A DNA stretch of 47,980 bases. Origin: Microcaldota archaeon. GTDB lineage: Archaea > Micrarchaeota > Micrarchaeia > Micrarchaeales > CABMGC01. The position numbers and the translations under genes were made by a program. Numbering within the stretch: the stretch's first letter is position 1; every line of letters begins with the position of its first letter. The notes under the pieces were generated by a model, which was not told the DNA's origin, searched no databases, and worked only from the letters and a program-made list of their open reading frames with translations. Below, piece after piece: positions 1-47,980 of the stretch. The DNA lies in contig JAJYOL010000006.1 of the NCBI GenBank assembly GCA_021796225.1, positions 1 through 47,980 of the forward strand, written 5' to 3'.

Positions 1-25
1 TGATTCTTTAAAAAAGATGATTTTT

Positions 26-175
26 ATGGGATTAGTGGAACGGCTGTTCGGTACGAAGACTGATGAGAAAGAGAGGTATCTCTGCTGGATGTGCGACGAA
101 TCGTACGTACTTCCTGGAGATTTCCTGAATCATATAAAGGAGTGCAAGGAATGGAAGGAAAATACGGATACGTAA
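26..175 (+). CDS. Small C2HC zinc-finger protein, 49 aa
   Basis: This short open frame encodes a zinc-finger-like protein with Cys20, Cys23, His36 and Cys40 (CxxC, 12 residues, HxxxC), the spacing of a classical C2H2/C2HC finger. Its function is not recognised; small single-finger proteins of this kind are common in archaea and are usually assumed to bind nucleic acid or protein. An in-frame ATG at 17 would add three residues (M-I-F). The start at 26 is chosen because the finger protein reads naturally from MGLVERLF. The stop lies two bases before the convergent end of the pcc1 gene. The promoter, if any, lies off the left edge apart from the first 16 bases. Confidence 0.6.
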   Translation: MGLVERLFGTKTDEKERYLCWMCDESYVLPGDFLNHIKECKEWKENTDT

Positions 176-177
176 CA

Positions 178-444
178 TTATTTTTTCAGTTTTTGTTTAG
201 TTTTCCTTTTAAGTCCTTCGTCTATCGCGCTGCCTACGCTGCTTACTATCCGTAACTGTTTGAGCATCGCGTTCAATGACGACAGCAGCACTTTCGGGCT
301 CTCGGCTTCCACCGTTATCACGACGCTGTCCTTTTTGCCCGTTGTCTTTATGGTGCTGTGCCTGAATCCTTTCAAACTGTCCACTAGCTCAGAATAATCG
401 TGAGCGCCTTCACCGAGTTTTATCTCAAGCGTTGCGCTTAGCAC
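178..444 (-). CDS. pcc1: KEOPS complex subunit Pcc1-like protein
   Basis: The 88-residue product resembles archaeal Pcc1, the small dimerising subunit of the KEOPS complex that makes the universal tRNA modification t6A at position 37. The family is about 80-90 residues of beta-beta-alpha-beta-alpha fold; here a first strand (ATLEIKL) is followed by a strand pair around DSVVITVEAES and a long C-terminal helix ending in a Lys-rich tail. It starts with GTG, nine bases downstream of the rpl15e stop, with an AGGTG ribosome-binding site six bases before it. Coupled translation with rpl15e is therefore likely. Assignment rests on length, fold pattern and sequence flavour, as the family has no catalytic motif. 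Confidence 0.65.
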   Translation of the reverse strand: MLSATLEIKLGEGAHDYSELVDSLKGFRHSTIKTTGKKDSVVITVEAESPKVLLSSLNAMLKQLRIVSSVGSAIDEGLKRKTKQKLKK

Positions 445-452
445 TTAAGCAC

Positions 453-1028
453 CTAGACTCTTACTATGTCGCGCGTGCTCCTGACGCTGGGTCTTACCTT
501 CTTGGAGCCGAAGCCCTTCCTGCTCATTCCCCTGTGCTTTAGTCCTGAAGCGGTGAGTCCCCTGTAGGCTCTTCCCTTCATTCCTATAACACCGGAATAA
601 TAACTGTCGCTGATAACTGCAGGGCTGGTCCTGTCGAGAAGTATGGTCTCAAAGAACCTGTACTTGCCGTCTTCACCGACAAAATAAGAATTAAGCACTT
701 CACAGTTTGCAAAACGCCTTGATGCGCGTTCCTCTGCTACTGACTGTGAAGACTTTCTGTAAGCGTAAAATCTTCCGCTCTTTGAAGGCTTTCTTCCTCC
801 TCTCGGCTTGAGCCTCTTTCGCATTCCTCTTTCTACTTTGACGCGTGCTACTATGACTCCCTGCTTTGCCTTGTATCCGAGTTTTCTTGCTCTTGCAAGG
901 TTCGTAGGCCTTGTCACTCTCGCTACTGCCGGGCCTTCTCTCCATTCCGAAATTCTCCTTCTAAGTATCTCTGATCTTTCCTTGTATTCCTCCTGGAACT
1001 TCTTTTCAATATGTCTGTACATTCCCAT
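453..1028 (-). CDS. rpl15e: 50S ribosomal protein L15e
   Basis: The 191-residue basic protein is ribosomal protein L15e of the large subunit, found in archaea and eukaryotes but not bacteria. The recognisable features are the N-terminal MYRHIEKKFQEEYKERSE region, the RPTNLARARKLGYKAKQG segment, the glycine/arginine-rich GMRKRLKPRGGRK stretch and the C-terminal TASGLKHRGMSRKGFGS region. Length is normal for the family. A GGTGA ribosome-binding site precedes the chosen ATG; a second ATG two codons later is also possible. The gene lies between priS upstream and pcc1 downstream on the same strand, probably one operon. Confidence 0.97.
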   Translation of the reverse strand: MGMYRHIEKKFQEEYKERSEILRRRISEWREGPAVARVTRPTNLARARKLGYKAKQGVIVARVKVERGMRKRLKPRGGRKPSKSGRFYAYRKSSQSVAEERASRRFANCEVLNSYFVGEDGKYRFFETILLDRTSPAVISDSYYSGVIGMKGRAYRGLTASGLKHRGMSRKGFGSKKVRPSVRSTRDIVRV

Positions 1029-1086
1029 TTATGTCACCGTTGTCATTCTCCCTTTTTCAGCTAGAAAAACAGAAGACAGGTTACAA

Positions 1087-2247
1087 CTAGCCTGTGGTAT
1101 CTATTATGGTAGCAAAACCTTTTAAATATAAGTATACTGCGGCGTATATGGGCAGGCTTTGCACCGATTCCGCATACGGCCCGAATTTCATGCCGTTCAT
1201 AAAAAGCGGAAAGTCCGTTTTTACCTTGATCTTGAAATAGCCTTCCCCGAATGCTATCGCTTTCGTCATCGGGTCGTAGTCTGCAAGTTCGCTCGCTGAA
1301 TTCAGCTCCTTTGCGACAAGCCCCGTTTCTCCATGTATGGTTCCTGGAAGCCTGATGAGATGCGACACGTCGTTCGTCACGTTCCTGTCTATCTTGTCCG
1401 ATTGTTTTATCGTCTGATTTTCAAGGATTTTTCTCCAGAAGTCCGCCTTGTTCTTTATGTATACCATGTCCCAATTGCCATTGTTAATTCCCATTTGAAT
1501 CAGGGCGCGTTTTTTGTAGAGCATGCGCGCCATCTTATCGTCTATTCCCAAATCCTGCAGCGCTTCCGGCCCGGCATTGAGGCTTGCTATGAACTGCGTT
1601 GCCATCCTCCTTCTCCATCCTCTGTCTGAGGGTTTAGGCCCTATGAGCGATTTGCCCTTCATTCCTAGCGTGGGAAAGAATTCGTTCATTTCCATGCCTA
1701 TGCCTGCTATATAATCCGTTATTTCCTTGCGCTCCCTTCCCGTCAGGCTTATGACGCTTTCCTCGTTCACGTGTACGTGATAGCCCCTGTTGCCGCTGAA
1801 ATTTACCTTTATCTTTCCCTTGTCGAATCCGAAATCCGGCACAAGAAACTCCTCCACAAGCTTCAGCGTCTCCTCCCTCACTGAAGCAAGGCATTCTTTG
1901 CATATCCATCCCTTCCCGTGCACCTTCTGGCATTTCAAGTCCATGTCCGTAACGTCAAGGTCGAATACAAGCTCCGCTCCCTTCCATCCCTTCTTTTCCA
2001 TCGGGCGCCAGTCGGGATTGTCGTAATATGAATTCGAATAGGAAACATACGGCGGCCCTTCTCTCGACAAATATTTGTTGAGATCCATCGCATTCTTGAA
2101 GGACATGTGCCTGTTTGCTATCTTCCGTTCGAATGTTCCGACGCCGAATTCCCTCTCTCCTACCCTATCGGGTGCATTAACCTGATTTTTCCTGTAATAC
2201 CGTATTATCAGGTTCTTTACGCGTTCCAGGCCCTGGGGATCAGGCAT
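1087..2247 (-). CDS. priS: DNA primase small (catalytic) subunit PriS
   Basis: This is the catalytic small subunit of the archaeal/eukaryotic-type DNA primase, which makes RNA primers for replication together with PriL. Diagnostic segments are the catalytic acid motif ELVFDLDVTDMD, the GNRGYHVHV motif, and HLIRLPGTIHGETG near the end of the core. A cluster of Cys and Trp residues (CQKVHGKGWICKEC) just after the acid motif matches the structural zinc site of the family. The ATG at 2247 is chosen because GGTGG lies just upstream; a TTG ten codons earlier is less likely. The 386-residue length is typical. It is the first gene of a likely priS-rpl15e-pcc1 transcript. PriL is not in the window. 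Confidence 0.95.
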   Translation of the reverse strand: MPDPQGLERVKNLIIRYYRKNQVNAPDRVGEREFGVGTFERKIANRHMSFKNAMDLNKYLSREGPPYVSYSNSYYDNPDWRPMEKKGWKGAELVFDLDVTDMDLKCQKVHGKGWICKECLASVREETLKLVEEFLVPDFGFDKGKIKVNFSGNRGYHVHVNEESVISLTGRERKEITDYIAGIGMEMNEFFPTLGMKGKSLIGPKPSDRGWRRRMATQFIASLNAGPEALQDLGIDDKMARMLYKKRALIQMGINNGNWDMVYIKNKADFWRKILENQTIKQSDKIDRNVTNDVSHLIRLPGTIHGETGLVAKELNSASELADYDPMTKAIAFGEGYFKIKVKTDFPLFMNGMKFGPYAESVQSLPIYAAVYLYLKGFATIIDTTG

Positions 2248-2350
2248 GCTTCCACCTGTTATTGTTCTTGCACCCAATGCTTAAAACCCCTGCTGGTTTG
2301 CACATGCAGAAACACACGCCTTAAAACCAAATTGTTATCAAACGGGAAAG

Positions 2351-2360
2351 ACATAAATAA
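2351..2360 (+). promoter_or_regulatory. TATA-box promoter of the phosphohexomutase gene
   Basis: An A/T-rich box (acataaataa) lies about 25 bases upstream of the ATG at 2381, the distance expected between an archaeal TATA box and a leaderless transcript start. This supports the ATG at 2381 over an upstream TTG at 2366. Confidence 0.5.
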
Positions 2361-2380
2361 TACATTTGCAATGTAATTTC

Positions 2381-3739
2381 ATGACAGATGTCGATATCAA
2401 CACGTCTATTTTCAGGGCTTATGACATCCGCGGCATCTATCCGACAGACCTCGATGAAAAGGCAGCCAGAAGGATAGGCATTGCTTACGGTACATATATG
2501 GGTAAAGGCAAGAAAGTGGTTGTCGGAAGGGACATTCGCCTTAGCAGCCCTTCGTTACTCAAGGCAATGCTCGACGGGCTGTTGCGCACCGGAGTGGAAG
2601 TTACCTACATAGGTACGGTTCCCACCCCTGTTCTGTATTTTGCAATATCCCATTACGATTTCGATGGAGGAATAACTGTAAGTGCAAGCCACAATCCTCC
2701 CGAATGGAACGGCTTTAAGATGTGCAGGGAAAATGCAATAGGCATATCCGCTGGTTCCGGAATGGAGAAGATAATGGAAATCGCGCGCGATGCGAGCATA
2801 GATCCAAAAGGGCCCAGAAAGGAATACGCAAGGAAGTCCGTATTGAACGATTATACAAAATTTTTGTCTGAAAAAATAAAAATCTCAAGACGTCTAAAAG
2901 TCGGAATAGATTCCGGGAACGGAGCGTATGCGGGTCTTGCATCAACCATGATGAAAAACATTGGTATGGATACCTATCCAATAAATGACATACAGGACGG
3001 TGCATTTCCTTCACGCTCACCCGAACCCAAGCCCGATTCGATAATGCAGCTTCGCAACATGGTAAAGGAAAAGAAGCTCGACTTTGGAGTGGCATTTGAT
3101 GGGGACGGTGACCGTGCCGTATTTGTTGACGAAACAGGAGAGGCCATACCGAGCGATACGCTGCTTGCTGTATTGGTAAACGGCATGCTTAACAAAGGCG
3201 ATTCAGCAGTCCATGACATAAGCTGTTCAAATGCGGTAGAACAGGTAATAACTGCGCACATGGGCCAGGCAATACCTGTAAGAATCGGACGCCCATTCGT
3301 AAAGGAAAAGATGGAGGAACGCAATGCAGTAATCGGCGGAGAATTATCGGGCCATATCTATTTTAGAGATACCTATTATTCCGATGACGGATTGTTCGCT
3401 GCGTTGAAAGTTGCCGAAATCTTATCCACAACTGACAAATCTTTTTCTAAATTGGTGGATGCTATTCCGAAATACAAAAGATACGTCGGCGAAGTGGATG
3501 TTGCAGATAAGGACAAGGAGCGTGTCATATCCCTGCTCAAGGACAAGCTTTCGAAGAAGGGCAGAATAGTTGCGATAGACGGGATCAAACTCATAGATTC
3601 GAAGGGCTGGGTGCTTTTGAGGGCTTCAAATACAACTCCGAAAATAAAGGTCACTGCCGAAGCCGTTGACACGGAAAATCTAGACAGGCTGGTAAAACTT
3701 ACCAATTCCGAGTTCGATGCGGTATACAAAAAAGCCTGA
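2381..3739 (+). CDS. Phosphomannomutase/phosphoglucomutase family protein
   Basis: The 452-residue product is an alpha-D-phosphohexomutase that interconverts hexose 1- and 6-phosphates to supply sugar nucleotides for glycans. All four family signatures are present: the phosphoserine loop VSASHNP (catalytic Ser about residue 103), the Mg-binding DGDGDR (240-245), the sugar-binding GGELSGH (319-325), and a phosphate-binding loop RASNTTPK near the C-terminus, where the usual Gly-Thr-Glu is Asn-Thr-Thr. The start at 2381 is supported by a TATA box at leaderless distance. Whether mannose, glucose or glucosamine phosphate is the main substrate cannot be read from the sequence. The glycosyltransferase candidate at 38373 may depend on such sugar supply, which is inference. 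Confidence 0.93.
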   Translation: MTDVDINTSIFRAYDIRGIYPTDLDEKAARRIGIAYGTYMGKGKKVVVGRDIRLSSPSLLKAMLDGLLRTGVEVTYIGTVPTPVLYFAISHYDFDGGITVSASHNPPEWNGFKMCRENAIGISAGSGMEKIMEIARDASIDPKGPRKEYARKSVLNDYTKFLSEKIKISRRLKVGIDSGNGAYAGLASTMMKNIGMDTYPINDIQDGAFPSRSPEPKPDSIMQLRNMVKEKKLDFGVAFDGDGDRAVFVDETGEAIPSDTLLAVLVNGMLNKGDSAVHDISCSNAVEQVITAHMGQAIPVRIGRPFVKEKMEERNAVIGGELSGHIYFRDTYYSDDGLFAALKVAEILSTTDKSFSKLVDAIPKYKRYVGEVDVADKDKERVISLLKDKLSKKGRIVAIDGIKLIDSKGWVLLRASNTTPKIKVTAEAVDTENLDRLVKLTNSEFDAVYKKA

Positions 3740-3798
3740 CCTGTTTGGCATAAAACTGTACAGCACGTATTATTATCTTCCTGTGTGGTTATCTTATC

Positions 3799-4830
3799 AT
3801 GGAAGCGGCTGAAACCAAGGACTTCAAGGAGGTTCTGCTGTTGCTTGTATTGGGTTCGCTTTTGATACTTGGCAATGCGATCTTCACGGTGCAGATTTTT
3901 TCAATACAATACGGGTTAGGGGCAGGAGCAACGATACAGAGCACCGCAGATAAGATGAACATTTCAAGCGTACTTTCCGGATCCGCATCCGAAATCCAGA
4001 TGCTGTACAATCTGATAATGGAATCATACATAGAAGTGCTGCTTGCAATAATCCTCTTCGCCATATCGCTGGTCATGTGGATACGGAGAAGCCCAAAGAA
4101 CGAATCCTACAAAAAGACATACATCCTTTCCCACGCCGCAATAACGATCATATACGTGCTTCTGTTTTTCATAATCTATTCAAACACCCCTTCCCTGTTC
4201 TACGGCCTTTTCCAGTATGTTGGGTATTTCGGCATCGTGCTCGTTCTTCTCAGCGACATATATCTGGAATACTTTTTCAGAAGACAGCACGCAACGGTTT
4301 CGCGCTCAAGGCGCACCTTAAGCATAGACCCTTCAACACCGTATACGAATCTGATAAACATACGCGAGCAGATTTTCAAAGGGCTTACCGGAAATGTTTA
4401 TATCGTGGACAAGCATCTCAATTCGGCAGCATTGTCGAATCTTAACAGGCTGTTTTCCGAGGAAAACGGCACGACACGTTCCATAAACATATTGACATCC
4501 GCGGAAATGTTCGATTCTGGATTCAACGTCAATTACAACGATTTGCGCAACGAATTCCAAAACCGCGGGATAACGGTTGACGTATGGATCATGGATTCAA
4601 AGGATTCGAGTTCGCAGCACGAACGGTTTATTGCCGACGACAACTCCGCTTTCAAAATACCCCCGTTAAATATAATAAACAGGAAGAGCGAGCATGTGGT
4701 CCGCATGAAAGTGTCCGATGCCAGGAGCAGGTACAAATACCTGATGCGTGGCGCAATAAAACTGGAGAATTACAAGTTAAAGAAATCGCGTAATGACGAA
4801 TCTTCTCCAGACGTCACTGTAAAGCAATAA
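3799..4830 (+). CDS. Four-helix membrane protein with a cytoplasmic PLD-like domain
   Basis: The 343-residue protein has about four membrane segments in its first 160 residues: one at the N-terminus, one near 80, and a pair near 110 and 135. A soluble C-terminal domain of about 170 residues follows. That domain contains HERFIADD, close to the HxK(R)xxxxD half-motif of the phospholipase D superfamily. It lies in the usual place after a strand (VDVWIMDS), so a single, perhaps inactive, PLD-like domain is possible; the rest of the domain is not recognised. A TATA-like stretch lies about 27 bases upstream of the ATG. It converges on the unknown gene at 4849. Function unknown. Confidence 0.75.
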   Translation: MEAAETKDFKEVLLLLVLGSLLILGNAIFTVQIFSIQYGLGAGATIQSTADKMNISSVLSGSASEIQMLYNLIMESYIEVLLAIILFAISLVMWIRRSPKNESYKKTYILSHAAITIIYVLLFFIIYSNTPSLFYGLFQYVGYFGIVLVLLSDIYLEYFFRRQHATVSRSRRTLSIDPSTPYTNLINIREQIFKGLTGNVYIVDKHLNSAALSNLNRLFSEENGTTRSINILTSAEMFDSGFNVNYNDLRNEFQNRGITVDVWIMDSKDSSSQHERFIADDNSAFKIPPLNIINRKSEHVVRMKVSDARSRYKYLMRGAIKLENYKLKKSRNDESSPDVTVKQ

Positions 4831-4848
4831 CGGCCGATTAAATTTCCT

Positions 4849-5496
4849 TCACGCATCCTTTATTGCAACTGAATTTTCAAGATCCGTCTTAACTGCATTG
4901 ACGAAATCCTTAAGACGCGCATCAATAACCATTGCCGTTACTCCACGTTCCCCTATTTCTATGAACGCATCGTGGTGCCTCGAAGCAATCCTGTTTATTT
5001 TCTGAGCTTTGTGCCTCCTCAATTCGTTTTCCGTATTCTGGCCAAACAGCATCGATACCAAATCAAAGCCGTTTTTGATCCTGCGCTCGGGTTCACCATC
5101 CTTGTCGAGCATTTCAAATCCTATCGACAGATTGCTGTTCGAGTAATGATTATACGTACTGAATACTGAAGTTTCCACTCTTGACAGAATTCCACGCACA
5201 TCGCCTTGCGGTGTTTTAGCAGTTCCTATCACTACCGTTCGATTGACACGCACTGCCGCCGCGTCCATTAAATGAAACATCCTTCCGCTGTCTATTGCGA
5301 ACGTGCTTTCCGAAATGTCGGAAAAATATTTCATAAACGTATCGACAACGGCATCCTCCGCCTTTAATCCTCCTTTTTTGGAATTTTCGCCCAATCTGCG
5401 AAGATCGCTCAGCGCGATGGCAGGATCAAGCAGCAGTATTCCTCCACCTGTGTTTCTCACTAAGTCTATGCGTGACCTTGTCTTTGTCGCTTCCAT
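4849..5496 (-). CDS. Conserved-looking protein of unknown function, 215 aa
   Basis: I do not recognise this soluble, mixed alpha/beta protein. It has no signal peptide or membrane segment. Its central part (SESTFAIDSGRMFHLMDAAA, then RTVVIGTAKTPQGDVRGILS) reads like a compact enzyme or ligand-binding fold, but no known motif stands out. The start is set at 5496 because a strong GGAGG site lies seven bases before that ATG, whereas the alternative TTG twenty codons upstream has none. It is convergent with the membrane protein gene and lies 72 bases downstream of thiE on the same strand, so it may be the last gene of that transcript. Confidence 0.65.
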   Translation of the reverse strand: MEATKTRSRIDLVRNTGGGILLLDPAIALSDLRRLGENSKKGGLKAEDAVVDTFMKYFSDISESTFAIDSGRMFHLMDAAAVRVNRTVVIGTAKTPQGDVRGILSRVETSVFSTYNHYSNSNLSIGFEMLDKDGEPERRIKNGFDLVSMLFGQNTENELRRHKAQKINRIASRHHDAFIEIGERGVTAMVIDARLKDFVNAVKTDLENSVAIKDA

Positions 5497-5568
5497 ATTA
5501 TCCCTCCAAAAAGCCTTGGATTTTGCACTATTTAAACTTTGTCTGAAGTTCGGCAAAACACGCTTTAA

Positions 5569-6180
5569 TCAGCAATCTTCCCAACGCCTTACAAAATCTT
5601 TTGCGGCTTCGACAGGATAATGCGCGGCTAACACCGCAGAGATTACCGCGATACCGTCAGCTCCTGCCTCTTTAAGCTCTTCCAGGGCCGAAGTCGTTAT
5701 ACCGCCTATCGCTATGATGGGTATACGTGTGTCTTTGCGTATTTTAGCAAGCATTTCAATCCCTATTACTTTCCCATCTGTCTTCGTGCTTGTGCTGAAT
5801 ACTGTGCCTACGCCAAGATATGCTGCCCCATTTCTTTCAGCGGTTACTGCTTCCTCTACGGAACTTGCCGAAACGCCTATCTCGCCTCTGAACAATTTCT
5901 TCACGTCGTTTATTTCGAGGTCTTCCTGTCCTACGTGTACTATGTTAGCTCTTGCGCCTAGTGCAACGTCTACCCTGTCATTCACTACAAATGCCGCGTC
6001 ATACTCTTCGCACATCTTTTTTATTTTTCCGGCTTCCAATACCTGTTCATCAAATCCCGCGTGCTTTTCCCTATACTGTATTATTCTGAATCCGCCTTCC
6101 AAAAAAACATGTGCGCTGTTTTCATGGCTCATCCCAAATGCTTTCGACGTTATCCCATAAAGTCCTTTAAATGAAGTCAT
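5569..6180 (-). CDS. thiE: Thiamine-phosphate synthase ThiE
   Basis: ThiE joins the thiazole phosphate and HMP pyrophosphate halves of thiamine to make thiamine phosphate. The 203-residue TIM-barrel shows the family signatures: LYGITS at the N-terminus, IIQYREK (substrate-binding), FVVNDRVDVAL, VHVGQEDL, LGVGTVFSTSTK, and PIIAIGGIT near the end with a final GADGIAVISA phosphate-binding segment. Length is normal. Its ATG overlaps the TGA of thiL by four bases (ATGA), so the pair is translated together. Other thiamine genes are not in the window. Confidence 0.94.
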   Translation of the reverse strand: MTSFKGLYGITSKAFGMSHENSAHVFLEGGFRIIQYREKHAGFDEQVLEAGKIKKMCEEYDAAFVVNDRVDVALGARANIVHVGQEDLEINDVKKLFRGEIGVSASSVEEAVTAERNGAAYLGVGTVFSTSTKTDGKVIGIEMLAKIRKDTRIPIIAIGGITTSALEELKEAGADGIAVISAVLAAHYPVEAAKDFVRRWEDC

Positions 6181-7136
6181 AATATCCTCCTAAAATGCTC
6201 ATATCCTGTCTTGGTAATCCTGATTTTTTCATTTTGTCTCAGCAAGTAACTATTCCCGGAAACAACTCTCCCTATTCTGGTTATTCTCATATTTTTGCGT
6301 TCCATCTTCAGTTTAAGCGACTCATATTTTTCCTGTTTTACGGTAAAGAACAGTTCATATTCACCACCAAAGCCAAATGCAAGATCCTCTATGCTTTTTC
6401 CATATTTTTCAGCAACTTTTTCCACCAAGGGGTGCAACGGCACGCTTTCCAAATCTATCCCGAATCCGGTGCCGTTTATTCTCTGCATTTGTCTAATTGT
6501 CGAATATATCCCGTCGGACAGGTCCATGCACGAACTTGCGTTATTTTGCGATATCATGCGCCCTTCCTTTATTTTCGGTTGTATATCGAGAACGAGATCC
6601 GCCCATTTTCTCTGCTTATCGTGCTTTAGCATTTCATACGCGGCGGCATTCTTGCCCAATTCTCCGGTGACACACACTGCATCGCCTATCTTCGCACCTT
6701 TCCTCAGCATTATCCTATTCATTTCAACTTCTCCCATTGCAAATCCTGCAGCCACCATCGTGCCCTCCTTCATATCCCCCCCTGCCATTATCGTGCCATG
6801 TTCCTTCAGGCAGTCCGATATGCCTCTTGACATTCTTTTCAAGTATGCTTCCGGCATCTCTCGTGGCATGGCGAAAGCGGTCATGAAATATTTCGGTATG
6901 CCTCCCATCGCGGCTATGTCGCTGAGATTCGATGATGCAATATATCTACCGGCAGCCTCTGGAGAAGCATTATCCGGAATATGTGTTTTTTTGGATATTA
7001 TGTCTGTAGTGAGCAAAGTATATCTATTTCCCGATTTGAAGTAGAAACAGTCTTCGTCGGGCCATGTTTGCTTGTAAATTTTTCTTATGTCCTCTATTAT
7101 GCGCCTTTCTCCAAGATCCGCCAATGTCTTTGCCAT
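6177..7136 (-). CDS. thiL: Thiamine-monophosphate kinase ThiL
   Basis: ThiL phosphorylates thiamine phosphate to the active cofactor thiamine diphosphate, the step after ThiE. The 319-residue PurM-like protein shows ADLGERRIIEDI at the start, the first metal-binding TTDIIS segment, NLSDIAAMGG, GGDMKEG, VTGELGKNAAA and CMDLSDGI, all in family order. The ATG at 7136 is preferred over a GTG six codons upstream, because ThiL proteins typically begin a few residues before the GER motif. It overlaps thiE by four bases. The usual TTD-hhh-Gly-x-His motif is weakly kept here (SKKTHIP), so this is a somewhat divergent member. Confidence 0.92.
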   Translation of the reverse strand: MAKTLADLGERRIIEDIRKIYKQTWPDEDCFYFKSGNRYTLLTTDIISKKTHIPDNASPEAAGRYIASSNLSDIAAMGGIPKYFMTAFAMPREMPEAYLKRMSRGISDCLKEHGTIMAGGDMKEGTMVAAGFAMGEVEMNRIMLRKGAKIGDAVCVTGELGKNAAAYEMLKHDKQRKWADLVLDIQPKIKEGRMISQNNASSCMDLSDGIYSTIRQMQRINGTGFGIDLESVPLHPLVEKVAEKYGKSIEDLAFGFGGEYELFFTVKQEKYESLKLKMERKNMRITRIGRVVSGNSYLLRQNEKIRITKTGYEHFRRIL

Positions 7137-7256
7137 GATTATTGATTTCTTCACAATGCTTTAAACCATTTAGATTGCAGATATTGAAGTTGGTATATCC
7201 GCCAGCAAGAATTATTAATATAAATGACAAAAGTTATTATCATAAAATTGAATTCC

Positions 7257-7643
7257 ATGGAAATTCTAAGCATATCGATAAGCAAGGAAGACTTGAAATC
7301 CCTTGAATCTGCGCAGAAAAGGCTGGGTTTCAACAGCAGGTCTAAAATGCTCCGCAGCGCCATTGAAAGTCTGATTAACGATTATGATAAATTGAACGAA
7401 CTGAAAGGCAATACTGAAAGCGTATTCGTACTCACATATCCCGATTCGGAAAAGAATAAGGTATCGGATATGCTTCACAGGTTTGAAGAGGACATCAATT
7501 CTGAGATGCATCACCATCATCACCATACGTGTATAGACATACTGAGTTTGCATACTGGCGCTGACGAAGTGCGAAGATTTTTCAAGGAAGCAAAAAGCAA
7601 CAAATCAGTCCGTTCCGTGACATATTCGATAATAAGCAACTGA
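7257..7643 (+). CDS. NikR-like ribbon-helix-helix regulator with a native His6 tract
   Basis: The 128-residue protein has an N-terminal ribbon-helix-helix DNA-binding domain (MEILSISISKEDLKSLE to SAIESLI) and a C-terminal ACT-like domain, the layout of the nickel-responsive regulator NikR. Residues 85-90 are six consecutive histidines, followed by Cys92 and His99. NikR of E. coli binds nickel through His76, His87, His89 and Cys95. Here the region aligns with His99 kept but serine at the His87 position and no Cys at the Cys95 position, so the metal site differs or is lost. The ATG at 7257 fits the family start; an ATG at 7224 is possible. The regulated gene is not evident; the helicase downstream is an unlikely target. 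Confidence 0.85.
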   Translation: MEILSISISKEDLKSLESAQKRLGFNSRSKMLRSAIESLINDYDKLNELKGNTESVFVLTYPDSEKNKVSDMLHRFEEDINSEMHHHHHHTCIDILSLHTGADEVRRFFKEAKSNKSVRSVTYSIISN

Positions 7644-7688
7644 TTTCGACATCAGAGCAAATAATAATACTGCCTGCGTAATACGGGT

Positions 7689-9542
7689 ATGCCGCTTGAT
7701 TCTAAAGACTTCAGTTTTCGTTTCGACGCTCCTAGAAAGAATCAGGAGCGGATGATGCTGGACATATACGCTGCGCTGTCGCAAAAGAAGAGCATATTCG
7801 TCAATGCGCCTACGGGGATAGGCAAAACCGACGCTTCTATATCTGCCGCACTCAGATTCGCATTGGAAAGCAATCTCGACGTTTTTTTCCTGACGCCTAA
7901 AAACTCGCAGCATAAGATAGCGATGGACGTATTGTCCGGATTAAGAAAGAAATCCGGAATCGAACTCAAATACGTCGATGTCGTCGGAAAAAGAAACATG
8001 TGCGTCAATCCCGATGTTAATTTAATAGAAGGCGAGGCGTTTTACAAAACCTGCGAACAGAAGATGAAAAACAAAAAATGCAAATTTTTCGAAAACTGCA
8101 AAGGCATGGAGGAACCGGAAGACGAACTTGCAGACGCGGGGATGCAGGGGCACAATGTGCTTTTTTCAGAATCATTCGACAGGGAAGTATGTGCATATGA
8201 AATATCTACAAAACTTGCCAAAAATGCAAAGTTCATCATCGCAGATTATGCACACATGCTCAATCCATTTGTAATGAAAGCATTCATGAAGAAGATATCA
8301 CATTCATTGAAGGATTCGATAGTGATATGGGATGAAGCTCATAACATAACGAATATAGCATCGTCATACATGAGCATGTCCCTCACGACCCATACCATCA
8401 GAAGGGCGGCAAACGAGCTCGTTTCCGTCGGCGATTCGATGGATTTGGGTTATCTTGAATATTTTCTTTCCGAACTTTCAGCGACAAAAATAAGCGGAAA
8501 AGGCCTTGGAGAAGCATTCGTTGAAAAAAAAGACATACCTTCCTCGATAACATCGGAAGCCGATAAAATATCGGAGCAGCTGGACAAATCCGCCATGATG
8601 TACATAAACAATACCGGAGCTAAGAGATCCACGCTGATGCGCATATCGAGTTTCATCCGCCTTTTATCCTCATACGGCGATTCCAATACGGTAATAGTTT
8701 CAAGATACCCTAAAGGAGTGCGGCTTTCGATATCCTGTCTGTACCCGGCGGAAGCTATCGAGTCGATGAAGCAGGCGTATGCAAACGTGTTCATGAGCGG
8801 CACCCTTCTGCCTTTGCAGATGCACAAAGAACTTCTCGGTTTTCCGGATGCATATTCCGCGAGTTACCCCCTACCATTTCCAAAAGAAAACCGGCTGTGC
8901 CTTTTGGACAAGAGCGTAACCACGAAATACACGCATAGGACGCTTGAAAAATACAAAGACATAGCCGCTAAAATTGCATCCGTGAGAAAGCAGACTAACG
9001 GCAACATAGCCGTATTCTTTCCAAGTTTTGAAGTTCTTAATTCGGTGCGCATGCAGACTGCCATGGAAGTAAAGTTCGTCCAGAAAGTGGAAATGCGCAG
9101 CTATCAGGTAGAACAGATGATCAAAGAGTTCAAGGAAGGGGACGACAATCTGCTGTTTGCCGTGATGGGCGGGAGCATGAGCGAAGGGATAGACTATGCA
9201 AACAACGCAATAAAGGGCATAATAATAGTCGGCATTCCTCTGGAAAGACCGAACCTGGAGCTTCGTGCCAAAATAGACTATCTGAACAAGAAATTCGGGA
9301 TGAAGGGAAACGAATACGCGTACCTGATTCCCGGTGTGGTAAAAGCCGTGCAGGCGGCAGGGCGGGCGATAAGAAGCGAAAAGGACAGGGCATTCATACT
9401 GTTTATGGATGCACGCTATTCCTGGAGCATGTACAAATCGATAATTTCGGACTTCATGCATATAGACGAAGATGGCAACTATCTTCCAAGGATACGCGAG
9501 TTCATGGAAGCCGGCGCACCAACGCAAATTAGGATTGCGTGA
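7689..9542 (+). CDS. XPD/DinG-family Fe-S DNA helicase
   Basis: This 617-residue superfamily 2 helicase belongs to the XPD/Rad3/DinG group, 5'-to-3' DNA helicases with an iron-sulphur cluster. The P-loop is APTGIGKT (40-47) and the DEAH box is at 215-218. Between them four cysteines (105, 122, 131, 137) have the spacing of the 4Fe-4S domain. The second motor domain contains NIAVFFPSFE, GSMSEGIDY (motif V) and QAAGRAIRSEKD (motif VI). Archaeal XPD is about 550-620 residues, so length fits. A TATA-like AATAATAAT lies about 25 bases upstream of the ATG, suggesting a leaderless transcript. The stop is four bases from the convergent coiled-coil gene. XPD is preferred over DinG because there is no nuclease domain. 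Confidence 0.92.
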   Translation: MPLDSKDFSFRFDAPRKNQERMMLDIYAALSQKKSIFVNAPTGIGKTDASISAALRFALESNLDVFFLTPKNSQHKIAMDVLSGLRKKSGIELKYVDVVGKRNMCVNPDVNLIEGEAFYKTCEQKMKNKKCKFFENCKGMEEPEDELADAGMQGHNVLFSESFDREVCAYEISTKLAKNAKFIIADYAHMLNPFVMKAFMKKISHSLKDSIVIWDEAHNITNIASSYMSMSLTTHTIRRAANELVSVGDSMDLGYLEYFLSELSATKISGKGLGEAFVEKKDIPSSITSEADKISEQLDKSAMMYINNTGAKRSTLMRISSFIRLLSSYGDSNTVIVSRYPKGVRLSISCLYPAEAIESMKQAYANVFMSGTLLPLQMHKELLGFPDAYSASYPLPFPKENRLCLLDKSVTTKYTHRTLEKYKDIAAKIASVRKQTNGNIAVFFPSFEVLNSVRMQTAMEVKFVQKVEMRSYQVEQMIKEFKEGDDNLLFAVMGGSMSEGIDYANNAIKGIIIVGIPLERPNLELRAKIDYLNKKFGMKGNEYAYLIPGVVKAVQAAGRAIRSEKDRAFILFMDARYSWSMYKSIISDFMHIDEDGNYLPRIREFMEAGAPTQIRIA

Positions 9543-9546
9543 ATGC

Positions 9547-10764
9547 TCATTTCAAAATCACTTCCATACGTATGTCATAATGCGAAAGAAATTCCCTTTC
9601 TATTTCCGCTTTTAGCAACTCTCCCGACTTATACAGCCTTTCTACCTCGATTTCCATCCTGTCCGCTTCTTTCTCCGATGTCTCAACGTTTCCCTTCGCA
9701 TTTTCAAGTCCCTGTTTTATCCTTGCAGTCTCTTTCACTTCGGATTCCAATTCGGCCATTTGCAATTTCAATTCTTTCAGCTTGACAATCATCGAATAAA
9801 TACCCGAATTCTCCAAGGTTGATATCGAGACAAGGACGTCCTGCCTGTTTTTGACGTCTATGTGTCCCGTATCTACGGACTTTTTCAAATCGGCTAGCAA
9901 TTCCAGAAATTCCCTGTGTTTTTCTTCATCACTTATGCTTTCTATCGGGTTCGAGAGAAAGTCGCCGAGGCTTTTTTTCCCTATCGAAGAATGGTCGAAT
10001 TTTCTCGCAACCCTTGACAAAGGGGCAACAAGTATGTTTATTTTATTTGAAAATTCTGTAATGTCATCAAAAAGGGATTTTTGCAGCGCCGTTTTTTCAT
10101 ATATTTTCTTAGAAACTTCTTCAATGTCGGCGTTTATGTTTTTAGTATTATCATCGGATTTGTTTTCTTTCAAAGACAGCAATCCCCCTTTCACTATCTC
10201 CATCTCTTCCCTGCTTGAATTCAATTCGCGTATTTTATCCCTTATTTTCAGATATACCTCATAATGTTCAGAAAATTTCCCTAATTCAACGTTAAGGACG
10301 TTGCGCAAACTTTCCATAACTGAAAATGTGCGTTTGATATCCCGCATATGGTTTGAATAGGAGTATAATGTTGACTTGTAATTGGAATTCGCCTTAAGCA
10401 CGCCACTTATGGTTTCATTCATACTGTCAAGAATGCGTGCGTATTTTTCGTAGGCATTGTTATTTTCACCGGTTCTTATTGCCGTATCATCAACTATGCC
10501 GATTAATACGTTGCAGTAAATGCCCTTCTGTTTCTTTATGGAATTTATGTTCGGGTTCCACAAGTCTTCCGTATAAGGCTCCGCATCGAGTTCGTAAAGC
10601 TTTTTACAGACACTCCTGAACTCATCGGCCGTCTTGCCGAACTGTTCAACAATTCCCTTTCCTTTGGATTCTACCTTGTCCAGCTTTTTGTATGCAATTG
10701 ACTTTAGAAAACTCTCAAGGTTATCTGAATCTATCTTTCCATAATCTTTCTTTCCAAAGAGCAT
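9547..10764 (-). CDS. Long coiled-coil protein of unknown function
   Basis: The 405-residue product is almost entirely helical and charged, with heptad-like stretches around residues 165-250 and a long coiled coil from about 310 to 395. There is no membrane segment. The N-terminal third contains a segment (GIYCNVLIGIVDD) that may be globular. No known family is recognised; cytoskeletal, SMC-accessory or chromosome-associated roles would be guesses. The start at 10764 follows an AGGATGTG ribosome-binding-like site; a GTG two codons upstream is possible. A TATA box (tttataaaa, 10802-10810) lies upstream. It converges on the helicase gene. Confidence 0.7.
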   Translation of the reverse strand: MLFGKKDYGKIDSDNLESFLKSIAYKKLDKVESKGKGIVEQFGKTADEFRSVCKKLYELDAEPYTEDLWNPNINSIKKQKGIYCNVLIGIVDDTAIRTGENNNAYEKYARILDSMNETISGVLKANSNYKSTLYSYSNHMRDIKRTFSVMESLRNVLNVELGKFSEHYEVYLKIRDKIRELNSSREEMEIVKGGLLSLKENKSDDNTKNINADIEEVSKKIYEKTALQKSLFDDITEFSNKINILVAPLSRVARKFDHSSIGKKSLGDFLSNPIESISDEEKHREFLELLADLKKSVDTGHIDVKNRQDVLVSISTLENSGIYSMIVKLKELKLQMAELESEVKETARIKQGLENAKGNVETSEKEADRMEIEVERLYKSGELLKAEIEREFLSHYDIRMEVILK

Positions 10765-10817
10765 AATCACATCCTGGGCAGCAGTAAATAATCATCTGTC
10801 GTTTTATAAAAATCAAT

Positions 10818-10840
10818 GCTTTTGCAACGTATGCAAAAGC
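10818..10840 (-). terminator. Perfect 9-bp hairpin downstream of the DUF1059 gene
   Basis: GCTTTTGCA and its exact complement TGCAAAAGC are separated by a five-base loop (ACGTA). On the minus strand the hairpin follows the DUF1059 stop by about 40 bases and is followed by a T-rich run (ATTGATTTTTAT), the look of an intrinsic terminator. That T-run also overlaps the TATA box of the next gene. The same GCTTTTGCA word recurs at 11112-11120 upstream of the DUF1059 start. Confidence 0.5.
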
Positions 10841-10880
10841 TAAATAAACAAATGGCACGTTACTGCTGCAAATGCGGCTA

Positions 10881-11063
10881 TCAGGCCTGTTCTTCCTTTA
10901 TTGCCGCGTTTATCTTTGCCATTGTGGCCTCGTCTATCTGTTCCATGTTGTGGGCCGTCTTTGCATGTTCTGCTATCTTCGGTACGAGCTCTTCCGTGCT
11001 CGCGGCTTCAGCCGTGAAGTCGCATTCTATGCCTATGTCCCTGCATGCAAATTTCTTTGTCAT
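10881..11063 (-). CDS. DUF1059 small putative metal-binding protein
   Basis: The 60-residue protein matches the DUF1059 family of small predicted metal-binding proteins. It begins KFACRDIGIECDF, with the two family cysteines, and carries the HAKTAHNM segment with two histidines before a C-terminal helix. These proteins are widespread in archaea and some bacteria, and no biochemical role is firmly established. The gene stands alone between the coiled-coil gene and tRNA-Pro. The ATG is preceded by an A/G-rich stretch containing AGGTGAAATG, a good ribosome-binding site. Confidence 0.88.
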   Translation of the reverse strand: MTKKFACRDIGIECDFTAEAASTEELVPKIAEHAKTAHNMEQIDEATMAKINAAIKEEQA

Positions 11064-11235
11064 TCATTTCACCTGTTCCGTTTCCTGATTTAATCAATAT
11101 AATTGGCAACCCGCTTTTGCATGAAGCATTGTTGCAAAGAGTATAGTTCATGTCGCCTCAAAAAAAGAAAGTTATAATACTGTGAAAGAAAAAACATAAA
11201 CTTCGGAAGGTTTTCGTTTTTTCAGAAAAAAGAAA

Positions 11236-11308
11236 CGGGGAGTACGTGATTTGAACACGTGTCTTCAGCGCCCAAGGCTGAAAGCCTACCAAGCTAGCCT
11301 AACTCCCC
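11236..11308 (-). tRNA. tRNA-Pro (UGG)
   Basis: The minus strand folds as a complete cloverleaf. The acceptor stem is GGGGAGT with ACTCCCC, and U8-A9 follow. The D arm has a GGTA loop, with GU pairs in its stem. The anticodon stem TCAGC/GCTGA encloses the loop CTTGGGC, giving anticodon TGG for proline. The variable loop has four bases, and the T arm is ACGTG-TTCAAAT-CACGT. Base 73 is G. CCA is not encoded. There is no intron. A T-rich run follows on the minus strand and probably ends transcription. Confidence 0.96.
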
Positions 11309-11367
11309 TTGAAACAGAGAAGATTGGTAAAGAAAGTATAAATGCTTATTCTAATTTCTTCTACGCA

Positions 11368-12342
11368 TCAGGCGTTCGACGCGTTTGCATTCAGCACCGC
11401 ATCAAGGATGGCCATTCTCACAGGGACACCGTACGATGCCTGCTTGAAATAGACCGAATTCGGAAGAGAATCTATCTCTGGAGAAAGTTCCGCAAGCCTT
11501 GGCAACGGATGCATTATTATGACATTGTTCCTCGATTCCGATACGAACTTTGCGTTTATGTTGTAATACGGCATGCCTGCCTCTGCATCCTCCTTACCTG
11601 TGAATCTTTCCTTCTGCATTCTAGTCATGTAAATTACGTCGGCATCCTTCGCGTCATTGATCGAATCGCTTATCTGCATGTCTGTGCCGAATTCGGATTT
11701 CAATCCCGCAACTATGTCGTCTGGCATTGCGAGCTCCTTGGGCGATATGAATGTCAGTGAATTTCCGAAAAGCGAAAGCGCATACGAGAGAGAGTGCGTT
11801 GTTCTCCCGTTTTTAAGGTCGCCGATGATTGCTATATTTAGCCCGCTGACCTTTTTCTTTTCCTTTCCGATGGTAAATAAATCCAGGATGGTCTGCGTTG
11901 GATGTTCGCCTATCCCGTCACCCGCATTTATCACGGGAACGGTGGAATTTCTGAGTGCTTCGACAGCTGCGCCGTGTTCAGGGTGCCTGATAACTATGAC
12001 GTCGGAATAAGATGAAACTATCCTTATCGTATCTGCAAGGCTCTCCCCTTTCATCACGGAAGACGAACGGGGGTCCGAAAAGCCTATCACTCCGCCGCCG
12101 AGGCGTTGCATCGCGCTTTCAAAACTGAGCCTGGTTCTCGTGCTAGGCTCGTAAAATAACGTTGCCATTATCTTGTTTCCAAGATTGTCAAGTTTGTCTT
12201 TTCTTCTGCAGAAGGATAGCATTCTGTCCGATTCATCCAACAGCGATTCTATCTGCTTTTTAGACAGATTTCTTATTGAGACGAGGCCCTTGCTTATCGG
12301 AACATCCGTTTCGCCGGGCGTATAGGAGTAAGATCCATTCAT
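11368..12342 (-). CDS. pyrB: Aspartate carbamoyltransferase catalytic subunit
   Basis: PyrB condenses carbamoyl phosphate with aspartate to carbamoyl aspartate, the first committed step of pyrimidine synthesis. The 324-residue protein has the carbamoyl-phosphate motif FYEPSTRTR (63-71), the SSSVMKGESLADT loop contributed to the neighbouring active site, GEHPTQT (145-151) and MHPLPR near residue 276, all intact. Length is close to the usual 305-310 plus a short N-terminal extension. A TATA box (TTATAA on the minus strand) lies about 30 bases upstream of the ATG. No pyrI regulatory subunit is adjacent, so the allosteric partner is either elsewhere or absent. Confidence 0.96.
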   Translation of the reverse strand: MNGSYSYTPGETDVPISKGLVSIRNLSKKQIESLLDESDRMLSFCRRKDKLDNLGNKIMATLFYEPSTRTRLSFESAMQRLGGGVIGFSDPRSSSVMKGESLADTIRIVSSYSDVIVIRHPEHGAAVEALRNSTVPVINAGDGIGEHPTQTILDLFTIGKEKKKVSGLNIAIIGDLKNGRTTHSLSYALSLFGNSLTFISPKELAMPDDIVAGLKSEFGTDMQISDSINDAKDADVIYMTRMQKERFTGKEDAEAGMPYYNINAKFVSESRNNVIIMHPLPRLAELSPEIDSLPNSVYFKQASYGVPVRMAILDAVLNANASNA

Positions 12343-12396
12343 GGATATCTCTATTAACTGTTCTGCAAGTTATAAAAAGAGTCGCATCTGAAGCGC

Positions 12397-13311
12397 TTAA
12401 GCCTTCTTCTTGCCTTTCTGTCCCGGCATTCTGCCTTTCGGCTTCGGTATTTTCAATCCCGGGAACATGTCCATGAGCGTATCCGGTGAAACGTCAAGAT
12501 CTATTTTGATATTTCTAAGCATCGTTCCGAGAACGTGGGTGCGTGCAGCACCTGACAGCTTCTGATTTGTCCCACACGCCTTCTGCACTTCCTTGTCGAG
12601 ATCTCCGCTTGCCATCATCTCTGCAATCTTTTCAAGATTGGCGGCGCTTTTTCTCATCCCGTTCGTCTTCGCCGAAGCGTATTCCTCGAGCGCAAAAGTA
12701 TCTATCCCGAGCGTTTCCGCTATCTTTCTGTCTACGGCAATTCTTATCGATGAAAGGTGTGCGGCAACCTCTTCAGGTTTCGTCTTTTCGCTTATCGACA
12801 TCTTTTTTACGGATATCCACGTGCCGTACTTTGCCATGAACGATATCGCTTCGTTATCGAATGGGGGATTGGCTCCCGCCTTGGGTGCCTGAATGCCCTT
12901 TCCGAAAACGGCATTGCTGCCGTTTATGTAAAAATCAATGTTCAATCCGGAGAAGATGCTTCTCAGCAAATATGCTTTTGCGAACGGTGCAAGCTCTTCC
13001 CTCCCTGAAGTTGCCTTGGCCACCATCTCTTCCGTGCTCTTCGTGCCAAGCGTTTTGTATGCATCTACCATGCTGGAATAGGTTCCGCCCTTGAGCGTCT
13101 TTACCGCCGTGCTGGCATACGATTCTATCGTTTTCCTATCGACGCCGAGGATGTCGAATGCACGCTTATCAACGTCTTCCCTGACCGCAACAAGATATCT
13201 TGCGATTTCCTCTTGTTTCGTGGAAGAGGTGATGCTCATGGCACGGTACACTACCCATCCCTTGTACCTCGCCATGAAATCTAAGGAGTCACCTTGAGCC
13301 CCAGGCATCAT
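12397..13311 (-). CDS. Unrecognised protein built from two tandem copies of one domain
   Basis: The 304-residue soluble protein consists of two copies of a roughly 120-residue domain, residues 8-130 and 153-274. Matching landmarks are LDFMARYKGWV and ISFMAKYGTWI, MSITSSTKQEEIA and MSISEKTKPEEVA, DILGVDRKTIESYAS and ETLGIDTFALEEYAS, and a closing GLNIDFYI and NIKIDLDV. A linker rich in Pro/Gly joins the copies, and the last 25 residues are Lys/Gly/Pro-rich (KGRMPGQKGKKKA), suggesting nucleic-acid or membrane contact. I do not recognise the family. The gene shares a strand with, and lies nine bases downstream of, a small winged-helix gene and rpl40e. The start is ATG at 13311 or 13308. Confidence 0.75.
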   Translation of the reverse strand: MMPGAQGDSLDFMARYKGWVVYRAMSITSSTKQEEIARYLVAVREDVDKRAFDILGVDRKTIESYASTAVKTLKGGTYSSMVDAYKTLGTKSTEEMVAKATSGREELAPFAKAYLLRSIFSGLNIDFYINGSNAVFGKGIQAPKAGANPPFDNEAISFMAKYGTWISVKKMSISEKTKPEEVAAHLSSIRIAVDRKIAETLGIDTFALEEYASAKTNGMRKSAANLEKIAEMMASGDLDKEVQKACGTNQKLSGAARTHVLGTMLRNIKIDLDVSPDTLMDMFPGLKIPKPKGRMPGQKGKKKA

Positions 13312-13320
13312 CAAACCTTT

Positions 13321-13545
13321 TTACATTGAAGAAGCTTCAACGAAATATCCGGAAGCCTTTTCGCGCACTACTCTTTTTACCATTCCCTTGTTAGAAAGGC
13401 TTACAAGCGCGTTCGTTACCATGCTTTTAGGCCTGTTGCACTTCTTCGCTATGTCATCCGCGGTTTTCTTCTTTTCTTCCTTCGTGGCGCCCAGATCCTG
13501 CATTGCCTGGACTACCATCTTTTCGATTGGTGATAAATCTTCCAT
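13321..13545 (-). CDS. Small winged-helix DNA-binding protein
   Basis: The 74-residue protein is a single winged-helix domain. Helix 1 (LSPIEKMVVQAMQDLG) is followed by a helix-turn-helix (TADDIAKKCNRPKSMVTNALVSLSNKG) and a beta wing (VKRVVREKASGYFVEA). It resembles archaeal MarR/ArsR-like or translation-associated winged-helix proteins. It lies between rpl40e upstream and the duplicated-domain protein downstream, nine bases from the latter, so the three probably share a transcript. The ATG at 13545 is preferred over an upstream TTG. No ligand-binding domain is present, so what it responds to is unknown. Confidence 0.75.
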   Translation of the reverse strand: MEDLSPIEKMVVQAMQDLGATKEEKKKTADDIAKKCNRPKSMVTNALVSLSNKGMVKRVVREKASGYFVEASSM

Positions 13546-13573
13546 TCGTTCCAACTCGTAAACTAGTTAAGCG

Positions 13574-13726
13574 TCACTTCTTGACCCTCTTGTCCTTTCT
13601 CTTAGGCCTGAGGTATCTGTATCCGCACTTTCTGCACTTGTCCGCGGTCATGCGGTTCCTGGTCTTGCATCTTCTGCATATCATGACATTTGCCAGGTTT
13701 TCATCAGCTATAGAAAATTTTCCCAT
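13574..13726 (-). CDS. rpl40e: 50S ribosomal protein L40e
   Basis: This 50-residue open frame encodes L40e, the small zinc-ribbon protein of the large subunit that eukaryotes make as a ubiquitin fusion and archaea make alone. The four zinc cysteines appear as MICRRCKTRN and DKCRKCGYRYLRPK, followed by the Lys/Arg-rich tail KRKDKRVKK. Length is typical. A GGTG site lies upstream of the ATG. The gene heads the minus-strand cluster opposite cdc48. Confidence 0.95.
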   Translation of the reverse strand: MGKFSIADENLANVMICRRCKTRNRMTADKCRKCGYRYLRPKRKDKRVKK

Positions 13727-13945
13727 TTAAGGCACCGAAATTGATCTTTAAGCTTAAAGCTAAAGAATTAACGTTATATTAATGCAGAGAATAATTTAAA
13801 AAGATTTGTATGATTTCCGCATTTTATCGTTATTTCAGGCAGATTTCTCTGCATATCCTCGGAACTCAGCAAAGCATTTATAATGATTTACAGGCATAAT
13901 TAATGCTGTATAGCACCGTAAAGGTACCTAGCGGAGTGTTTAGTC
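13727..13945. promoter_or_regulatory. Divergent promoter region between rpl40e and cdc48
   Basis: This A/T-rich 219-base gap holds no gene that I can support. An ATTTATAAT box near 13878 is a good TATA box for cdc48, giving an untranslated leader of about 40 bases that ends with a GGAGTG ribosome-binding site before the ATG at 13946. On the other strand a TTTAAGCTTAAAG stretch (13746-13758) is a candidate TATA region for rpl40e. The leader also contains the 8-base palindrome AGGTACCT. Confidence 0.45.
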
Positions 13946-16345
13946 ATGGCAAACGGAGTTGAATTGACAGTGGCAGATGCATTAGTCACCGATTCGGGAC
14001 GTAGCATGGCCAGGATCGATTCGAGATCTAGAAAGCTGCTTGACGTCGCATCAGGGGATATAATAGAGATAAAAGGGAAGCTCAAATCCACCGCCGCAAC
14101 GGTATGGCAGGCGCATCCCAGCGACGAAGGCCTTGGTTTCATAAGAATAGACGGTTATCTCAGGCAGAACGTGGGCGTCGGAATAGGCGACAAGGTTTAT
14201 ATTTCAAAGGTCACTGCGAAGGATGCCGAGCGAATAGTGCTTGCTCCTCCGCCGGGACAAAAGCCCCCGCTATCTCCGGATTTTGCCGAATACGCAAAGC
14301 GAAGGCTCGAGAACAGACCCCTCGTGAAAGGGGATTCGGTTCCCATACCTATGTTCGGTCTCGTATTTAATTTTCTCGTCGTGCAGGTCGTCCCTCATGG
14401 CGTCGTAAAGATTTCAAAGGACACGCATTTCATAGTAAAGGACGAACCCGTATCGGAATCGCTTGTAAAGATAGCCGACGTCCACTATGAAGACATAGGC
14501 GGACTCGACGACGTAAAGCAGAAGATCCGCGAAATGGTCGAATTCCCGATAAGATATCCCGAACTGTTTGAGAGGCTTGGCATAGAGCCTCCGAAAGGGG
14601 TGCTTCTTTACGGACCTCCTGGAACGGGAAAGACTCTTCTCGCAAAAGCGGTTGCCAACGAAAGCGATGCCAACTTCATAGCGGTATCCGGTCCTGAACT
14701 CGTTTCCAAATTCGTAGGGGAGAGCGAGGAAAAGCTCAGGGAGATATTCAAGGATGCGAATGAAAAGGCACCGACGATAATATTCATGGATGAAATAGAC
14801 GCCATAGCGCCAAAGCGTGAAGAGGCGACAAACGAAGTCGAGAGGCGCATGGTATCGCAACTGCTTACGCTTATGGACGGCATGCCGCACCGCGGACAGG
14901 TCGTAGTTCTCGCAGCGACGAACAGGCCCGATGCCATTGAAGCGGCATTGAGAAGACCTGGCAGATTCGACCGTGAAATAGAAATAGGCGTTCCGAGCAG
15001 GAATGCAAGAAAGGAAATCCTGCAGATACACACGCGCAACATGCCTCTCGGAAACGACGTCAATCTTGACGAAATATCAAACATGACGCACGGATACACC
15101 GGAGCGGACCTCAGTGCGCTCACGCGCGAAGCCGCAATGTCCACGCTTAGAAAAATATGGCCAGAAGTCAATGACAAACAATCCATACCGAGCGAGGTGC
15201 TCGAAAAGCTCGTCGTCACAAAGGACGATTTCCTCACTGCAATAAGGAACGTGCAGCCTAGTGCGCTCAGAGAGGTATTCGTGGAAAGGCCCAACGTTCA
15301 TTGGACGGACATTGGCGGAATAGACCACATACGCGATGAAATACGCGAAGCCGTAGAGCTTCCTCTCAAGCATCCCGAACAATTCAGGAAGATGGGCGTA
15401 AGGCCGATAAAAGGCGTACTTCTCGTCGGACCTCCTGGAACGGGAAAGACGCTTCTCGCAAAGGCCGTCGCGACGGAACGCGAATCAAATTTCATATCCA
15501 TTAAAGGACCGGAAGTGCTTAGCAAGTTCGTAGGAGAGAGCGAAAAGACCGTGAGGGAAATATTCAGGAAGGCGAGGCTTGCCGCGCCGTGCATAATCTT
15601 CATAGACGAAATAGACGCCATAGCGGTATCAAGAAGCGAATCTTCCGATTCGTCGCACGTATCGGAACGCGTGGTTGACACGCTTCTTACGGAAATGGAC
15701 GGCCTTCAGGAAACAAAGGACATAGTGGTTCTCGCCGCGACGAACAATCCCGAAAAGGTCGATTATGCGATGCTCAGGCCTGGCAGGTTCGACAAGATAA
15801 TAGAGATACCGATGCCGGATGAACGCGCAAGATTCGAGATATTCAAGATACACACGCGCAACATGCCTATTGATACTTCATTGAACAGGGAAGAGTTTCT
15901 CACTGAAATGTCAGGACTAACCGATAATTACACGAGCGCGGAAATAGAAAACGTATGCAGGGAAGCGGGAATGAATGCGATACGCGACAGGCTGCACTTG
16001 GAAAAACCGAATGTGGAGCAGCGCACGGAACTTCTGAAGAATGTCACGAAAGACGTCCCTCTCGACAAGACCGTTGCGATGGAGGAACTCGTGAACATAT
16101 CCGAAAGCTACACGTCCGCTGAAATAGAGGCCGCAGTCAAGGATTCGCTCAGCATTTCCGTAAAGGACAAGCGCGATTCTGTAACCGCTGCGGACTTCAA
16201 AAAAGCGCTAAGCGAAGTTAATATTTATCCTATAAAGAAAGAAGATTTCATGAAAGCACTGCAGGACGTAAGGCCTGCCGTGCCGAGAGGGCTTTCTGAC
16301 AGGATTAAGCGGTTCAAGGAAGAACCGGAAAGCATGTACAGATAA
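13946..16345 (+). CDS. cdc48: CDC48/VCP-family AAA+ ATPase (VAT)
   Basis: This 799-residue protein is the archaeal CDC48/p97 (VAT) unfoldase, a hexameric ATPase that extracts and unfolds proteins for the proteasome. It has an N-terminal double-psi barrel and four-stranded domain (1-170), a D1 AAA module with Walker A GPPGTGKT at 223-230 and Walker B acid residues at 282-285, and a D2 module with GPPGTGKT at 495-502. Arginine-finger segments ([10 protein letters not shown] and [10 protein letters not shown]) are intact in both. Typical archaeal homologues are about 730-760 residues. The extra length is near the end, where the D2 lid motif [15 protein letters not shown] recurs as [15 protein letters not shown] about 100 residues later. 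The gene begins a likely operon with rps6e and aif2G. Confidence 0.97.
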
Positions 16346-16359
16346 AAATAGGTAGTATT

Positions 16360-16749
16360 ATGAAAATAGTATTTTCTGACAAGAAGAGTGGAAAGACGGC
16401 ACAGGTAGACGTTCCTAAGGAATACGAAACTTCGCTTATCGGTAAAAGGATAGGCGACGATATTGAAGGTTCTGTCGTAAAGCTCGACGGCTTCAAGCTC
16501 AAGATAACGGGAATGTCTGACAGCAACGGCGCACCTTCACGGGTAGAAATAGACGGGACGAGAAAGGTATGGCCTCTCCTGCACAGCGGTCCGGGAATAA
16601 AGCATGCGAAGAAGGGACATCGCGCAAGAAGGATGATCCGCGGAAACACGCTAAGTGCGGATACGGTGCAGATTAACACCATAATAACGGAATACGGGAC
16701 ACTTCCGCTAGAAGAGGTATTCAAGGCCAAGCCGAAAGAGAACGAATGA
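16360..16749 (+). CDS. rps6e: 30S ribosomal protein S6e
   Basis: The 129-residue protein is archaeal S6e of the small subunit. Recognisable parts are the N-terminal KIVFSDKKSGKTAQVDVP strand pair, the GKRIGDDIEGSVV turn, LKITGMSDSNGAPSR, and the basic KKGHRARRMIRGNTLSADT segment. It lies 14 bases after cdc48 and 5 bases before the aIF2-gamma gene. The S6e-aIF2-gamma pairing is conserved in many archaea, so co-transcription is expected. Confidence 0.96.
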   Translation: MKIVFSDKKSGKTAQVDVPKEYETSLIGKRIGDDIEGSVVKLDGFKLKITGMSDSNGAPSRVEIDGTRKVWPLLHSGPGIKHAKKGHRARRMIRGNTLSADTVQINTIITEYGTLPLEEVFKAKPKENE

Positions 16750-16754
16750 TTTAA

Positions 16755-17966
16755 ATGATCAAGCAAAGCGAACTGAACATAGGCACGCTCGGGCACGTGG
16801 ATCACGGAAAGACCACGCTTACGGCCGCGCTTACGCACATGTGGACGGATAAGCACAGCGAAAGCATCAAGAGAAGCATGACGATAAAGCTCGGCTATGC
16901 CGATGCTACGATAAGAAAGTGCCACAGCTCTTCGATTTATCCGTTTACAACCGATACAAAATGTCCTGACGGGTCAACTCCTACGGAAATACTGCGCAAA
17001 ATATCGCTTCTCGATGCACCTGGGCACGAAACGCTCATGGCAACCGCAATAGCTGGTTCTAACATAATCGATGCGGCGCTTTTCGTCATATCCGCAGCGG
17101 AACCCTGTCCGATGCCTCAGACGCGCGAACATCTGATGCTGATAAATGCACTTGGGATAAAAGACGTTATCATAGTGCAGACAAAAATAGACGTCGTAGG
17201 AAAGGAAAAGGCGAAGAAGCACTACGAGCAGATAAAGCAGTTCATAAAAGGCAGCAAGATTTCCGAAGCCCCGATAATTCCCGTAATGGCGAACAAGAAC
17301 ATAAACATAGATGCACTGCTTGATGAGATATTGAGGATAAAGATTCCCGAAAGGGATCTCGAAGCGGATCCGATTCTTTACATTGCACGTTCATTCGACG
17401 TAAACAAGCCCGGAACTCCGATTAAGGATCTGGTCGGCGGAGTGATAGGCGGTTCCGTAATACGCGGCAGGTTCAAACTTGGCGACAAGGTTGCAATACG
17501 CCCTGGGATAAACACGGCGAAGGACAAACAGAAGAGGGAGAACTTCGCGGAGCTCGTTACCAAGATAGAAAGCCTTGCTGCGGGAAGCGAAAGGCTTGAA
17601 TCTGCAATGCCTGGGGGTCTCATAGCGGTTGGAACCACGATAGATCCTTCAATGACCAAAGCGGACGGACTGGTCGGCCAGATAATGGGTCACGTTGGAA
17701 AACTGCCCGATTCTTCAAACACGATAACGATAAATTACACATCGCTTGAAAGGAACGATCTTCCAAAGCAGGCGTTCAAGGCCGACGAGATAGTGCTTCT
17801 CGGAATAGGTACCGGAACAGTGGTCGGTTTCGTGACGAAAGTGAAAAAGAACAAGCTGGAAATAGGCACGAAACATACCGTATGCGTTGACAAGGCTGAG
17901 AAAGTATCGGTGCTTAGGAACTACGGGCAGCGCTGGAAGCTCTCTGGATTCGGAACGCTGGCTTAA
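16755..17966 (+). CDS. eif2G: Translation initiation factor aIF2 subunit gamma
   Basis: This 403-residue GTPase carries initiator tRNA to the small ribosomal subunit as the core of aIF2. The G1 loop is GHVDHGKT (13-20), G3 is DAPGHE (87-92), and domains II and III follow. The G4 motif that normally reads NKxD is TKID (143-146), an unusual substitution at the guanine-recognition asparagine. Of the four cysteines of the archaeal zinc knuckle after switch 1, only two (56 and 70) remain. Both oddities suggest a fast-evolving lineage and not a pseudogene, since the frame is complete. It lies 5 bases downstream of rps6e. Confidence 0.95.
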   Translation: MIKQSELNIGTLGHVDHGKTTLTAALTHMWTDKHSESIKRSMTIKLGYADATIRKCHSSSIYPFTTDTKCPDGSTPTEILRKISLLDAPGHETLMATAIAGSNIIDAALFVISAAEPCPMPQTREHLMLINALGIKDVIIVQTKIDVVGKEKAKKHYEQIKQFIKGSKISEAPIIPVMANKNINIDALLDEILRIKIPERDLEADPILYIARSFDVNKPGTPIKDLVGGVIGGSVIRGRFKLGDKVAIRPGINTAKDKQKRENFAELVTKIESLAAGSERLESAMPGGLIAVGTTIDPSMTKADGLVGQIMGHVGKLPDSSNTITINYTSLERNDLPKQAFKADEIVLLGIGTGTVVGFVTKVKKNKLEIGTKHTVCVDKAEKVSVLRNYGQRWKLSGFGTLA

Positions 17967-17969
17967 GCG

Positions 17970-18962
17970 CTATTCCTTTTTTGACAACAGAGCTTCGACA
18001 TGCTTTAGGAATTCCTCCTTGCTCGCTTCAGTTTTGAATCCGCCATATTTTTTCATATCTACGTCGAATCCAGCGGCATGGGGGTGGCCTCCTCCCCCGA
18101 GTCCTACCGCAAGAGAACTGCAGTCGGTAATCTTGCTCCGTATGTGGCCTCTCCCTTTGTCGATATTGATATACAGGGCAACATCCTTCCTGCTTTTCTT
18201 CATTACGGCGGCACATGCGCTCGTCGACTGTATGTCTTTGGAGAATCCGACAGCTGCAACTTTTCCAACGTGAAGATCCGAAAGCATGCCTTTGATTCTT
18301 TTTTTGTTAGTCGTGTCAAAACGAATGGCATCCGATCTCATTTTCCTGTCGGTGAGCTTTCCGGAACAAAGCACGTTGACAATATTATGCAGGTTCGCAT
18401 CCCGTTTCTTTTCATCAAGCGTGTTGTAATACGCTATGCTCAGCGCGTATGTGCCTACCGTTTCGTAATCCTCTTTTTTCTTGGGCCGAATGTTGAAATC
18501 GGAATAATGGACCACGCGTGCAAAGTTCTTAGTGAAATTATCCGTGAATCCCAATTCTCTGTGGGTTATCTCGGTTGCGCAGTGCTTGCGGTTTTCCCCT
18601 ATGATTGCGATGTCGCACAGTGATGCTACCTTTTCAATGGCTTCCCCGCTCCACGGGTGATGGTCGAACCATGCCACTCTGCCGCCGTTGTTTTTGAACA
18701 GCTTTACTATACTTGAGAATATGCTTATCGTGCCCTTGTTTAGCCCCAAGTCCGCTATGACCAGCATGTCTCCTTTTTTGTAAATACGTTTGAGTTTGCC
18801 GAATACGCCTTCAAGGCTTTTCACGGAATAGTCCGCAAAAAATTGCCTATTGTCAGGTATATCGTATTTCATTTTCAGCAGAGCGGCGCTTCCTATGCCG
18901 TCTATATCCGACATATGCGTTATCGAAATTACTCTCCTTCCCGAATTCGTATTTTTTTTCAT
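17970..18962 (-). CDS. DHH-family phosphoesterase (RecJ/NrnA-like)
   Basis: The 330-residue protein belongs to the DHH/DHHA1 phosphoesterases, metal-dependent nucleases or oligonucleotide/cyclic-dinucleotide hydrolases. Motif I is SDIDGIGSA (Asp19, Asp21), a motif II aspartate is in ADLG (Asp71), and motif III is FDHH (99-102). The DHHA1 domain ends with GGGGHPHAAGFDV, the substrate-binding glycine-rich loop. All catalytic residues are kept. The length fits the short NrnA/archaeal RecJ-like type and not full-length bacterial RecJ. The substrate cannot be told from sequence. The stop is four bases from the convergent aIF2-gamma stop. Confidence 0.9.
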   Translation of the reverse strand: MKKNTNSGRRVISITHMSDIDGIGSAALLKMKYDIPDNRQFFADYSVKSLEGVFGKLKRIYKKGDMLVIADLGLNKGTISIFSSIVKLFKNNGGRVAWFDHHPWSGEAIEKVASLCDIAIIGENRKHCATEITHRELGFTDNFTKNFARVVHYSDFNIRPKKKEDYETVGTYALSIAYYNTLDEKKRDANLHNIVNVLCSGKLTDRKMRSDAIRFDTTNKKRIKGMLSDLHVGKVAAVGFSKDIQSTSACAAVMKKSRKDVALYINIDKGRGHIRSKITDCSSLAVGLGGGGHPHAAGFDVDMKKYGGFKTEASKEEFLKHVEALLSKKE

Positions 18963-19040
18963 AACATGGATTTTGCGGCGCTAAGCATAAATAGGTTGAA
19001 GTTGCCGTGCGAACACGGCATCCTTTATTATATCGCCATT

Positions 19041-19079
19041 AAAAAGAAGGGCCTGCCCTTCTGGCGAGGGGCAGGACCC
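19041..19079 (-). terminator. Hairpin plus T-run terminator after the winged-helix gene
   Basis: On the minus strand, eight bases after the stop of the gene at 19087, a 10-bp stem forms between 19069-19079 and 19049-19058 with a single bulged base at 19076. CCTGCCC pairs with GGGCAGG, extended by GGG with CCC. It is followed by TTCTTTTT. This is the form of an intrinsic terminator and should separate this gene from the DHH gene downstream. Confidence 0.7.
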
Positions 19080-19086
19080 GAATTCC

Positions 19087-19635
19087 CTATTGCGGAGGTG
19101 ATATAATAAGTGTATTAGTCGCCTTGCCAGCATATTTGTAGTAAACTTTGTGACCCAGCTGAAATCTGTCAAGAAGGCCCGTGGTGTAGAGCTTGTTGAG
19201 CCTCGTGCACGCAGCATTCCTTCCCTTATACCCCATATATTCCTTGAGCTGATCTGCGCATATCATGCCCTTCGTCTGTACGAAATCGAGCACCTGCGCG
19301 TCGAGACCGGAAAGCGGTATTTCCTTGTTGTCTATGGGCCTTGCCTGTACTGCAGCCTCGCGCTCTTCGGCTACAGCATACATTCCGTCCAATGCGCCTT
19401 CGAGTTTTCTTATCTTGTCCGTAAGCCCCTCGAGCATTCTATTCGTCCTTTCCCTTTCTTCCACCATATACTTAAGCAGAGATGATATGTTGCCTTCCGT
19501 GCCATCCGGCGCTGTTGTGTTGTTCTTGCTAACGAGCGATTCTACCTGACCCTTGAGCTTTTCCAGATCCCTCATCATCTGTTTGCGGTCTTTTGGCATA
19601 CGAATCACGGCAATCATGCGTCGTCCATGTCCCAT
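19087..19635 (-). CDS. Coiled-coil winged-helix regulator
   Basis: The product (about 182 residues) has a basic N-terminus, a coiled coil from about residue 15 to 95 (for example LEKLKGQVESLVSK and MLEGLTDKIRKLEGAL), and a C-terminal winged-helix domain. That domain carries the recognition motif DQLKEYMGYKGRNAACTRLN and a wing HKVYYKYAG. This suggests a dimeric transcription factor with DNA-binding heads at the C-terminus. The start is uncertain: ATG at 19635, 19617 or 19599, none with a clear ribosome-binding site. A strong TATA box lies at 19701-19710, and a perfect palindrome (19666-19681) sits where transcription should begin, so the protein may repress itself. The gene is followed by an intrinsic terminator. 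Confidence 0.75.
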   Translation of the reverse strand: MGHGRRMIAVIRMPKDRKQMMRDLEKLKGQVESLVSKNNTTAPDGTEGNISSLLKYMVEERERTNRMLEGLTDKIRKLEGALDGMYAVAEEREAAVQARPIDNKEIPLSGLDAQVLDFVQTKGMICADQLKEYMGYKGRNAACTRLNKLYTTGLLDRFQLGHKVYYKYAGKATNTLIISPPQ

Positions 19636-19665
19636 TCGCGAACCGTACAAATTCAGTTCACGAAA

Positions 19666-19681
19666 GAATCACGACTGATTC
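19666..19681. promoter_or_regulatory. Palindromic operator candidate GAATCA-N4-TGATTC
   Basis: A perfect inverted repeat, GAATCA cgac TGATTC, covers the expected transcription start of the winged-helix gene, 20 to 35 bases downstream of its TATA box. A dimeric regulator bound here would block initiation. The half-site recurs in the same intergenic region (see 19790-19827). Confidence 0.55.
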
Positions 19682-19700
19682 ATATATCGGAATATCAAGA

Positions 19701-19710
19701 TATATAAACC
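19701..19710 (-). promoter_or_regulatory. TATA box of the winged-helix regulator gene
   Basis: On the minus strand this reads GGTTTATATA, a strong archaeal TATA box. It lies about 70 bases upstream of the first in-frame ATG, so the message has a leader of roughly 45 bases that contains the operator candidate. Confidence 0.6.
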
Positions 19711-19789
19711 TTTTGTCATTACACCGCATATATTACTTAAAAACAAAAGAAAAATGACGTCGTAACATCGAGAGAAGTGCCGCTCAATG

Positions 19790-19827
19790 AAAGAATCACA
19801 GGAATCACATATTTTCCTTGATTCTTT
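19790..19827. promoter_or_regulatory. Second GAATCA/TGATTC cluster
   Basis: AAAGAATCA (19790-19798) and its exact complement TGATTCTTT (19819-19827) form a 9-bp inverted repeat with a 20-base spacer. A further GAATCA copy lies inside (19802-19807). The cluster is upstream of the TATA box (gtttataaag, 19861-19870) of the divergent gene at 19900. It uses the same half-site as the palindrome at 19666, suggesting that one regulator controls both genes. Confidence 0.5.
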
Positions 19828-19899
19828 ACAAGAAGCAATCAACTAAAATACCAAGCCTATGTTTATAAAGGGTCAAATCCTATCCAAATCGGTGTAAGG

Positions 19900-20472
19900 A
19901 TGCACAAGCATAAAACAAGCCTTCCTAAGGAAAGGGCACCAGGGGAACAATATCTGCGCACACAGGATTCACTCGAAGGGTTGAAGATCCGTTCTGATTT
20001 CAAGATGCCTGAGAAGTACCATGATTTGGCAAATTGGGCAGAATCTCTTGAAGAAATAACTGTAAGCGTGACAACAAAAACAATCATCACCTTGAAAAAC
20101 TTCGAAAACAGGGCGCTGGCACTCGGACTCAACCGTTCATCTGCTGACTTTTACAAAGTCGTCGCAACGCTTACTTCTTACAAAGACCTATTTCTTGCAA
20201 CTTCACATCGTCAAGGAGATATGCTTGTAAAACGGGCATTCGGTAAAAACCCTGTTACCGGGGAATATATCCAGACTATGGGCGATGCGGAAATAACCTC
20301 TGCAAAAAGTGAAATAGATAACAAGCTTAGAAAACACGTTTCCCGTTATGATTCCGAAATACTCGGGAAACTAATCGCAAAGATAAGCAAGGCGAAGACG
20401 CCGGAAGAACTGTCGCAAGTCCTCGAACCGAATTTTGATCTTGACGTGGCCTTGATACTTTCAGAGAGGTAA
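19900..20472 (+). CDS. Soluble protein of unknown function, 190 aa
   Basis: I do not recognise this mainly helical, basic protein. It has no membrane segment or signal peptide. Possible landmarks are LEEITVSVTTKTIITLKNFENRA in the middle, and a charged helical C-terminus ending in LDVALILSER. It is divergently transcribed from the winged-helix regulator, with shared GAATCA-type sites between them, so it is a plausible target of that regulator. A TATA box at 19861-19870 and a GTAAGG site just before the ATG support the start. Confidence 0.65.
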   Translation: MHKHKTSLPKERAPGEQYLRTQDSLEGLKIRSDFKMPEKYHDLANWAESLEEITVSVTTKTIITLKNFENRALALGLNRSSADFYKVVATLTSYKDLFLATSHRQGDMLVKRAFGKNPVTGEYIQTMGDAEITSAKSEIDNKLRKHVSRYDSEILGKLIAKISKAKTPEELSQVLEPNFDLDVALILSER

Positions 20473-20535
20473 CTGCAAAAACTTATCTATCTTTGCCTGA
20501 GTATTAAATGTGCGTAAATGCTTAGGTAATATTAA

Positions 20536-21048
20536 ATGGAGCAGATTTTGATACCGAAGGAAAGGATAAAACACATCTCAAGAAAAATACGGGAGATATC
20601 CAAAAAACTCAATTGCAAGGTACGCATAACAAACGGGAACAACGTCGTGATTGACGGGGAACCGTACGATGAGTACAATGCCAAAAACGTCATTCAGGCA
20701 CTTGCCACCGGCTTCGGGTTTGAGATTGCGCTGAAATTGCTGCAGGAGAGCTATTTTTTCAAATATGTCGACATGAAGGACATGATAAAGAACAAATCGC
20801 ACTTAAAACTCATAAAAGCAAGAATCATAGGAGAAGAAGGCAGAACAAAAGAACACATAGAGGAAGTTAGCAACGTCTATCTGTCGATATCTGGCAATAT
20901 TCTGGGCATAATCGGTACCATAGAGGATATAGGGATAGCAACATCTGCAATAGAAGTTCTGCTTGGCGGAGGAACGCATAAAAAGGCTTATCGCCTAATG
21001 GAACTTGCAAGAAGAAGGGCTGAGACCGAGCACCTTCTGAAAAGGTAA
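20536..21048 (+). CDS. KH-domain ribosome-assembly factor aDim2 (Pno1-like)
   Basis: The 170-residue protein has two KH domains, as in archaeal Dim2/Pno1, the partner of Rio1 and Nob1 in maturation of the 3' end of 16S rRNA. The first KH domain begins ILIPKERIKHISRKIREI. The second contains LIKARIIGEEGRTKEHIEEV (the GxxG loop is GEEG) and ends with the family segment EVLLGGGTHKKAY. Length is normal. It lies immediately upstream of top6B, whose start overlaps its ribosome-binding site with this stop. An aDim2-top6B order is common in archaea. Confidence 0.92.
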   Translation: MEQILIPKERIKHISRKIREISKKLNCKVRITNGNNVVIDGEPYDEYNAKNVIQALATGFGFEIALKLLQESYFFKYVDMKDMIKNKSHLKLIKARIIGEEGRTKEHIEEVSNVYLSISGNILGIIGTIEDIGIATSAIEVLLGGGTHKKAYRLMELARRRAETEHLLKR

Positions 21049-21053
21049 TTTCT

Positions 21054-22718
21054 TTGGCAAAAGAGGATACTCTAAGCGCTGATGCGATATTCAAGCAGTT
21101 CAAGCAATACTCCATCTCGGAATTCTTCAGGAAAAACAGCCAGATGCTTGGCTATTCCGGGAAGGTGCGTTCTCTAACCACGATAGTGCATGAATACGTA
21201 ACCAATTCACTTGACGCATGCGAAGAAGCAGGCATTCTGCCGGACATATCCGTCGAAATAAAACAACTGTCAGAGGATAAATATTCTGTAAAGGTTAGCG
21301 ACAACGGCCCCGGAATTCCACAGGGACACGTAGGCAAGGCACTCGCAACCATACTTGCCGGTACAAAATTTCACAGATACGTTCAACAGAGAGGGCAGCA
21401 GGGCATCGGTGCAACGGGCTGTACTCTTTATTCACAGGTTACAACAGGAAAGCCCATACACGTGAAATCCGGGACGGGAAACGGCACCTATGAATGCGAT
21501 CTTTCTCTTGACATTAAATCGAATAAACCTCTGATAGCCAATCTTTCCAAGCTTTCTTCAGATTCCGATTTCAAAGGAACTGAGATCAGCGGCGAGTTCG
21601 GCGAAGTAAAGTATGAAGCCAGTGATCACGGCGTTTACGAATATCTCAAGCGCACTGCGCTGTCAAATCCTCACTCGTCAATAAAATTGGTTAGTCCTGA
21701 CGGGCAGGAATCGATATTCGTACGTTCGGTACAGGAACTTCCGAAGAAGCCGAAACAGATAAAGCCGCATCCTTTGGGTCTTGGCACTAGCGACATGCTC
21801 GATGCGGCGCACATGAGCGAAAGCAAAAATATCTCTTCGTTCCTTTCCGATTCATTTTCAAGAATGTCTTCCGGCAAAATAGAGGAAATAAAGGAAAAAA
21901 TCCCCGACCTTGATATGGATGCATCGCCGCACTCCCTTTCGTGGGATAACGCGGAGAAGATGATAAAGGCCTTCAAGGAGATAAAATGGATATCCCCAGA
22001 ACTCGATTCTATTTCGGTAATAGGGGAAAAGCAGATTGACATTGCAGTAAAGAACATAATCAATCCGCAGTTCCTTGCGGTTATAGAGCGCAAACCCAAG
22101 GTATTCCGCGGAGGGATTCCATTCGTCGTCGAAGCATGCATAGCTTACGGCGGCGATGCAGGCAAATCGACTCAGGAAGGGTCGCGCGGAAACATACTCA
22201 GGTTTGCGAACAAGGTGCCTCTCCTTTTCGACGGTTCAAGCTGTGCAATAAGCGCTGCCATTGACGGGATAGACTGGAAACGATACGGGATAAGCAGATT
22301 TGACGAAGAGCCGATAAGCGTATTTGTCAACGTATCCAGCGTTCATATTCCCTATTCCGGAGTCGGCAAACAGGCAATAGCTCAGGAAGATGAGATAATA
22401 GATGAAATAAAGCTTGCAGTTATGGATTGCGGCAGGGCGTTGCAAAGGCACATAAGCGGAATGAAGAACCGGGCACTGAAAGAGTCGCGATACAAAGCCC
22501 TCATGCGCTATGTCAACCAAATGTCTTCGGATCTTGCCGACATGACTGGCGAAGACAAGGAAATGATAAAGAAATCCCTTTCAATGCTGATAGAAAGAAG
22601 ATACAAGGATACGGAAGAGGAAGAAACGGCAGAACAGGAGGAGCAGGCATCCACCGAACCGCAGGCAAAAGGAAAGAAAAAACAAAGCGCCGGAGAAAGC
22701 GAAGACGACGATGAGTAA
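21054..22718 (+). CDS. top6B: DNA topoisomerase VI subunit B
   Basis: Top6B is the ATP-binding subunit of the type IIB topoisomerase, which relaxes and decatenates DNA with Top6A. The GHKL ATPase shows the N-box EYVTNSLDAC (Asn51), the G1 box DNGPGIP (83-89) and the G2 loop QRGQQGIGATG (112-122). Next come the helix-two-turn-helix and the transducer region with GIPFVVEACIAYGG. The 554-residue length is typical, ending in an acidic tail. The start is TTG at 21054, with an AAGGTAAT ribosome-binding site overlapping the stop of aDim2; no ATG occurs before residue 31, which is inside the conserved domain. top6A does not follow, unlike in many archaea, so it must be elsewhere. Confidence 0.96.
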   Translation: MAKEDTLSADAIFKQFKQYSISEFFRKNSQMLGYSGKVRSLTTIVHEYVTNSLDACEEAGILPDISVEIKQLSEDKYSVKVSDNGPGIPQGHVGKALATILAGTKFHRYVQQRGQQGIGATGCTLYSQVTTGKPIHVKSGTGNGTYECDLSLDIKSNKPLIANLSKLSSDSDFKGTEISGEFGEVKYEASDHGVYEYLKRTALSNPHSSIKLVSPDGQESIFVRSVQELPKKPKQIKPHPLGLGTSDMLDAAHMSESKNISSFLSDSFSRMSSGKIEEIKEKIPDLDMDASPHSLSWDNAEKMIKAFKEIKWISPELDSISVIGEKQIDIAVKNIINPQFLAVIERKPKVFRGGIPFVVEACIAYGGDAGKSTQEGSRGNILRFANKVPLLFDGSSCAISAAIDGIDWKRYGISRFDEEPISVFVNVSSVHIPYSGVGKQAIAQEDEIIDEIKLAVMDCGRALQRHISGMKNRALKESRYKALMRYVNQMSSDLADMTGEDKEMIKKSLSMLIERRYKDTEEEETAEQEEQASTEPQAKGKKKQSAGESEDDDE

Positions 22719-22719
22719 T

Positions 22720-25080
22720 CTATATTACCATCTGATCCAGATTGTCAGTGTCAATAAGGACTATGTAAGAATATTCTATCCCTATTTTCATGAGCTGCGC
22801 TTCTTCGCCGTATGAATTGTAAAGGCTGTTCATGAAATCCAGCTTCAATCCCTCATTGAGAAACACGAGATATATCTTGTGCGAATTGTTCAGCGCTATG
22901 TCCTTCATTCCCGATATGGACGAGTATATGACGATGTGTGCCTGAACACCCATCTTTGTTATTATCATGTCTGAATTCTGACTCGCATCAAGATCTGTAA
23001 ATAGCATTGCATTGGTTACGCAGTAGTCGCGCAACTTTCTGAATATGGTCAGATATTCTATATCATGCTTTGAACTTTCTATCCATTTTACGGGGGCGTA
23101 ATAGCCGGATATCACGGAAAGCATCCCGTTTGTCACAAGCTTGTTAAGGAGTGCGGATGTGTTCTGCAATGTTACCGCTATCGGCATATTGCCGTACCTT
23201 ATGTTTGCGCTGATGCCTGTTTTGACTTCTTCCGCGGTCAGAGGCATGAATTTCCAGTGATATGAATAGTTGACGCTGTCAAAGACGTTTATTATCGCAT
23301 TAGCATCCGTCTTTACCTTTGTTTTCTTTACAGGTGGGAATTTCGGTATGTCGATGTAATAATTGTCAACGTTTGGCGCCTTTAACACCATATTCAGTAT
23401 TACGACGAATATCGCCGCTATCAAAAATTCGATGTAAATCGGAGGAATGGATTGTCCGCTTCCCTGATAATTAACATTATACGAATAAGTTGTTCCGAAC
23501 ATGGAAAATACAAACGTCTTGCTTCCATAACCCGTTATGGTTCCCATCGGGAGTTTGTACGTTAATATTCCGTTCTGAATCGTTCCGCTCTGCTCATATG
23601 CCCCATTCATCTTTACGGAATAGCTGGCATTGGATATTTCCTGCCCGTTGCTTCTCAGATTAAACAGAAATGTGCCATTCTTGAAATTGGTGCTTATCGG
23701 GGTGATATTGACCTGCGCAACGGAAAATAACGCTTCCGCATACGTGTTGTTGTAAATATCGCGCAATGACGCTATGTAATACCCGCTCGGTATGGAAAAT
23801 GAGTAATAATGTATTATGTCAAAAGACTGGCTGTAGAATCCCAAATTCAAAGCTCCGTAATTTTGTCCTTCCGCATTTTTAATATCGATGTAATATGAAG
23901 TCTGCTGGTTGTTCGTGCTGTTTATCGCCACCGTTACAGGGAGATTTTGCATTTCTCCGAATGTCGCCGGCATATAAAGCTTGCCGCGAGTGTTCATATA
24001 AGGACGGAAAGGAACGGTTACGTTTTTGTAATTGCCATTATTGTAAAATCGAACCAATGCGACTCCGTATACGTTATTCGGAACGGAACCCGCACCGATG
24101 GCCTGCTGGGTGGTAAGTGCCGGGATGTATCCCGTATCATTTGTTACGCTTTCGTTTATGCTCCCATATCCTATCGCATTCATCCAGAATCTTGAATTTA
24201 TGACCCGACTTATGCTCTTGGCAAGGCTGCTTTCATTCGTCCAACCTGCCTCCGGATAGTTTCCAAGCGCAACGATTGTGCCATTTCCTGAGGCAACGGC
24301 TGTTGCATTTTCACCCACTGTTCCTCCGAAGAAGAGGAACGTTGTTTGATTGTCCGTGCTTTCGATATACGACCTGTTTGCGTTTTGTCCTGTTGCCGTG
24401 GTTATAGACGCGTTCGAAAGTGCATTCAATGTATCCTGCGGTGTGAGAAATATGTTTCCGCCTATGCCTATCGTGGTGCTGAAATTTTTACCGACGTAAA
24501 TTATCGTATCCCCTCTTTTCATAAGCGTGAGTATGCTTATGTTCTGCACGAATCCCGGACCGCCGTAGGAAGGATAAGGCATAAGTCCGGTAGGCATGAG
24601 CCCCGAAGCTATTACAATCATGGAATCGTTGGGCACGGAGCCGAGATTGTCTATATTGACGTAATTGAAGGTGCTGCTGTTTATTATTTCACCCATGGCC
24701 GACAGGTCGCTGTATACCTGGTCCGCAAGGGTTTCGGGTGCAAAGCATCTTACACAATAATTTACCGCGCCGACCGTCGTATTCACAAAATATATCTTAG
24801 TGATCGGTTTTTCAGCGTAAAGATACGTGGATACGTTCACTCCCGTTGCATTGAATGCGATATATTTCAGCAATGCATATCCTGCCACCCCCTGGCTTCC
24901 ATTATACTGCAGCAATTGACTGTGAATCAGTGAAACATCCGCGCTTATCGTGCCTTTGGGCGTGTACGTGACGGAACCTATGAGGGGACTTATTGCATTC
25001 CATATATAAAAAGAAATGGCAGCGGTAACAATAATCCCAATTACTATTATCGCGAGCGCCATCTTGATGTTGAATGCCAT
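22720..25080 (-). CDS. Large sequon-rich surface protein with two membrane anchors
   Basis: The 786-residue protein has an N-terminal membrane helix (residues about 8-30) and a roughly 520-residue outside domain with about twenty NxS/T sequons. A second helix (about 555-575, IEFLIAAIFVVILNMVL) and a cytoplasmic domain of about 210 residues follow. The outside part contains a short segment with Cys-x-x-Cys (NYCVRCFAP) and stretches such as IIYVGKNFST and GTIVALGNY that suggest a beta-rich or DUF-type glutamine-amidotransferase-like fold; I cannot name it. It is the last gene of a minus-strand cluster with two small genes and shares the neighbourhood of the VirB4-like ATPase. A role as the surface or periplasmic-like part of that machine is inference. 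Confidence 0.75.
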   Translation of the reverse strand: MAFNIKMALAIIVIGIIVTAAISFYIWNAISPLIGSVTYTPKGTISADVSLIHSQLLQYNGSQGVAGYALLKYIAFNATGVNVSTYLYAEKPITKIYFVNTTVGAVNYCVRCFAPETLADQVYSDLSAMGEIINSSTFNYVNIDNLGSVPNDSMIVIASGLMPTGLMPYPSYGGPGFVQNISILTLMKRGDTIIYVGKNFSTTIGIGGNIFLTPQDTLNALSNASITTATGQNANRSYIESTDNQTTFLFFGGTVGENATAVASGNGTIVALGNYPEAGWTNESSLAKSISRVINSRFWMNAIGYGSINESVTNDTGYIPALTTQQAIGAGSVPNNVYGVALVRFYNNGNYKNVTVPFRPYMNTRGKLYMPATFGEMQNLPVTVAINSTNNQQTSYYIDIKNAEGQNYGALNLGFYSQSFDIIHYYSFSIPSGYYIASLRDIYNNTYAEALFSVAQVNITPISTNFKNGTFLFNLRSNGQEISNASYSVKMNGAYEQSGTIQNGILTYKLPMGTITGYGSKTFVFSMFGTTYSYNVNYQGSGQSIPPIYIEFLIAAIFVVILNMVLKAPNVDNYYIDIPKFPPVKKTKVKTDANAIINVFDSVNYSYHWKFMPLTAEEVKTGISANIRYGNMPIAVTLQNTSALLNKLVTNGMLSVISGYYAPVKWIESSKHDIEYLTIFRKLRDYCVTNAMLFTDLDASQNSDMIITKMGVQAHIVIYSSISGMKDIALNNSHKIYLVFLNEGLKLDFMNSLYNSYGEEAQLMKIGIEYSYIVLIDTDNLDQMVI

Positions 25081-25092
25081 ATGAATACCAAC

Positions 25093-25242
25093 CTAAGATT
25101 CGGTATTTTTCTTTTCGAAATACCTGTCAATAAATCCCTGGACGAATTTTGATACCGCATTGCTGTTCTCATTGACCTTTTTGAGTATCTGATAAGTTTT
25201 TACGTATCGGAACTTCTTGTTTATCCTTATGTTGTATTTCAT
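25093..25242 (-). CDS. Very small basic protein, 49 aa
   Basis: This short frame fits exactly between its neighbours: it begins five bases after the stop at 25248 and ends 12 bases before the ATG at 25080. An AAGGA site lies about nine bases upstream of its ATG. The product is rich in Lys/Arg/Asn and predicted helical (KTYQILKKVNENSN, then FVQGFIDRYFEKK). Nothing in it is recognised. Spacing and ribosome-binding site are the evidence that it is a real gene. Confidence 0.55.
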   Translation of the reverse strand: MKYNIRINKKFRYVKTYQILKKVNENSNAVSKFVQGFIDRYFEKKNTES

Positions 25243-25247
25243 GGTAA

Positions 25248-25973
25248 CTATTCCTTAATCTCGAGGTATCTCTGGCTTACCATCTTGTCAAGTATCTGCT
25301 CGACTCTGGACGGAACGATGCCGTATGTCTTTGAAAATTCGTTTATGTCTATGGTGTTGTTGTGCACTTCGATCCAGTCGCCTACCATCGCCATGAGCGC
25401 TCCGTCGGAATATTTCTGAAGTGCATTTACCTGCTGTTCTAGAACCTTGTTGTGCTCATTCAATTCCGAAGACTGTACTGTAAGGTTTCTGTTTGCCGCG
25501 CTGAGCTCCAGATTCAGCCTCTTCAATTCCCTGTATTCGGTAAGAAGTGCATCGTATTTGTTGAAAAGGGTGCTGTAACTTTCGGAAAGCCCCTTAAGCA
25601 GATTGTCCACTACCGAATCGATGTATTGGTAGAATTTGGACTGGTCAAGCTTGTAATAATCGGTTACGAGTGAAAGAACGGCTACCAAATCCTTGATTAT
25701 CACTGCTCTTCGCATCCTCTCGCTCGTGTCCGGCGGTATCGAGTATATGAGCTTGACTCCGTCCTTTCCTATTTTGACTATATAGAACATGTACGGCTTT
25801 TTGTTGATGTTCCTGCTTTCTATCCTTGCAATTACGAGCTCTTCCCCTTCTATCTTGCTCGTGTAGAACGGTATCGTGGAGATCTTGCCTTGTATGTCCT
25901 GCAATGTCCCTATTAGTTCCCCTCCGAACTGGAGTTCTTCTATTTTGGGTACCGGGATCTGTTCGTCTGCCAT
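25248..25973 (-). CDS. Cytoplasmic coiled-coil protein with a C-terminal winged-helix-like end
   Basis: The 241-residue protein has an N-terminal globular domain with strands (ISTIPFYTSKI, LVIARIESR, YMFYIVKIGKDGVKLIYS), a helical middle (DLVAVLSLVTDYY), a coiled coil at about 145-190, and a final segment (IDINEFSKTYGIVPSRVEQIL, then MVSQRYLEIKE) that resembles a winged helix. It lacks membrane segments. The ATG at 25973 is preceded by a strong GGAGG site. It is upstream of the 49-residue gene and the 786-residue surface protein, in the same direction and closely spaced. Function unknown; an adaptor or regulator of the membrane system is possible. Confidence 0.7.
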   Translation of the reverse strand: MADEQIPVPKIEELQFGGELIGTLQDIQGKISTIPFYTSKIEGEELVIARIESRNINKKPYMFYIVKIGKDGVKLIYSIPPDTSERMRRAVIIKDLVAVLSLVTDYYKLDQSKFYQYIDSVVDNLLKGLSESYSTLFNKYDALLTEYRELKRLNLELSAANRNLTVQSSELNEHNKVLEQQVNALQKYSDGALMAMVGDWIEVHNNTIDINEFSKTYGIVPSRVEQILDKMVSQRYLEIKE

Positions 25974-26079
25974 TTTATCCTCCAATCTCCTGTCTGCTTA
26001 TAAAGGCATTTTATTATACGTCCGCAAGTAATATGAAGCTACTTATGCCCCTTTCGGACGCAATTTCGTGCCGATAAGC

Positions 26080-26439
26080 CTACGTTTTTTCTGTTTTCTT
26101 GATGTCGAGTGCCGGCATGTAGCTGAAAAGGGCCAGAAGGTAAAAGAACAGAAGGACACCCAGAGTTATCAGAAAGGTTACCACGCTGAGTGCGAGTATG
26201 TTTCCAAATATGAAAAAGAGCGTGCCAAGTGCGACGTAGACGGCTCTTTTGGTGGTGAATTTTTTCCTCTGCTCCCTGTATTTCGGATAGCACGTTCTGC
26301 ATACCACCAGCACGTTGTTTTTCTCGTTTTTGGTTATGTTTTTCTTTATCCATCTCACGGCGCGTATGACATGGTCTTCACGCACCAGTATCCCTGCCTT
26401 CTCCTTTCCGCATATTATGCAAACTTTCTTTCCGGCCAT
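26080..26439 (-). CDS. Zinc-ribbon membrane protein, 119 aa
   Basis: The N-terminal 60 residues carry two CxxC pairs (VCIICGKEK and VCRTCYPKY) that should bind one zinc ion. Two adjacent membrane helices follow (about 66-84 and 86-108), with a short Lys-rich tail. The family is unrecognised. It lies nine bases downstream of the 98-residue gene at 26449 and is probably the last gene of the transcript that begins at 29938. Position suggests a small membrane accessory of the VirB4-like apparatus. Confidence 0.7.
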   Translation of the reverse strand: MAGKKVCIICGKEKAGILVREDHVIRAVRWIKKNITKNEKNNVLVVCRTCYPKYREQRKKFTTKRAVYVALGTLFFIFGNILALSVVTFLITLGVLLFFYLLALFSYMPALDIKKTEKT

Positions 26440-26448
26440 AAACTCATC

Positions 26449-26745
26449 TCAATCTATGCTCAGTTCGGCTATCTTCCCATATGTTTCGTTAATTCGCTGT
26501 TCGTCACGCATGTTGAAAATATCCGTTATGGTGATGTCGTCGACGCCGACTCTTCTGAGTATGTTTATTATGTCGTTGTCACGCACCCCGTATCTGTGAA
26601 GCATATTTACAAATGCTACCGCGTTTACGTGCCTGTGCATCTTGTTGATCGCGTTTGTCATCTCGTCTATGTTCTTGTTGCTCATTTTGAACGAAGTGAG
26701 TATCTTTTCCAGCTTTATCCTGCTTATCACGAACGTGTTTGCCAT
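26449..26745 (-). CDS. Small helical protein resembling the C-terminus of the neighbouring VirB4-like ATPase
   Basis: The 98-residue helical protein is not a named family to me. Its second half (VAFVNMLHRYGVRDNDIIN, then ILRRVGVDDITITDIF) matches the pattern of the last 50 residues of the ATPase next door (VREFVQILASKGVERDAIVA, then LLRGLKIIDIIITRIF). It therefore looks like a free copy of that C-terminal module, perhaps a protein-protein docking domain. Its ATG overlaps the ATPase stop by one base (TGATG), so the two are translationally coupled. Confidence 0.65.
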   Translation of the reverse strand: MANTFVISRIKLEKILTSFKMSNKNIDEMTNAINKMHRHVNAVAFVNMLHRYGVRDNDIINILRRVGVDDITITDIFNMRDEQRINETYGKIAELSID

Positions 26746-28262
26746 CAGATGCCACCCTGTCCGGAATAGGAGAATATCCTGGTTATTATTATATCGATTA
26801 TCTTCAGACCTCTTAGCAGGGCAACTATCGCGTCGCGTTCGACGCCCTTGCTTGCGAGTATCTGGACAAACTCCCTGACGTCTATTATTCTTCCTTTCTT
26901 TTCAAGGCTGTCGAATATCGAAGGTATGATTTCGGAGCTGACTCCTATCTCTATCAGCTTTGAATTAAGCTCTATCCTCTCAAGATGGTAATCCTTCTGT
27001 ATTCCCTTGTCCGCAAGCTCCGCCGGCGTGAGTACCTCTGTTATGCTTACCGCGTAAACGTCGAGCGGTTCTTCCCCGACTATCTTGTCCAAAAGGAACA
27101 CGTCGGGAAACTGCACTGCCGAATGGAATGACATGTCGAATGCCGCCTGGCCGACTCCGAATTTTCCTATCTCGCTGCGCATGAAGTTGGAGAAATTTAG
27201 CGATCCTTGCAGGTAATTCATGAACTTCTCGAATCTTATCCTGAGCATGACCGTGGTGCCTACGTTGGAGAATATCGCTTCATTTATATCCGTCGGATTC
27301 TGCGATGCGACTATCAGGCCGAACTGGTATTTTCTCCCCTCTCTGACTATGGTTATGGCATCGCTCCTGCTGTCGCTTGCCACCTTCCAAGCTTCGTCAA
27401 GCACGACGATGGCCTTGAGGCCTTTGCTGCTGCTCCATCCTTCGGCACGCATTTTTTCCTTCAAGGTCTGCAATATGAACATTGCCGCAAGCGCCCTGAA
27501 TCCTTCATCAGGCAGAGCCGAGAGATCAAGATCGACCAATCCCGATGTGGTGATTTTATCTATGTCTATGGTGGACTTGTTTGCAAAATAATCTTCACCT
27601 TCCCTTGTAAACTGCCTTAATCGGTACAACGCATTCTCGAGCTCCGCCGGGTATGCGTAAGTGCCGTCCTGCAGCTTCTCTTCAAGAAGCAGCGTAACGT
27701 CCTTGAGCGTAGGCGCATCCTTTCCTTTCTCGGGTATCTGGGAAAGCGTGAAGCCCGCATTGACATAAGCCTGTTCTATGGCTTCTGAAGTGAGCCTTCT
27801 CTGTTCAGGATAATCCGACACGTCGGTGAGTATGTCGAGCGAATTCATTATCTGCTTTACCCTGTCTACGGGTTTCATCCCTGAAAGGTCCATTATGTTT
27901 ATGTAGTCTCCGCGCGATAGCGCTATTATCGTGCCTCCGCTCTGCTTGACCCACGCCTTGTATTCTCCGGCCCAGTCTATTATTATCGCATTCGTATTCC
28001 AGATGTAGCTTGCGCGTATCAGGAATGTCTTGACGAAGAAGCTCTTTCCCGAACCCGTTATTCCCACTACCGCGAGGTGCGGGTTCGTAAGCGTGGCAAA
28101 TGTCCATGTAAAAGGTATTCCGAAAATCTTCGTAGTGCCTATGAATACGGAATCCGTAGGATCGTTGAGAAGATACTGGTGCGGAGGCTCCGGAGGCCTG
28201 CTGAGGAATACCCTCTTGGCCAGTTCGTTGCTCATTATTTTTTGAATTCTTACAAGCGACAT
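26745..28262 (-). CDS. VirB4/TraC-type T4SS ATPase
   Basis: This 505-residue P-loop ATPase belongs to the VirB4/TraC/HerA group that powers type IV secretion and conjugation. Walker A is GITGSGKS (67-74), Walker B is IVVLDEAWK (285-293, with the VirB4-type DEAW), and a sensor-like ASQNPTD (319-325) follows, then an Arg-rich TVMLRIRF segment. The usual N-terminal half of VirB4 is missing here; only about 50 residues precede the motor. That half appears to be supplied by the separate proteins encoded just upstream. A roughly 110-residue C-terminal extension (about 397-505) is unusual and has a relative in the next gene. A GGTGTTGAA ribosome-binding site precedes the ATG. Confidence 0.88.
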   Translation of the reverse strand: MSLVRIQKIMSNELAKRVFLSRPPEPPHQYLLNDPTDSVFIGTTKIFGIPFTWTFATLTNPHLAVVGITGSGKSFFVKTFLIRASYIWNTNAIIIDWAGEYKAWVKQSGGTIIALSRGDYINIMDLSGMKPVDRVKQIMNSLDILTDVSDYPEQRRLTSEAIEQAYVNAGFTLSQIPEKGKDAPTLKDVTLLLEEKLQDGTYAYPAELENALYRLRQFTREGEDYFANKSTIDIDKITTSGLVDLDLSALPDEGFRALAAMFILQTLKEKMRAEGWSSSKGLKAIVVLDEAWKVASDSRSDAITIVREGRKYQFGLIVASQNPTDINEAIFSNVGTTVMLRIRFEKFMNYLQGSLNFSNFMRSEIGKFGVGQAAFDMSFHSAVQFPDVFLLDKIVGEEPLDVYAVSITEVLTPAELADKGIQKDYHLERIELNSKLIEIGVSSEIIPSIFDSLEKKGRIIDVREFVQILASKGVERDAIVALLRGLKIIDIIITRIFSYSGQGGI

Positions 28263-28271
28263 TTCAACACC

Positions 28272-29096
28272 TTATTTCTGCAGCTGGAATATTTTTCCAA
28301 GCTCCGCTTCTCCGAATACCCTGTAATTAAGCGTATTCAGGTAATACAGCTCCCTGCCGACTATCCTCGAAATGCTGAGATCGAACGAATTGAAAAGCGT
28401 TTGCAGTTGGCTTAACTGACCAGACAGGTTGTCTATCGCTTCCTTCTCGCTTATTCCCACCGCCGTGGATTCTATATACATTATCGTGTTGAGCGGCCTC
28501 TCCCCTGCGGATATTCTTTCCATCTTTGCCTGCAGTATTCCGAGTTTGCGCTGCAGTTCTTCCACAACCATCTGATTCGGATTGGAGCCGTTTACTTCTC
28601 TCGACAACTGGAATTCGAGAAAACCCCTCTGGCCGTCAAGTTCGTCCCTGTATTTTTGTATGCTTTCCGGAACTGCAACGACGTTTATCTTGAACGGGAA
28701 GTCGGCATTCATGACTATCCTTTCCCATCTATCCGTTGCTCCTGCAAGCACCGTCTGGTCATCCTGTGTCTGTTCTGACGTGAATACGTATCCGTATATG
28801 TTGCCCGTGAGATACCCCGTTGCGTAATATATCCCGTTGACCGATTTTATTATGACGTCCTGTGTTTTCGGTATCTTGCTTCTTCCCGAAGGGATCGTCA
28901 CCAGTCCGAGAAGATTCGTGAACATCGGGAATACGATGAAATCCGCGTAGTTTATCGCTATGTTTACCATTACCGCGACTGCCGCAAGCACGACTACCAC
29001 AAGAGCCAAAGGCCCGTAGCTTCCTGCCGTTATTATGAGTACCAGAAGAACCATCGAAGTCATTCCGACATACATGAGTCCTTCTTCATCCATCAT
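28272..29096 (-). CDS. PrgI/VirB4-N-terminal-like membrane protein (copy 1)
   Basis: The 274-residue protein has two N-terminal membrane helices (about 12-28 and 30-60) and a soluble domain. The opening of that domain (KTQDVIIKSVNGIYYATGYL) resembles the N-terminal region of VirB4/TraC proteins. The latter part is helical and charged. In Gram-positive T4SS, a two-helix PrgI protein precedes VirB4; here PrgI-like helices and a VirB4-N-like domain appear to be joined in one protein and separated from the ATPase. It overlaps the preceding gene by four bases (ATGA) and lies nine bases upstream of the ATPase gene. The relationship is judged from architecture and is not certain. Confidence 0.65.
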   Translation of the reverse strand: MMDEEGLMYVGMTSMVLLVLIITAGSYGPLALVVVVLAAVAVMVNIAINYADFIVFPMFTNLLGLVTIPSGRSKIPKTQDVIIKSVNGIYYATGYLTGNIYGYVFTSEQTQDDQTVLAGATDRWERIVMNADFPFKINVVAVPESIQKYRDELDGQRGFLEFQLSREVNGSNPNQMVVEELQRKLGILQAKMERISAGERPLNTIMYIESTAVGISEKEAIDNLSGQLSQLQTLFNSFDLSISRIVGRELYYLNTLNYRVFGEAELGKIFQLQK

Positions 29097-29938
29097 TCGC
29101 CACCTCCGCTCCTGCTCATTATGTTCTGACTGAGATTTGCAACCGGTATGTTCTTTTCCGGCTCTATGAATTCGAGTATCTCGTTTCCCGAAGCCAGCGA
29201 AGCGTTTATCCCGTAAGTCGCGCTTATGCCGCTTGCAAGCTCTTCTCCCTTCATCAACGCCATGTTTATCGCTTCTTCGTCATTGCCCCCTTCCGCGCTT
29301 ATCGCCGCGAACGAAGCAAGCGAATGGCCTCTCGCCCTGTTTACATTATCAAGCATGTTTTTCCACATTGTCAGTTCTCCGCGCAGCCTGTTCGATTCCG
29401 GGGACCCCGTATCTTTCCCCGTACCCTCCCTGTCCACCATCATATTGTATCTGTCCTGCACGTCGCTGAGCCTCGCCCTTATCTTTTCAACGTATTCGTC
29501 CTTGTTCAGCACGTAAAGCTGCGTCGTTATCCTGAACGGCTCTTTCATCAATGCGAGCATCTTGCTGAATGATACCGCAAAGTCGAATTTTTCCTGGTCT
29601 TCCATTTCGGTGGCGGAGCTATACAGCGGCATTTTGATGAATGCGGTTGCATAAACCCTGTCCCCTTCACGCCTGACTATCGCGTTTCCCGAAGGCGCGA
29701 GTATGTAAGGCTCTCCGCCTTCTATCGTCATCGTGTGGTTTTTTATCTTCGTGAATGGCTCGTACAAATAGGTGAAGTATCTTGTAGATATTGCGAATAC
29801 GTCAAGAAGTATTGCGACTATGGCCAGCGGGACTTTAACGTAAAAATATTGTGAAGGAACCGCTGCGGTAATCAGGACTATGGCGAATGCTGCAGATAGC
29901 AGTATTACGAAGAGCATGAGCCTGAATTCTAGCGCCAT
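29093..29938 (-). CDS. PrgI/VirB4-N-terminal-like membrane protein (copy 2)
   Basis: The 281-residue protein has the same plan as its neighbour. Two membrane helices lie near residues 5-28 and 36-55. They are followed by a soluble domain with APSGNAIVRREGDRVYATAF, a strand pattern like that of copy 1, and then a helical, coiled-coil-like stretch (VEKIRARLSDVQDRYNMMVD). The two are probably paralogues that pair. The ATG at 29938 is preferred over a TTG nine codons upstream, which would sit almost on the promoter. It is the first gene of the transcript that includes the ATPase. Confidence 0.65.
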   Translation of the reverse strand: MALEFRLMLFVILLSAAFAIVLITAAVPSQYFYVKVPLAIVAILLDVFAISTRYFTYLYEPFTKIKNHTMTIEGGEPYILAPSGNAIVRREGDRVYATAFIKMPLYSSATEMEDQEKFDFAVSFSKMLALMKEPFRITTQLYVLNKDEYVEKIRARLSDVQDRYNMMVDREGTGKDTGSPESNRLRGELTMWKNMLDNVNRARGHSLASFAAISAEGGNDEEAINMALMKGEELASGISATYGINASLASGNEILEFIEPEKNIPVANLSQNIMSRSGGGE

Positions 29939-29970
29939 AGAGATCCAACGATACAATAAAGGCAAGCATA

Positions 29971-29980
29971 CTTATAAATT
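29971..29980 (-). promoter_or_regulatory. TATA box for the ATPase operon
   Basis: The minus strand reads AATTTATAAG, about 35 to 40 bases upstream of the ATG at 29938. It is squeezed into the 66-base gap after the stop of the six-gene array, so the array and the ATPase operon can be transcribed separately. Confidence 0.55.
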
Positions 29981-30004
29981 CCTGCTTAACGGGCGATACC
30001 GTGC

Positions 30005-31168
30005 CTATATCGCGCGCAGTCTTCCCGACGTTCTTGCCATGCCTCCGAGTATTTCAGCTATCTGCGTTATGAATGCGTAAGTCATGGCGCTTATGAGTGC
30101 GGGGAAAAACAATACCGAAAGCCAATAATCACCGACACTGTTCTGCGCGTTTTTAATGCTCATCGTAATAGGGTTTGTTGGGGAAATCATACTGCTTAAT
30201 CCCGGACAGCTTTCAGACTGTCTGGTTGTGCCTCCGGAATCTTGTATCGGTACTACGCTGCATCCTGAATTACTTTGCAACGAAGATGCGATACTGCTGA
30301 GCTGCTGCACCGTTCCTTGAGAAGTGAAATAATAAGAAAAACTGAACATTACCGGCATGAAGAAGTAGAACCCTATGGCTATTGCCATCATCATGCCTCC
30401 AAGATGACGTGTAGGTATCAGGGACCGGAATATTATTCCGGGTATCAAAAACACGGGTATTGCCGCATACATGAAGAACACGATCGTGTAAAATTCTACA
30501 TGGAGCGCCATGAACCCCCCCATCATCATATCGAAAAAGGCAAAAAGTTCCCAAAAAGTGCTGTATTCGAGCATAAATGGCACAAGCGACGTATCCCCTG
30601 GAATATCGTAAGACACTCCACATGCCGAGTCTACAATTGGTATACATATAAACAACTGTGCCGAAGGTAAAACCATTTCAATAAGGCCTATCTGATACAT
30701 TTCCACAAACGTCACTGAACTGACGTTTATGATATTTCCAATATATCCTAAAGATATGCTATACGGATCATAGGCGCCTACGAAAAGTCCTGGTATCAAT
30801 CCGAACATCGTAGCCGCGACGAAGGAAAACAATATTACTATGAGCGCCGTTGCGGTAGCTTCGTAGAATTCTCCAATACCAAAGATTCTCAGCCTGTCGT
30901 TTCCCAAAGCTATCCCGAACATTATTATCGCTGCGGCTATGGAGAACGATATGAGCATTGCGGCGTATGCCACAGGCTCCCAGACACCCCATATACGTAT
31001 CGCTGCCGCATTTACATTGTTGCAATACCACGGTGCCGTTATGGAAACCACGCTGCTTGCTCCTCCTGTGTTAACATTGCTGCAGTATTGCGTGAATATG
31101 TTGCTCGATTGGGCTCCCGCTATTCCTACAAATGCGAAAAGCAGCAGTAAAACGGCGATTCTTTTCAT
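30005..31168 (-). CDS. VirB6/TrbL-like polytopic membrane protein, paralogue 6
   Basis: The 387-residue protein starts with a cleavable-looking signal peptide (KRIAVLLLLFAFVGIAGAQ) and has about seven further membrane helices. The shared paralogue signature is present as IIFRSLIPTRHLGGMMMAIA, as is the first motif RLRIFGIGEFYEATATALIV. An outside loop carries several Cys (CIPIVDSACG), which could form disulphides. It is last in the six-gene array, four bases after the previous stop. By architecture it fits the VirB6/TrbL channel component of T4SS, though sequence similarity to bacterial members is too faint for me to confirm by eye. Confidence 0.75.
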   Translation of the reverse strand: MKRIAVLLLLFAFVGIAGAQSSNIFTQYCSNVNTGGASSVVSITAPWYCNNVNAAAIRIWGVWEPVAYAAMLISFSIAAAIIMFGIALGNDRLRIFGIGEFYEATATALIVILFSFVAATMFGLIPGLFVGAYDPYSISLGYIGNIINVSSVTFVEMYQIGLIEMVLPSAQLFICIPIVDSACGVSYDIPGDTSLVPFMLEYSTFWELFAFFDMMMGGFMALHVEFYTIVFFMYAAIPVFLIPGIIFRSLIPTRHLGGMMMAIAIGFYFFMPVMFSFSYYFTSQGTVQQLSSIASSLQSNSGCSVVPIQDSGGTTRQSESCPGLSSMISPTNPITMSIKNAQNSVGDYWLSVLFFPALISAMTYAFITQIAEILGGMARTSGRLRAI

Positions 31169-31174
31169 CAAAGG

Positions 31175-32329
31175 TCACATTATGCGCGTAAGCAGCGATA
31201 TGAAGTCCATTCTTTCTCCTACGGATTTTGAAAAGTCCACAATGAACGTATCCACGATTGTTATGTTTATAAGCGGTATAAAAGTCATTCCCATACCGAC
31301 AAGACCGCCGTATATGAGAAACTGCTGAAGTAACGTATACATGGGCAAGGCTCCATAACTGCCTGCTACTCCATTCGGTAACAGAAATGCGGTTGCCAAC
31401 TGGCCCGTAGCCATCTGTAAAAATATTTCTCCTACTGTTAGAACAAATCCTCCGAGAAAACTGGCCGTACACCCAGCACCCAAGACCCCTGACGGTATGC
31501 CCATGTTACACATCAGGTTATGCCCTGCAACTCCCAATGCGTAATCAAGAAATCCGTAGCTTATGCTTGTCATAAGCGGATAAACAAAACCGATTCCAAT
31601 TGCAAAAGCAATCATTGCCCCTCCGAATGTACGCGTAACGCCGAAAGACCTCGCCACCAATCCCACTACCATCAAGGTTCCGAATATCAGTCCGGAAACG
31701 TCTATCAACAGATACTGAACCTGCACAAGCACGTAAAATATGTACATAGAATTAAGCATTGGCACTATGTAGTGGAATACAGGTTCTATCGGAAGAAGGG
31801 ATATGGATATCGAAGTATTTATCGTGCTTAACTTCGGAGGATATGTCAGAGTTATCGACGGTACCATGGAAACCAGTGTTCCTATCCAATATGTTTCGTA
31901 TGTCAAGCTCGTTATATCGTTATTGTAACTCCAAAGGTCGCACACCGAAAGGAAAAAGAGGTTGTTGTATCCCACGCCTGTATTGCCTGTGGGGTTAGTG
32001 ATTGCCGATGCACAGCTTGTTGGCATAAGTCCCGCATTTGTATACGCACTAAGTACGGGCATATTGATCAGCAAGCCTATGAATGCCAGAAATATCAGTA
32101 TCAGGACTATGGAGGAAAGTTCATCGTAGAGTTTGGCCTTTACCCATACCTTAAGGTCATTTCTTCCTATGAGCGGGCTTATTGCGTATATTATTCCGAG
32201 TATCGACATTATTGTCAATGTTATTATTATCGCTATCGGAAACCATATCACATACGGCGAAGTTATTGTGGAGCACAAGCCAGTACATTTTGTCGTTCCC
32301 TGCAATATCAACGGTATAAAATTCATCAT
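31175..32329 (-). CDS. VirB6/TrbL-like polytopic membrane protein, paralogue 5
   Basis: The 384-residue protein has about seven membrane helices and begins with a short outside segment holding two Cys (KCTGLC), without a clear signal peptide. It carries both array motifs: NDLKVWVKAKLYDELSSIVL after the first helix, and LVARSFGVTRTFGGAMIAFA in the core. The start overlaps the previous gene by four bases (ATGA) and follows an AAGGTGAT ribosome-binding site; ATG at 32326 is equally possible. It probably forms part of a hetero-oligomeric membrane complex with its five paralogues (inference). Confidence 0.75.
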   Translation of the reverse strand: MMNFIPLILQGTTKCTGLCSTITSPYVIWFPIAIIITLTIMSILGIIYAISPLIGRNDLKVWVKAKLYDELSSIVLILIFLAFIGLLINMPVLSAYTNAGLMPTSCASAITNPTGNTGVGYNNLFFLSVCDLWSYNNDITSLTYETYWIGTLVSMVPSITLTYPPKLSTINTSISISLLPIEPVFHYIVPMLNSMYIFYVLVQVQYLLIDVSGLIFGTLMVVGLVARSFGVTRTFGGAMIAFAIGIGFVYPLMTSISYGFLDYALGVAGHNLMCNMGIPSGVLGAGCTASFLGGFVLTVGEIFLQMATGQLATAFLLPNGVAGSYGALPMYTLLQQFLIYGGLVGMGMTFIPLINITIVDTFIVDFSKSVGERMDFISLLTRIM

Positions 32330-33504
32330 ATCACCTTCTGGAGCAGCTTGCCGCTCTGCAATGACGGGGCTCCGAGTATGTCACCAAGAAATTCAAGCAT
32401 ATCATACGCTATTATGAAGGAAATTATGAGGCCAGCCATTTGAAATACTATGTATGTTATTGTTGAAGCGTATTGCATTACGTTTTGGAACATTACATCT
32501 CCGAATGCGAATCCTACAAAGGAAGATACAAACGTTTCCAGTACCGAGAATGTATCACCAAGGATATCAAGCTTTACGTTACTACTGCCTGTTTCGTGGC
32601 ACAAAGTCGGTGCCGATTTGCAAATCGCGCTCGAGCTGGAGGCCGAACTAAAAGTATATGAAGAAAACGCGTAGAGGAATGCCGGGAAGATCACATAAAA
32701 CGATATGAACAATGCGATAAGCGCTCCACCGGCAGCCCTTGTCCATGGAAATGCACGCAATGCTATTCCTGCATAAAGAAATATCGGGAACAGGAAATAT
32801 ATTATAAAAAGCGTAAATATCAGCAGCATTCCCATTACTATTATGCTGAAAGTTATATCCATTTCAGACCAAACAGCCGTTCTAAGCGTTTGTGCGCCGT
32901 ATAATGGACCGAATTTAATCCCAAAATCCAACGGCATTACATTGATTTTGAAATCTATTATCATATTGTATATGAAAAGGTCATAGAATACGTCAACATA
33001 TGTGTATATCCCGTTCATTACTATGTTGTTCTGATAATTGGTGCACAAGTTCGTATAAAGTTGTCTCGCACTTACGAAACCCAAATGCGATGAAGTTGCT
33101 CCCGTCGTACTTGCGCTTGCAAGGTTTGCAAGAAACACTGTAGACCCGTTGAATACTCCTATCCCTCCGATTATCAGAACTACTATTGCCACATTGGCTA
33201 TGCTTTCAAGATATTCTGTTTTTACGAATGTTACGAGCTTTGTTATTCCAAATGCCGTGCCTATGGTATAGACGATACCCAATAACGACAGCACGAGAAG
33301 GCTTATTATCAGTGAAATGCCGAGAAGTTCCGTAGGTACCGTTCTTGATGCTATTCCTGCTGTGATAAGCGGGGCAGAAACAGCATTCTGCGCTCCGTTG
33401 CCGAATAAGGTATTGCAATCTAGTATCTGTATCAATTGCGCATGAACTGGAATGGATGTGATTAACAGAAGAAAGGGAATCATAAGCAATGCAATCCTAT
33501 TCAA
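32326..33504 (-). CDS. VirB6/TrbL-like polytopic membrane protein, paralogue 4
   Basis: The 392-residue protein has a signal peptide (IALLMIPFLLLITSIPVHAQ) and about seven membrane helices. The paralogue motifs are TKLVTFVKTEYLESIANVAI and IALRAFPWTRAAGGALIALF, the clearest example in the array. A start at TTG (33504) is chosen because AGGTGATTGA lies just upstream and gives the signal peptide its positive residue; the next ATG (33483) would leave a signal without charge. It lies eight bases after its upstream neighbour. Confidence 0.75.
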   Translation of the reverse strand: MNRIALLMIPFLLLITSIPVHAQLIQILDCNTLFGNGAQNAVSAPLITAGIASRTVPTELLGISLIISLLVLSLLGIVYTIGTAFGITKLVTFVKTEYLESIANVAIVVLIIGGIGVFNGSTVFLANLASASTTGATSSHLGFVSARQLYTNLCTNYQNNIVMNGIYTYVDVFYDLFIYNMIIDFKINVMPLDFGIKFGPLYGAQTLRTAVWSEMDITFSIIVMGMLLIFTLFIIYFLFPIFLYAGIALRAFPWTRAAGGALIALFISFYVIFPAFLYAFSSYTFSSASSSSAICKSAPTLCHETGSSNVKLDILGDTFSVLETFVSSFVGFAFGDVMFQNVMQYASTITYIVFQMAGLIISFIIAYDMLEFLGDILGAPSLQSGKLLQKVI

Positions 33505-33512
33505 TCAATCAC

Positions 33513-35024
33513 CTAAACGAACCTGCCTAACCCTATTATATTGGTGTCTCCTCCGAGAAGGCTTGACAAGCCTACCACGGCAGAGAGCGATACCAGTACA
33601 TTGAGTATATTCATTATGTATCCCGTTACCCCCATTATTCCGTATGCATTGAACAGTGCAAGAGTTGCTTTGGCCATCGTTTTGGGCAGGAAGCAATCGT
33701 ATCCCGGCGGAGTCATAATGCTCGTTCCGGTAAAGCCTGTGAATATTCCTCCTGCACTTGAAACGGTATCTAAAATACCGAATGCCGCTCCGGCTAGCGG
33801 AACAAGGTAATAACTTGAAAAACCAAATTCGACACCGAGAATACTGGAGTAGCTTCTAACGCCGTTCCCCGGATCCCCTGCGGGATAACAGTCGTAATAA
33901 TTCAGTATTTCCGCAACATTCGGGAATTTGAAAAAGTTCAACTGATATGTTACTGCCTGCGATATTTCCGAGTCCTGCAGTGGCAATTCCTTTATCTGCA
34001 TTGAAGGTATGGAATTTGTGCCTATTATCTGCACGCATCCCTGCTGATTGCCCGGTTCCAATCCTTTCGGACCGTATTGGCACAGTACATTACTATTACC
34101 AAGCGATGTGTATTCAAGCAAAACCAGCATCGGTGTTATTATCAATGCAACAAGGACAAATGCTATGATGAGCCCTCCAATCCTTCTCGTGAAAAAGAAC
34201 GTCCTAAGTATTATTCCCGCAGCGAGCATGTACGGCCACCCGTACATGATCAGAAGTATGACAACCATTTCGACAAAATACATGTAAAAGAGGGCAGTAG
34301 CCATTATTTCTATGGGTGGATTTGTAACCCTGTTGAATATGTATCCGACGTAAGGCATGTATGTTGCCGTAATCTGTACCGCATCATATGTGCCTTGAAA
34401 CGGTATGGCGCAAGTCACTGGCATGCAGAATGTCGTTACGGAGTGAAAAGTTCTCAACCATTGCAGAAATCCTTCAACGTAATAAAGTGCATTCAGGTTG
34501 TACAGCGTCTGGTTTGTCATGTTTGCATCTATAACATACGATGCCGCCAATGCGTAGTCCAAATTCGCCGTCATACTGTTTCGCTTGTTAGCAGTCGCTA
34601 TTATCTGATTGCATATCTCACTGGTCGGTCCGGGATCTTTGCTGTTGACGAATGCTATTGCTGAATCAGCCAGATGCGGAGAATTGCATACTGAAGATAT
34701 GCTGCTCGGAGATATCTGCATCGTCTTTGTCGATGTAAGCGTCGTGCCGAATATGGTGAGAATACCTATTATTAATACGACAAGCACCACTGTTCCAATT
34801 GCCTGATAAAATTCTGCAAGAGCTTGCCCTTTGACCTTTGCATTATTCAGTGCGACTCCTAACATGTAATAAGCTGAGGTAAGCATCACGCTGAGCAACA
34901 CTGCTGCGATTATGATGGGGATCCAGTTTTGGAATTGTGAATAGCCTGTTTCGAGACCGGCTGCACCTACCGAAACCGCGAACATTGCGGCAAAAATTAT
35001 GAAAACAGCTGTCTTGTTTACCAT
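33513..35024 (-). CDS. VirB6/TrbL-like polytopic membrane protein, paralogue 3 (longest)
   Basis: At 503 residues this is the largest member. A signal-like helix (KTAVFIIFAAMFAVSVGAAG) is followed by the motif AKVKGQALAEFYQAIGTVVL, an extended outside loop of about 140 residues with six or more Cys, the core motif IILRTFFFTRRIGGLIIAFV, and a second large outside loop rich in Gly/Cys/Tyr. The enlarged loops set it apart from its paralogues and suggest surface exposure. The ATG overlaps the previous stop (TGATG). Confidence 0.75.
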   Translation of the reverse strand: MVNKTAVFIIFAAMFAVSVGAAGLETGYSQFQNWIPIIIAAVLLSVMLTSAYYMLGVALNNAKVKGQALAEFYQAIGTVVLVVLIIGILTIFGTTLTSTKTMQISPSSISSVCNSPHLADSAIAFVNSKDPGPTSEICNQIIATANKRNSMTANLDYALAASYVIDANMTNQTLYNLNALYYVEGFLQWLRTFHSVTTFCMPVTCAIPFQGTYDAVQITATYMPYVGYIFNRVTNPPIEIMATALFYMYFVEMVVILLIMYGWPYMLAAGIILRTFFFTRRIGGLIIAFVLVALIITPMLVLLEYTSLGNSNVLCQYGPKGLEPGNQQGCVQIIGTNSIPSMQIKELPLQDSEISQAVTYQLNFFKFPNVAEILNYYDCYPAGDPGNGVRSYSSILGVEFGFSSYYLVPLAGAAFGILDTVSSAGGIFTGFTGTSIMTPPGYDCFLPKTMAKATLALFNAYGIMGVTGYIMNILNVLVSLSAVVGLSSLLGGDTNIIGLGRFV

Positions 35025-36259
35025 CACATGTTACCCCAGAAAGGTCCTACTCCTATCGCACCCGAAATGGATCCCAATCCTCGAGCCAAACCTTGTGCAA
35101 AACCTATTGTTATTGCAATGTCAAGTGCTATAAGTACGAGGCTTGAAAACATATATTCGGAAATCTCTATTCCATAACCGTTTACCTGCGCCGGTATTTC
35201 GGCTATGGCACCCATTAAATTTATAAACTCCTGTCCGAGACCTCCATTTCCGCTTATTGCACCCCCAAAGAACAGCCCATCAATACTTACGGTACTTCCA
35301 AAAACGCCGAGCTTCAACGGTGTATTGCTATCGAGAATACTGCTGAATGGCAAGTTTATCAGCATATCATTCTGTGCGTATGCGTAATACGGGTTGCAGC
35401 TTCCAGTATACTGCTGCGTTATATGTCCCAAGTCCATCACGTTATTGCTGAAATTCAAACCCACGTTATTCGTGCAAAACATCCAGTTTATGGCATAATT
35501 ATTGAATACCAGTGTTAGCGGAAGGATGAAGTAAAACGCTATCGCTATGGCAAGGAATGCGTCAGCAGCTTCACGAAGTTTCGGCCCTCCAAACGGTATC
35601 ATGCGTATGACGAGCGCTAATGGAACCATCATGGTTATGGCAAAGGATTGCGCAAGAACCAGCAACAACCACATGATGAAAAGCACCCCGTACGATACCA
35701 TCATCATAACCGTATACGTGCTGGTTGAAACGCTCGCATAACCGTAAAAGATTCCAAGTATGTTTGCATTTAAAATCAATCCCGATCCATGTTGTACTAT
35801 CTTTTCCGTTATTCCTATGATAGCTTCGGCCAGGTTTCCCGCAATTAGGTAATTTATGCTTGTAACATACATATCTCCGAATATCTGCCCGCTGGTAGTA
35901 AACAACAGGTTGTTCATGTACAATTGTGCGAATTGAAACGGATCTTGGTAGGTGCCTGCCGTAAGTCCCTGGGTCATCGAATTGCCCATCTGGCATCCGA
36001 GTCCAGCAAAAATCACCAATATCAATATTATAAACAAAGCTATGATACCCTGTACTATCTCCGCTTTGACTATACCTCTGAGTTTTTCCCTTCTTGTTGT
36101 GGAAAGGAAACTGCTAAGTGCATATATCAATCCTCCAACTGAGATAGCCAAAAGCACAATGATTGTGGATATCGCAATCCAATCTCCCTGGTTCAACGCA
36201 CCGAATGTACACGTTTCGGATGCCGCACCGGCAACTGTGTTAAGCAGTATTAAATTCAT
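35024..36259 (-). CDS. VirB6/TrbL-like polytopic membrane protein, paralogue 2
   Basis: This protein of about 411 residues has roughly seven membrane helices. The first motif is REKLRGIVKAEIVQGIIALF. The core motif is the most divergent of the six (LVIRMIPFGGPKLREAADAF), keeping the Arg and Pro but with the GG pair moved. Outside loops hold a few Cys (MFCTNN, SCNPYY). The start is either ATG at 36259 or TTG at 36271, both close to the end of the preceding gene, so translation is probably coupled. Confidence 0.72.
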   Translation of the reverse strand: MNLILLNTVAGAASETCTFGALNQGDWIAISTIIVLLAISVGGLIYALSSFLSTTRREKLRGIVKAEIVQGIIALFIILILVIFAGLGCQMGNSMTQGLTAGTYQDPFQFAQLYMNNLLFTTSGQIFGDMYVTSINYLIAGNLAEAIIGITEKIVQHGSGLILNANILGIFYGYASVSTSTYTVMMMVSYGVLFIMWLLLVLAQSFAITMMVPLALVIRMIPFGGPKLREAADAFLAIAIAFYFILPLTLVFNNYAINWMFCTNNVGLNFSNNVMDLGHITQQYTGSCNPYYAYAQNDMLINLPFSSILDSNTPLKLGVFGSTVSIDGLFFGGAISGNGGLGQEFINLMGAIAEIPAQVNGYGIEISEYMFSSLVLIALDIAITIGFAQGLARGLGSISGAIGVGPFWGNM

Positions 36260-36263
36260 TTCA

Positions 36264-37514
36264 TCACGCAAGTTTCAGTTTGCCGCCCAAATTCAACCTT
36301 ATTGTTCCTCCAAGAGATTTGGCTATGCTGTCCGTCAACGGATATATTATCATCAAGTCAAGAACAAACAACAAAAATTGCACTATCAAATAGAATGCAT
36401 AATGTATTACATCGTTTACGAATGGGAATATTCCTCCCAACATCGCTTCCAACCCATAATTTATCGAAGCCGTGTTATCAAGCATTGCCGTGACGGAAGA
36501 TACTAATTGGGAGTTAGCTATGACGTATATTGTTCCGGTGAATGGATTAGTTACTATTATTGGGCTGGGCTGAGGAAGGACATTGGCTGCCCATGCCGAC
36601 ACTGGCAAATTCAACAACACGAGCGTTGCGGGAAATATGAGCGCCATCGATATACCCATCGCAATAAGCGTGCCTCCTACCCCTCTTACTACAGGAAATG
36701 CGCGGAGCACGAGTCCCATCGGTATCAGGACTGTAAGTCCGACAGAAACGAGTAATGGCAATCCGGGTATCATTATTCCATCAAGTGCTGTGACAGGGAA
36801 AAGGACATACTGTGTCAAATCGTATATCATAGATTCAAAGTGCTGTATGATTATGTTACCAGATTCGAGCATGAAGTTTTGGTATATATTCATGATAAAC
36901 CCGGAAAGTATGGCACTACCGCCATCGGGAGGTATCAACGGCAATGGGATCGGCACCCAAAGCCCTATTACCATATTTTGGAAAACGCCTATACCTATGC
37001 TTTCCGCACCTATGAACTCCCATGCAGGCTGTACTGCATTTCCAACACTGCAAAAATACGATTCCGATGCGGTTATCAAAGCGCCTATGTTAGGTATGTA
37101 ACTGTTTCCAGGGCTGTGGACCCCGGAAACGATAAGGGCTATGCTGCTAACAAGCGTTATGATAGTATAAATGGCGGCTACGAGAAGTGCGGATTTCGCT
37201 ATCTCGTAATATTCGCCGCTAAGCCAGCTCTTGAGCTTCGTTCCTGGCAGCACCGCGTTTATCATGTATCCTACCGCAACGACATCTATTGCAAGCGACA
37301 GGGCAATAATCGAAAGCGCTATTGCGGTCGACTCGCTGGGCAGCGGTATACTTCCTCCAGTCGCGGTATTCGACAGCCCGGAAATCCCTCCCGTCTGGCA
37401 TGCCTGCGTATAAGTAATGTAATGCGTCTGGCTTGCACTAGCGGTCTGCGCGGCAGCTATGTGTGCAGCAAAAACCGTAAAAATCAGGATCAGGATTCCT
37501 GAGGTCAAGCGCAT
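36264..37514 (-). CDS. VirB6/TrbL-like polytopic membrane protein, paralogue 1
   Basis: The first gene of the array encodes 416 residues, with a signal peptide (MRLTSGILILIFTVFAAHIA then AAQT) and about seven membrane helices. Motifs: GTKLKSWLSGEYYEIAKSAL and LVLRAFPVVRGVGGTLIAMG. The C-terminus ends in a basic, glycine-rich segment that should face the cytoplasm. A TATA box about 29 bases upstream of the ATG marks the promoter for the whole array, which continues through six genes with gaps of at most eight bases or short overlaps. Confidence 0.77.
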   Translation of the reverse strand: MRLTSGILILIFTVFAAHIAAAQTASASQTHYITYTQACQTGGISGLSNTATGGSIPLPSESTAIALSIIALSLAIDVVAVGYMINAVLPGTKLKSWLSGEYYEIAKSALLVAAIYTIITLVSSIALIVSGVHSPGNSYIPNIGALITASESYFCSVGNAVQPAWEFIGAESIGIGVFQNMVIGLWVPIPLPLIPPDGGSAILSGFIMNIYQNFMLESGNIIIQHFESMIYDLTQYVLFPVTALDGIMIPGLPLLVSVGLTVLIPMGLVLRAFPVVRGVGGTLIAMGISMALIFPATLVLLNLPVSAWAANVLPQPSPIIVTNPFTGTIYVIANSQLVSSVTAMLDNTASINYGLEAMLGGIFPFVNDVIHYAFYLIVQFLLFVLDLMIIYPLTDSIAKSLGGTIRLNLGGKLKLA

Positions 37515-37537
37515 GTTTAATAGTTGCCCTTATCAAG

Positions 37538-37549
37538 ATATAAATATAC
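37538..37549 (-). promoter_or_regulatory. TATA box for the six-gene VirB6-like array
   Basis: The minus strand reads GTATATTTATAT about 25 to 35 bases upstream of the ATG at 37514, consistent with a nearly leaderless operon transcript. Confidence 0.6.
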
Positions 37550-37563
37550 TCTTGGCAACGGAA

Positions 37564-38322
37564 TCAGTGCGACAAAAGCGGGAACTTTCTCATGTACGCT
37601 TCCGTCTGCAGTATGACAAAATACGGCAGTATGACTATCGAAATGAGGAAAAGCATGACGTATCCCGATACGACGGGCCCCCAAGGTATAGCTATTATTA
37701 TCGCGTCAAGAACCGATATTGTAACTGCAAAGAGCAGTACCCATATCGCGTAGTATTGCGGCGAGCTCCTTATGAGCTTCACGCTGTCCGTTATAGCCCT
37801 TCCCACCCGCTTGTTGTCTATCACTACCGCACTCGGCGCATAGAACATGACCGTTCCTATCAGAAGCCCGAATATCGCGGTTATCAGCACCGCGGCAGAC
37901 GGGAAGAGGGCGTAGCTTGCAAGATTTACCGCAAGAAGGAGAAAGCCGTATATCATGAGTATTACGAATACCTTTCCAACGTGTTTTTCTATTTCCATCA
38001 GGGCTCTCTTTCCTATTCCCGAATGCGTCTTTCTGGATTTTACTATCAGGCTTATCGCGACATACGCGAAGCTCAGGAAAAGCAGCGTGAATATGTACGA
38101 TACAACTATGACTGCAATGCTGAAAACGCTTATGCCTGCCATCCCCGCCCCGCTGAGGAATATCCCTCCAAGCGTTACGTACGTGGACAGATGTGCGGCT
38201 ATCGGTATTATGAATGCTATTGCGAACGGTATCGAAAAGAGCCAAACGAGTTTAAGGTTCTCCGCATACGTTCTGCATGCTTCCTGCAGCAATCCAGGCA
38301 TGTTTTCCCTCAGCCTATACAT
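37564..38322 (-). CDS. Six-helix membrane protein of unknown function
   Basis: The 252-residue protein has about six hydrophobic helices and cytoplasmic basic segments (VKSRKTHSGIGKRALMEIEK and DNKRVGRAITDSVKLIRSSP). Its general look resembles the glycerophosphoryl-diester/DUF4013-type integral membrane proteins of archaea, but I cannot name a family. It lies 50 bases upstream of the VirB6-like array on the same strand, separated by that array's promoter. The ATG at 38322 is preferred over a TTG three codons earlier. Confidence 0.65.
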   Translation of the reverse strand: MYRLRENMPGLLQEACRTYAENLKLVWLFSIPFAIAFIIPIAAHLSTYVTLGGIFLSGAGMAGISVFSIAVIVVSYIFTLLFLSFAYVAISLIVKSRKTHSGIGKRALMEIEKHVGKVFVILMIYGFLLLAVNLASYALFPSAAVLITAIFGLLIGTVMFYAPSAVVIDNKRVGRAITDSVKLIRSSPQYYAIWVLLFAVTISVLDAIIIAIPWGPVVSGYVMLFLISIVILPYFVILQTEAYMRKFPLLSH

Positions 38323-38372
38323 GCCAATCAAGTATTAAAAACATATCGCGGTTGCATCATTCTGCAAATCCG

Positions 38373-40274
38373 TCATTTTACATACGCGCTTTCATTCACC
38401 ACGTCGTCGGAATAATAGACGTATTTCGTATCGTAAATCATCGCATGAAGCCTAGTTGCCCTGTCTGTGACATGTTGCCCTTCTATCACCGCATGTACGT
38501 CGTAAATACCATCTTTTCCAACAAGATTTATCCTGTTGTAATTGACATAACATGTATAACTATCGTTGCATTCCGGATGCGTGCCGATCAGGCTGTTGTT
38601 GATTCCGTATATACCATACACCATCGTATAATTGCTATATCCCTGCAGGTAAAGGTATACCGTTCCGTTTGTCATGTTTGAATAATGCAGTTGTGCGTCG
38701 TATATCGTATTATTGCCGATATAGCTTATACTCTGATTTGTAATACGCACGTCAAAGTTCGAAAGATACTGCATGTGATACAAATATATTCCAATGACAA
38801 ATACCATTACGATTATCAAAAGCGCCAGATAAAACACACCGATATTTCTATGCAGGTATCTCGTAATCAATCCTCTGTCCTGTTTTTCCTTCTTTACCGC
38901 AGCCAAAGCAAATGCGCCGAAGAACAGGAAGAACGTATAATATTTACCCAAAGTGTGAAACAGCACCATCATAGGCATGAGAGATAGAAATGGCACAAGA
39001 ACCTTCCTATCGAAGAATAACAGAAGAGTTATTGACAATATCGTAAACATTGAAAACGCAAAAACAGCCGCATCTATCGGGACATGATATCCAAACAGCA
39101 TCAAAGAACCAGTTGGCGGTATTCCAAATGGAAAAAGATTTCCTATCGGTGCAAATACCGCATCAAAATATGCTCTGGGGTTTGCAATTATGAAAACACT
39201 GTTTATAAGAAGGAACACTGCAACGGCTCCTGCAGCTTTTTTCATGCCCTTTAACAGTCCCTCTCTGTTTAATGCATATACCAACATCAGTATTATCGGT
39301 ATCCATGCTTCTTCCTGTAACGATGCGGCAATTCCTAATGGTATAAAGGAATATTGACTATCAAGTTTCACATATGATATGACAAGAAACAGCAGTACAA
39401 GGTAGTCTACTGGACTTGTAACCGTACTAAGCATAAATACAAACATGGCAATAAATCCGAAATCAAATCCGCGCAACTTTTTTTCATTGAGCAGTATTGC
39501 AATGCCACTTACGAGCAAAAAGATAAATATCGAAACTTCTATCTTGACGCCGATGTGCGATATATTGTATATCGTAGGCAACGAGAAAAGATAGAATGGG
39601 ACAGCAACTATAAAGTAAAGGGCAGGGTAGTTGGTTTTGCCGATAACTTCGTTATTCATCGTCAGCGTTCCGCCCGCCGTGGAAAAATTAGAATAGATGT
39701 ACTTTGCAAACGATTCCGCATAGGGGTTTTGCTGCATCAAAATGCTTTTAACGTCTAAGGCGCTTATAATTGTCTCGTCTCCTACCTGAAACGATTTCAC
39801 AATATATACGAAAAAAATAATACTGATTAAGAAAGCAATGGCGAGAAGAAAAAGTCCTAATCTGATCTGTTTTTTTGCAAAAATAAAATATGCTCCGAAG
39901 GCAGAGCATGCAAACGTGGGGATTAGGAACAAGAGATAAATTCCGAATTCACGTGCATATCCCAAACCCTTAATTATCGTATAAACTGATGCAATTTTAG
40001 CATGAAATGAAAATAATATCACAAACGCTATCGTGAGGATTATCGGAAGGATTAATCTCACATTTTTTCCATCAATGCCTGTTAACTGTTTTCCTGATGC
40101 TATCAATCCATAGATTATGAAATATATGAATCCAGCCGCGATATACAATACAGATAATGCGTTATACGCTAAAGAACTCGAATATGTTTCATTACTAACA
40201 ATCAAAAAATACGCAAACGATAAAAGCGCCATATAAAAAGCAGCCTTTTCATATCTGCTGCCGCTTGCATCCAT
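38373..40274 (-). CDS. GT-C-type membrane glycosyltransferase candidate
   Basis: The 633-residue protein has about twelve membrane helices and a C-terminal outside domain of about 130 residues with several NxS/T sequons and a Cys pair (CNDSYTC). The first long outside loop contains VGDETIISALDVKSILMQQN, placing an acidic pair (Asp-Glu) where GT-C lipid-sugar transferases keep their catalytic acid. A second loop carries QEEAW. This layout suggests a polyprenyl-phosphate-sugar-dependent transferase that glycosylates surface proteins or lipids. Its place between the pilin-like genes and the VirB6-like array suggests modification of that apparatus, which is inference. A TATA box lies at 40297-40305. 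Confidence 0.6.
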   Translation of the reverse strand: MDASGSRYEKAAFYMALLSFAYFLIVSNETYSSSLAYNALSVLYIAAGFIYFIIYGLIASGKQLTGIDGKNVRLILPIILTIAFVILFSFHAKIASVYTIIKGLGYAREFGIYLLFLIPTFACSAFGAYFIFAKKQIRLGLFLLAIAFLISIIFFVYIVKSFQVGDETIISALDVKSILMQQNPYAESFAKYIYSNFSTAGGTLTMNNEVIGKTNYPALYFIVAVPFYLFSLPTIYNISHIGVKIEVSIFIFLLVSGIAILLNEKKLRGFDFGFIAMFVFMLSTVTSPVDYLVLLFLVISYVKLDSQYSFIPLGIAASLQEEAWIPIILMLVYALNREGLLKGMKKAAGAVAVFLLINSVFIIANPRAYFDAVFAPIGNLFPFGIPPTGSLMLFGYHVPIDAAVFAFSMFTILSITLLLFFDRKVLVPFLSLMPMMVLFHTLGKYYTFFLFFGAFALAAVKKEKQDRGLITRYLHRNIGVFYLALLIIVMVFVIGIYLYHMQYLSNFDVRITNQSISYIGNNTIYDAQLHYSNMTNGTVYLYLQGYSNYTMVYGIYGINNSLIGTHPECNDSYTCYVNYNRINLVGKDGIYDVHAVIEGQHVTDRATRLHAMIYDTKYVYYSDDVVNESAYVK

Positions 40275-40296
40275 ATTAATCCTTTAAGCTATATGC

Positions 40297-40305
40297 CTTT
40301 TATAC
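40297..40305 (-). promoter_or_regulatory. TATA box for the GT-C gene
   Basis: The minus strand reads GTATAAAAG, 23 to 31 bases upstream of the ATG at 40274, consistent with a nearly leaderless transcript. Confidence 0.6.
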
Positions 40306-40378
40306 TCGAACATTAAATTTTTGATCCGTATCTATTAGCTTATTAGGCAATCTCAAAATTAGATCAAAAGTCTATTAA

Positions 40379-40409
40379 AAAAAGAACAGATGCCGCAAAA
40401 AACGCGGCA
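40379..40409 (-). terminator. Intrinsic terminator after the VirB2-like pair
   Basis: On the minus strand TGCCGC pairs with GCGGCA (40404-40409 with 40391-40396) around a T-rich loop and is followed by TCTGTTCTTTTTTT. It lies about 30 bases after the stop of the pilin-like gene at 40438. Confidence 0.7.
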
Positions 40410-40437
40410 CCATGTAGTTATAAAATACTAGTAAGTT

Positions 40438-40845
40438 TTATAGTTGCCCGCAGGTTCCTATATAACCCGTGCCTCCACCAAGGTTTGTTATCATGTTTAC
40501 AAGGTAAGGTGCAAGCAGTACGAGTATTATCCCGACTATTCCTCCCATGATCATACCGAGTGACCATCCCTGCAGGTTTCCTCTCAGGTTACCCGCGGCA
40601 GGAAGCATGTGCGCACCTGCGTAAAGGCTGCCTCCGGCAATGAACAGGAGCAATGCAAGTATGCCTATCACGGTTCTTATTTCGCCGACTATTGCACATA
40701 GACTCAAGGAAAGTGCTGAAACACTCCCTGTTCCGGTACCTGTCGTTGTCGCTGAAACAATTGTGGCAAAGATCGTTCCTACCACGAACACATAGTACAA
40801 CATCTTCAGGTTTTTCAAAAACCTTGGGTTCTTTATCAAATTCAT
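40438..40845 (-). CDS. VirB2/TrbC-like pilin candidate (copy A)
   Basis: The 135-residue protein has an N-terminal helix that looks like a signal ending near residue 35 (FVVGTIFATIVSA), then a mature part with two membrane helices (VIGILALLLFIAGG and MIMGGIVGIILVLLAPYLV). A short basic/hydrophilic turn (AAGNLRGNLQGW) joins them. This two-helix hairpin with small residues is the architecture of VirB2/TrbC pilins. The mature C-terminal half is nearly identical to copy B. The ATG at 40845 follows GGGAGATAAA; ATG at 40857 is possible. A TATA-like ATATTTAAA on the minus strand near 40925 may give it its own promoter. Confidence 0.75.
   Translation of the reverse strand: MNLIKNPRFLKNLKMLYYVFVVGTIFATIVSATTTGTGTGSVSALSLSLCAIVGEIRTVIGILALLLFIAGGSLYAGAHMLPAAGNLRGNLQGWSLGMIMGGIVGIILVLLAPYLVNMITNLGGGTGYIGTCGQL
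40520..40623. repeat. 104-bp perfect direct repeat, copy 1
   Basis: Inside pilin-like copy A, this stretch is identical base for base to 41026-41129 in copy B, 506 bases away. It codes for the turn and second membrane helix. Flanking gene sequence is diverged, so recent gene conversion or strong sequence constraint is implied. Confidence 0.95.
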
Positions 40846-40943
40846 TTTATCTCCCATTCAGTATTAACATTGCATATTATGCCTTTTCCTCTTCTTATAT
40901 CTATTCTCATTGGTTTAAATATCTTGCCTATGAACGAAACTTA

Positions 40944-41333
40944 TTACGTAACGCACGTTCCTATGCCTTCGGATGCGCCTCCGCCTATGCCTATTATCAT
41001 ATTCAGTATATACGGTGCAATAAGCACGAGTATTATCCCGACTATTCCTCCCATGATCATACCGAGTGACCATCCCTGCAGGTTTCCTCTCAGGTTACCC
41101 GCGGCAGGAAGCATGTGCGCACCTGCGTACATCGTACCTCCCGCAATGAAAAGAAGCAATGCGAGCACTCCTATTACCGTTCTGAAAGAAGTCACTATGC
41201 TGCAAAGGCTTGCGGTAAGCGTGCTTACCTGCTGATTGACCGTTGAGCTGGTCGATGCCGATACGAGCGCTCCTGCCATTGCCACTGCCAAAACCATGAA
41301 ATACAAAGTCTTCAATGTCTTAAAGAAGTTCAT
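40944..41333 (-). CDS. VirB2/TrbC-like pilin candidate (copy B)
   Basis: The 129-residue protein has a signal-like N-terminus (KTLYFMVLAVAMAGALVSA), a short Ser/Thr-rich mature start, then two membrane helices (VIGVLALLLFIAGGTMYAG and MIMGGIVGIILVLIAPYIL), and ends with GTCVT. It is the upstream partner of copy A. A TATA box on the minus strand (GTATTTAAGG, about 41373-41382) and an AAGGTAGAG site precede the ATG. Two abundant pilin-like subunits with separate promoters would fit a filament or membrane pore made of mixed subunits (inference). Confidence 0.75.
   Translation of the reverse strand: MNFFKTLKTLYFMVLAVAMAGALVSASTSSTVNQQVSTLTASLCSIVTSFRTVIGVLALLLFIAGGTMYAGAHMLPAAGNLRGNLQGWSLGMIMGGIVGIILVLIAPYILNMIIGIGGGASEGIGTCVT
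41026..41129. repeat. 104-bp perfect direct repeat, copy 2
   Basis: Identical to 40520-40623; see that entry. The identity stops abruptly on both sides (preceding base t against c, following base a against c). Confidence 0.95.
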
Positions 41334-41456
41334 TGTCTCTACCTTAAACTTAACAAGCTTTAGTTTTTCACCTTAAATACTTTTGTGATGCGGGTAAAAG
41401 CAGCTTTAAATATCTAACTGCGTTCTCACGCTCTAATCGTAAAGAATCCGTACTGT

Positions 41457-42368
41457 TTACAGCTTCATCGATGCGATGAGCCCGTTTATGATTCCGTGAA
41501 CGCCTATGCCTCCTGTCGATCTCACGCTTATCCTGTGGCTCAGCACCGGCACCGCAAGGAATTTAATGTCGTCGCTGCTTACCTCCTTTCTTCCTTCAAT
41601 GAGCGCCTTTGCCTTTGCCGCACGCATGAATGCAAGGTCCGCACGCGGGCTCGCGCCCATGACGGTATGTATCTCCTTTCTCGTCGCGCTGACCATCTTC
41701 GCTATCAATTCGACTATGTTGTCGGGGATTACAATCTTCTTCGCATCCTCCTGCATTTGAAGTATGTCTGCGGTAGTGATTATCTTCTTTATTTCGACAC
41801 GGTCCTCCCTTTCCTTTATCCTAATCATTTCTATTTCGTCTTCCATTTCGGGATAATCCACGTCTATCTTCACTATGAATCTGTCGGCGAGCACTTTCGG
41901 AAGAGGCTCCGTGCCTTCTATCCTCAACGGGTTCTGCGTTGCAAACGCGATGAACGGATTCGGCAACGGCATGTTGACTCCCCCTGCGGTGACCTGCCTT
42001 TCTTCAAGAGTCTCGAGAAGCGCGCTCATGGTTTTAGGCGGAGCCCTGTTCAATTCGTCTACAAGGAGTATGTTGGTAAAGACCGGGCCTTTTCTGAACT
42101 GGATATTGCTTTTCTCGTCAAGATAACTGTTGCCAACTATGTCGGAAGGGACGAGGTCCGGCGTTCCCTGTATCCTCTTGAAATCAGCACTGGTTGCATC
42201 TGCCATGGTCTTGCACATGGTTGTCTTCGCGACTCCGGGAACTCCTTCAAGGAGCGCGTGTCCGTTAGCAACCATCGTTATGAACATCAGTTCTATGGTG
42301 TCCTTCTTACCCGCGATATGCTTCTTCATTTCCGTGAGTATGCTTTCATAAGCTTCGTTAGCATTCAA
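41457..42368 (-). CDS. MoxR-family AAA+ ATPase
   Basis: The 303-residue protein is a MoxR-type AAA+ ATPase, a chaperone class that inserts cofactors or remodels complexes, usually with a von Willebrand A-domain partner. Walker A is EGVPGVAKTT, Walker B is ILLVDELNRAPP, the sensor 1 region is FIAFATQNP, and the arginine segment is PKVLADRFIVK; sensor 2 is GASPRADLAF. The start is TTG at 42368, with a strong GAGGTGTT site six bases upstream, and the first residues (NEAYESILTEMKKHIAGK) match the family. No VWA gene lies nearby. Its neighbours are the pilin-like genes, on the same strand, so it may serve the T4SS-like machine. Confidence 0.93.
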   Translation of the reverse strand: MNANEAYESILTEMKKHIAGKKDTIELMFITMVANGHALLEGVPGVAKTTMCKTMADATSADFKRIQGTPDLVPSDIVGNSYLDEKSNIQFRKGPVFTNILLVDELNRAPPKTMSALLETLEERQVTAGGVNMPLPNPFIAFATQNPLRIEGTEPLPKVLADRFIVKIDVDYPEMEDEIEMIRIKEREDRVEIKKIITTADILQMQEDAKKIVIPDNIVELIAKMVSATRKEIHTVMGASPRADLAFMRAAKAKALIEGRKEVSSDDIKFLAVPVLSHRISVRSTGGIGVHGIINGLIASMKL

Positions 42369-42417
42369 GAGAACACCTCTTACCTATTGAATGGAAAAGC
42401 TTAAAATAAAGAGCATG

Positions 42418-42430
42418 GCATATAATATGC
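42418..42430 (+). promoter_or_regulatory. TATA box for rpoF
   Basis: GCATATAATATGC is symmetrical around its central base and lies 14 to 26 bases upstream of the rpoF ATG, followed by a GGTGAAC ribosome-binding site. The divergent MoxR gene has its own T/A-rich box (42400-42412 on the minus strand). Confidence 0.5.
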
Positions 42431-42443
42431 ATTCGGTGAACTC

Positions 42444-42776
42444 ATGATTGGAAAGGGCAAGTTAGAGACGAGAATAGCCACAATGCCGGAAGTGCTTGAA
42501 ATACTCGAAGAGAGGAGAAAGGCCGGCGAGATAGGCTACGAACAAGAAGTAACGCAGGAATATTCAAAGAAGTTTTCACAGCTGAGCGTGTCTGAAGCCA
42601 AGAAGCTTGTAACGCAAGTGACCGCACTCGGCATAAGCGAGAAGACGGCATCGAAAATAGCAGAGCTCATGCCTACTGAACAGATACAGGTAAAGCATGT
42701 GCTGGTCCTCGAAAGGAAGGTCTTTGAAGACGAGACGGTAAACAAGATAGTCGAAATAGTCAAGTCTTACAAATAA
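42444..42776 (+). CDS. rpoF: RNA polymerase subunit F (Rpb4-like)
   Basis: The 110-residue helical protein is archaeal RpoF, which with RpoE forms the stalk of RNA polymerase. Typical family features are the opening MPEVLEILEERRKAGE, the motif YEQEVTQEYSKKFSQLSVSEA, and the end IAELMPTEQIQVKHVLVLE. Length is normal. The gene is followed by DUF655 and faces rpl21e, the trio that forms a conserved archaeal neighbourhood, although rpl21e is usually upstream in the same direction and not convergent. Confidence 0.9.
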   Translation: MIGKGKLETRIATMPEVLEILEERRKAGEIGYEQEVTQEYSKKFSQLSVSEAKKLVTQVTALGISEKTASKIAELMPTEQIQVKHVLVLERKVFEDETVNKIVEIVKSYK

Positions 42777-42794
42777 CGATTAAGCGGTGGGAAG

Positions 42795-43382
42795 ATGCCA
42801 TTTGATGAGCACGAGCAAAGAAGAGAGGACCTGGAGGAAAATGCGATAGTCTTAGACTATCTTCCGATAGGCCGTTCTTCTTCCGCAAGGGCCGAGCCGT
42901 TGATACAGCTCATAGGGGACAACAAATTCACGCTGCTCGAGGCCGTGCCTAAGGGAAGCACGTTTACCGTGGGTGAATCCGTATACATAGGCAAAGGTGA
43001 CAGGGATAAGGTTTCTCTGATAAAAAGCAGGCTCACTTACGCGGACCTCACTGAAGGCGCGAAGAAAGAGCTTCCGAATGCGGTATACGAAATAGTGAAA
43101 AAACACGAGCAGAAGTTCGTAGACCTGTTCAACAATGCGGGTTCTCTCAATATACGCATGCATTCGTTGGAACTGCTTCCGAATATAGGCAAGAAACATT
43201 TGTCTGCAATATTGGAAGCGCGTGACGACAAACGCTTCGAATCCTTCCAGGACATAGCGAACAGGGTTCCACTGCTTCAGGATCCCGCAAAGCTGATAGT
43301 GGAGCGTGTGGTGATGGAGCTTAAGGGAGAGAGCAGATTCTACCTGCTTACAAGGCCGCCGTCATTGGGGCACATGCGCTGA
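42795..43382 (+). CDS. DUF655 RNA-binding-like protein
   Basis: The 195-residue protein belongs to DUF655, a conserved archaeal family linked by gene order to ribosome and RNA polymerase genes. It opens with an OB-like beta domain (NAIVLDYLPIGRSSS, then ESVYIGKGDRDKV). A helix-hairpin-helix segment follows (LELLPNIGKKHLSAILEARD), then the family end LTRPP. The GKK-containing hairpin suggests nucleic-acid binding. It lies 18 bases downstream of rpoF. Molecular function is not established. Confidence 0.92.
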   Translation: MPFDEHEQRREDLEENAIVLDYLPIGRSSSARAEPLIQLIGDNKFTLLEAVPKGSTFTVGESVYIGKGDRDKVSLIKSRLTYADLTEGAKKELPNAVYEIVKKHEQKFVDLFNNAGSLNIRMHSLELLPNIGKKHLSAILEARDDKRFESFQDIANRVPLLQDPAKLIVERVVMELKGESRFYLLTRPPSLGHMR

Positions 43383-43474
43383 TTCCGTTCTTCTTTCCAT
43401 TAGAAAGGCCGGTTTAATCCTATCTTTTCGTTTAGCTAAAGCTAACGTTCTACAAAAATAACCTGTTGGAAAAT

Positions 43475-43771
43475 TCACTTCGACTGGAATTTCTTAAGGT
43501 GCTCGGGCGGAACTACGATGCTCCTCTTTGCGGATTTTGAAACCCTGACTTCAACGATATAGGCCTTGCCTCTCGTTTCAAGCACCGTGCCGACTCTGCC
43601 CCTGTATCTCGGGTGCGGTATGTTCCTGAAATTGCCCATAGGCGATATGACTACCTTGTCGCCTGCGCCGAACTTGTTTATCAGTCTGGTGACTCCTGCC
43701 CTGGAGACCTTGTTGTGTCTCGAAAGGTGTCTTGTTCTTCCGGAGAATAATCCATGAGAGCGTCCTACCAT
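43475..43771 (-). CDS. rpl21e: 50S ribosomal protein L21e
   Basis: The 98-residue basic protein is L21e of the large subunit. Recognisable parts are the N-terminal VGRSHGLFSGRTRHLSR, an SH3-like barrel with KFGAGDKVVISPMGNFRN, PHPRYRGRVGTVLETRGKAY, and the C-terminal PPEHLKKF. Length is usual. GGTGAAGAT precedes the ATG. The gene is convergent with DUF655 across a 92-base gap that holds only weak hairpins. Confidence 0.95.
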   Translation of the reverse strand: MVGRSHGLFSGRTRHLSRHNKVSRAGVTRLINKFGAGDKVVISPMGNFRNIPHPRYRGRVGTVLETRGKAYIVEVRVSKSAKRSIVVPPEHLKKFQSK

Positions 43772-43853
43772 ATCTTCACCGATGCATAAAATGTGCTATC
43801 CGCGTAACAATATAATATTGATACTTAGAATTGCAGATAGTAGTGGCATATAC

Positions 43854-43884
43854 ATATATAAATACCTTTCATTTATATTTAAAT
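43854..43884 (+). promoter_or_regulatory. Two tandem TATA boxes before the one-repeat TBP gene
   Basis: ATATATAAAT (about 43855-43863) and ATTTATATTTAAAT (43871-43884) both lie at plausible distances. The first would start transcription at the ATG at 43895, and the second near the ATG at 43907. Two strong boxes in front of a TBP-fold gene suggest feedback by the protein on its own promoter (inference). Confidence 0.55.
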
Positions 43885-43894
43885 AGCGAAGCTG

Positions 43895-44224
43895 ATGGTT
43901 GGTATAATGAAAAAAGAGTCAAAATCTTCAGGCAAGAAAGTAAGCCTGCACCCTGAATTCAAGATTGAGAACATAGTCGCGAGCGCGGACTTGGGCGTAG
44001 AGCTGGATCTTTACGGGATAGCAAAGGCATCATCCGATGTCGATTACGAACCCGAGCAGTTCCCTGGAGCAATATGCAAGATTCACGATCCGAAGACGGC
44101 ATTGCTTCTCTTCAAGAACGGAAAGATAATCTGCACGGGTGCAAAGACCGAAGCCGACATAAAGAGGGCAATAGATCAGGTCATAAAGATAGTGAAAAAC
44201 TACATAATAGCACCAAGGGAATAA
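43895..44224 (+). CDS. tbp: TATA-binding protein with a single TBP repeat
   Basis: The 109-residue product has one complete TBP repeat and nothing more. The repeat contains IENIVASADLGVELDLYGIA, then YEPEQFPGAICKI, then DPKTALLLFKNGKIICTGAK and a closing helix. The two DNA-intercalating phenylalanines of a repeat are present (FPG and LLLF). Normal TBPs have two such repeats in one chain of about 180 residues. After the last residue the frame stops at TAA, and no second repeat is found in any frame downstream, so this is not a frameshift of a full gene. Two molecules would have to pair to form the saddle. A Lys/Ser-rich N-terminal tail of about 20 residues precedes the repeat. Start ATG 43895 or 43907. 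Confidence 0.88.
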   Translation: MVGIMKKESKSSGKKVSLHPEFKIENIVASADLGVELDLYGIAKASSDVDYEPEQFPGAICKIHDPKTALLLFKNGKIICTGAKTEADIKRAIDQVIKIVKNYIIAPRE

Positions 44225-44317
44225 TCTTCTTAAACGGGCCGGCGGCAACGCATTCGTCGGCATTTCTTTTCCTTTTCTAAACGTATCGCACGGCATTGCC
44301 ATGCGGTTCCGCGGAAG

Positions 44318-44326
44318 TTTTATAAG
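44318..44326 (+). promoter_or_regulatory. TATA box before the B12-domain gene leader
   Basis: TTTATAAGC lies 21 to 29 bases upstream of an ATG at 44347, so transcription should begin about there, roughly 110 bases before the likely start of the large protein at 44458. Confidence 0.6.
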
Positions 44327-44346
44327 CATCATATCAAAATTACACA

Positions 44347-44457
44347 ATGGGTTGTAGCGGAAAGCATACGGCCCGCTAGATATTGTGGTCATTCTGCGCG
44401 CCGCATGCCATGTACTATTCCGGCATGCCGCAGGAACGGGGCTTTTGGTGGTTGTTC
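44347..44457 (+). other. Structured GC-rich leader with a 10-codon upstream ORF
   Basis: This segment is far richer in G+C than its surroundings. It holds an upstream frame ATG to TAG (44347-44379, peptide MGCSGKHTAR) in phase with the big gene, and a hairpin AGCGG/CCGCT inside that frame. It also holds a long hairpin at 44394-44433, where CTGCG pairs with CGCAG and GCATGCC with GGCATGC around an internal bulge. It could be a regulatory leader or a small RNA. I see no cobalamin-riboswitch box or tRNA fold. GGTGG near its end is the ribosome-binding site for 44458. Confidence 0.45.
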
Positions 44458-47400
44458 ATGGGGGTAAGATACAAAATTTCCGGCAAAGGCAGTTCCGTTT
44501 ACGAAGGAAATGACCCAGTCAAAAGATTCGAAGCACGACTTGACAAATTCTTTTCAAATCCTGCGGGGGACAGAATCGCGGCAAATCTCGACAAAAACAA
44601 GACCCATGGTATTTCACGCGAATCCCGTATCATGACTGATGCATCAAGGCAATTTGTAAACGAACACTCCGCGGATATCCTTTCCAAATATCCGAATTCT
44701 TCAACTTCTGACGTATCATCGCAAGAGTTGGGCAAAACGATAAAAAAACTCAATCCCCTGGTTGCTGCAGAACTTCTCATATCCATGTCAGAAGAATCGT
44801 TTGTGCATCTTTCAAACGGCGAGTTTCTTTCCAAACTATCGGCAATGGATCACAACATCGCAAGCGCATTGCTATACGAAATAAGGCTTACGGAAAAATC
44901 ATCGGCGGTTACGAAAATCGGCGGCAATCCATTCGCTCTTGCGGATCCTAAATTGCTGAATGAAACATCACTTCGCTTTTTCGAACGACTGGGAGCGGAA
45001 GCGGCAAGCGAACTCTTTTATGCGATACGCAAGACCGATAACGCCGGCGCACTCCTGAACGAGAGCGTCATGAACGAGAGCATTGTCAAACTGGCAAGGG
45101 AAAACGTACGGCTTGCAGGTGAACTATTTGTTGCAATAGGCACCACAAACATGCCGGAACGCCTTACTTCTGAAAAATTCATAAGTCACCTGCGTTCGAT
45201 GGGTGCGGAAGTGGCCGTAGATTACGTATCCGCATTATGGCTAATGCCGCGCAATGCGTCCAGACTCGTATCAGACAGCATGGCGCGAAAGATAATAGAC
45301 AGGAAAATAGACGTATGGACGGATGTCGTCAGAAATCCTTCAAGCGAGGTGAGAAGGTCGGAACCTCTGGTGCTGATTGCAAACACGGAATCGGAAGGTC
45401 ATGACAGAGGGGCAAAACTTGCATTCCAGTATTTCATGCAAAACGGGTTCAATGTCATGTACGCTGGCAAGGCAACCACCCCACAGGCAATAACCAGCAT
45501 GGCTGAAAAATACAAAGCAGGGGCAATAGGTATCAGTCTTCCCGGAGATCAGTATGGCAATGTGGCAAAAGAGCTCGTATCAAAAATGAAAGCGGTAGGC
45601 ATGGGCAACGTGCCCATCTTCGGCGGAGGCATCGTCTCAAAAGGCACGATCGAGCACCTATCAAGGAACGGCATAAGGTTCCTCACAGACAAAGATTCGA
45701 TAACACGGATCATATCCTCGGTAAAATTGGACGGTATTAATCCGAAAAAATTGTCGTACGGTAATTTCCTGGCACTTTCAAGTACGTATTTTTCACCGAC
45801 AACGCAGGAATACGCATACGTTTCGGGAGATCACGCTGCAATAACACTGCCATACCTTTTCAACGGCGCCGTTTCCTATAGTGCTTCAGCATCACGCAAC
45901 ACTGATTTGCGATTTCAAGGCATGATGTTTGCATTGAAGTCTGGTCTTGCACGCATGAACAGCCAAAATGGTTTCCGTTTAACAATGACTTCTTCGATAT
46001 CTGAAAATTTTGTCAAAAAATCCTTCAGCATGCATAACACCGCATTGCATAATGCTTTGCAATCTTCGCTTCGAATTGCAATGGCAGCAAATCAGCACAC
46101 GCATTCGGCAAAAGTTTTACCCATTTCTTCCCAAAGCATTTCAAAAACAAACTTTTCACGAATCAATGCACGAATGCCGAATAAATCAATAGTGCTGCAA
46201 AGCAAAGCATCAGATAAAGCATTCGTATTGCATTTTCCAGTTAAATTCATCCTTTCAAATGCGCGAATCTCAGGGACGGCTTTTTCAAGTCAAATTCCTA
46301 TTCCGATATCGGCAAAAACAACTCCTACAATCGTTACTAATCGTGACATTCCGGCAAACAAGGTTCAAGTTCATTCGACATTGCAAAAAACATTTTTTTC
46401 CCAACACAACCATACCCTATTGCAGACCTCTTCCCGTAATGTGTTAATATCGCAAATTTTCACCTCTCCAGTTCAAATGACAAGACCGCAATTCCAAGAA
46501 ATGGTAATGCAAATGCTTCCGAACGTATCGGGCAATGCGTCATCTACGAACATCACCAGCGAATTTAAGATAAAACCGATGCAGGCTGCGCCGCATAAAA
46601 TAAAATATTCAAACGCATTGAAACCGTCCTTTCAAACGTTGACGGAAAAAACGAGTACGCCTTTGGATCGGGATCATTCCCCATGCTTGGTTTTATATTC
46701 CGAAAAACATCCTCCCGCAGAAATCACACCACCTGGACAAATACGCCTTCAATATCAAATACTTGGGATAACGCTTACAGGAAAAACTACAGTGGCAATT
46801 CCGGCTGCATTGCGGTATGCCTATCAGGCTGCCGTGCAACAGTTTAGCAATACGGCACAGAACATCGAAATCACTCCGCAGGCTCAGGCGTTTTATTCCG
46901 CTTACGGGCTCGGCGTGCAGCCGGCTTCGCAGGCCGCAGCTTTGTCACTAGCTTCTCAGCAACCCACACTAGCCAGGCTACAACAATCCCCACAATCAGT
47001 AAATCTTCAAGCACCCCTGCTAGCAAATACAATACCAACGAGCGGCTCACTATCTCAGCCATATCAACTCCAATCAGCGTCAACACTGACCAATACGAAC
47101 GCAGTCAATCAAACATCCAACGGGCAAGCTGCTTTTTTTCAACGGTTTTCATACGATTATCCTTACACGCAAACGGGTATAAACAAACCGAGATTTCGTT
47201 TTCTACAGACGAAAATAACAATCGAAATCCCTACACTGTCATTCTCTAAGACAAATTCTCCAGTGCCATCTACTCTTCATCATCATGTTCCAATAACCGT
47301 TAAAGAAAAAATGGGAAGAAACCGATATTCCGTGTCCGATACGGCCATTTCCACTGCAAAACTGCAAAAATTCTTTCGGCCAATCGGTTTGCCACATGCA

Positions 47401-47826
47401 ATTGCAACAACCGTAACGAAACGTTTTGAGGATTTTCACATTGAAAACGAAGAACAGCCGCGGAAGCAACCGGCGGTTGCACTACGATCAAAACACATTT
47501 CCGATCCCCATACGGATGCCGTTGCCATAGATAATGCAAGCAACCTGAAAGATTCTCGGGCTTCGAATCCAACCGTTGTCGTAAGTAATGCGGCGGTAGA
47601 TTCTCATCGCAGGGAAAGGCCGGCATATCGGCACGTTCTGCCGTTCCAATTCAATGAAAAAAGAAAAGGAGACGTAATCGCGTTAACAAGCGTTGCGTCA
47701 AACACGCACGCAATATTGTTTGTCATTGCATGTTTTGGAATTGCATCCCTGTTGTCTGTGCAATTTTTCTCGGCACATCACTTCTCTGCGGCTCTCTTGC
47801 TGACTTTCTTTATAAAAATAATGTAA
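44458..47826 (+). CDS. Large protein with a B12-binding domain and a membrane-anchored Ser/Thr-rich tail
   Basis: The 1122-residue protein has four parts. Residues 1-300 are helical, with about five repeats of 35-40 residues (for example NPLVAAELLISMSE, NIASALLYEIR, GAEAASELFYAIR, NVRLAGELFVAIG, GAEVAVDYVSALW). Residues 301-422 are a B12-binding domain of the methylmalonyl-CoA mutase C-terminal type, with EGHDRGAK (candidate cobalt-ligand His315; the usual first Asp is Glu), GISLPGDQY and FGGGIVSKG. Residues 430-1085 are low-complexity, rich in Ser, Thr, Asn and Gln. The last 35 residues hold a membrane helix (HAILFVIACFGIASLLSVQF). No mutase or methyltransferase domain is present. The start at 44458 follows GGTGG; ATGs at 44410 and 44425 are possible. 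The end overlaps the convergent DedA gene by 49 bases. Confidence 0.8.
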   Translation: MGVRYKISGKGSSVYEGNDPVKRFEARLDKFFSNPAGDRIAANLDKNKTHGISRESRIMTDASRQFVNEHSADILSKYPNSSTSDVSSQELGKTIKKLNPLVAAELLISMSEESFVHLSNGEFLSKLSAMDHNIASALLYEIRLTEKSSAVTKIGGNPFALADPKLLNETSLRFFERLGAEAASELFYAIRKTDNAGALLNESVMNESIVKLARENVRLAGELFVAIGTTNMPERLTSEKFISHLRSMGAEVAVDYVSALWLMPRNASRLVSDSMARKIIDRKIDVWTDVVRNPSSEVRRSEPLVLIANTESEGHDRGAKLAFQYFMQNGFNVMYAGKATTPQAITSMAEKYKAGAIGISLPGDQYGNVAKELVSKMKAVGMGNVPIFGGGIVSKGTIEHLSRNGIRFLTDKDSITRIISSVKLDGINPKKLSYGNFLALSSTYFSPTTQEYAYVSGDHAAITLPYLFNGAVSYSASASRNTDLRFQGMMFALKSGLARMNSQNGFRLTMTSSISENFVKKSFSMHNTALHNALQSSLRIAMAANQHTHSAKVLPISSQSISKTNFSRINARMPNKSIVLQSKASDKAFVLHFPVKFILSNARISGTAFSSQIPIPISAKTTPTIVTNRDIPANKVQVHSTLQKTFFSQHNHTLLQTSSRNVLISQIFTSPVQMTRPQFQEMVMQMLPNVSGNASSTNITSEFKIKPMQAAPHKIKYSNALKPSFQTLTEKTSTPLDRDHSPCLVLYSEKHPPAEITPPGQIRLQYQILGITLTGKTTVAIPAALRYAYQAAVQQFSNTAQNIEITPQAQAFYSAYGLGVQPASQAAALSLASQQPTLARLQQSPQSVNLQAPLLANTIPTSGSLSQPYQLQSASTLTNTNAVNQTSNGQAAFFQRFSYDYPYTQTGINKPRFRFLQTKITIEIPTLSFSKTNSPVPSTLHHHVPITVKEKMGRNRYSVSDTAISTAKLQKFFRPIGLPHAIATTVTKRFEDFHIENEEQPRKQPAVALRSKHISDPHTDAVAIDNASNLKDSRASNPTVVVSNAAVDSHRRERPAYRHVLPFQFNEKRKGDVIALTSVASNTHAILFVIACFGIASLLSVQFFSAHHFSAALLLTFFIKIM

Positions 47827-47980
47827 ATGAAGTACAGTACGAGGGCGAATCCCGCGACCATCGATATGATTAACGGAAGGCTCTTTACCTTTATCGCATA
47901 ATACCCGAAAGCTATCAGGGCAGAATCCCACACTATCGTGCCGGCTATCGAATATGCGAAGAAACTCTTCTTGGGCATCT
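47778..47980 (-). CDS. DedA/VTT-family membrane protein, C-terminal part
   Basis: The C-terminal 66 residues visible here match the end of DedA (VTT-domain) proteins. A FFAYSIAGTIVWDSALIAFGYYA segment, with the typical small residues and Trp before the Gly-Tyr, is followed by a final membrane helix (LPLIISMVAGFALVLYFIYI) and a basic tail KKVSKRAAEK. The family is thought to include undecaprenyl-phosphate and phospholipid flippases. The gene continues beyond the right edge, so the ATG at 47978 is only an internal codon. Confidence 0.82.
   Translation of the reverse strand, partial: MPKKSFFAYSIAGTIVWDSALIAFGYYAIKVKSLPLIISMVAGFALVLYFIYIIFIKKVSKRAAEK

Follow-up and report, generated by a model that had tools for sequence, protein, structure and literature searches.

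Six diverged VirB6-like paralogs in fixed order in Micrarchaeota, probably the hetero-oligomeric channel of a chromosomal T4SS-like machine

Most known systems have one VirB6-type channel protein. The window analysed here, a stretch of 47,980 nucleotides from a member of Micrarchaeota, order Micrarchaeales, carries six adjacent ORFs (30005-37514, all on the minus strand) for polytopic membrane proteins of similar plan, designated M1-M6, and raises the question of what such a row of genes codes for. The reading favoured here, with moderate confidence, is that M1-M6, as six subunits with fixed positions, form the hetero-oligomeric channel of a chromosomal T4SS-like machine; the machine is probably pilus-bearing. 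The genes of the operon are listed in Table 1.

Table 1. Predicted genes of the minus-strand operon; the pilin HMM was built from other Micrarchaeota orders
Feature	Coordinates	Strand	Evidence
VirB2/TrbC-like pilin, 129 aa	40944..41333	-	Pfam TrbC E 1.1e-4 (below cut-off); pilin HMM E 8e-20
VirB2/TrbC-like pilin, 139 aa	40438..40857	-	Pfam TrbC E 0.0071 (below cut-off); pilin HMM E 6e-18
Polytopic membrane protein, 633 aa, no assigned function	38373..40274	-	No Pfam match at E 0.01
M0, polytopic, 255 aa, no M paralog	37564..38331	-	Kept 5' of M1; profile vs M1-M6 E 0.028 or worse
M1, putative VirB6-like subunit, position 1, 416 aa	36264..37514	-	Profiles, position tests, tree, gene order
M2, putative VirB6-like subunit, position 2, 415 aa, variant motif	35024..36271	-	Profiles, position tests, tree, gene order
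M3, putative VirB6-like subunit, position 3, 504 aa, longest	33513..35027	-	Profiles, lengths, position tests, tree, gene order
M4, putative VirB6-like subunit, position 4, 392 aa	32326..33504	-	Profiles, tree, gene order
M5, putative VirB6-like subunit, position 5, 384 aa	31175..32329	-	Profiles, position tests, tree, gene order
M6, putative VirB6-like subunit, position 6, 388 aa	30005..31171	-	AlphaFold2 model, profiles, position tests, gene order
B8a, N-terminal TM region and VirB4-NTD-like domain homologous to B8b	29093..29965	-	hhalign vs B8b profile E 7e-13; order conserved
B8b, TM region and predicted VirB4 N-terminal-domain fold	28272..29096	-	AlphaFold2 model, Foldseek, VIA
B4, VirB4/HerA/CedB/CedD-class ATPase domain, without own NTD	26745..28262	-	Pfam AAA_10, DUF87; NCBIfam
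Cysteine-rich, zinc-ribbon-like protein, 119 aa, C-terminal half hydrophobic	26080..26439	-	
Coiled-coil protein, 245 aa, helix-turn-helix-like end	25248..25985	-	
Protein, 786 aa, two TM segments and large middle region (probably ectodomain)	22720..25080	-	

M1-M6 are true paralogs. Copies are already connected in single-sequence phmmer/blastp searches (M6-M3 with E 7e-10, M4-M5 with 2e-8, M4-M1 with 2e-7), and in hhalign of ortholog profiles 15 of 15 M pairs matched with E 2e-9 to 2e-21; the M6 versus M4 profile comparison gave E 3.9e-22. Control profiles of M0 and B8a had E 0.028 or worse versus every M, and M0 was dropped as a seventh paralog on this value. The sequence-only reading, which had described six tandem paralogs with a motif RxFxxxRxxGGxxIA at an equivalent place, is borne out in both respects, as the motif arginine falls at equivalent columns in all 15 hhalign pairs. 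The motif as worded does not extend to M2, where the variant RMIPFGGPKLREAAD has four extra residues and a second arginine without GG after it; the first motif arginine of M2 is still column-equivalent to that of the other copies. Six to seven hydrophobic segments were counted per M protein, N-terminal one included, where about seven helices had been proposed. The third copy was correctly recognized as the longest, and position 3 has also the greatest median length of the six (441 aa) in arrays of other orders. No family covering M1-M6 was found in Pfam or NCBIfam.

The predicted fold of M6 may be that of VirB6. An AlphaFold2 model of M6 (pLDDT 81.4) was compared with 986 chains, and the top three were VirB6 of plasmid R388, with Z 9.9, 9.9, and 9.8, values under the level of about 13 below which, according to the tool's warning, a helical match may reflect a common arrangement. 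The alignments with R388 VirB6 cover 231-238 residues of 260-272. R388 VirB6 is absent from the best 50 Foldseek rows for the same model. A match to VirB6 was not found at the sequence level: Pfam TrbL (PF04610) hit 0 of 34 M members at E up to 1, the single R388 VirB6 sequence gave E 0.54, and a thin VirB6 profile of seven rows gave E 0.12 and 0.41. In four genomes searched with TrbL, one weak match was obtained, away from the M array, and none in the genome of the window. Nothing credible was retrieved when PDB sequences were searched with the M profiles and the B8b profile. The pilin profile matched the N-terminus of the M ortholog profiles of M2 (E 1.1e-6) and M4 (7e-4) and of the whole-family profile (7e-5), with E 0.009-0.14 for the remaining M profiles and 0.2 or worse for the controls M0, B8a, and B8b; the clearest pilin-like N-terminal hairpin is that of the M2 ortholog profile.

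The neighbouring genes resemble parts of a T4SS. B4 has Pfam matches over cut-off to AAA_10 (51.5 bits), DUF87 (59.2 bits), and P-loop_TraG, and NCBIfam matches to CedD (E 3.6e-19), CedB (1.5e-17), and TraC (8.5e-16), all below the equivalog cut-offs. The AlphaFold2 model of B8b (pLDDT 82.0) retrieved R388 VirB4 in all of the best 11 Foldseek rows (E 2.8e-3 to 0.076), and its comparison with TrwK residues 221-385 (VIA) gave Z 11.5 over 155 residues at 2.9 A; a sequence test against the single R388 VirB4 was negative. According to this model, B8b carries the VirB4 N-terminal-domain fold. B4 lacks this domain, which is found instead on B8a and B8b. With two putative VirB2-like pilins, two predicted VirB4-NTD proteins, and a VirB4-type ATPase, the operon is a T4SS-like context as judged from sequences and models; together with the fold of the M6 model, this supports the VirB6-type identity proposed earlier. 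The cysteine-rich 119-aa protein with its hydrophobic hairpin was considered as a pilin and dropped. In most loci of other orders, a small 2-TM ORF comes after B4. ORFs of about 240-260 aa are found repeatedly 3' of B4, ORFs of about 780-820 aa downstream in most Micrarchaeales loci, and ORFs of about 620-700 aa, a length near that of the 633-aa protein, 5' of M0/M1 in many of them.

That M1-M6 make up an unrelated multi-subunit membrane complex, such as a transporter or envelope machine merely beside T4SS-like genes, seems quite improbable. Such a complex would agree with the missing VirB6 sequence match and with the position of the six-gene arrays, which do not adjoin B4 in most other orders. 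However, VirB6 heads the structural list for the M6 model, the N-terminus of the family profile is pilin-like, and in single-M systems, which occur in the genome of the window and in other genomes, the lone M gene is immediately flanked by pilin genes on one side and VirB4-type genes on the other. The idea that the operon is what is left of an ICE or conjugative plasmid inserted in the chromosome can be given hardly any weight. Conjugative elements typically encode a VirB4-class ATPase and pilins, but B4 has strong orthologs in 56 of 60 relatives and the flanks are conserved, including an antisense ORF with the length of the topoisomerase VI B of the window. The relaxase search, with PF03432 only, was negative in four of four genomes, the coupling protein PF02534 gave two weak partial matches in these four, away from the operon, and no relative was found in the scanned viral contigs. 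A mobile-element origin was rejected on the conserved orthologs and flanks, the PF03432 result, and the viral contigs.

The channel we favour, with six fixed subunits, draws on the distribution of the genes. Of 41 Micrarchaeales loci, 32 have M1-M6 in the same order. A full count in nine genomes gave 14 clusters of six and five singles and no other size, and in other orders all complete multi-gene arrays (41 of 41) consist of six genes; no position was lost from any complete array. These counts come from HMM-guided gene picking, used because longest-first ORF picking hid genes behind antisense ORFs. The six-gene clusters are not independent events, since the set is of early origin and its six genes were duplicated together. 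A hexad is missing in three Micrarchaeales assemblies, two of them (G030 and G014) with one M match each and the third (G044) with two M matches in one place on a contig that ends past B8a. When scored versus HMMs of other orders, the identity order ranked first among the 720 permutations after pooling, whichever direction was used, and the M tree has six label changes, with a possible minimum of five and an average of 51 for shuffled labels. Judged from these sequence comparisons, each M is an old, separately conserved subunit, as the phylogenetic check suggested earlier was meant to establish. Gene junctions are overlapping or at most 30 bp apart in 156 of 160 cases, a spacing which points to coupled expression and was counted for the favoured reading. 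Across the phylum, a B8-type protein is present in 255 of 301 genomes, and in 88 of 96 among the better ones.

Two other arrangements of the same proteins have to be weighed. Every M could form its own homo-oligomeric VirB6-like ring, swapped by cargo or partner. The outer loops are strongly different between positions, with position 3 reaching 1409 aa in other orders, and single-M systems exist, therefore one M is presumably pore-forming alone. Nevertheless, the number of alternative pores should vary, yet complete multi-gene clusters always have six, with one gene order, tight packing, and one ATPase in the adjoining machine; we regard this explanation as rather unlikely. A VirB6-type pentamer of five M proteins with an accessory sixth, perhaps M2 or the long M3, is also unlikely, if a little less so. 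It would fit the pentameric VirB6 of R388 and the five VirB6 copies of Rickettsia, as given in the available parts of PMC9259494 and PMC2653234, and M2 has both the deviant motif and the best pilin match; against it, the core motif columns are common to all six and every complete array has all positions. As R388 VirB6 is a pentamer, six M genes need not give a six-membered ring.

The statement that bacterial T4SS use one VirB6 has to be abandoned: available text of PMC2653234 and PMC7648143 gives five VirB6 genes in Rickettsia and four in tandem in Anaplasma. Several-copy VirB6 is already precedented in bacteria, and the six fixed archaeal positions are a further form of it. These Rickettsiales rvhB6/virB6 arrays resemble the M array in their several diverged copies, extended flanking parts, and host-dependent cells, but they are alphaproteobacterial, with four or five copies and with VirB8-VirB11 and VirD4, while those of Micrarchaeota are archaeal, have six copies or one, and no VirB6 sequence match was found for them. 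The R388 Trw T4SS shares the VirB4 N-terminal fold, may share the VirB6 fold and VirB2-type pilins, for which M1-M6 and the two pilin-like proteins are candidates, and differs in having one VirB6 gene and one VirB4 polypeptide (PMC9259494, in part), in contrast to the six M genes and the NTD split into two here. The Ced system (CedA, CedE, CedA1, CedB, CedD) is likewise archaeal and chromosomal, with VirB6-like CedA, pilin CedA1, and VirB4-like ATPases, and B4 matches the CedD and CedB profiles. In the accessible sections of PMC11868833, the VirB6-like paralogs CedA and CedE of Saccharolobus are both required for DNA import and proposed as a hetero-oligomer; Ced has there two VirB6 paralogs in Sulfolobales, unlike the six fixed positions across Micrarchaeota. 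Most genomes of the episymbiotic Patescibacteria have a VirB4/VirB6-type system, and virB6 is essential for growth of one strain, according to the available part of PMC12102498; this system is bacterial, and that part does not mention a sixfold array. Literature joining Micrarchaeota with VirB6 was not found; that on Micrarchaeota and VirB4 includes PMC10266531 (seen as an excerpt). For a Micrarchaeota relative, the available portion of PMC5498576 mentions type IV pili and islands that may be conjugative, and not the M1-M6 system, and PMC12892359 and PMC8975820 do not mention secretion, VirB, or pili.

In the proposed machine, M1-M6 would act like VirB6/CedA, with the single repeated subunit turned into six diverged ones, each with a conserved seat, and would build a single hetero-oligomeric ring, probably with one of each. 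B4 would supply the ATPase ring, which B8a and B8b, as VirB4 NTDs on a membrane anchor, may dock at the membrane. The VirB2-like pilins would be levered through or onto the M ring, and the variable outer loops of the M proteins could be turned to the partner cell. The cargo may be DNA or protein, in either direction. We infer co-assembly, the one-each stoichiometry, and a role of the machine where the cell touches its archaeal host. It is conceivable, and put forward tentatively, that a single passage from a homomeric VirB6-type ring to a hetero-hexamer with six seats took place near the base of Micrarchaeota, that the set has since been kept and copied only in full, and that the single-M system is the homomeric counterpart.

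Micrarchaeota are tiny, host-dependent archaea, and the system is present also in the complete chromosome of the co-cultured Ca. Micrarchaeum sp. A_DKE. It is a candidate phylum-wide machine for exchange between ultra-small archaea and the hosts they require, in parallel to the VirB6 expansion in Rickettsiales, which are host-dependent too. With one-copy and six-copy versions within one genome, it may be a clear example of a homo-oligomer evolving into a hetero-oligomer, and the hetero-oligomer reading makes a sharp prediction: one ring would have six different subunits.

The six tandem membrane-protein genes M1-M6 are paralogs, as all 15 profile pairs matched with E values of 2e-9 or better and with the motif arginine in register. 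The control profiles, the polytopic protein M0 and the membrane-anchored B8a, gave 0.028 or worse in the same comparison. For the predicted structure of M6 (pLDDT 81.4), VirB6 of conjugative plasmid R388 took the top three places among 986 chains, with 231-238 residues superposed at an rmsd of 6.3-6.4 A and Z scores of 9.9, 9.9, and 9.8, in a range (below Z 13) where the tool cautions on helical matches. Foldseek alone did not place VirB6 among the best 50 rows for this model. Sequence comparison did not establish a link to VirB6: Pfam TrbL matched 0 of 34 M-family members, R388 VirB6 gave E 0.54, and a 7-row VirB6 profile gave E 0.12. Going by the structural model of M6, M1-M6 are probably VirB6-like. 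A pilin profile matched the N-termini of M2 (E 1.1e-6), M4 (7e-4), and the family profile (7e-5), with 0.009 to 0.14 for the remaining four M profiles and 0.2 or worse for the controls M0, B8a, and B8b. PMC9905601 reports that the N-terminus resembles a pilin in the channel protein CedA of the archaeal DNA-import system and, less strongly, in VirB6.

Layout of the M1-M6 operon and coordinates of other features mentioned
Feature	Position	Strand	Remark
VirB2/TrbC-like pilin 1	40944-41333	-	first in operon (5' to 3' on minus strand)
VirB2/TrbC-like pilin 2	40438-40857	-	second in operon
633-aa polytopic protein, M0, M1-M6, B8a, B8b, ATPase B4		-	in this order after the pilins
M1-M6 (six ORFs)	37514-30005	-	
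119-aa cysteine-rich protein with hydrophobic hairpin		-	after B4
245-aa coiled-coil protein		-	after the 119-aa protein
786-aa protein, large middle region		-	last of the listed operon genes
1147-aa ORF containing B12-binding domain	44383-47826	+	
L217, second, minimal system	G000:C8:106000-118000, locus 4417-7684		window's own genome, contig C8
B4 locus of G032, two near-equal copies	G032:C16:87763-89250; G032:C23:3011-4501		each 72% to the window

The predicted structure of B8b (pLDDT 82.0) found R388 VirB4 in all 11 top Foldseek rows (best E 2.8e-3) and in VIA superposed on residues 221-385 of TrwK, the VirB4 of this plasmid, with Z 11.5. B8a and B8b are homologs (E 7e-13), so the VirB4 N-terminal domain appears to occur here as two separate membrane-anchored proteins, with B4 (505 aa) as the ATPase part.

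Among 41 Micrarchaeales loci (40 fetched and the window), 32 have the exact M1-M6 order, and 156 of 160 M junctions in them overlap or are at most 30 bp apart. Five of the nine exceptions (L007, L012, L021, L030, and L037) stop at a contig or region edge; L018 is cut at the edge as well, and an insertion separates its M6 from B8a. The genome of L043 (G048) has six M genes elsewhere on the same contig. No hexad was found for L031 (G030) and L032 (G014), each genome having one family match, in a single-M system. G044 is a third genome of this sort, with two matches in one place on a contig that stops just past B8a. Mapping the six groups on a tree of 78 rows took six label changes, compared with a minimum of 5 and a mean of 51 after shuffling. 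A single branch sets off each of the groups M2, M3, M5, and M6 (support 95, 82, 99, and 88, respectively); with a second order (f15) added, this does not hold for M1 and M4. Judged from these sequences, each of M1-M6 is an old, separate copy.

The family profile matched in 40 of 40 genomes searched from other families. Forty array regions were selected from the listed rows of this search, and 36 have exactly six tandem M genes, including L174, which has one or more broken genes and whose six places were confirmed by a separate check. L178 is cut by the region edge and shows six when fetched whole (L207), L182 and L183 are contig-end fragments of one genome with four and two M genes, and L185 is a single-M locus. 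Further arrays of six are L211, L212, L214, and L215, and further single-M loci L210 and L213. All 41 complete multi-gene arrays have six genes. Because the array regions were picked, every match was counted in nine genomes, giving 14 clusters of six, five of one, and no other size, with three short N-terminal-only pieces set aside. Four f15 loci have six M genes together with B8a, B8b, and B4, and group f24 has a single M in 3/3 genomes searched.

In other orders, one hexad type (L180, L188, L192, L194, and L197) has one or two giant ORFs (about 950-1855 aa) behind it; most of these begin like a signal peptide or lipobox protein, and they may serve at the surface or in adhesion. Also in other orders, L130, L131, L132, L151, L153, L154, and L161 have at least one, and up to several, VirB2-like pilin genes at or near B8b-B4, with no adjoining M gene.

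When Micrarchaeales HMMs were scored against 36 arrays of other orders under 720 permutations, the identity order was the pooled best, with a median rank per array of 5.5 and a worst of 221. In the reverse test, with HMMs from other orders only, identity ranked first in 14 of the 23 complete Micrarchaeales sets scored and never fell below fourth place. Position profiles had the same index as best match for five of six, position 4 being a near tie. Individual proteins were often misassigned by the position HMMs, as happened to M2 and M4 of the window itself. As the positions are homologous across orders, the set of six most likely has a single, early origin and was then copied as a block, so the sixes are not independent. 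No member was lost or gained among the complete sets seen.

Multiple VirB6 copies are already known in Rickettsiales, and two in Saccharolobus. In the literature library searched, no paper combined Micrarchaeota with VirB6, and the searches turned up no account of an invariant set of six spanning a phylum, with M genes in sixes or singly and in conserved order.

The contig of the window, C9, belongs to a 0.79 Mb genome (15 contigs, 83% complete). For the VirB4-like ATPase of the window, the best 80 named relatives come under the titles Micrarchaeota, Micrarchaeaceae, Marsarchaeota, Micrarchaeum, Mancarchaeum, or uncultured archaeon; one of them is the complete chromosome of Ca. Micrarchaeum sp. 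A_DKE. Records L052, L095, L103, and L112 have the same locus as Micrarchaeota under Marsarchaeota titles, which are probably wrong. The doubled B4 locus of G032 is either a strain mixture or a duplication.

The operon would encode a T4SS-like inner-membrane machine, with B4 as putative ATPase ring, B8a and B8b as docking domains, the M subunits forming the channel ring, and a VirB2-like pilus. For R388, PMC9259494 describes a VirB6 pentamer, proposed to recruit VirB2, a sixfold VirB3, and VirB4 as a hexamer of dimers. The boldest prediction is that the M proteins would have six seats, in keeping with the symmetry of the ATPase and not with the VirB6 pentamer. Most archaea of this phylum depend on hosts, and fixation of the machine among them suggests that it acts where the cell touches its partner. 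In L217, the genes for a pilin, a single M of 343 aa, a 240-aa protein, and a VirB4-like ATPase of 373 aa adjoin, a layout found again in L210, L219, and L220. Since L217 is in the window's genome, one-copy and six-copy versions of seemingly the same machine type can be compared inside one cell.

Follow-up and report, generated by a model that had tools for sequence, protein, structure and literature searches.

The window, a 47,980-nucleotide stretch of a Micrarchaeota contig, carries a gene for a TATA-binding protein (TBP) that consists of one lobe, with conserved neighboring genes:

42444..42776, plus strand: RNA polymerase subunit Rpo4 (RpoF), PF03874; conserved neighbor
42795..43382, plus strand: DUF655 protein, PF04919; conserved neighbor
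43475..43771, minus strand: ribosomal protein L21e, PF01157; conserved divergent neighbor of TBP
43852..43887, plus strand: two TATA-like elements, ATATATAAATACC and ATTTAAATAG, found by upstream comparison and conserved in the genus
43907..44224, plus strand: gene for the single-lobe TBP, 105 aa when read from the conserved ATG; PF00352 positions 1-85 of 85
44045..44068, plus strand: YEPEQFPG (residues 51-58), with the TFB-contact Glu pair (E52, E54) and the first intercalating Phe (F56); invariant in single lobes
44111..44113, plus strand: second intercalating Phe (F73, in LLLF), placed by alignment to solved TBPs; invariant

Both TATA-like elements lie within the divergent intergenic region between L21e and TBP (43772-43906), and the first of them may serve L21e. 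On the 3' side of TBP, an ORF of 1147 aa (44383-47826, plus strand) has a B12-binding domain early and a long low-complexity remainder. Farther off, 26745-41333 on the minus strand holds a type IV secretion/conjugation-like cluster with a HerA/TraG-type ATPase (26745-28262), several multi-membrane proteins (30005-37514) and two TrbC/VirB2-like pilins (40438-40857 and 40944-41333), recognized through weak Pfam matches.

The longest open frame at the TBP locus runs from 43895 to 44224 on the plus strand (109 aa) and closes with a TAA stop at 44222-44224. An earlier note, made from the sequence of the window, had proposed this closed 109-residue frame as the gene. The closure stands, but the start probably does not: the ATG conserved in relatives is at 43907 (M5), four codons 3' of the one chosen then, and the product is therefore most likely 105 aa long. 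The protein matches the Pfam TBP model PF00352 once and over its full length, at 104.3 bits (E about 3e-30), above the curated cut-off of 22.9 bits. Its single lobe can be aligned with either half of Methanocaldococcus and Pyrococcus TBP, the second half of M. jannaschii TBP fitting slightly better than the first (85.5 vs 77.8 bits). The note's description of one TBP repeat with both intercalating phenylalanines and a TGAK segment (residues 81-84) was thus borne out. F56, F73, E52, E54 and indeed the whole Y-E-P-E-Q-F-P-G motif are unchanged across 98 single lobes, and in canonical C lobes the two Glu of YEPE touch TFB (PMC7221094). Codon differences from the nearest relative comprise 43 synonymous and 2 non-synonymous changes, indicating purifying selection on a working gene. 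The E-value, the codon pattern and conservation in hundreds of genomes exclude a chance match to TBP.

The source genome is a 789-kb MAG in 15 contigs, estimated to be 82.7% complete. The note had named two ways in which a conventional TBP might still be hidden, as a frameshifted second lobe after 44224 or as a full two-repeat gene elsewhere, and we looked for both. No second lobe, frameshifted or otherwise, lies 3' of the 44224 stop, and a PF00352 search of the whole MAG (82.7% complete) at E<=10 returned neither a two-repeat TBP nor any second match. Judged by the canonical arrangement of two lobes in one chain, the window TBP falls short, having one.

In a survey of 301 Micrarchaeota genomes, in which counts were assigned by family rather than by inspection of every genome, families with single-lobe genes account for 217 genomes and families with fused two-lobe genes (f3-f13) for 84. 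The single-lobe TBP is the rule in the former and a phylum-wide trait, not the oddity of one organism. Many genomes of families f1 and f2 have two single-lobe genes, A and B, which are far apart or on separate contigs and mostly 44-59% identical. The genus of the window and at least two other genera have A only, and the basal families f14 and f18-f27 show one single-lobe gene. Two complete genomes of cultured relatives, that of Ca. Micrarchaeum A_DKE (NZ_CP060530.1, 989,838 bp) and another of 952,257 bp in one contig, each contain two single-lobe genes and lack a two-lobe TBP; the Mia14 chromosome has been published as circular (PMC5498576). Single-lobe genes were also present in four genomes (G308, G330, G381, G390) of a sample of other archaea.

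Some genomes depart from these patterns. Genomes of genus g93 (family f15) have as many as three single-lobe TBP genes (L312 and L313; L314 with L201; genomes G094 and G090), two of those in G094 being about 1 kb apart. Genome G254 has, beside A and B single lobes, an 8-kb contig (L002) with a canonical two-lobe TBP; that contig is probably foreign. In G350, one of the other archaea, a 726-aa ORF (L386:1008-3185, plus strand) encodes four degenerate TBP lobes and, after them, a putative transmembrane segment.

When the sampled genomes of g1 (the genus of the window), g12 and g18 were searched with a profile of the B paralogue, the only gene recovered was A. Taking genome completeness as the chance of detection, the probability of missing B everywhere if each genome had it is 1.2e-7 for g1, 1.4e-7 for g12 and 1.4e-10 for g18. 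The genus of the window has apparently lost B. Since neither the source genome nor the genus yielded another TBP, the natural interpretation of the single lobe is a homodimer.

Single-lobe and fused TBP genes share the same L21e-Rpo4-DUF655 locus. A tree built from B', A' and A'' of RNA polymerase (60 genomes, 1778 columns) placed all 14 Micrarchaeota with fused TBPs in one clade (support 99) nested within single-lobe families, and a constraint uniting all single-lobe Micrarchaeota in one clade was rejected (delta lnL 145, p 8e-7). An unrooted tree of 113 lobes (85 columns) resolved three groups: canonical N lobes (83/84), canonical C lobes (91/87) and single-type lobes (100/99), the last of which takes in both halves of the fused Micrarchaeota TBPs. 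Forcing the fused N lobes into the canonical N group cost 60.9 lnL units (p 0.003). The best lobe tree does not unite the fused lobes of all Micrarchaeota in one clade, but such a clade is not rejected (p 0.36). The nesting of the fused genomes, together with N lobes that do not join canonical N, implies that the fused form was re-made within Micrarchaeota. The two fused halves are 60-76% identical in most Micrarchaeota and 51% identical in family f6; in the other archaea the values are 79-81% for G370 and G350 (81% for G350) and 54-60% for G320, G341 and G361, and in canonical TBPs they are 27-56%. Two-lobe TBPs have apparently been rebuilt separately in other archaea too (G350/G370 and the G320 group), and the fused form seems to have re-evolved from a single lobe more than once. 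As part of the explanation that we favor overall, the single-lobe state would be ancestral for Micrarchaeota and fused TBPs would have arisen later, from a single lobe at the same locus. A genome from the family of the window (G121; L128 / L053, JAGWHJ010000032.1) contains two A lobes in tandem and in frame, whose repeated ends match at 99 of 102 bp; the contig end truncates the first lobe. This tandem could be a fusion in the making or an error of assembly.

Relic or reduction is a separate issue. The single-lobe lineage, comprising Micrarchaeota and related archaea, might have split off before the internal duplication from which every other TBP derives, retaining the pre-duplication homodimer and later reinventing the two-lobe form independently. 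We consider this possible but unlikely. In the unrooted RNA polymerase tree, single-type genomes are set apart from the eight canonical genomes tested (support 100), and this split and the lobe tree are what one would expect had the lineage branched off at the base of Archaea before the duplication, yet both trees are unrooted. AU tests did not reject placing the single-type lobes beside the lobes of DPANN-like genomes (N lobes p 0.47, C lobes p 0.40), 'DPANN' being an outgroup label that here reflects small genomes and clustering, not names. Moreover, a homodimer is under pressure to average both halves. We also considered descent from one or the other canonical lobe (N or C) in particular: diagnostic residues split 2 to 3, and AU tests gave no decision. 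Were the pre-duplication reading true, these archaea would still be using the ancestral homodimeric TBP.

An AF2 model of the window protein is a confident single lobe (pLDDT 90.4). All of its Foldseek matches with E<=0.001 were TBP chains or TBP-containing complexes, matched over one lobe each, with fits mostly of 0.7-1.7 Å. A natural fused TBP from genome G083, with lobes 62-65% identical to that of the window, was modeled as a whole saddle (pLDDT 94) with TM 0.8-0.9 to solved TBPs.

The source genome encodes TFB with a zinc ribbon and two cyclin repeats (G000:C13). Across the genus of the window the TFB zinc ribbon was clearly found in just 4 of 10 genomes (G173-G181); those in which it was not found include G175 (94% complete) and G178 (90%). 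An EM search of 203 upstream regions of the source genome recovered AA-N2-TWTWWAWA, a BRE followed by a TATA box, in about 62%, with a log-likelihood of 157 vs 46-61 in eight shuffled sets. The BRE is on one side of the TATA box only, and the full 8-bp box is kept with both half-sites conserved. TATA boxes of single-lobe genomes are nearer to a palindrome than those of pooled canonical or fused sets: asymmetry was 0.022 in the source genome, 0.009 and 0.030 in genomes with A and B, and 0.074 in the pooled canonical set, although the bootstrap range of the source genome overlaps the pooled canonical range. Because taxa were pooled and f2 is equally symmetric, we take this symmetry as suggestive and, since genomes with both A and B show it too, do not use it as proof of a homodimer. 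According to a review, the TBP-TFB-DNA complex is oriented through contacts between TFB and the BRE (PMC7289017), so a symmetric TBP should be tolerable.

We propose, with a probability of about 0.82, that the window gene encodes a general TBP that works as a homodimeric saddle, with TFB and the BRE giving direction, and that the single lobe is ancestral in the phylum. The halves of a normal TBP pair through the first strand of the fold. Two identical lobes would likewise pair edge to edge through this strand to give a saddle of full symmetry over the TATA box; each of them would insert two phenylalanines and present an identical TFB-contact stirrup. With the invariant Glu pair in every copy, each could bind TFB. 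A symmetric saddle cannot itself set the direction of transcription, and we infer that TFB has to set it by reading the BRE on one side. Relatives that have retained the diverged B paralogue could form A-B heterodimers. The modeled G083 saddle and the G121 tandem, as natural fusions, lend indirect support to a saddle made of two copies; if real, the G121 tandem would be a natural single-chain version of the proposed homodimer.

We also weighed other readings of the function. The lobe might pair with a different lobe, either a B-type TBP or an unrecognized partner, whose gene is missing from the MAG or too diverged to detect. The many f1 and f2 relatives with A plus B and the 82.7% completeness of the source MAG leave room for such a partner, but the B profile detects A alone in the sampled genomes of three genera, with a joint miss chance of about 1e-7 or less in each, and the basal families f14 and f18-f27 likewise show one single-lobe gene; we hold this to be improbable. 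Slightly less probable again is that the protein binds without pairing, with TFB holding a single lobe on half of the TATA box. Bacterial TBP-domain proteins such as RNase HIII do have one lobe per chain (PMC7221094), but promoters here keep the whole 8-bp box with both half-sites, and two-lobe fusions arise repeatedly from such lobes. That the gene is a fragment, pseudogene or assembly artifact, with a normal TBP in the missing part of a draft MAG, deserves almost no credence: the complete genomes of two cultured relatives carry one-lobe genes alone, the locus is conserved across the phylum, and differences are 43 synonymous vs 2 non-synonymous. On the strength of the complete genomes and of selection, we ruled out an artifact of a truncated MAG.

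The history could also be read in the opposite direction, the fused Micrarchaeota TBPs being the original two-lobe gene homogenized by gene conversion and the single lobes the outcome of repeated loss of one half. Concerted evolution would likewise make N and C lobes alike, and the lobe tree does not fix the number of fusion events. However, the fused clade is nested in single-lobe families (99; alternative p 8e-7), and this history needs several independent losses of one half, which together make it rather unlikely.

The usual description of TBP, the protein that marks gene starts, is of a saddle with two lobes throughout archaea and eukaryotes, derived from one ancient duplication. Most of a phylum lives instead with one lobe per gene, presumably as a homodimer or an A-B pair. 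The homodimer presumed to be ancestral thereby ceases to be a mere thought experiment, since such a protein is available for expression. The re-formed two-lobe TBPs would be natural replicates of the duplication-fusion step. A further prediction of our proposal is that, in these archaea, TFB and the BRE alone set the polarity of transcription.

The earlier note knew of no described archaeal TBP of this kind. The form had in fact been mentioned: one methods sentence of Ravarani 2020 (PMC7221094) states that archaeal single-lobe TBPs were found, consistent with Brindefalk 2013. It concerns the same kind of protein, but on taxa, gene number, phylogeny and mechanism that sentence itself is silent. 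The literature searched contained no account of the taxa, distribution, paralogues, re-duplication or mechanism of single-lobe TBPs, and in the Micrarchaeota and DPANN literature searched TBP was at most listed, never discussed.

RNase HIII and other bacterial TBP-domain proteins resemble the window protein in having one lobe per chain (PMC7221094), but they are not transcription initiation factors, and the structural match to the window lobe is weak (3asm, E 0.23). Canonical archaeal TBP, as in Methanocaldococcus (2z8u) and Pyrococcus (1ais), has the same lobe fold, Phe pair and TFB-contact Glu pair, with BRE-plus-TATA promoters and a TFB partner common to both systems. It differs in having two lobes per gene where the window TBP has one. 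Window-type lobes also fall outside the canonical N and C groups in the lobe tree (100/99), although a place beside DPANN-like N or C lobes is not rejected, and read PGAI and FKNG where canonical lobes read PGLV and F-SG.

Follow-up and report, generated by a model that had tools for sequence, protein, structure and literature searches.

Stand-alone small subunits of methylmalonyl-CoA mutase, such as the archaeal one from Aeropyrum pernix (PDB-id: 2yxb; TIGR00640), have a B12-binding fold with a GGG loop and an HDRG motif that contains the cobalt-ligand histidine; this histidine and the GG loop are motifs with established roles in the B12-binding superfamily. Helices precede the B12 domain in AerR/PpaA and in corrinoid proteins (MtaC, MetH), and in the latter the cap over the corrin consists of four helices. 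CarH/LitR and the photocobilins also have a B12 domain after helices, without mutase or methyltransferase, and the available text of one study gives the light signature of CarH-type receptors as GxxW, EH, GxxH and GxxxP (PMC11796333).

The protein described here is encoded in the window, the whole stretch of 47 980 nucleotides that was analysed, which is one entire contig of a genome of 789,309 bases (82.7% complete). It shares with the A. pernix subunit the fold, the HDRG motif with the cobalt-ligand histidine and the GGG loop, but is fused to an arm of helical repeats and to a long tail, falls below the TIGR00640 cut-off and comes from a taxonomic family in whose genomes no large subunit was found. 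As in CarH/LitR and photocobilins, its B12 domain follows helices without a mutase or methyltransferase; unlike them, it and its relatives lack the light signature (21/21), and no output domain (HTH, globin or enzyme) was found. AerR/PpaA, MtaC and MetH match less well in fold (Z 12.9 to 15.2), and they differ from the present protein, whose repeats span some 240 residues in place of a four-helix cap and whose sequence is nearer to mutases. The family also touches two further groups of proteins: it resembles DnaJ/J-domain co-chaperones in having a J-domain in the tails of two relatives (G023 and G105) and in the separate partner gene, the difference being that this J-domain is joined to a B12 domain, and triphosphate tunnel (CYTH) enzymes such as NeuTTM in having a matching C-terminal domain in two members, here fused to a B12 protein. 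We favour, at a probability of roughly 0.45, the reading that the protein is an adenosylcobalamin (AdoCbl)-gated adaptor or escort, cytosolic, often tethered to the membrane and linked to chaperones, and not a mutase, a surface protein or a CarH-type receptor.

Domain architecture

The ORF (Table 1) starts with ATG, a TTG at 44383 being a possible alternative. A Pfam scan of the 1122-residue protein returns B12-binding as the sole family, with no enzyme domain and no J-domain; at this length the word ‘giant’, used in the first-pass annotation, is an overstatement.

Table 1. Features of the B12-protein locus in the window.
Feature	Position	Strand	Basis or remark
TATA-binding protein gene	43895..44224	+	Pfam TBP 3e-30; directly upstream of the B12-protein ORF
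Entire ORF, 1122 aa: helical repeats, B12-binding domain, long tail and C-terminal membrane helix	44458..47826	+	
Helical-repeat domain, residues 54-291	44617..45330	+	Predicted helices; homologous in 21 proteins
Mutase-type B12-binding domain, residues 302-427	45361..45738	+	Pfam PF02310; PDB profile match 2yxb; fold match
His315 codon, in EGHDRG; expected lower cobalt ligand	45400..45402	+	Invariant in 21/21 members
Low-complexity Ser/Thr/Asn/Gln-rich tail, residues 428-1080	45739..47697	+	Composition; no Pfam match
C-terminal hydrophobic helix, residues ~1086-1104, reaching the C-terminus	47713..47823	+	KD 2.37

PF02310 matches residues 305-401 (E 2.5e-10, 40.7 bits against a curated cut-off of 32.1). 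The motifs are EGHDRG with His315, which we take to be a cobalt ligand from its role in mutases, GISLPG at 358-363 and FGGG at 388-391. The best PDB match of an eight-member profile is 2yxb (E 1.3e-23), with methionine synthase and corrinoid proteins ranking lower. In the AlphaFold model of the core (pLDDT 78.6, pTM 0.77) residues 54-291 are helical and residues 302-421 alternate between strand and helix; the B12 part superimposes on 2yxb [Z-score: 16.9, rmsd: 2.4, 127 residues, 29% identity], and further mutase matches are 4r3u and IcmF (also found by Foldseek). As modelled, the B12 domain is of the mutase-type fold. The first-pass annotation had assigned it to this type from the same three motifs, and the Pfam, profile and fold matches bear this out; it had allowed for a fold lacking a B12 cleft, and the structure comparison returned mutase B12 relatives instead.

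The helical-repeat domain that the annotation had placed next to the B12 domain is likewise upheld by its predicted helices and by its homology in 21 proteins. Modelled alone, residues 50-300 reach pLDDT 88.4. The domain has no Pfam match, and its best matches among solved folds, Foldseek E 0.17 and VIA Z 10.5, are both to designed proteins and are sub-significant for helical repeats; the missing match does not show that the fold is new. In the fold comparison, alignments to MtaC, MetH and MttC begin at model residue ~262.

Tail and predicted topology

Ser, Thr, Asn and Gln make up 33.6% of residues 426-1080, against 22.7% of residues 1-300 and 21.6% of the B12 domain, in agreement with the Ser/Thr/Asn/Gln-rich stretch of about 650 residues noted at first pass; the tail is probably disordered. 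No stop interrupts the reading frame of the tail over ~690 codons, as against 8-18 stops per 333 codons in the remaining five frames. The codon usage of the tail scores low: although the true frame outscores the other five, it reaches -0.14 and -0.16, compared with +0.18 in the core and +0.22 to +0.47 in 16 further ORFs from the window. In a sister MAG pair (L083/L084) constraint is strong on the head, with dN/dS values of 0.19 (helical domain) and 0.17 (B12 domain), and on the C-terminal CYTH domain (0.14), but weaker on the tail linker (0.42); these values indicate that the tail of this pair is translated and weakly constrained.

The C-terminal membrane helix proposed in the annotation is supported by hydropathy, the best 19-residue window lying at 1086 (KD 2.37), a value reached by 0 of 500 tail shuffles. 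A hydrophobic N-terminal signal was sought by the same means and none was seen in the window protein, the best of the 15-residue windows starting in the first 60 residues having KD -0.13. The protein thus has the hydropathy profile of a tail-anchored protein, a single C-terminal hydrophobic helix without an N-terminal signal. Because the sole strong hydrophobic segment lies at the extreme C-terminus and no N-terminal signal precedes it, the sequence suggests that the protein is tail-anchored with its B12 domain in the cytosol, and the same features disfavour the surface display that had been considered earlier.

Relatives and their fused domains

A profile search finds helical repeats joined to the B12 domain in 19 of 79 genomes within the taxonomic family; across the order the count is 21 of 164, the two extra carriers belonging to another family, so the architecture does recur in related genomes, where the annotation had proposed to look for it. 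Over the core, the members aligned (7 + 13) are 26-40% identical to the window protein. Since 20 further homologs span both the helical and the B12 domain, a chance origin is excluded. The core tree is poorly resolved, with good support on 5 of 18 inner branches. The named records of relatives (n=13) are all Candidatus Micrarchaeota MAGs, and the B12 protein belongs to an undescribed Micrarchaeota family: no description was met in the accessible portion of the literature, subscription papers and preprints aside, and the available part of a published count of cobalamin genes in DPANN shows no such protein.

The tails vary among relatives and end in some of them in a J-domain or a CYTH domain, an observation that lay beyond the view of the first pass. 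Most are unalignable; in a BLAST of 19 tails at E 0.01 only three pairs aligned, and the tails of L026 and L093, family members in which a DnaJ domain is detected, align in a separate comparison. A C-terminal membrane helix is present in 5 of 18 tail ends, namely in each of the three carriers from the window's genus and in L021 and L025 (a count that omits L022, L081 and L093, whose contigs end first, and reads G007 from a second contig); other ends are amphipathic or Cys-rich.

J-domains (PF00226) occur in the tails of G023 and G105, which belong to different families (2.2e-15 and 4.3e-16); these tails are 32.5% identical over 280 aa and have a common C-terminal region. Since a single common origin of the fusion is not rejected (p-AU 0.445), we do not claim that the two arose independently. 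In two sister MAGs (G079 and G087) the C-terminus matches CYTH structures (PDB-ids: 3typ and 2fbl, 3e-12). The second of these is listed as NE1496 and is presumably NeuTTM. Pfam gives no match to this region, in which ExExK is visible. This motif is named as the CYTH hallmark in the available text of PMC8233210, and NeuTTM as the inorganic triphosphatase of N. europaea in that of PMC3440374.

Probable adenosylcobalamin without a mutase

The large subunit of the mutase (MM_CoA_mutase, PF01642) was found in 0 of the 79 genomes of the family, the window's own included, all being searched as incomplete MAGs. With the same model, the mutase of a relative from the order, which has a stand-alone B12 subunit and MeaB as its neighbours, reaches 712 bits. 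With the catalytic subunit missing from 79 genomes the B12 domain is an orphan, and mutase catalysis is very likely absent, which agrees with the earlier statement that the domain is joined to no catalytic partner. The PF02310 cut-off is passed in 19 of 79 genomes, by the helical-B12 family in 17 and by stand-alone subunits in two (G061, G063). Weaker matches occur in seven more, two of them being helical-B12 family members, and four carriers (G017, G064, G079, G080) have an extra sub-threshold match. From this tally the B12 protein is, where present, the main or only protein with a B12-binding domain.

A PduO-type cobalamin adenosyltransferase is encoded in the window's own genome (G000:C2:27479-27961; 7.1e-49), together with a match to NrdJ_Z of 552 bits (cut-off 400), a class II-type ribonucleotide reductase. 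The two genes make it probable that the cell contains AdoCbl. Among the 79 genomes the adenosyltransferase is found in 55, in 18 of 19 carriers as against 37 of 60 non-carriers (Fisher 0.008), and in G016 its gene adjoins the B12-protein gene in divergent orientation. Two observations count against the AdoCbl adaptor that we favour: the co-occurrence fades when counted by genus (p 0.19), and the reductase, which gives an NrdJ_Z match at any score in 71 of 79 genomes, is not enriched (17/19 carriers versus 54/60 others).

These same genes could instead belong to a simple store or escort, which would take AdoCbl directly from the adenosyltransferase and hold it for the class II ribonucleotide reductase, the tail and the J-domain serving only to localise or refold the protein. 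The near-universal adenosyltransferase of carriers, its adjacency in G016 and the wide presence of NrdJ_Z all speak for it. There is also a precedent, since the accessible text on human MMAB reports release of triphosphate and data that suggest direct transfer of AdoCbl to methylmalonyl-CoA mutase (PMC9262797), and the NeuTTM-like CYTH fusion in G079 and G087 could clear that by-product. However, the 37 non-carriers have the adenosyltransferase without a B12 protein, and the CYTH fusion is confined to two sister MAGs; CYTH is encoded by a separate gene in 10 other genomes, all of them non-carriers, and never on the contig of the adenosyltransferase. A link of CYTH to triphosphate was accordingly set aside, co-occurrence giving it no backing. 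We regard a store of this kind as possible but unlikely.

The separate J-protein

A gene of the window's own genome (G000:C14:107658-108266) encodes a J-protein homologous to the fused tail (E 2.2e-35, 34% identity; DnaJ 2.3e-16), and G106 likewise encodes the nearest copy separately, with 61% identity to the one that is fused in G105. Searched over the order, the fused J-region gives matches at 1e-8 in 150 of 164 genomes, mostly to plain J-domains. Long matches (E <1e-30) within the window's family are found in 12 of 19 carriers, including the fused G023, versus 6 of 60 non-carriers; counting the separate J-protein only, the figures are 11/18 and 6/60 (p 3e-5). By genus the association is at 0.06, or 0.012 if the fused genus is counted. 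Inside two genera it has p 1.0 and 0.13, seven of 19 carriers have no J-protein at E 1e-30 and homologs exist in many of the order's genomes that lack the B12 protein, all of which count against the AdoCbl-adaptor reading, as does the dispensability of the B12-protein gene. The correlation of B12 and J distances is lost on dropping close pairs (partial r 0.23, p 0.28), so that the mirror-tree is not robust, and the co-occurrence in part reflects kinship. Inspection of the neighbourhood of the separate J-gene gave no B12 link, the neighbours, named by eye, being tRNA-nucleotidyltransferase-like, phosphomannomutase-like and others. Because the genus-level association is weak and the within-genus one is not significant, the J-domain fusion is the main evidence of a chaperone link.

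A bolder form of the proposal would be a chaperone system under cobalamin control, in which AdoCbl on the enzyme-less domain decides whether a dedicated J-protein, fused in two lineages and separate elsewhere, recruits Hsp70 to a client or the membrane; we consider this rather unlikely. To our knowledge no cobalamin-regulated J-protein has been described. None was met in the accessible part of the literature, where nothing linking a B12-binding domain to a J-domain was found either.

Proposed role and remaining alternatives

On the reading that we favour, a mutase-type AdoCbl-binding domain that has lost its enzyme would have been reused as a ligand-binding module. AdoCbl from the cell's PduO-type adenosyltransferase would bind to it in the His-on form and alter the seating of the helical repeats against the B12 domain or a partner. 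In the window's genus the long flexible tail would hold this module on the cytosolic side of the membrane; in J-domain carriers it would bring a J-domain and hence Hsp70, which elsewhere a separate J-protein would supply. The role may be delivery of AdoCbl, e.g. to ribonucleotide reductase, or a report of AdoCbl status. A cytosolic ligand-binding adaptor fits the combination of a C-terminal anchor, a repeat arm and a B12 switch with the lack of a signal peptide. If AdoCbl is bound, this would be a non-catalytic use of vitamin B12 in archaea. Micrarchaeota are partner-dependent and their genomes measure about a megabase, yet some keep a long B12-domain protein without the B12 enzyme of that type. 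The J-domain fusion offers a concrete partner, which could connect protein folding or membrane processes with B12 status, and the family illustrates how a catalytic-subunit module may be re-used after enzyme loss: its head is conserved, and its tail is almost wholly different from species to species.

The proposal depends on cobalamin being bound. His315, G390 and G391 are kept in 21/21 members, as are E141, E181, S184 and W287, while W261 is kept in 20/21. Retention of the cobalt ligand in such divergent proteins argues that cobalamin binding is retained, and we judge binding by the family's B12 domain to be likely. Were the domain instead a leftover of a mutase subunit that serves structure or protein binding only and no longer binds cobalamin, the catalytic partner missing from 79 genomes would be explained, as would the partial decay of two motifs: the Asp of DxHxxG is replaced in many members (Glu in the window), the acidic residue two before the His being unconserved, and SxL is loose across members, both of which also count against the AdoCbl adaptor. 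The same holds for the scores with TIGR00640, the model of the mutase C-terminal domain, which lie below its cut-off of 57.45 bits (window 49.2, L020 23.2, L093 56.1). A remnant would, however, be expected to lose its ligand, whereas the histidine and both glycines persist in all 21 members, and the dN/dS of the B12 domain in the sister pair is low; such a remnant is improbable.

An AdoCbl domain without an enzyme could also be a photoreceptor, in which light cleaves AdoCbl and changes the assembly, as in CarH or photocobilins. The photocobilin 8j2y aligns with model residues 190-427 (Z 14.1, rmsd 4.9, 171 residues), and the conserved W287 and W261 would suit this reading. The four-element signature, however, is complete in 0 of 21 members (by simple pattern match GxxW is found in 1, EH in 2, GxxH in 8 and GxxxP in 6), the B12 domain is nearest to those of mutases, and no DNA-binding or enzyme output domain was found. 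Light sensing, touched on in the annotation, is thus disfavoured in its CarH form, and a B12 photoreceptor of any kind is very improbable. Finally, although mutase small subunits are the closest solved relatives, the protein is most improbable as the small subunit of a divergent acyl-CoA mutase with a large subunit too different to detect, given that PF01642 performs well on the order's mutase and finds nothing in 79 genomes, that no neighbour gene is conserved across genera and that a true stand-alone subunit of the order (L027) scores 149 bits with TIGR00640 versus 49 for the window protein.

Genomic locus

Comparison of gene neighbourhoods across genera gave no widely common neighbour except inside the window's genus. 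Viral contigs searched for relatives of the B12 protein yielded none, leaving a viral origin without backing, and a role in anti-phage defence was dropped because PADLOC models gave 0 matches to three family members. In the window and in G005 the B12-protein gene sits after the TATA-binding protein gene, and in G007 the end of the B12-protein gene adjoins it in inverted order. The TATA-binding protein gene is thus the anchor of the locus in relatives of the genus; it is not thought to have a functional tie to the B12 protein. At the same locus of G001 the B12-protein gene is absent without a remnant, and ~150 bases after the TATA-binding protein gene lies a homologue (52.7% identity) of the gene that flanks the far side of the B12-protein gene in G005, which marks the B12-protein gene as accessory or dispensable.

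J-domain proteins and B12 subunits of the relatives

The J-domain proteins of the window's own genome and of the relative G005 form a long-stemmed pair, and the B12 proteins of these two genomes pair likewise. At E 1e-30 the long J-protein is absent from G001, a genome in which the interval from the TATA-binding protein gene to the conserved gene that follows it holds no B12 gene. Two genomes of the taxonomic family retain a mutase-type B12 subunit as a stand-alone gene; both genes adjoin gyrase-like genes (neighbours named by eye) and no mutase large subunit was found in either genome.

Features of the window and of related loci
Feature	Position	Strand	Remark
J-domain protein, own genome	G000:C14:107658-108266; L128:3485-4447	- (L128)	homologous to the J-domain tail of two B12 proteins
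Stand-alone B12 subunits	L089:7006-7812; L090:6667-7098
Site in G001	L163:5417-5573
Secretion/conjugation-like cluster	window 26745-41333	-
VirB4/TraG/HerA-type ATPase	within cluster		Pfam DUF87 8e-16, AAA_10 1e-13
Two small TrbC/VirB2-pilin-like ORFs	within cluster		1e-4 and 0.007, both below cut-off
MoxR ATPase	41457-42368		after cluster

Other observations

A gene cluster of the window resembles secretion or conjugation systems; several of its large ORFs have no match in the Pfam scan, and the region is partly syntenic with L020, a locus from a relative.

The helical repeat of the B12 proteins also occurs in long repeat proteins of relatives (L030, L032, L034, L091 and L092) that have no B12 domain; the three repeat proteins scanned (L032, L091 and L031) gave nothing above the Pfam cut-off. 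The B12 proteins of L087 and L088 have a Cys-rich motif, CYCSCH, in common at their tail ends, the tails being otherwise different.
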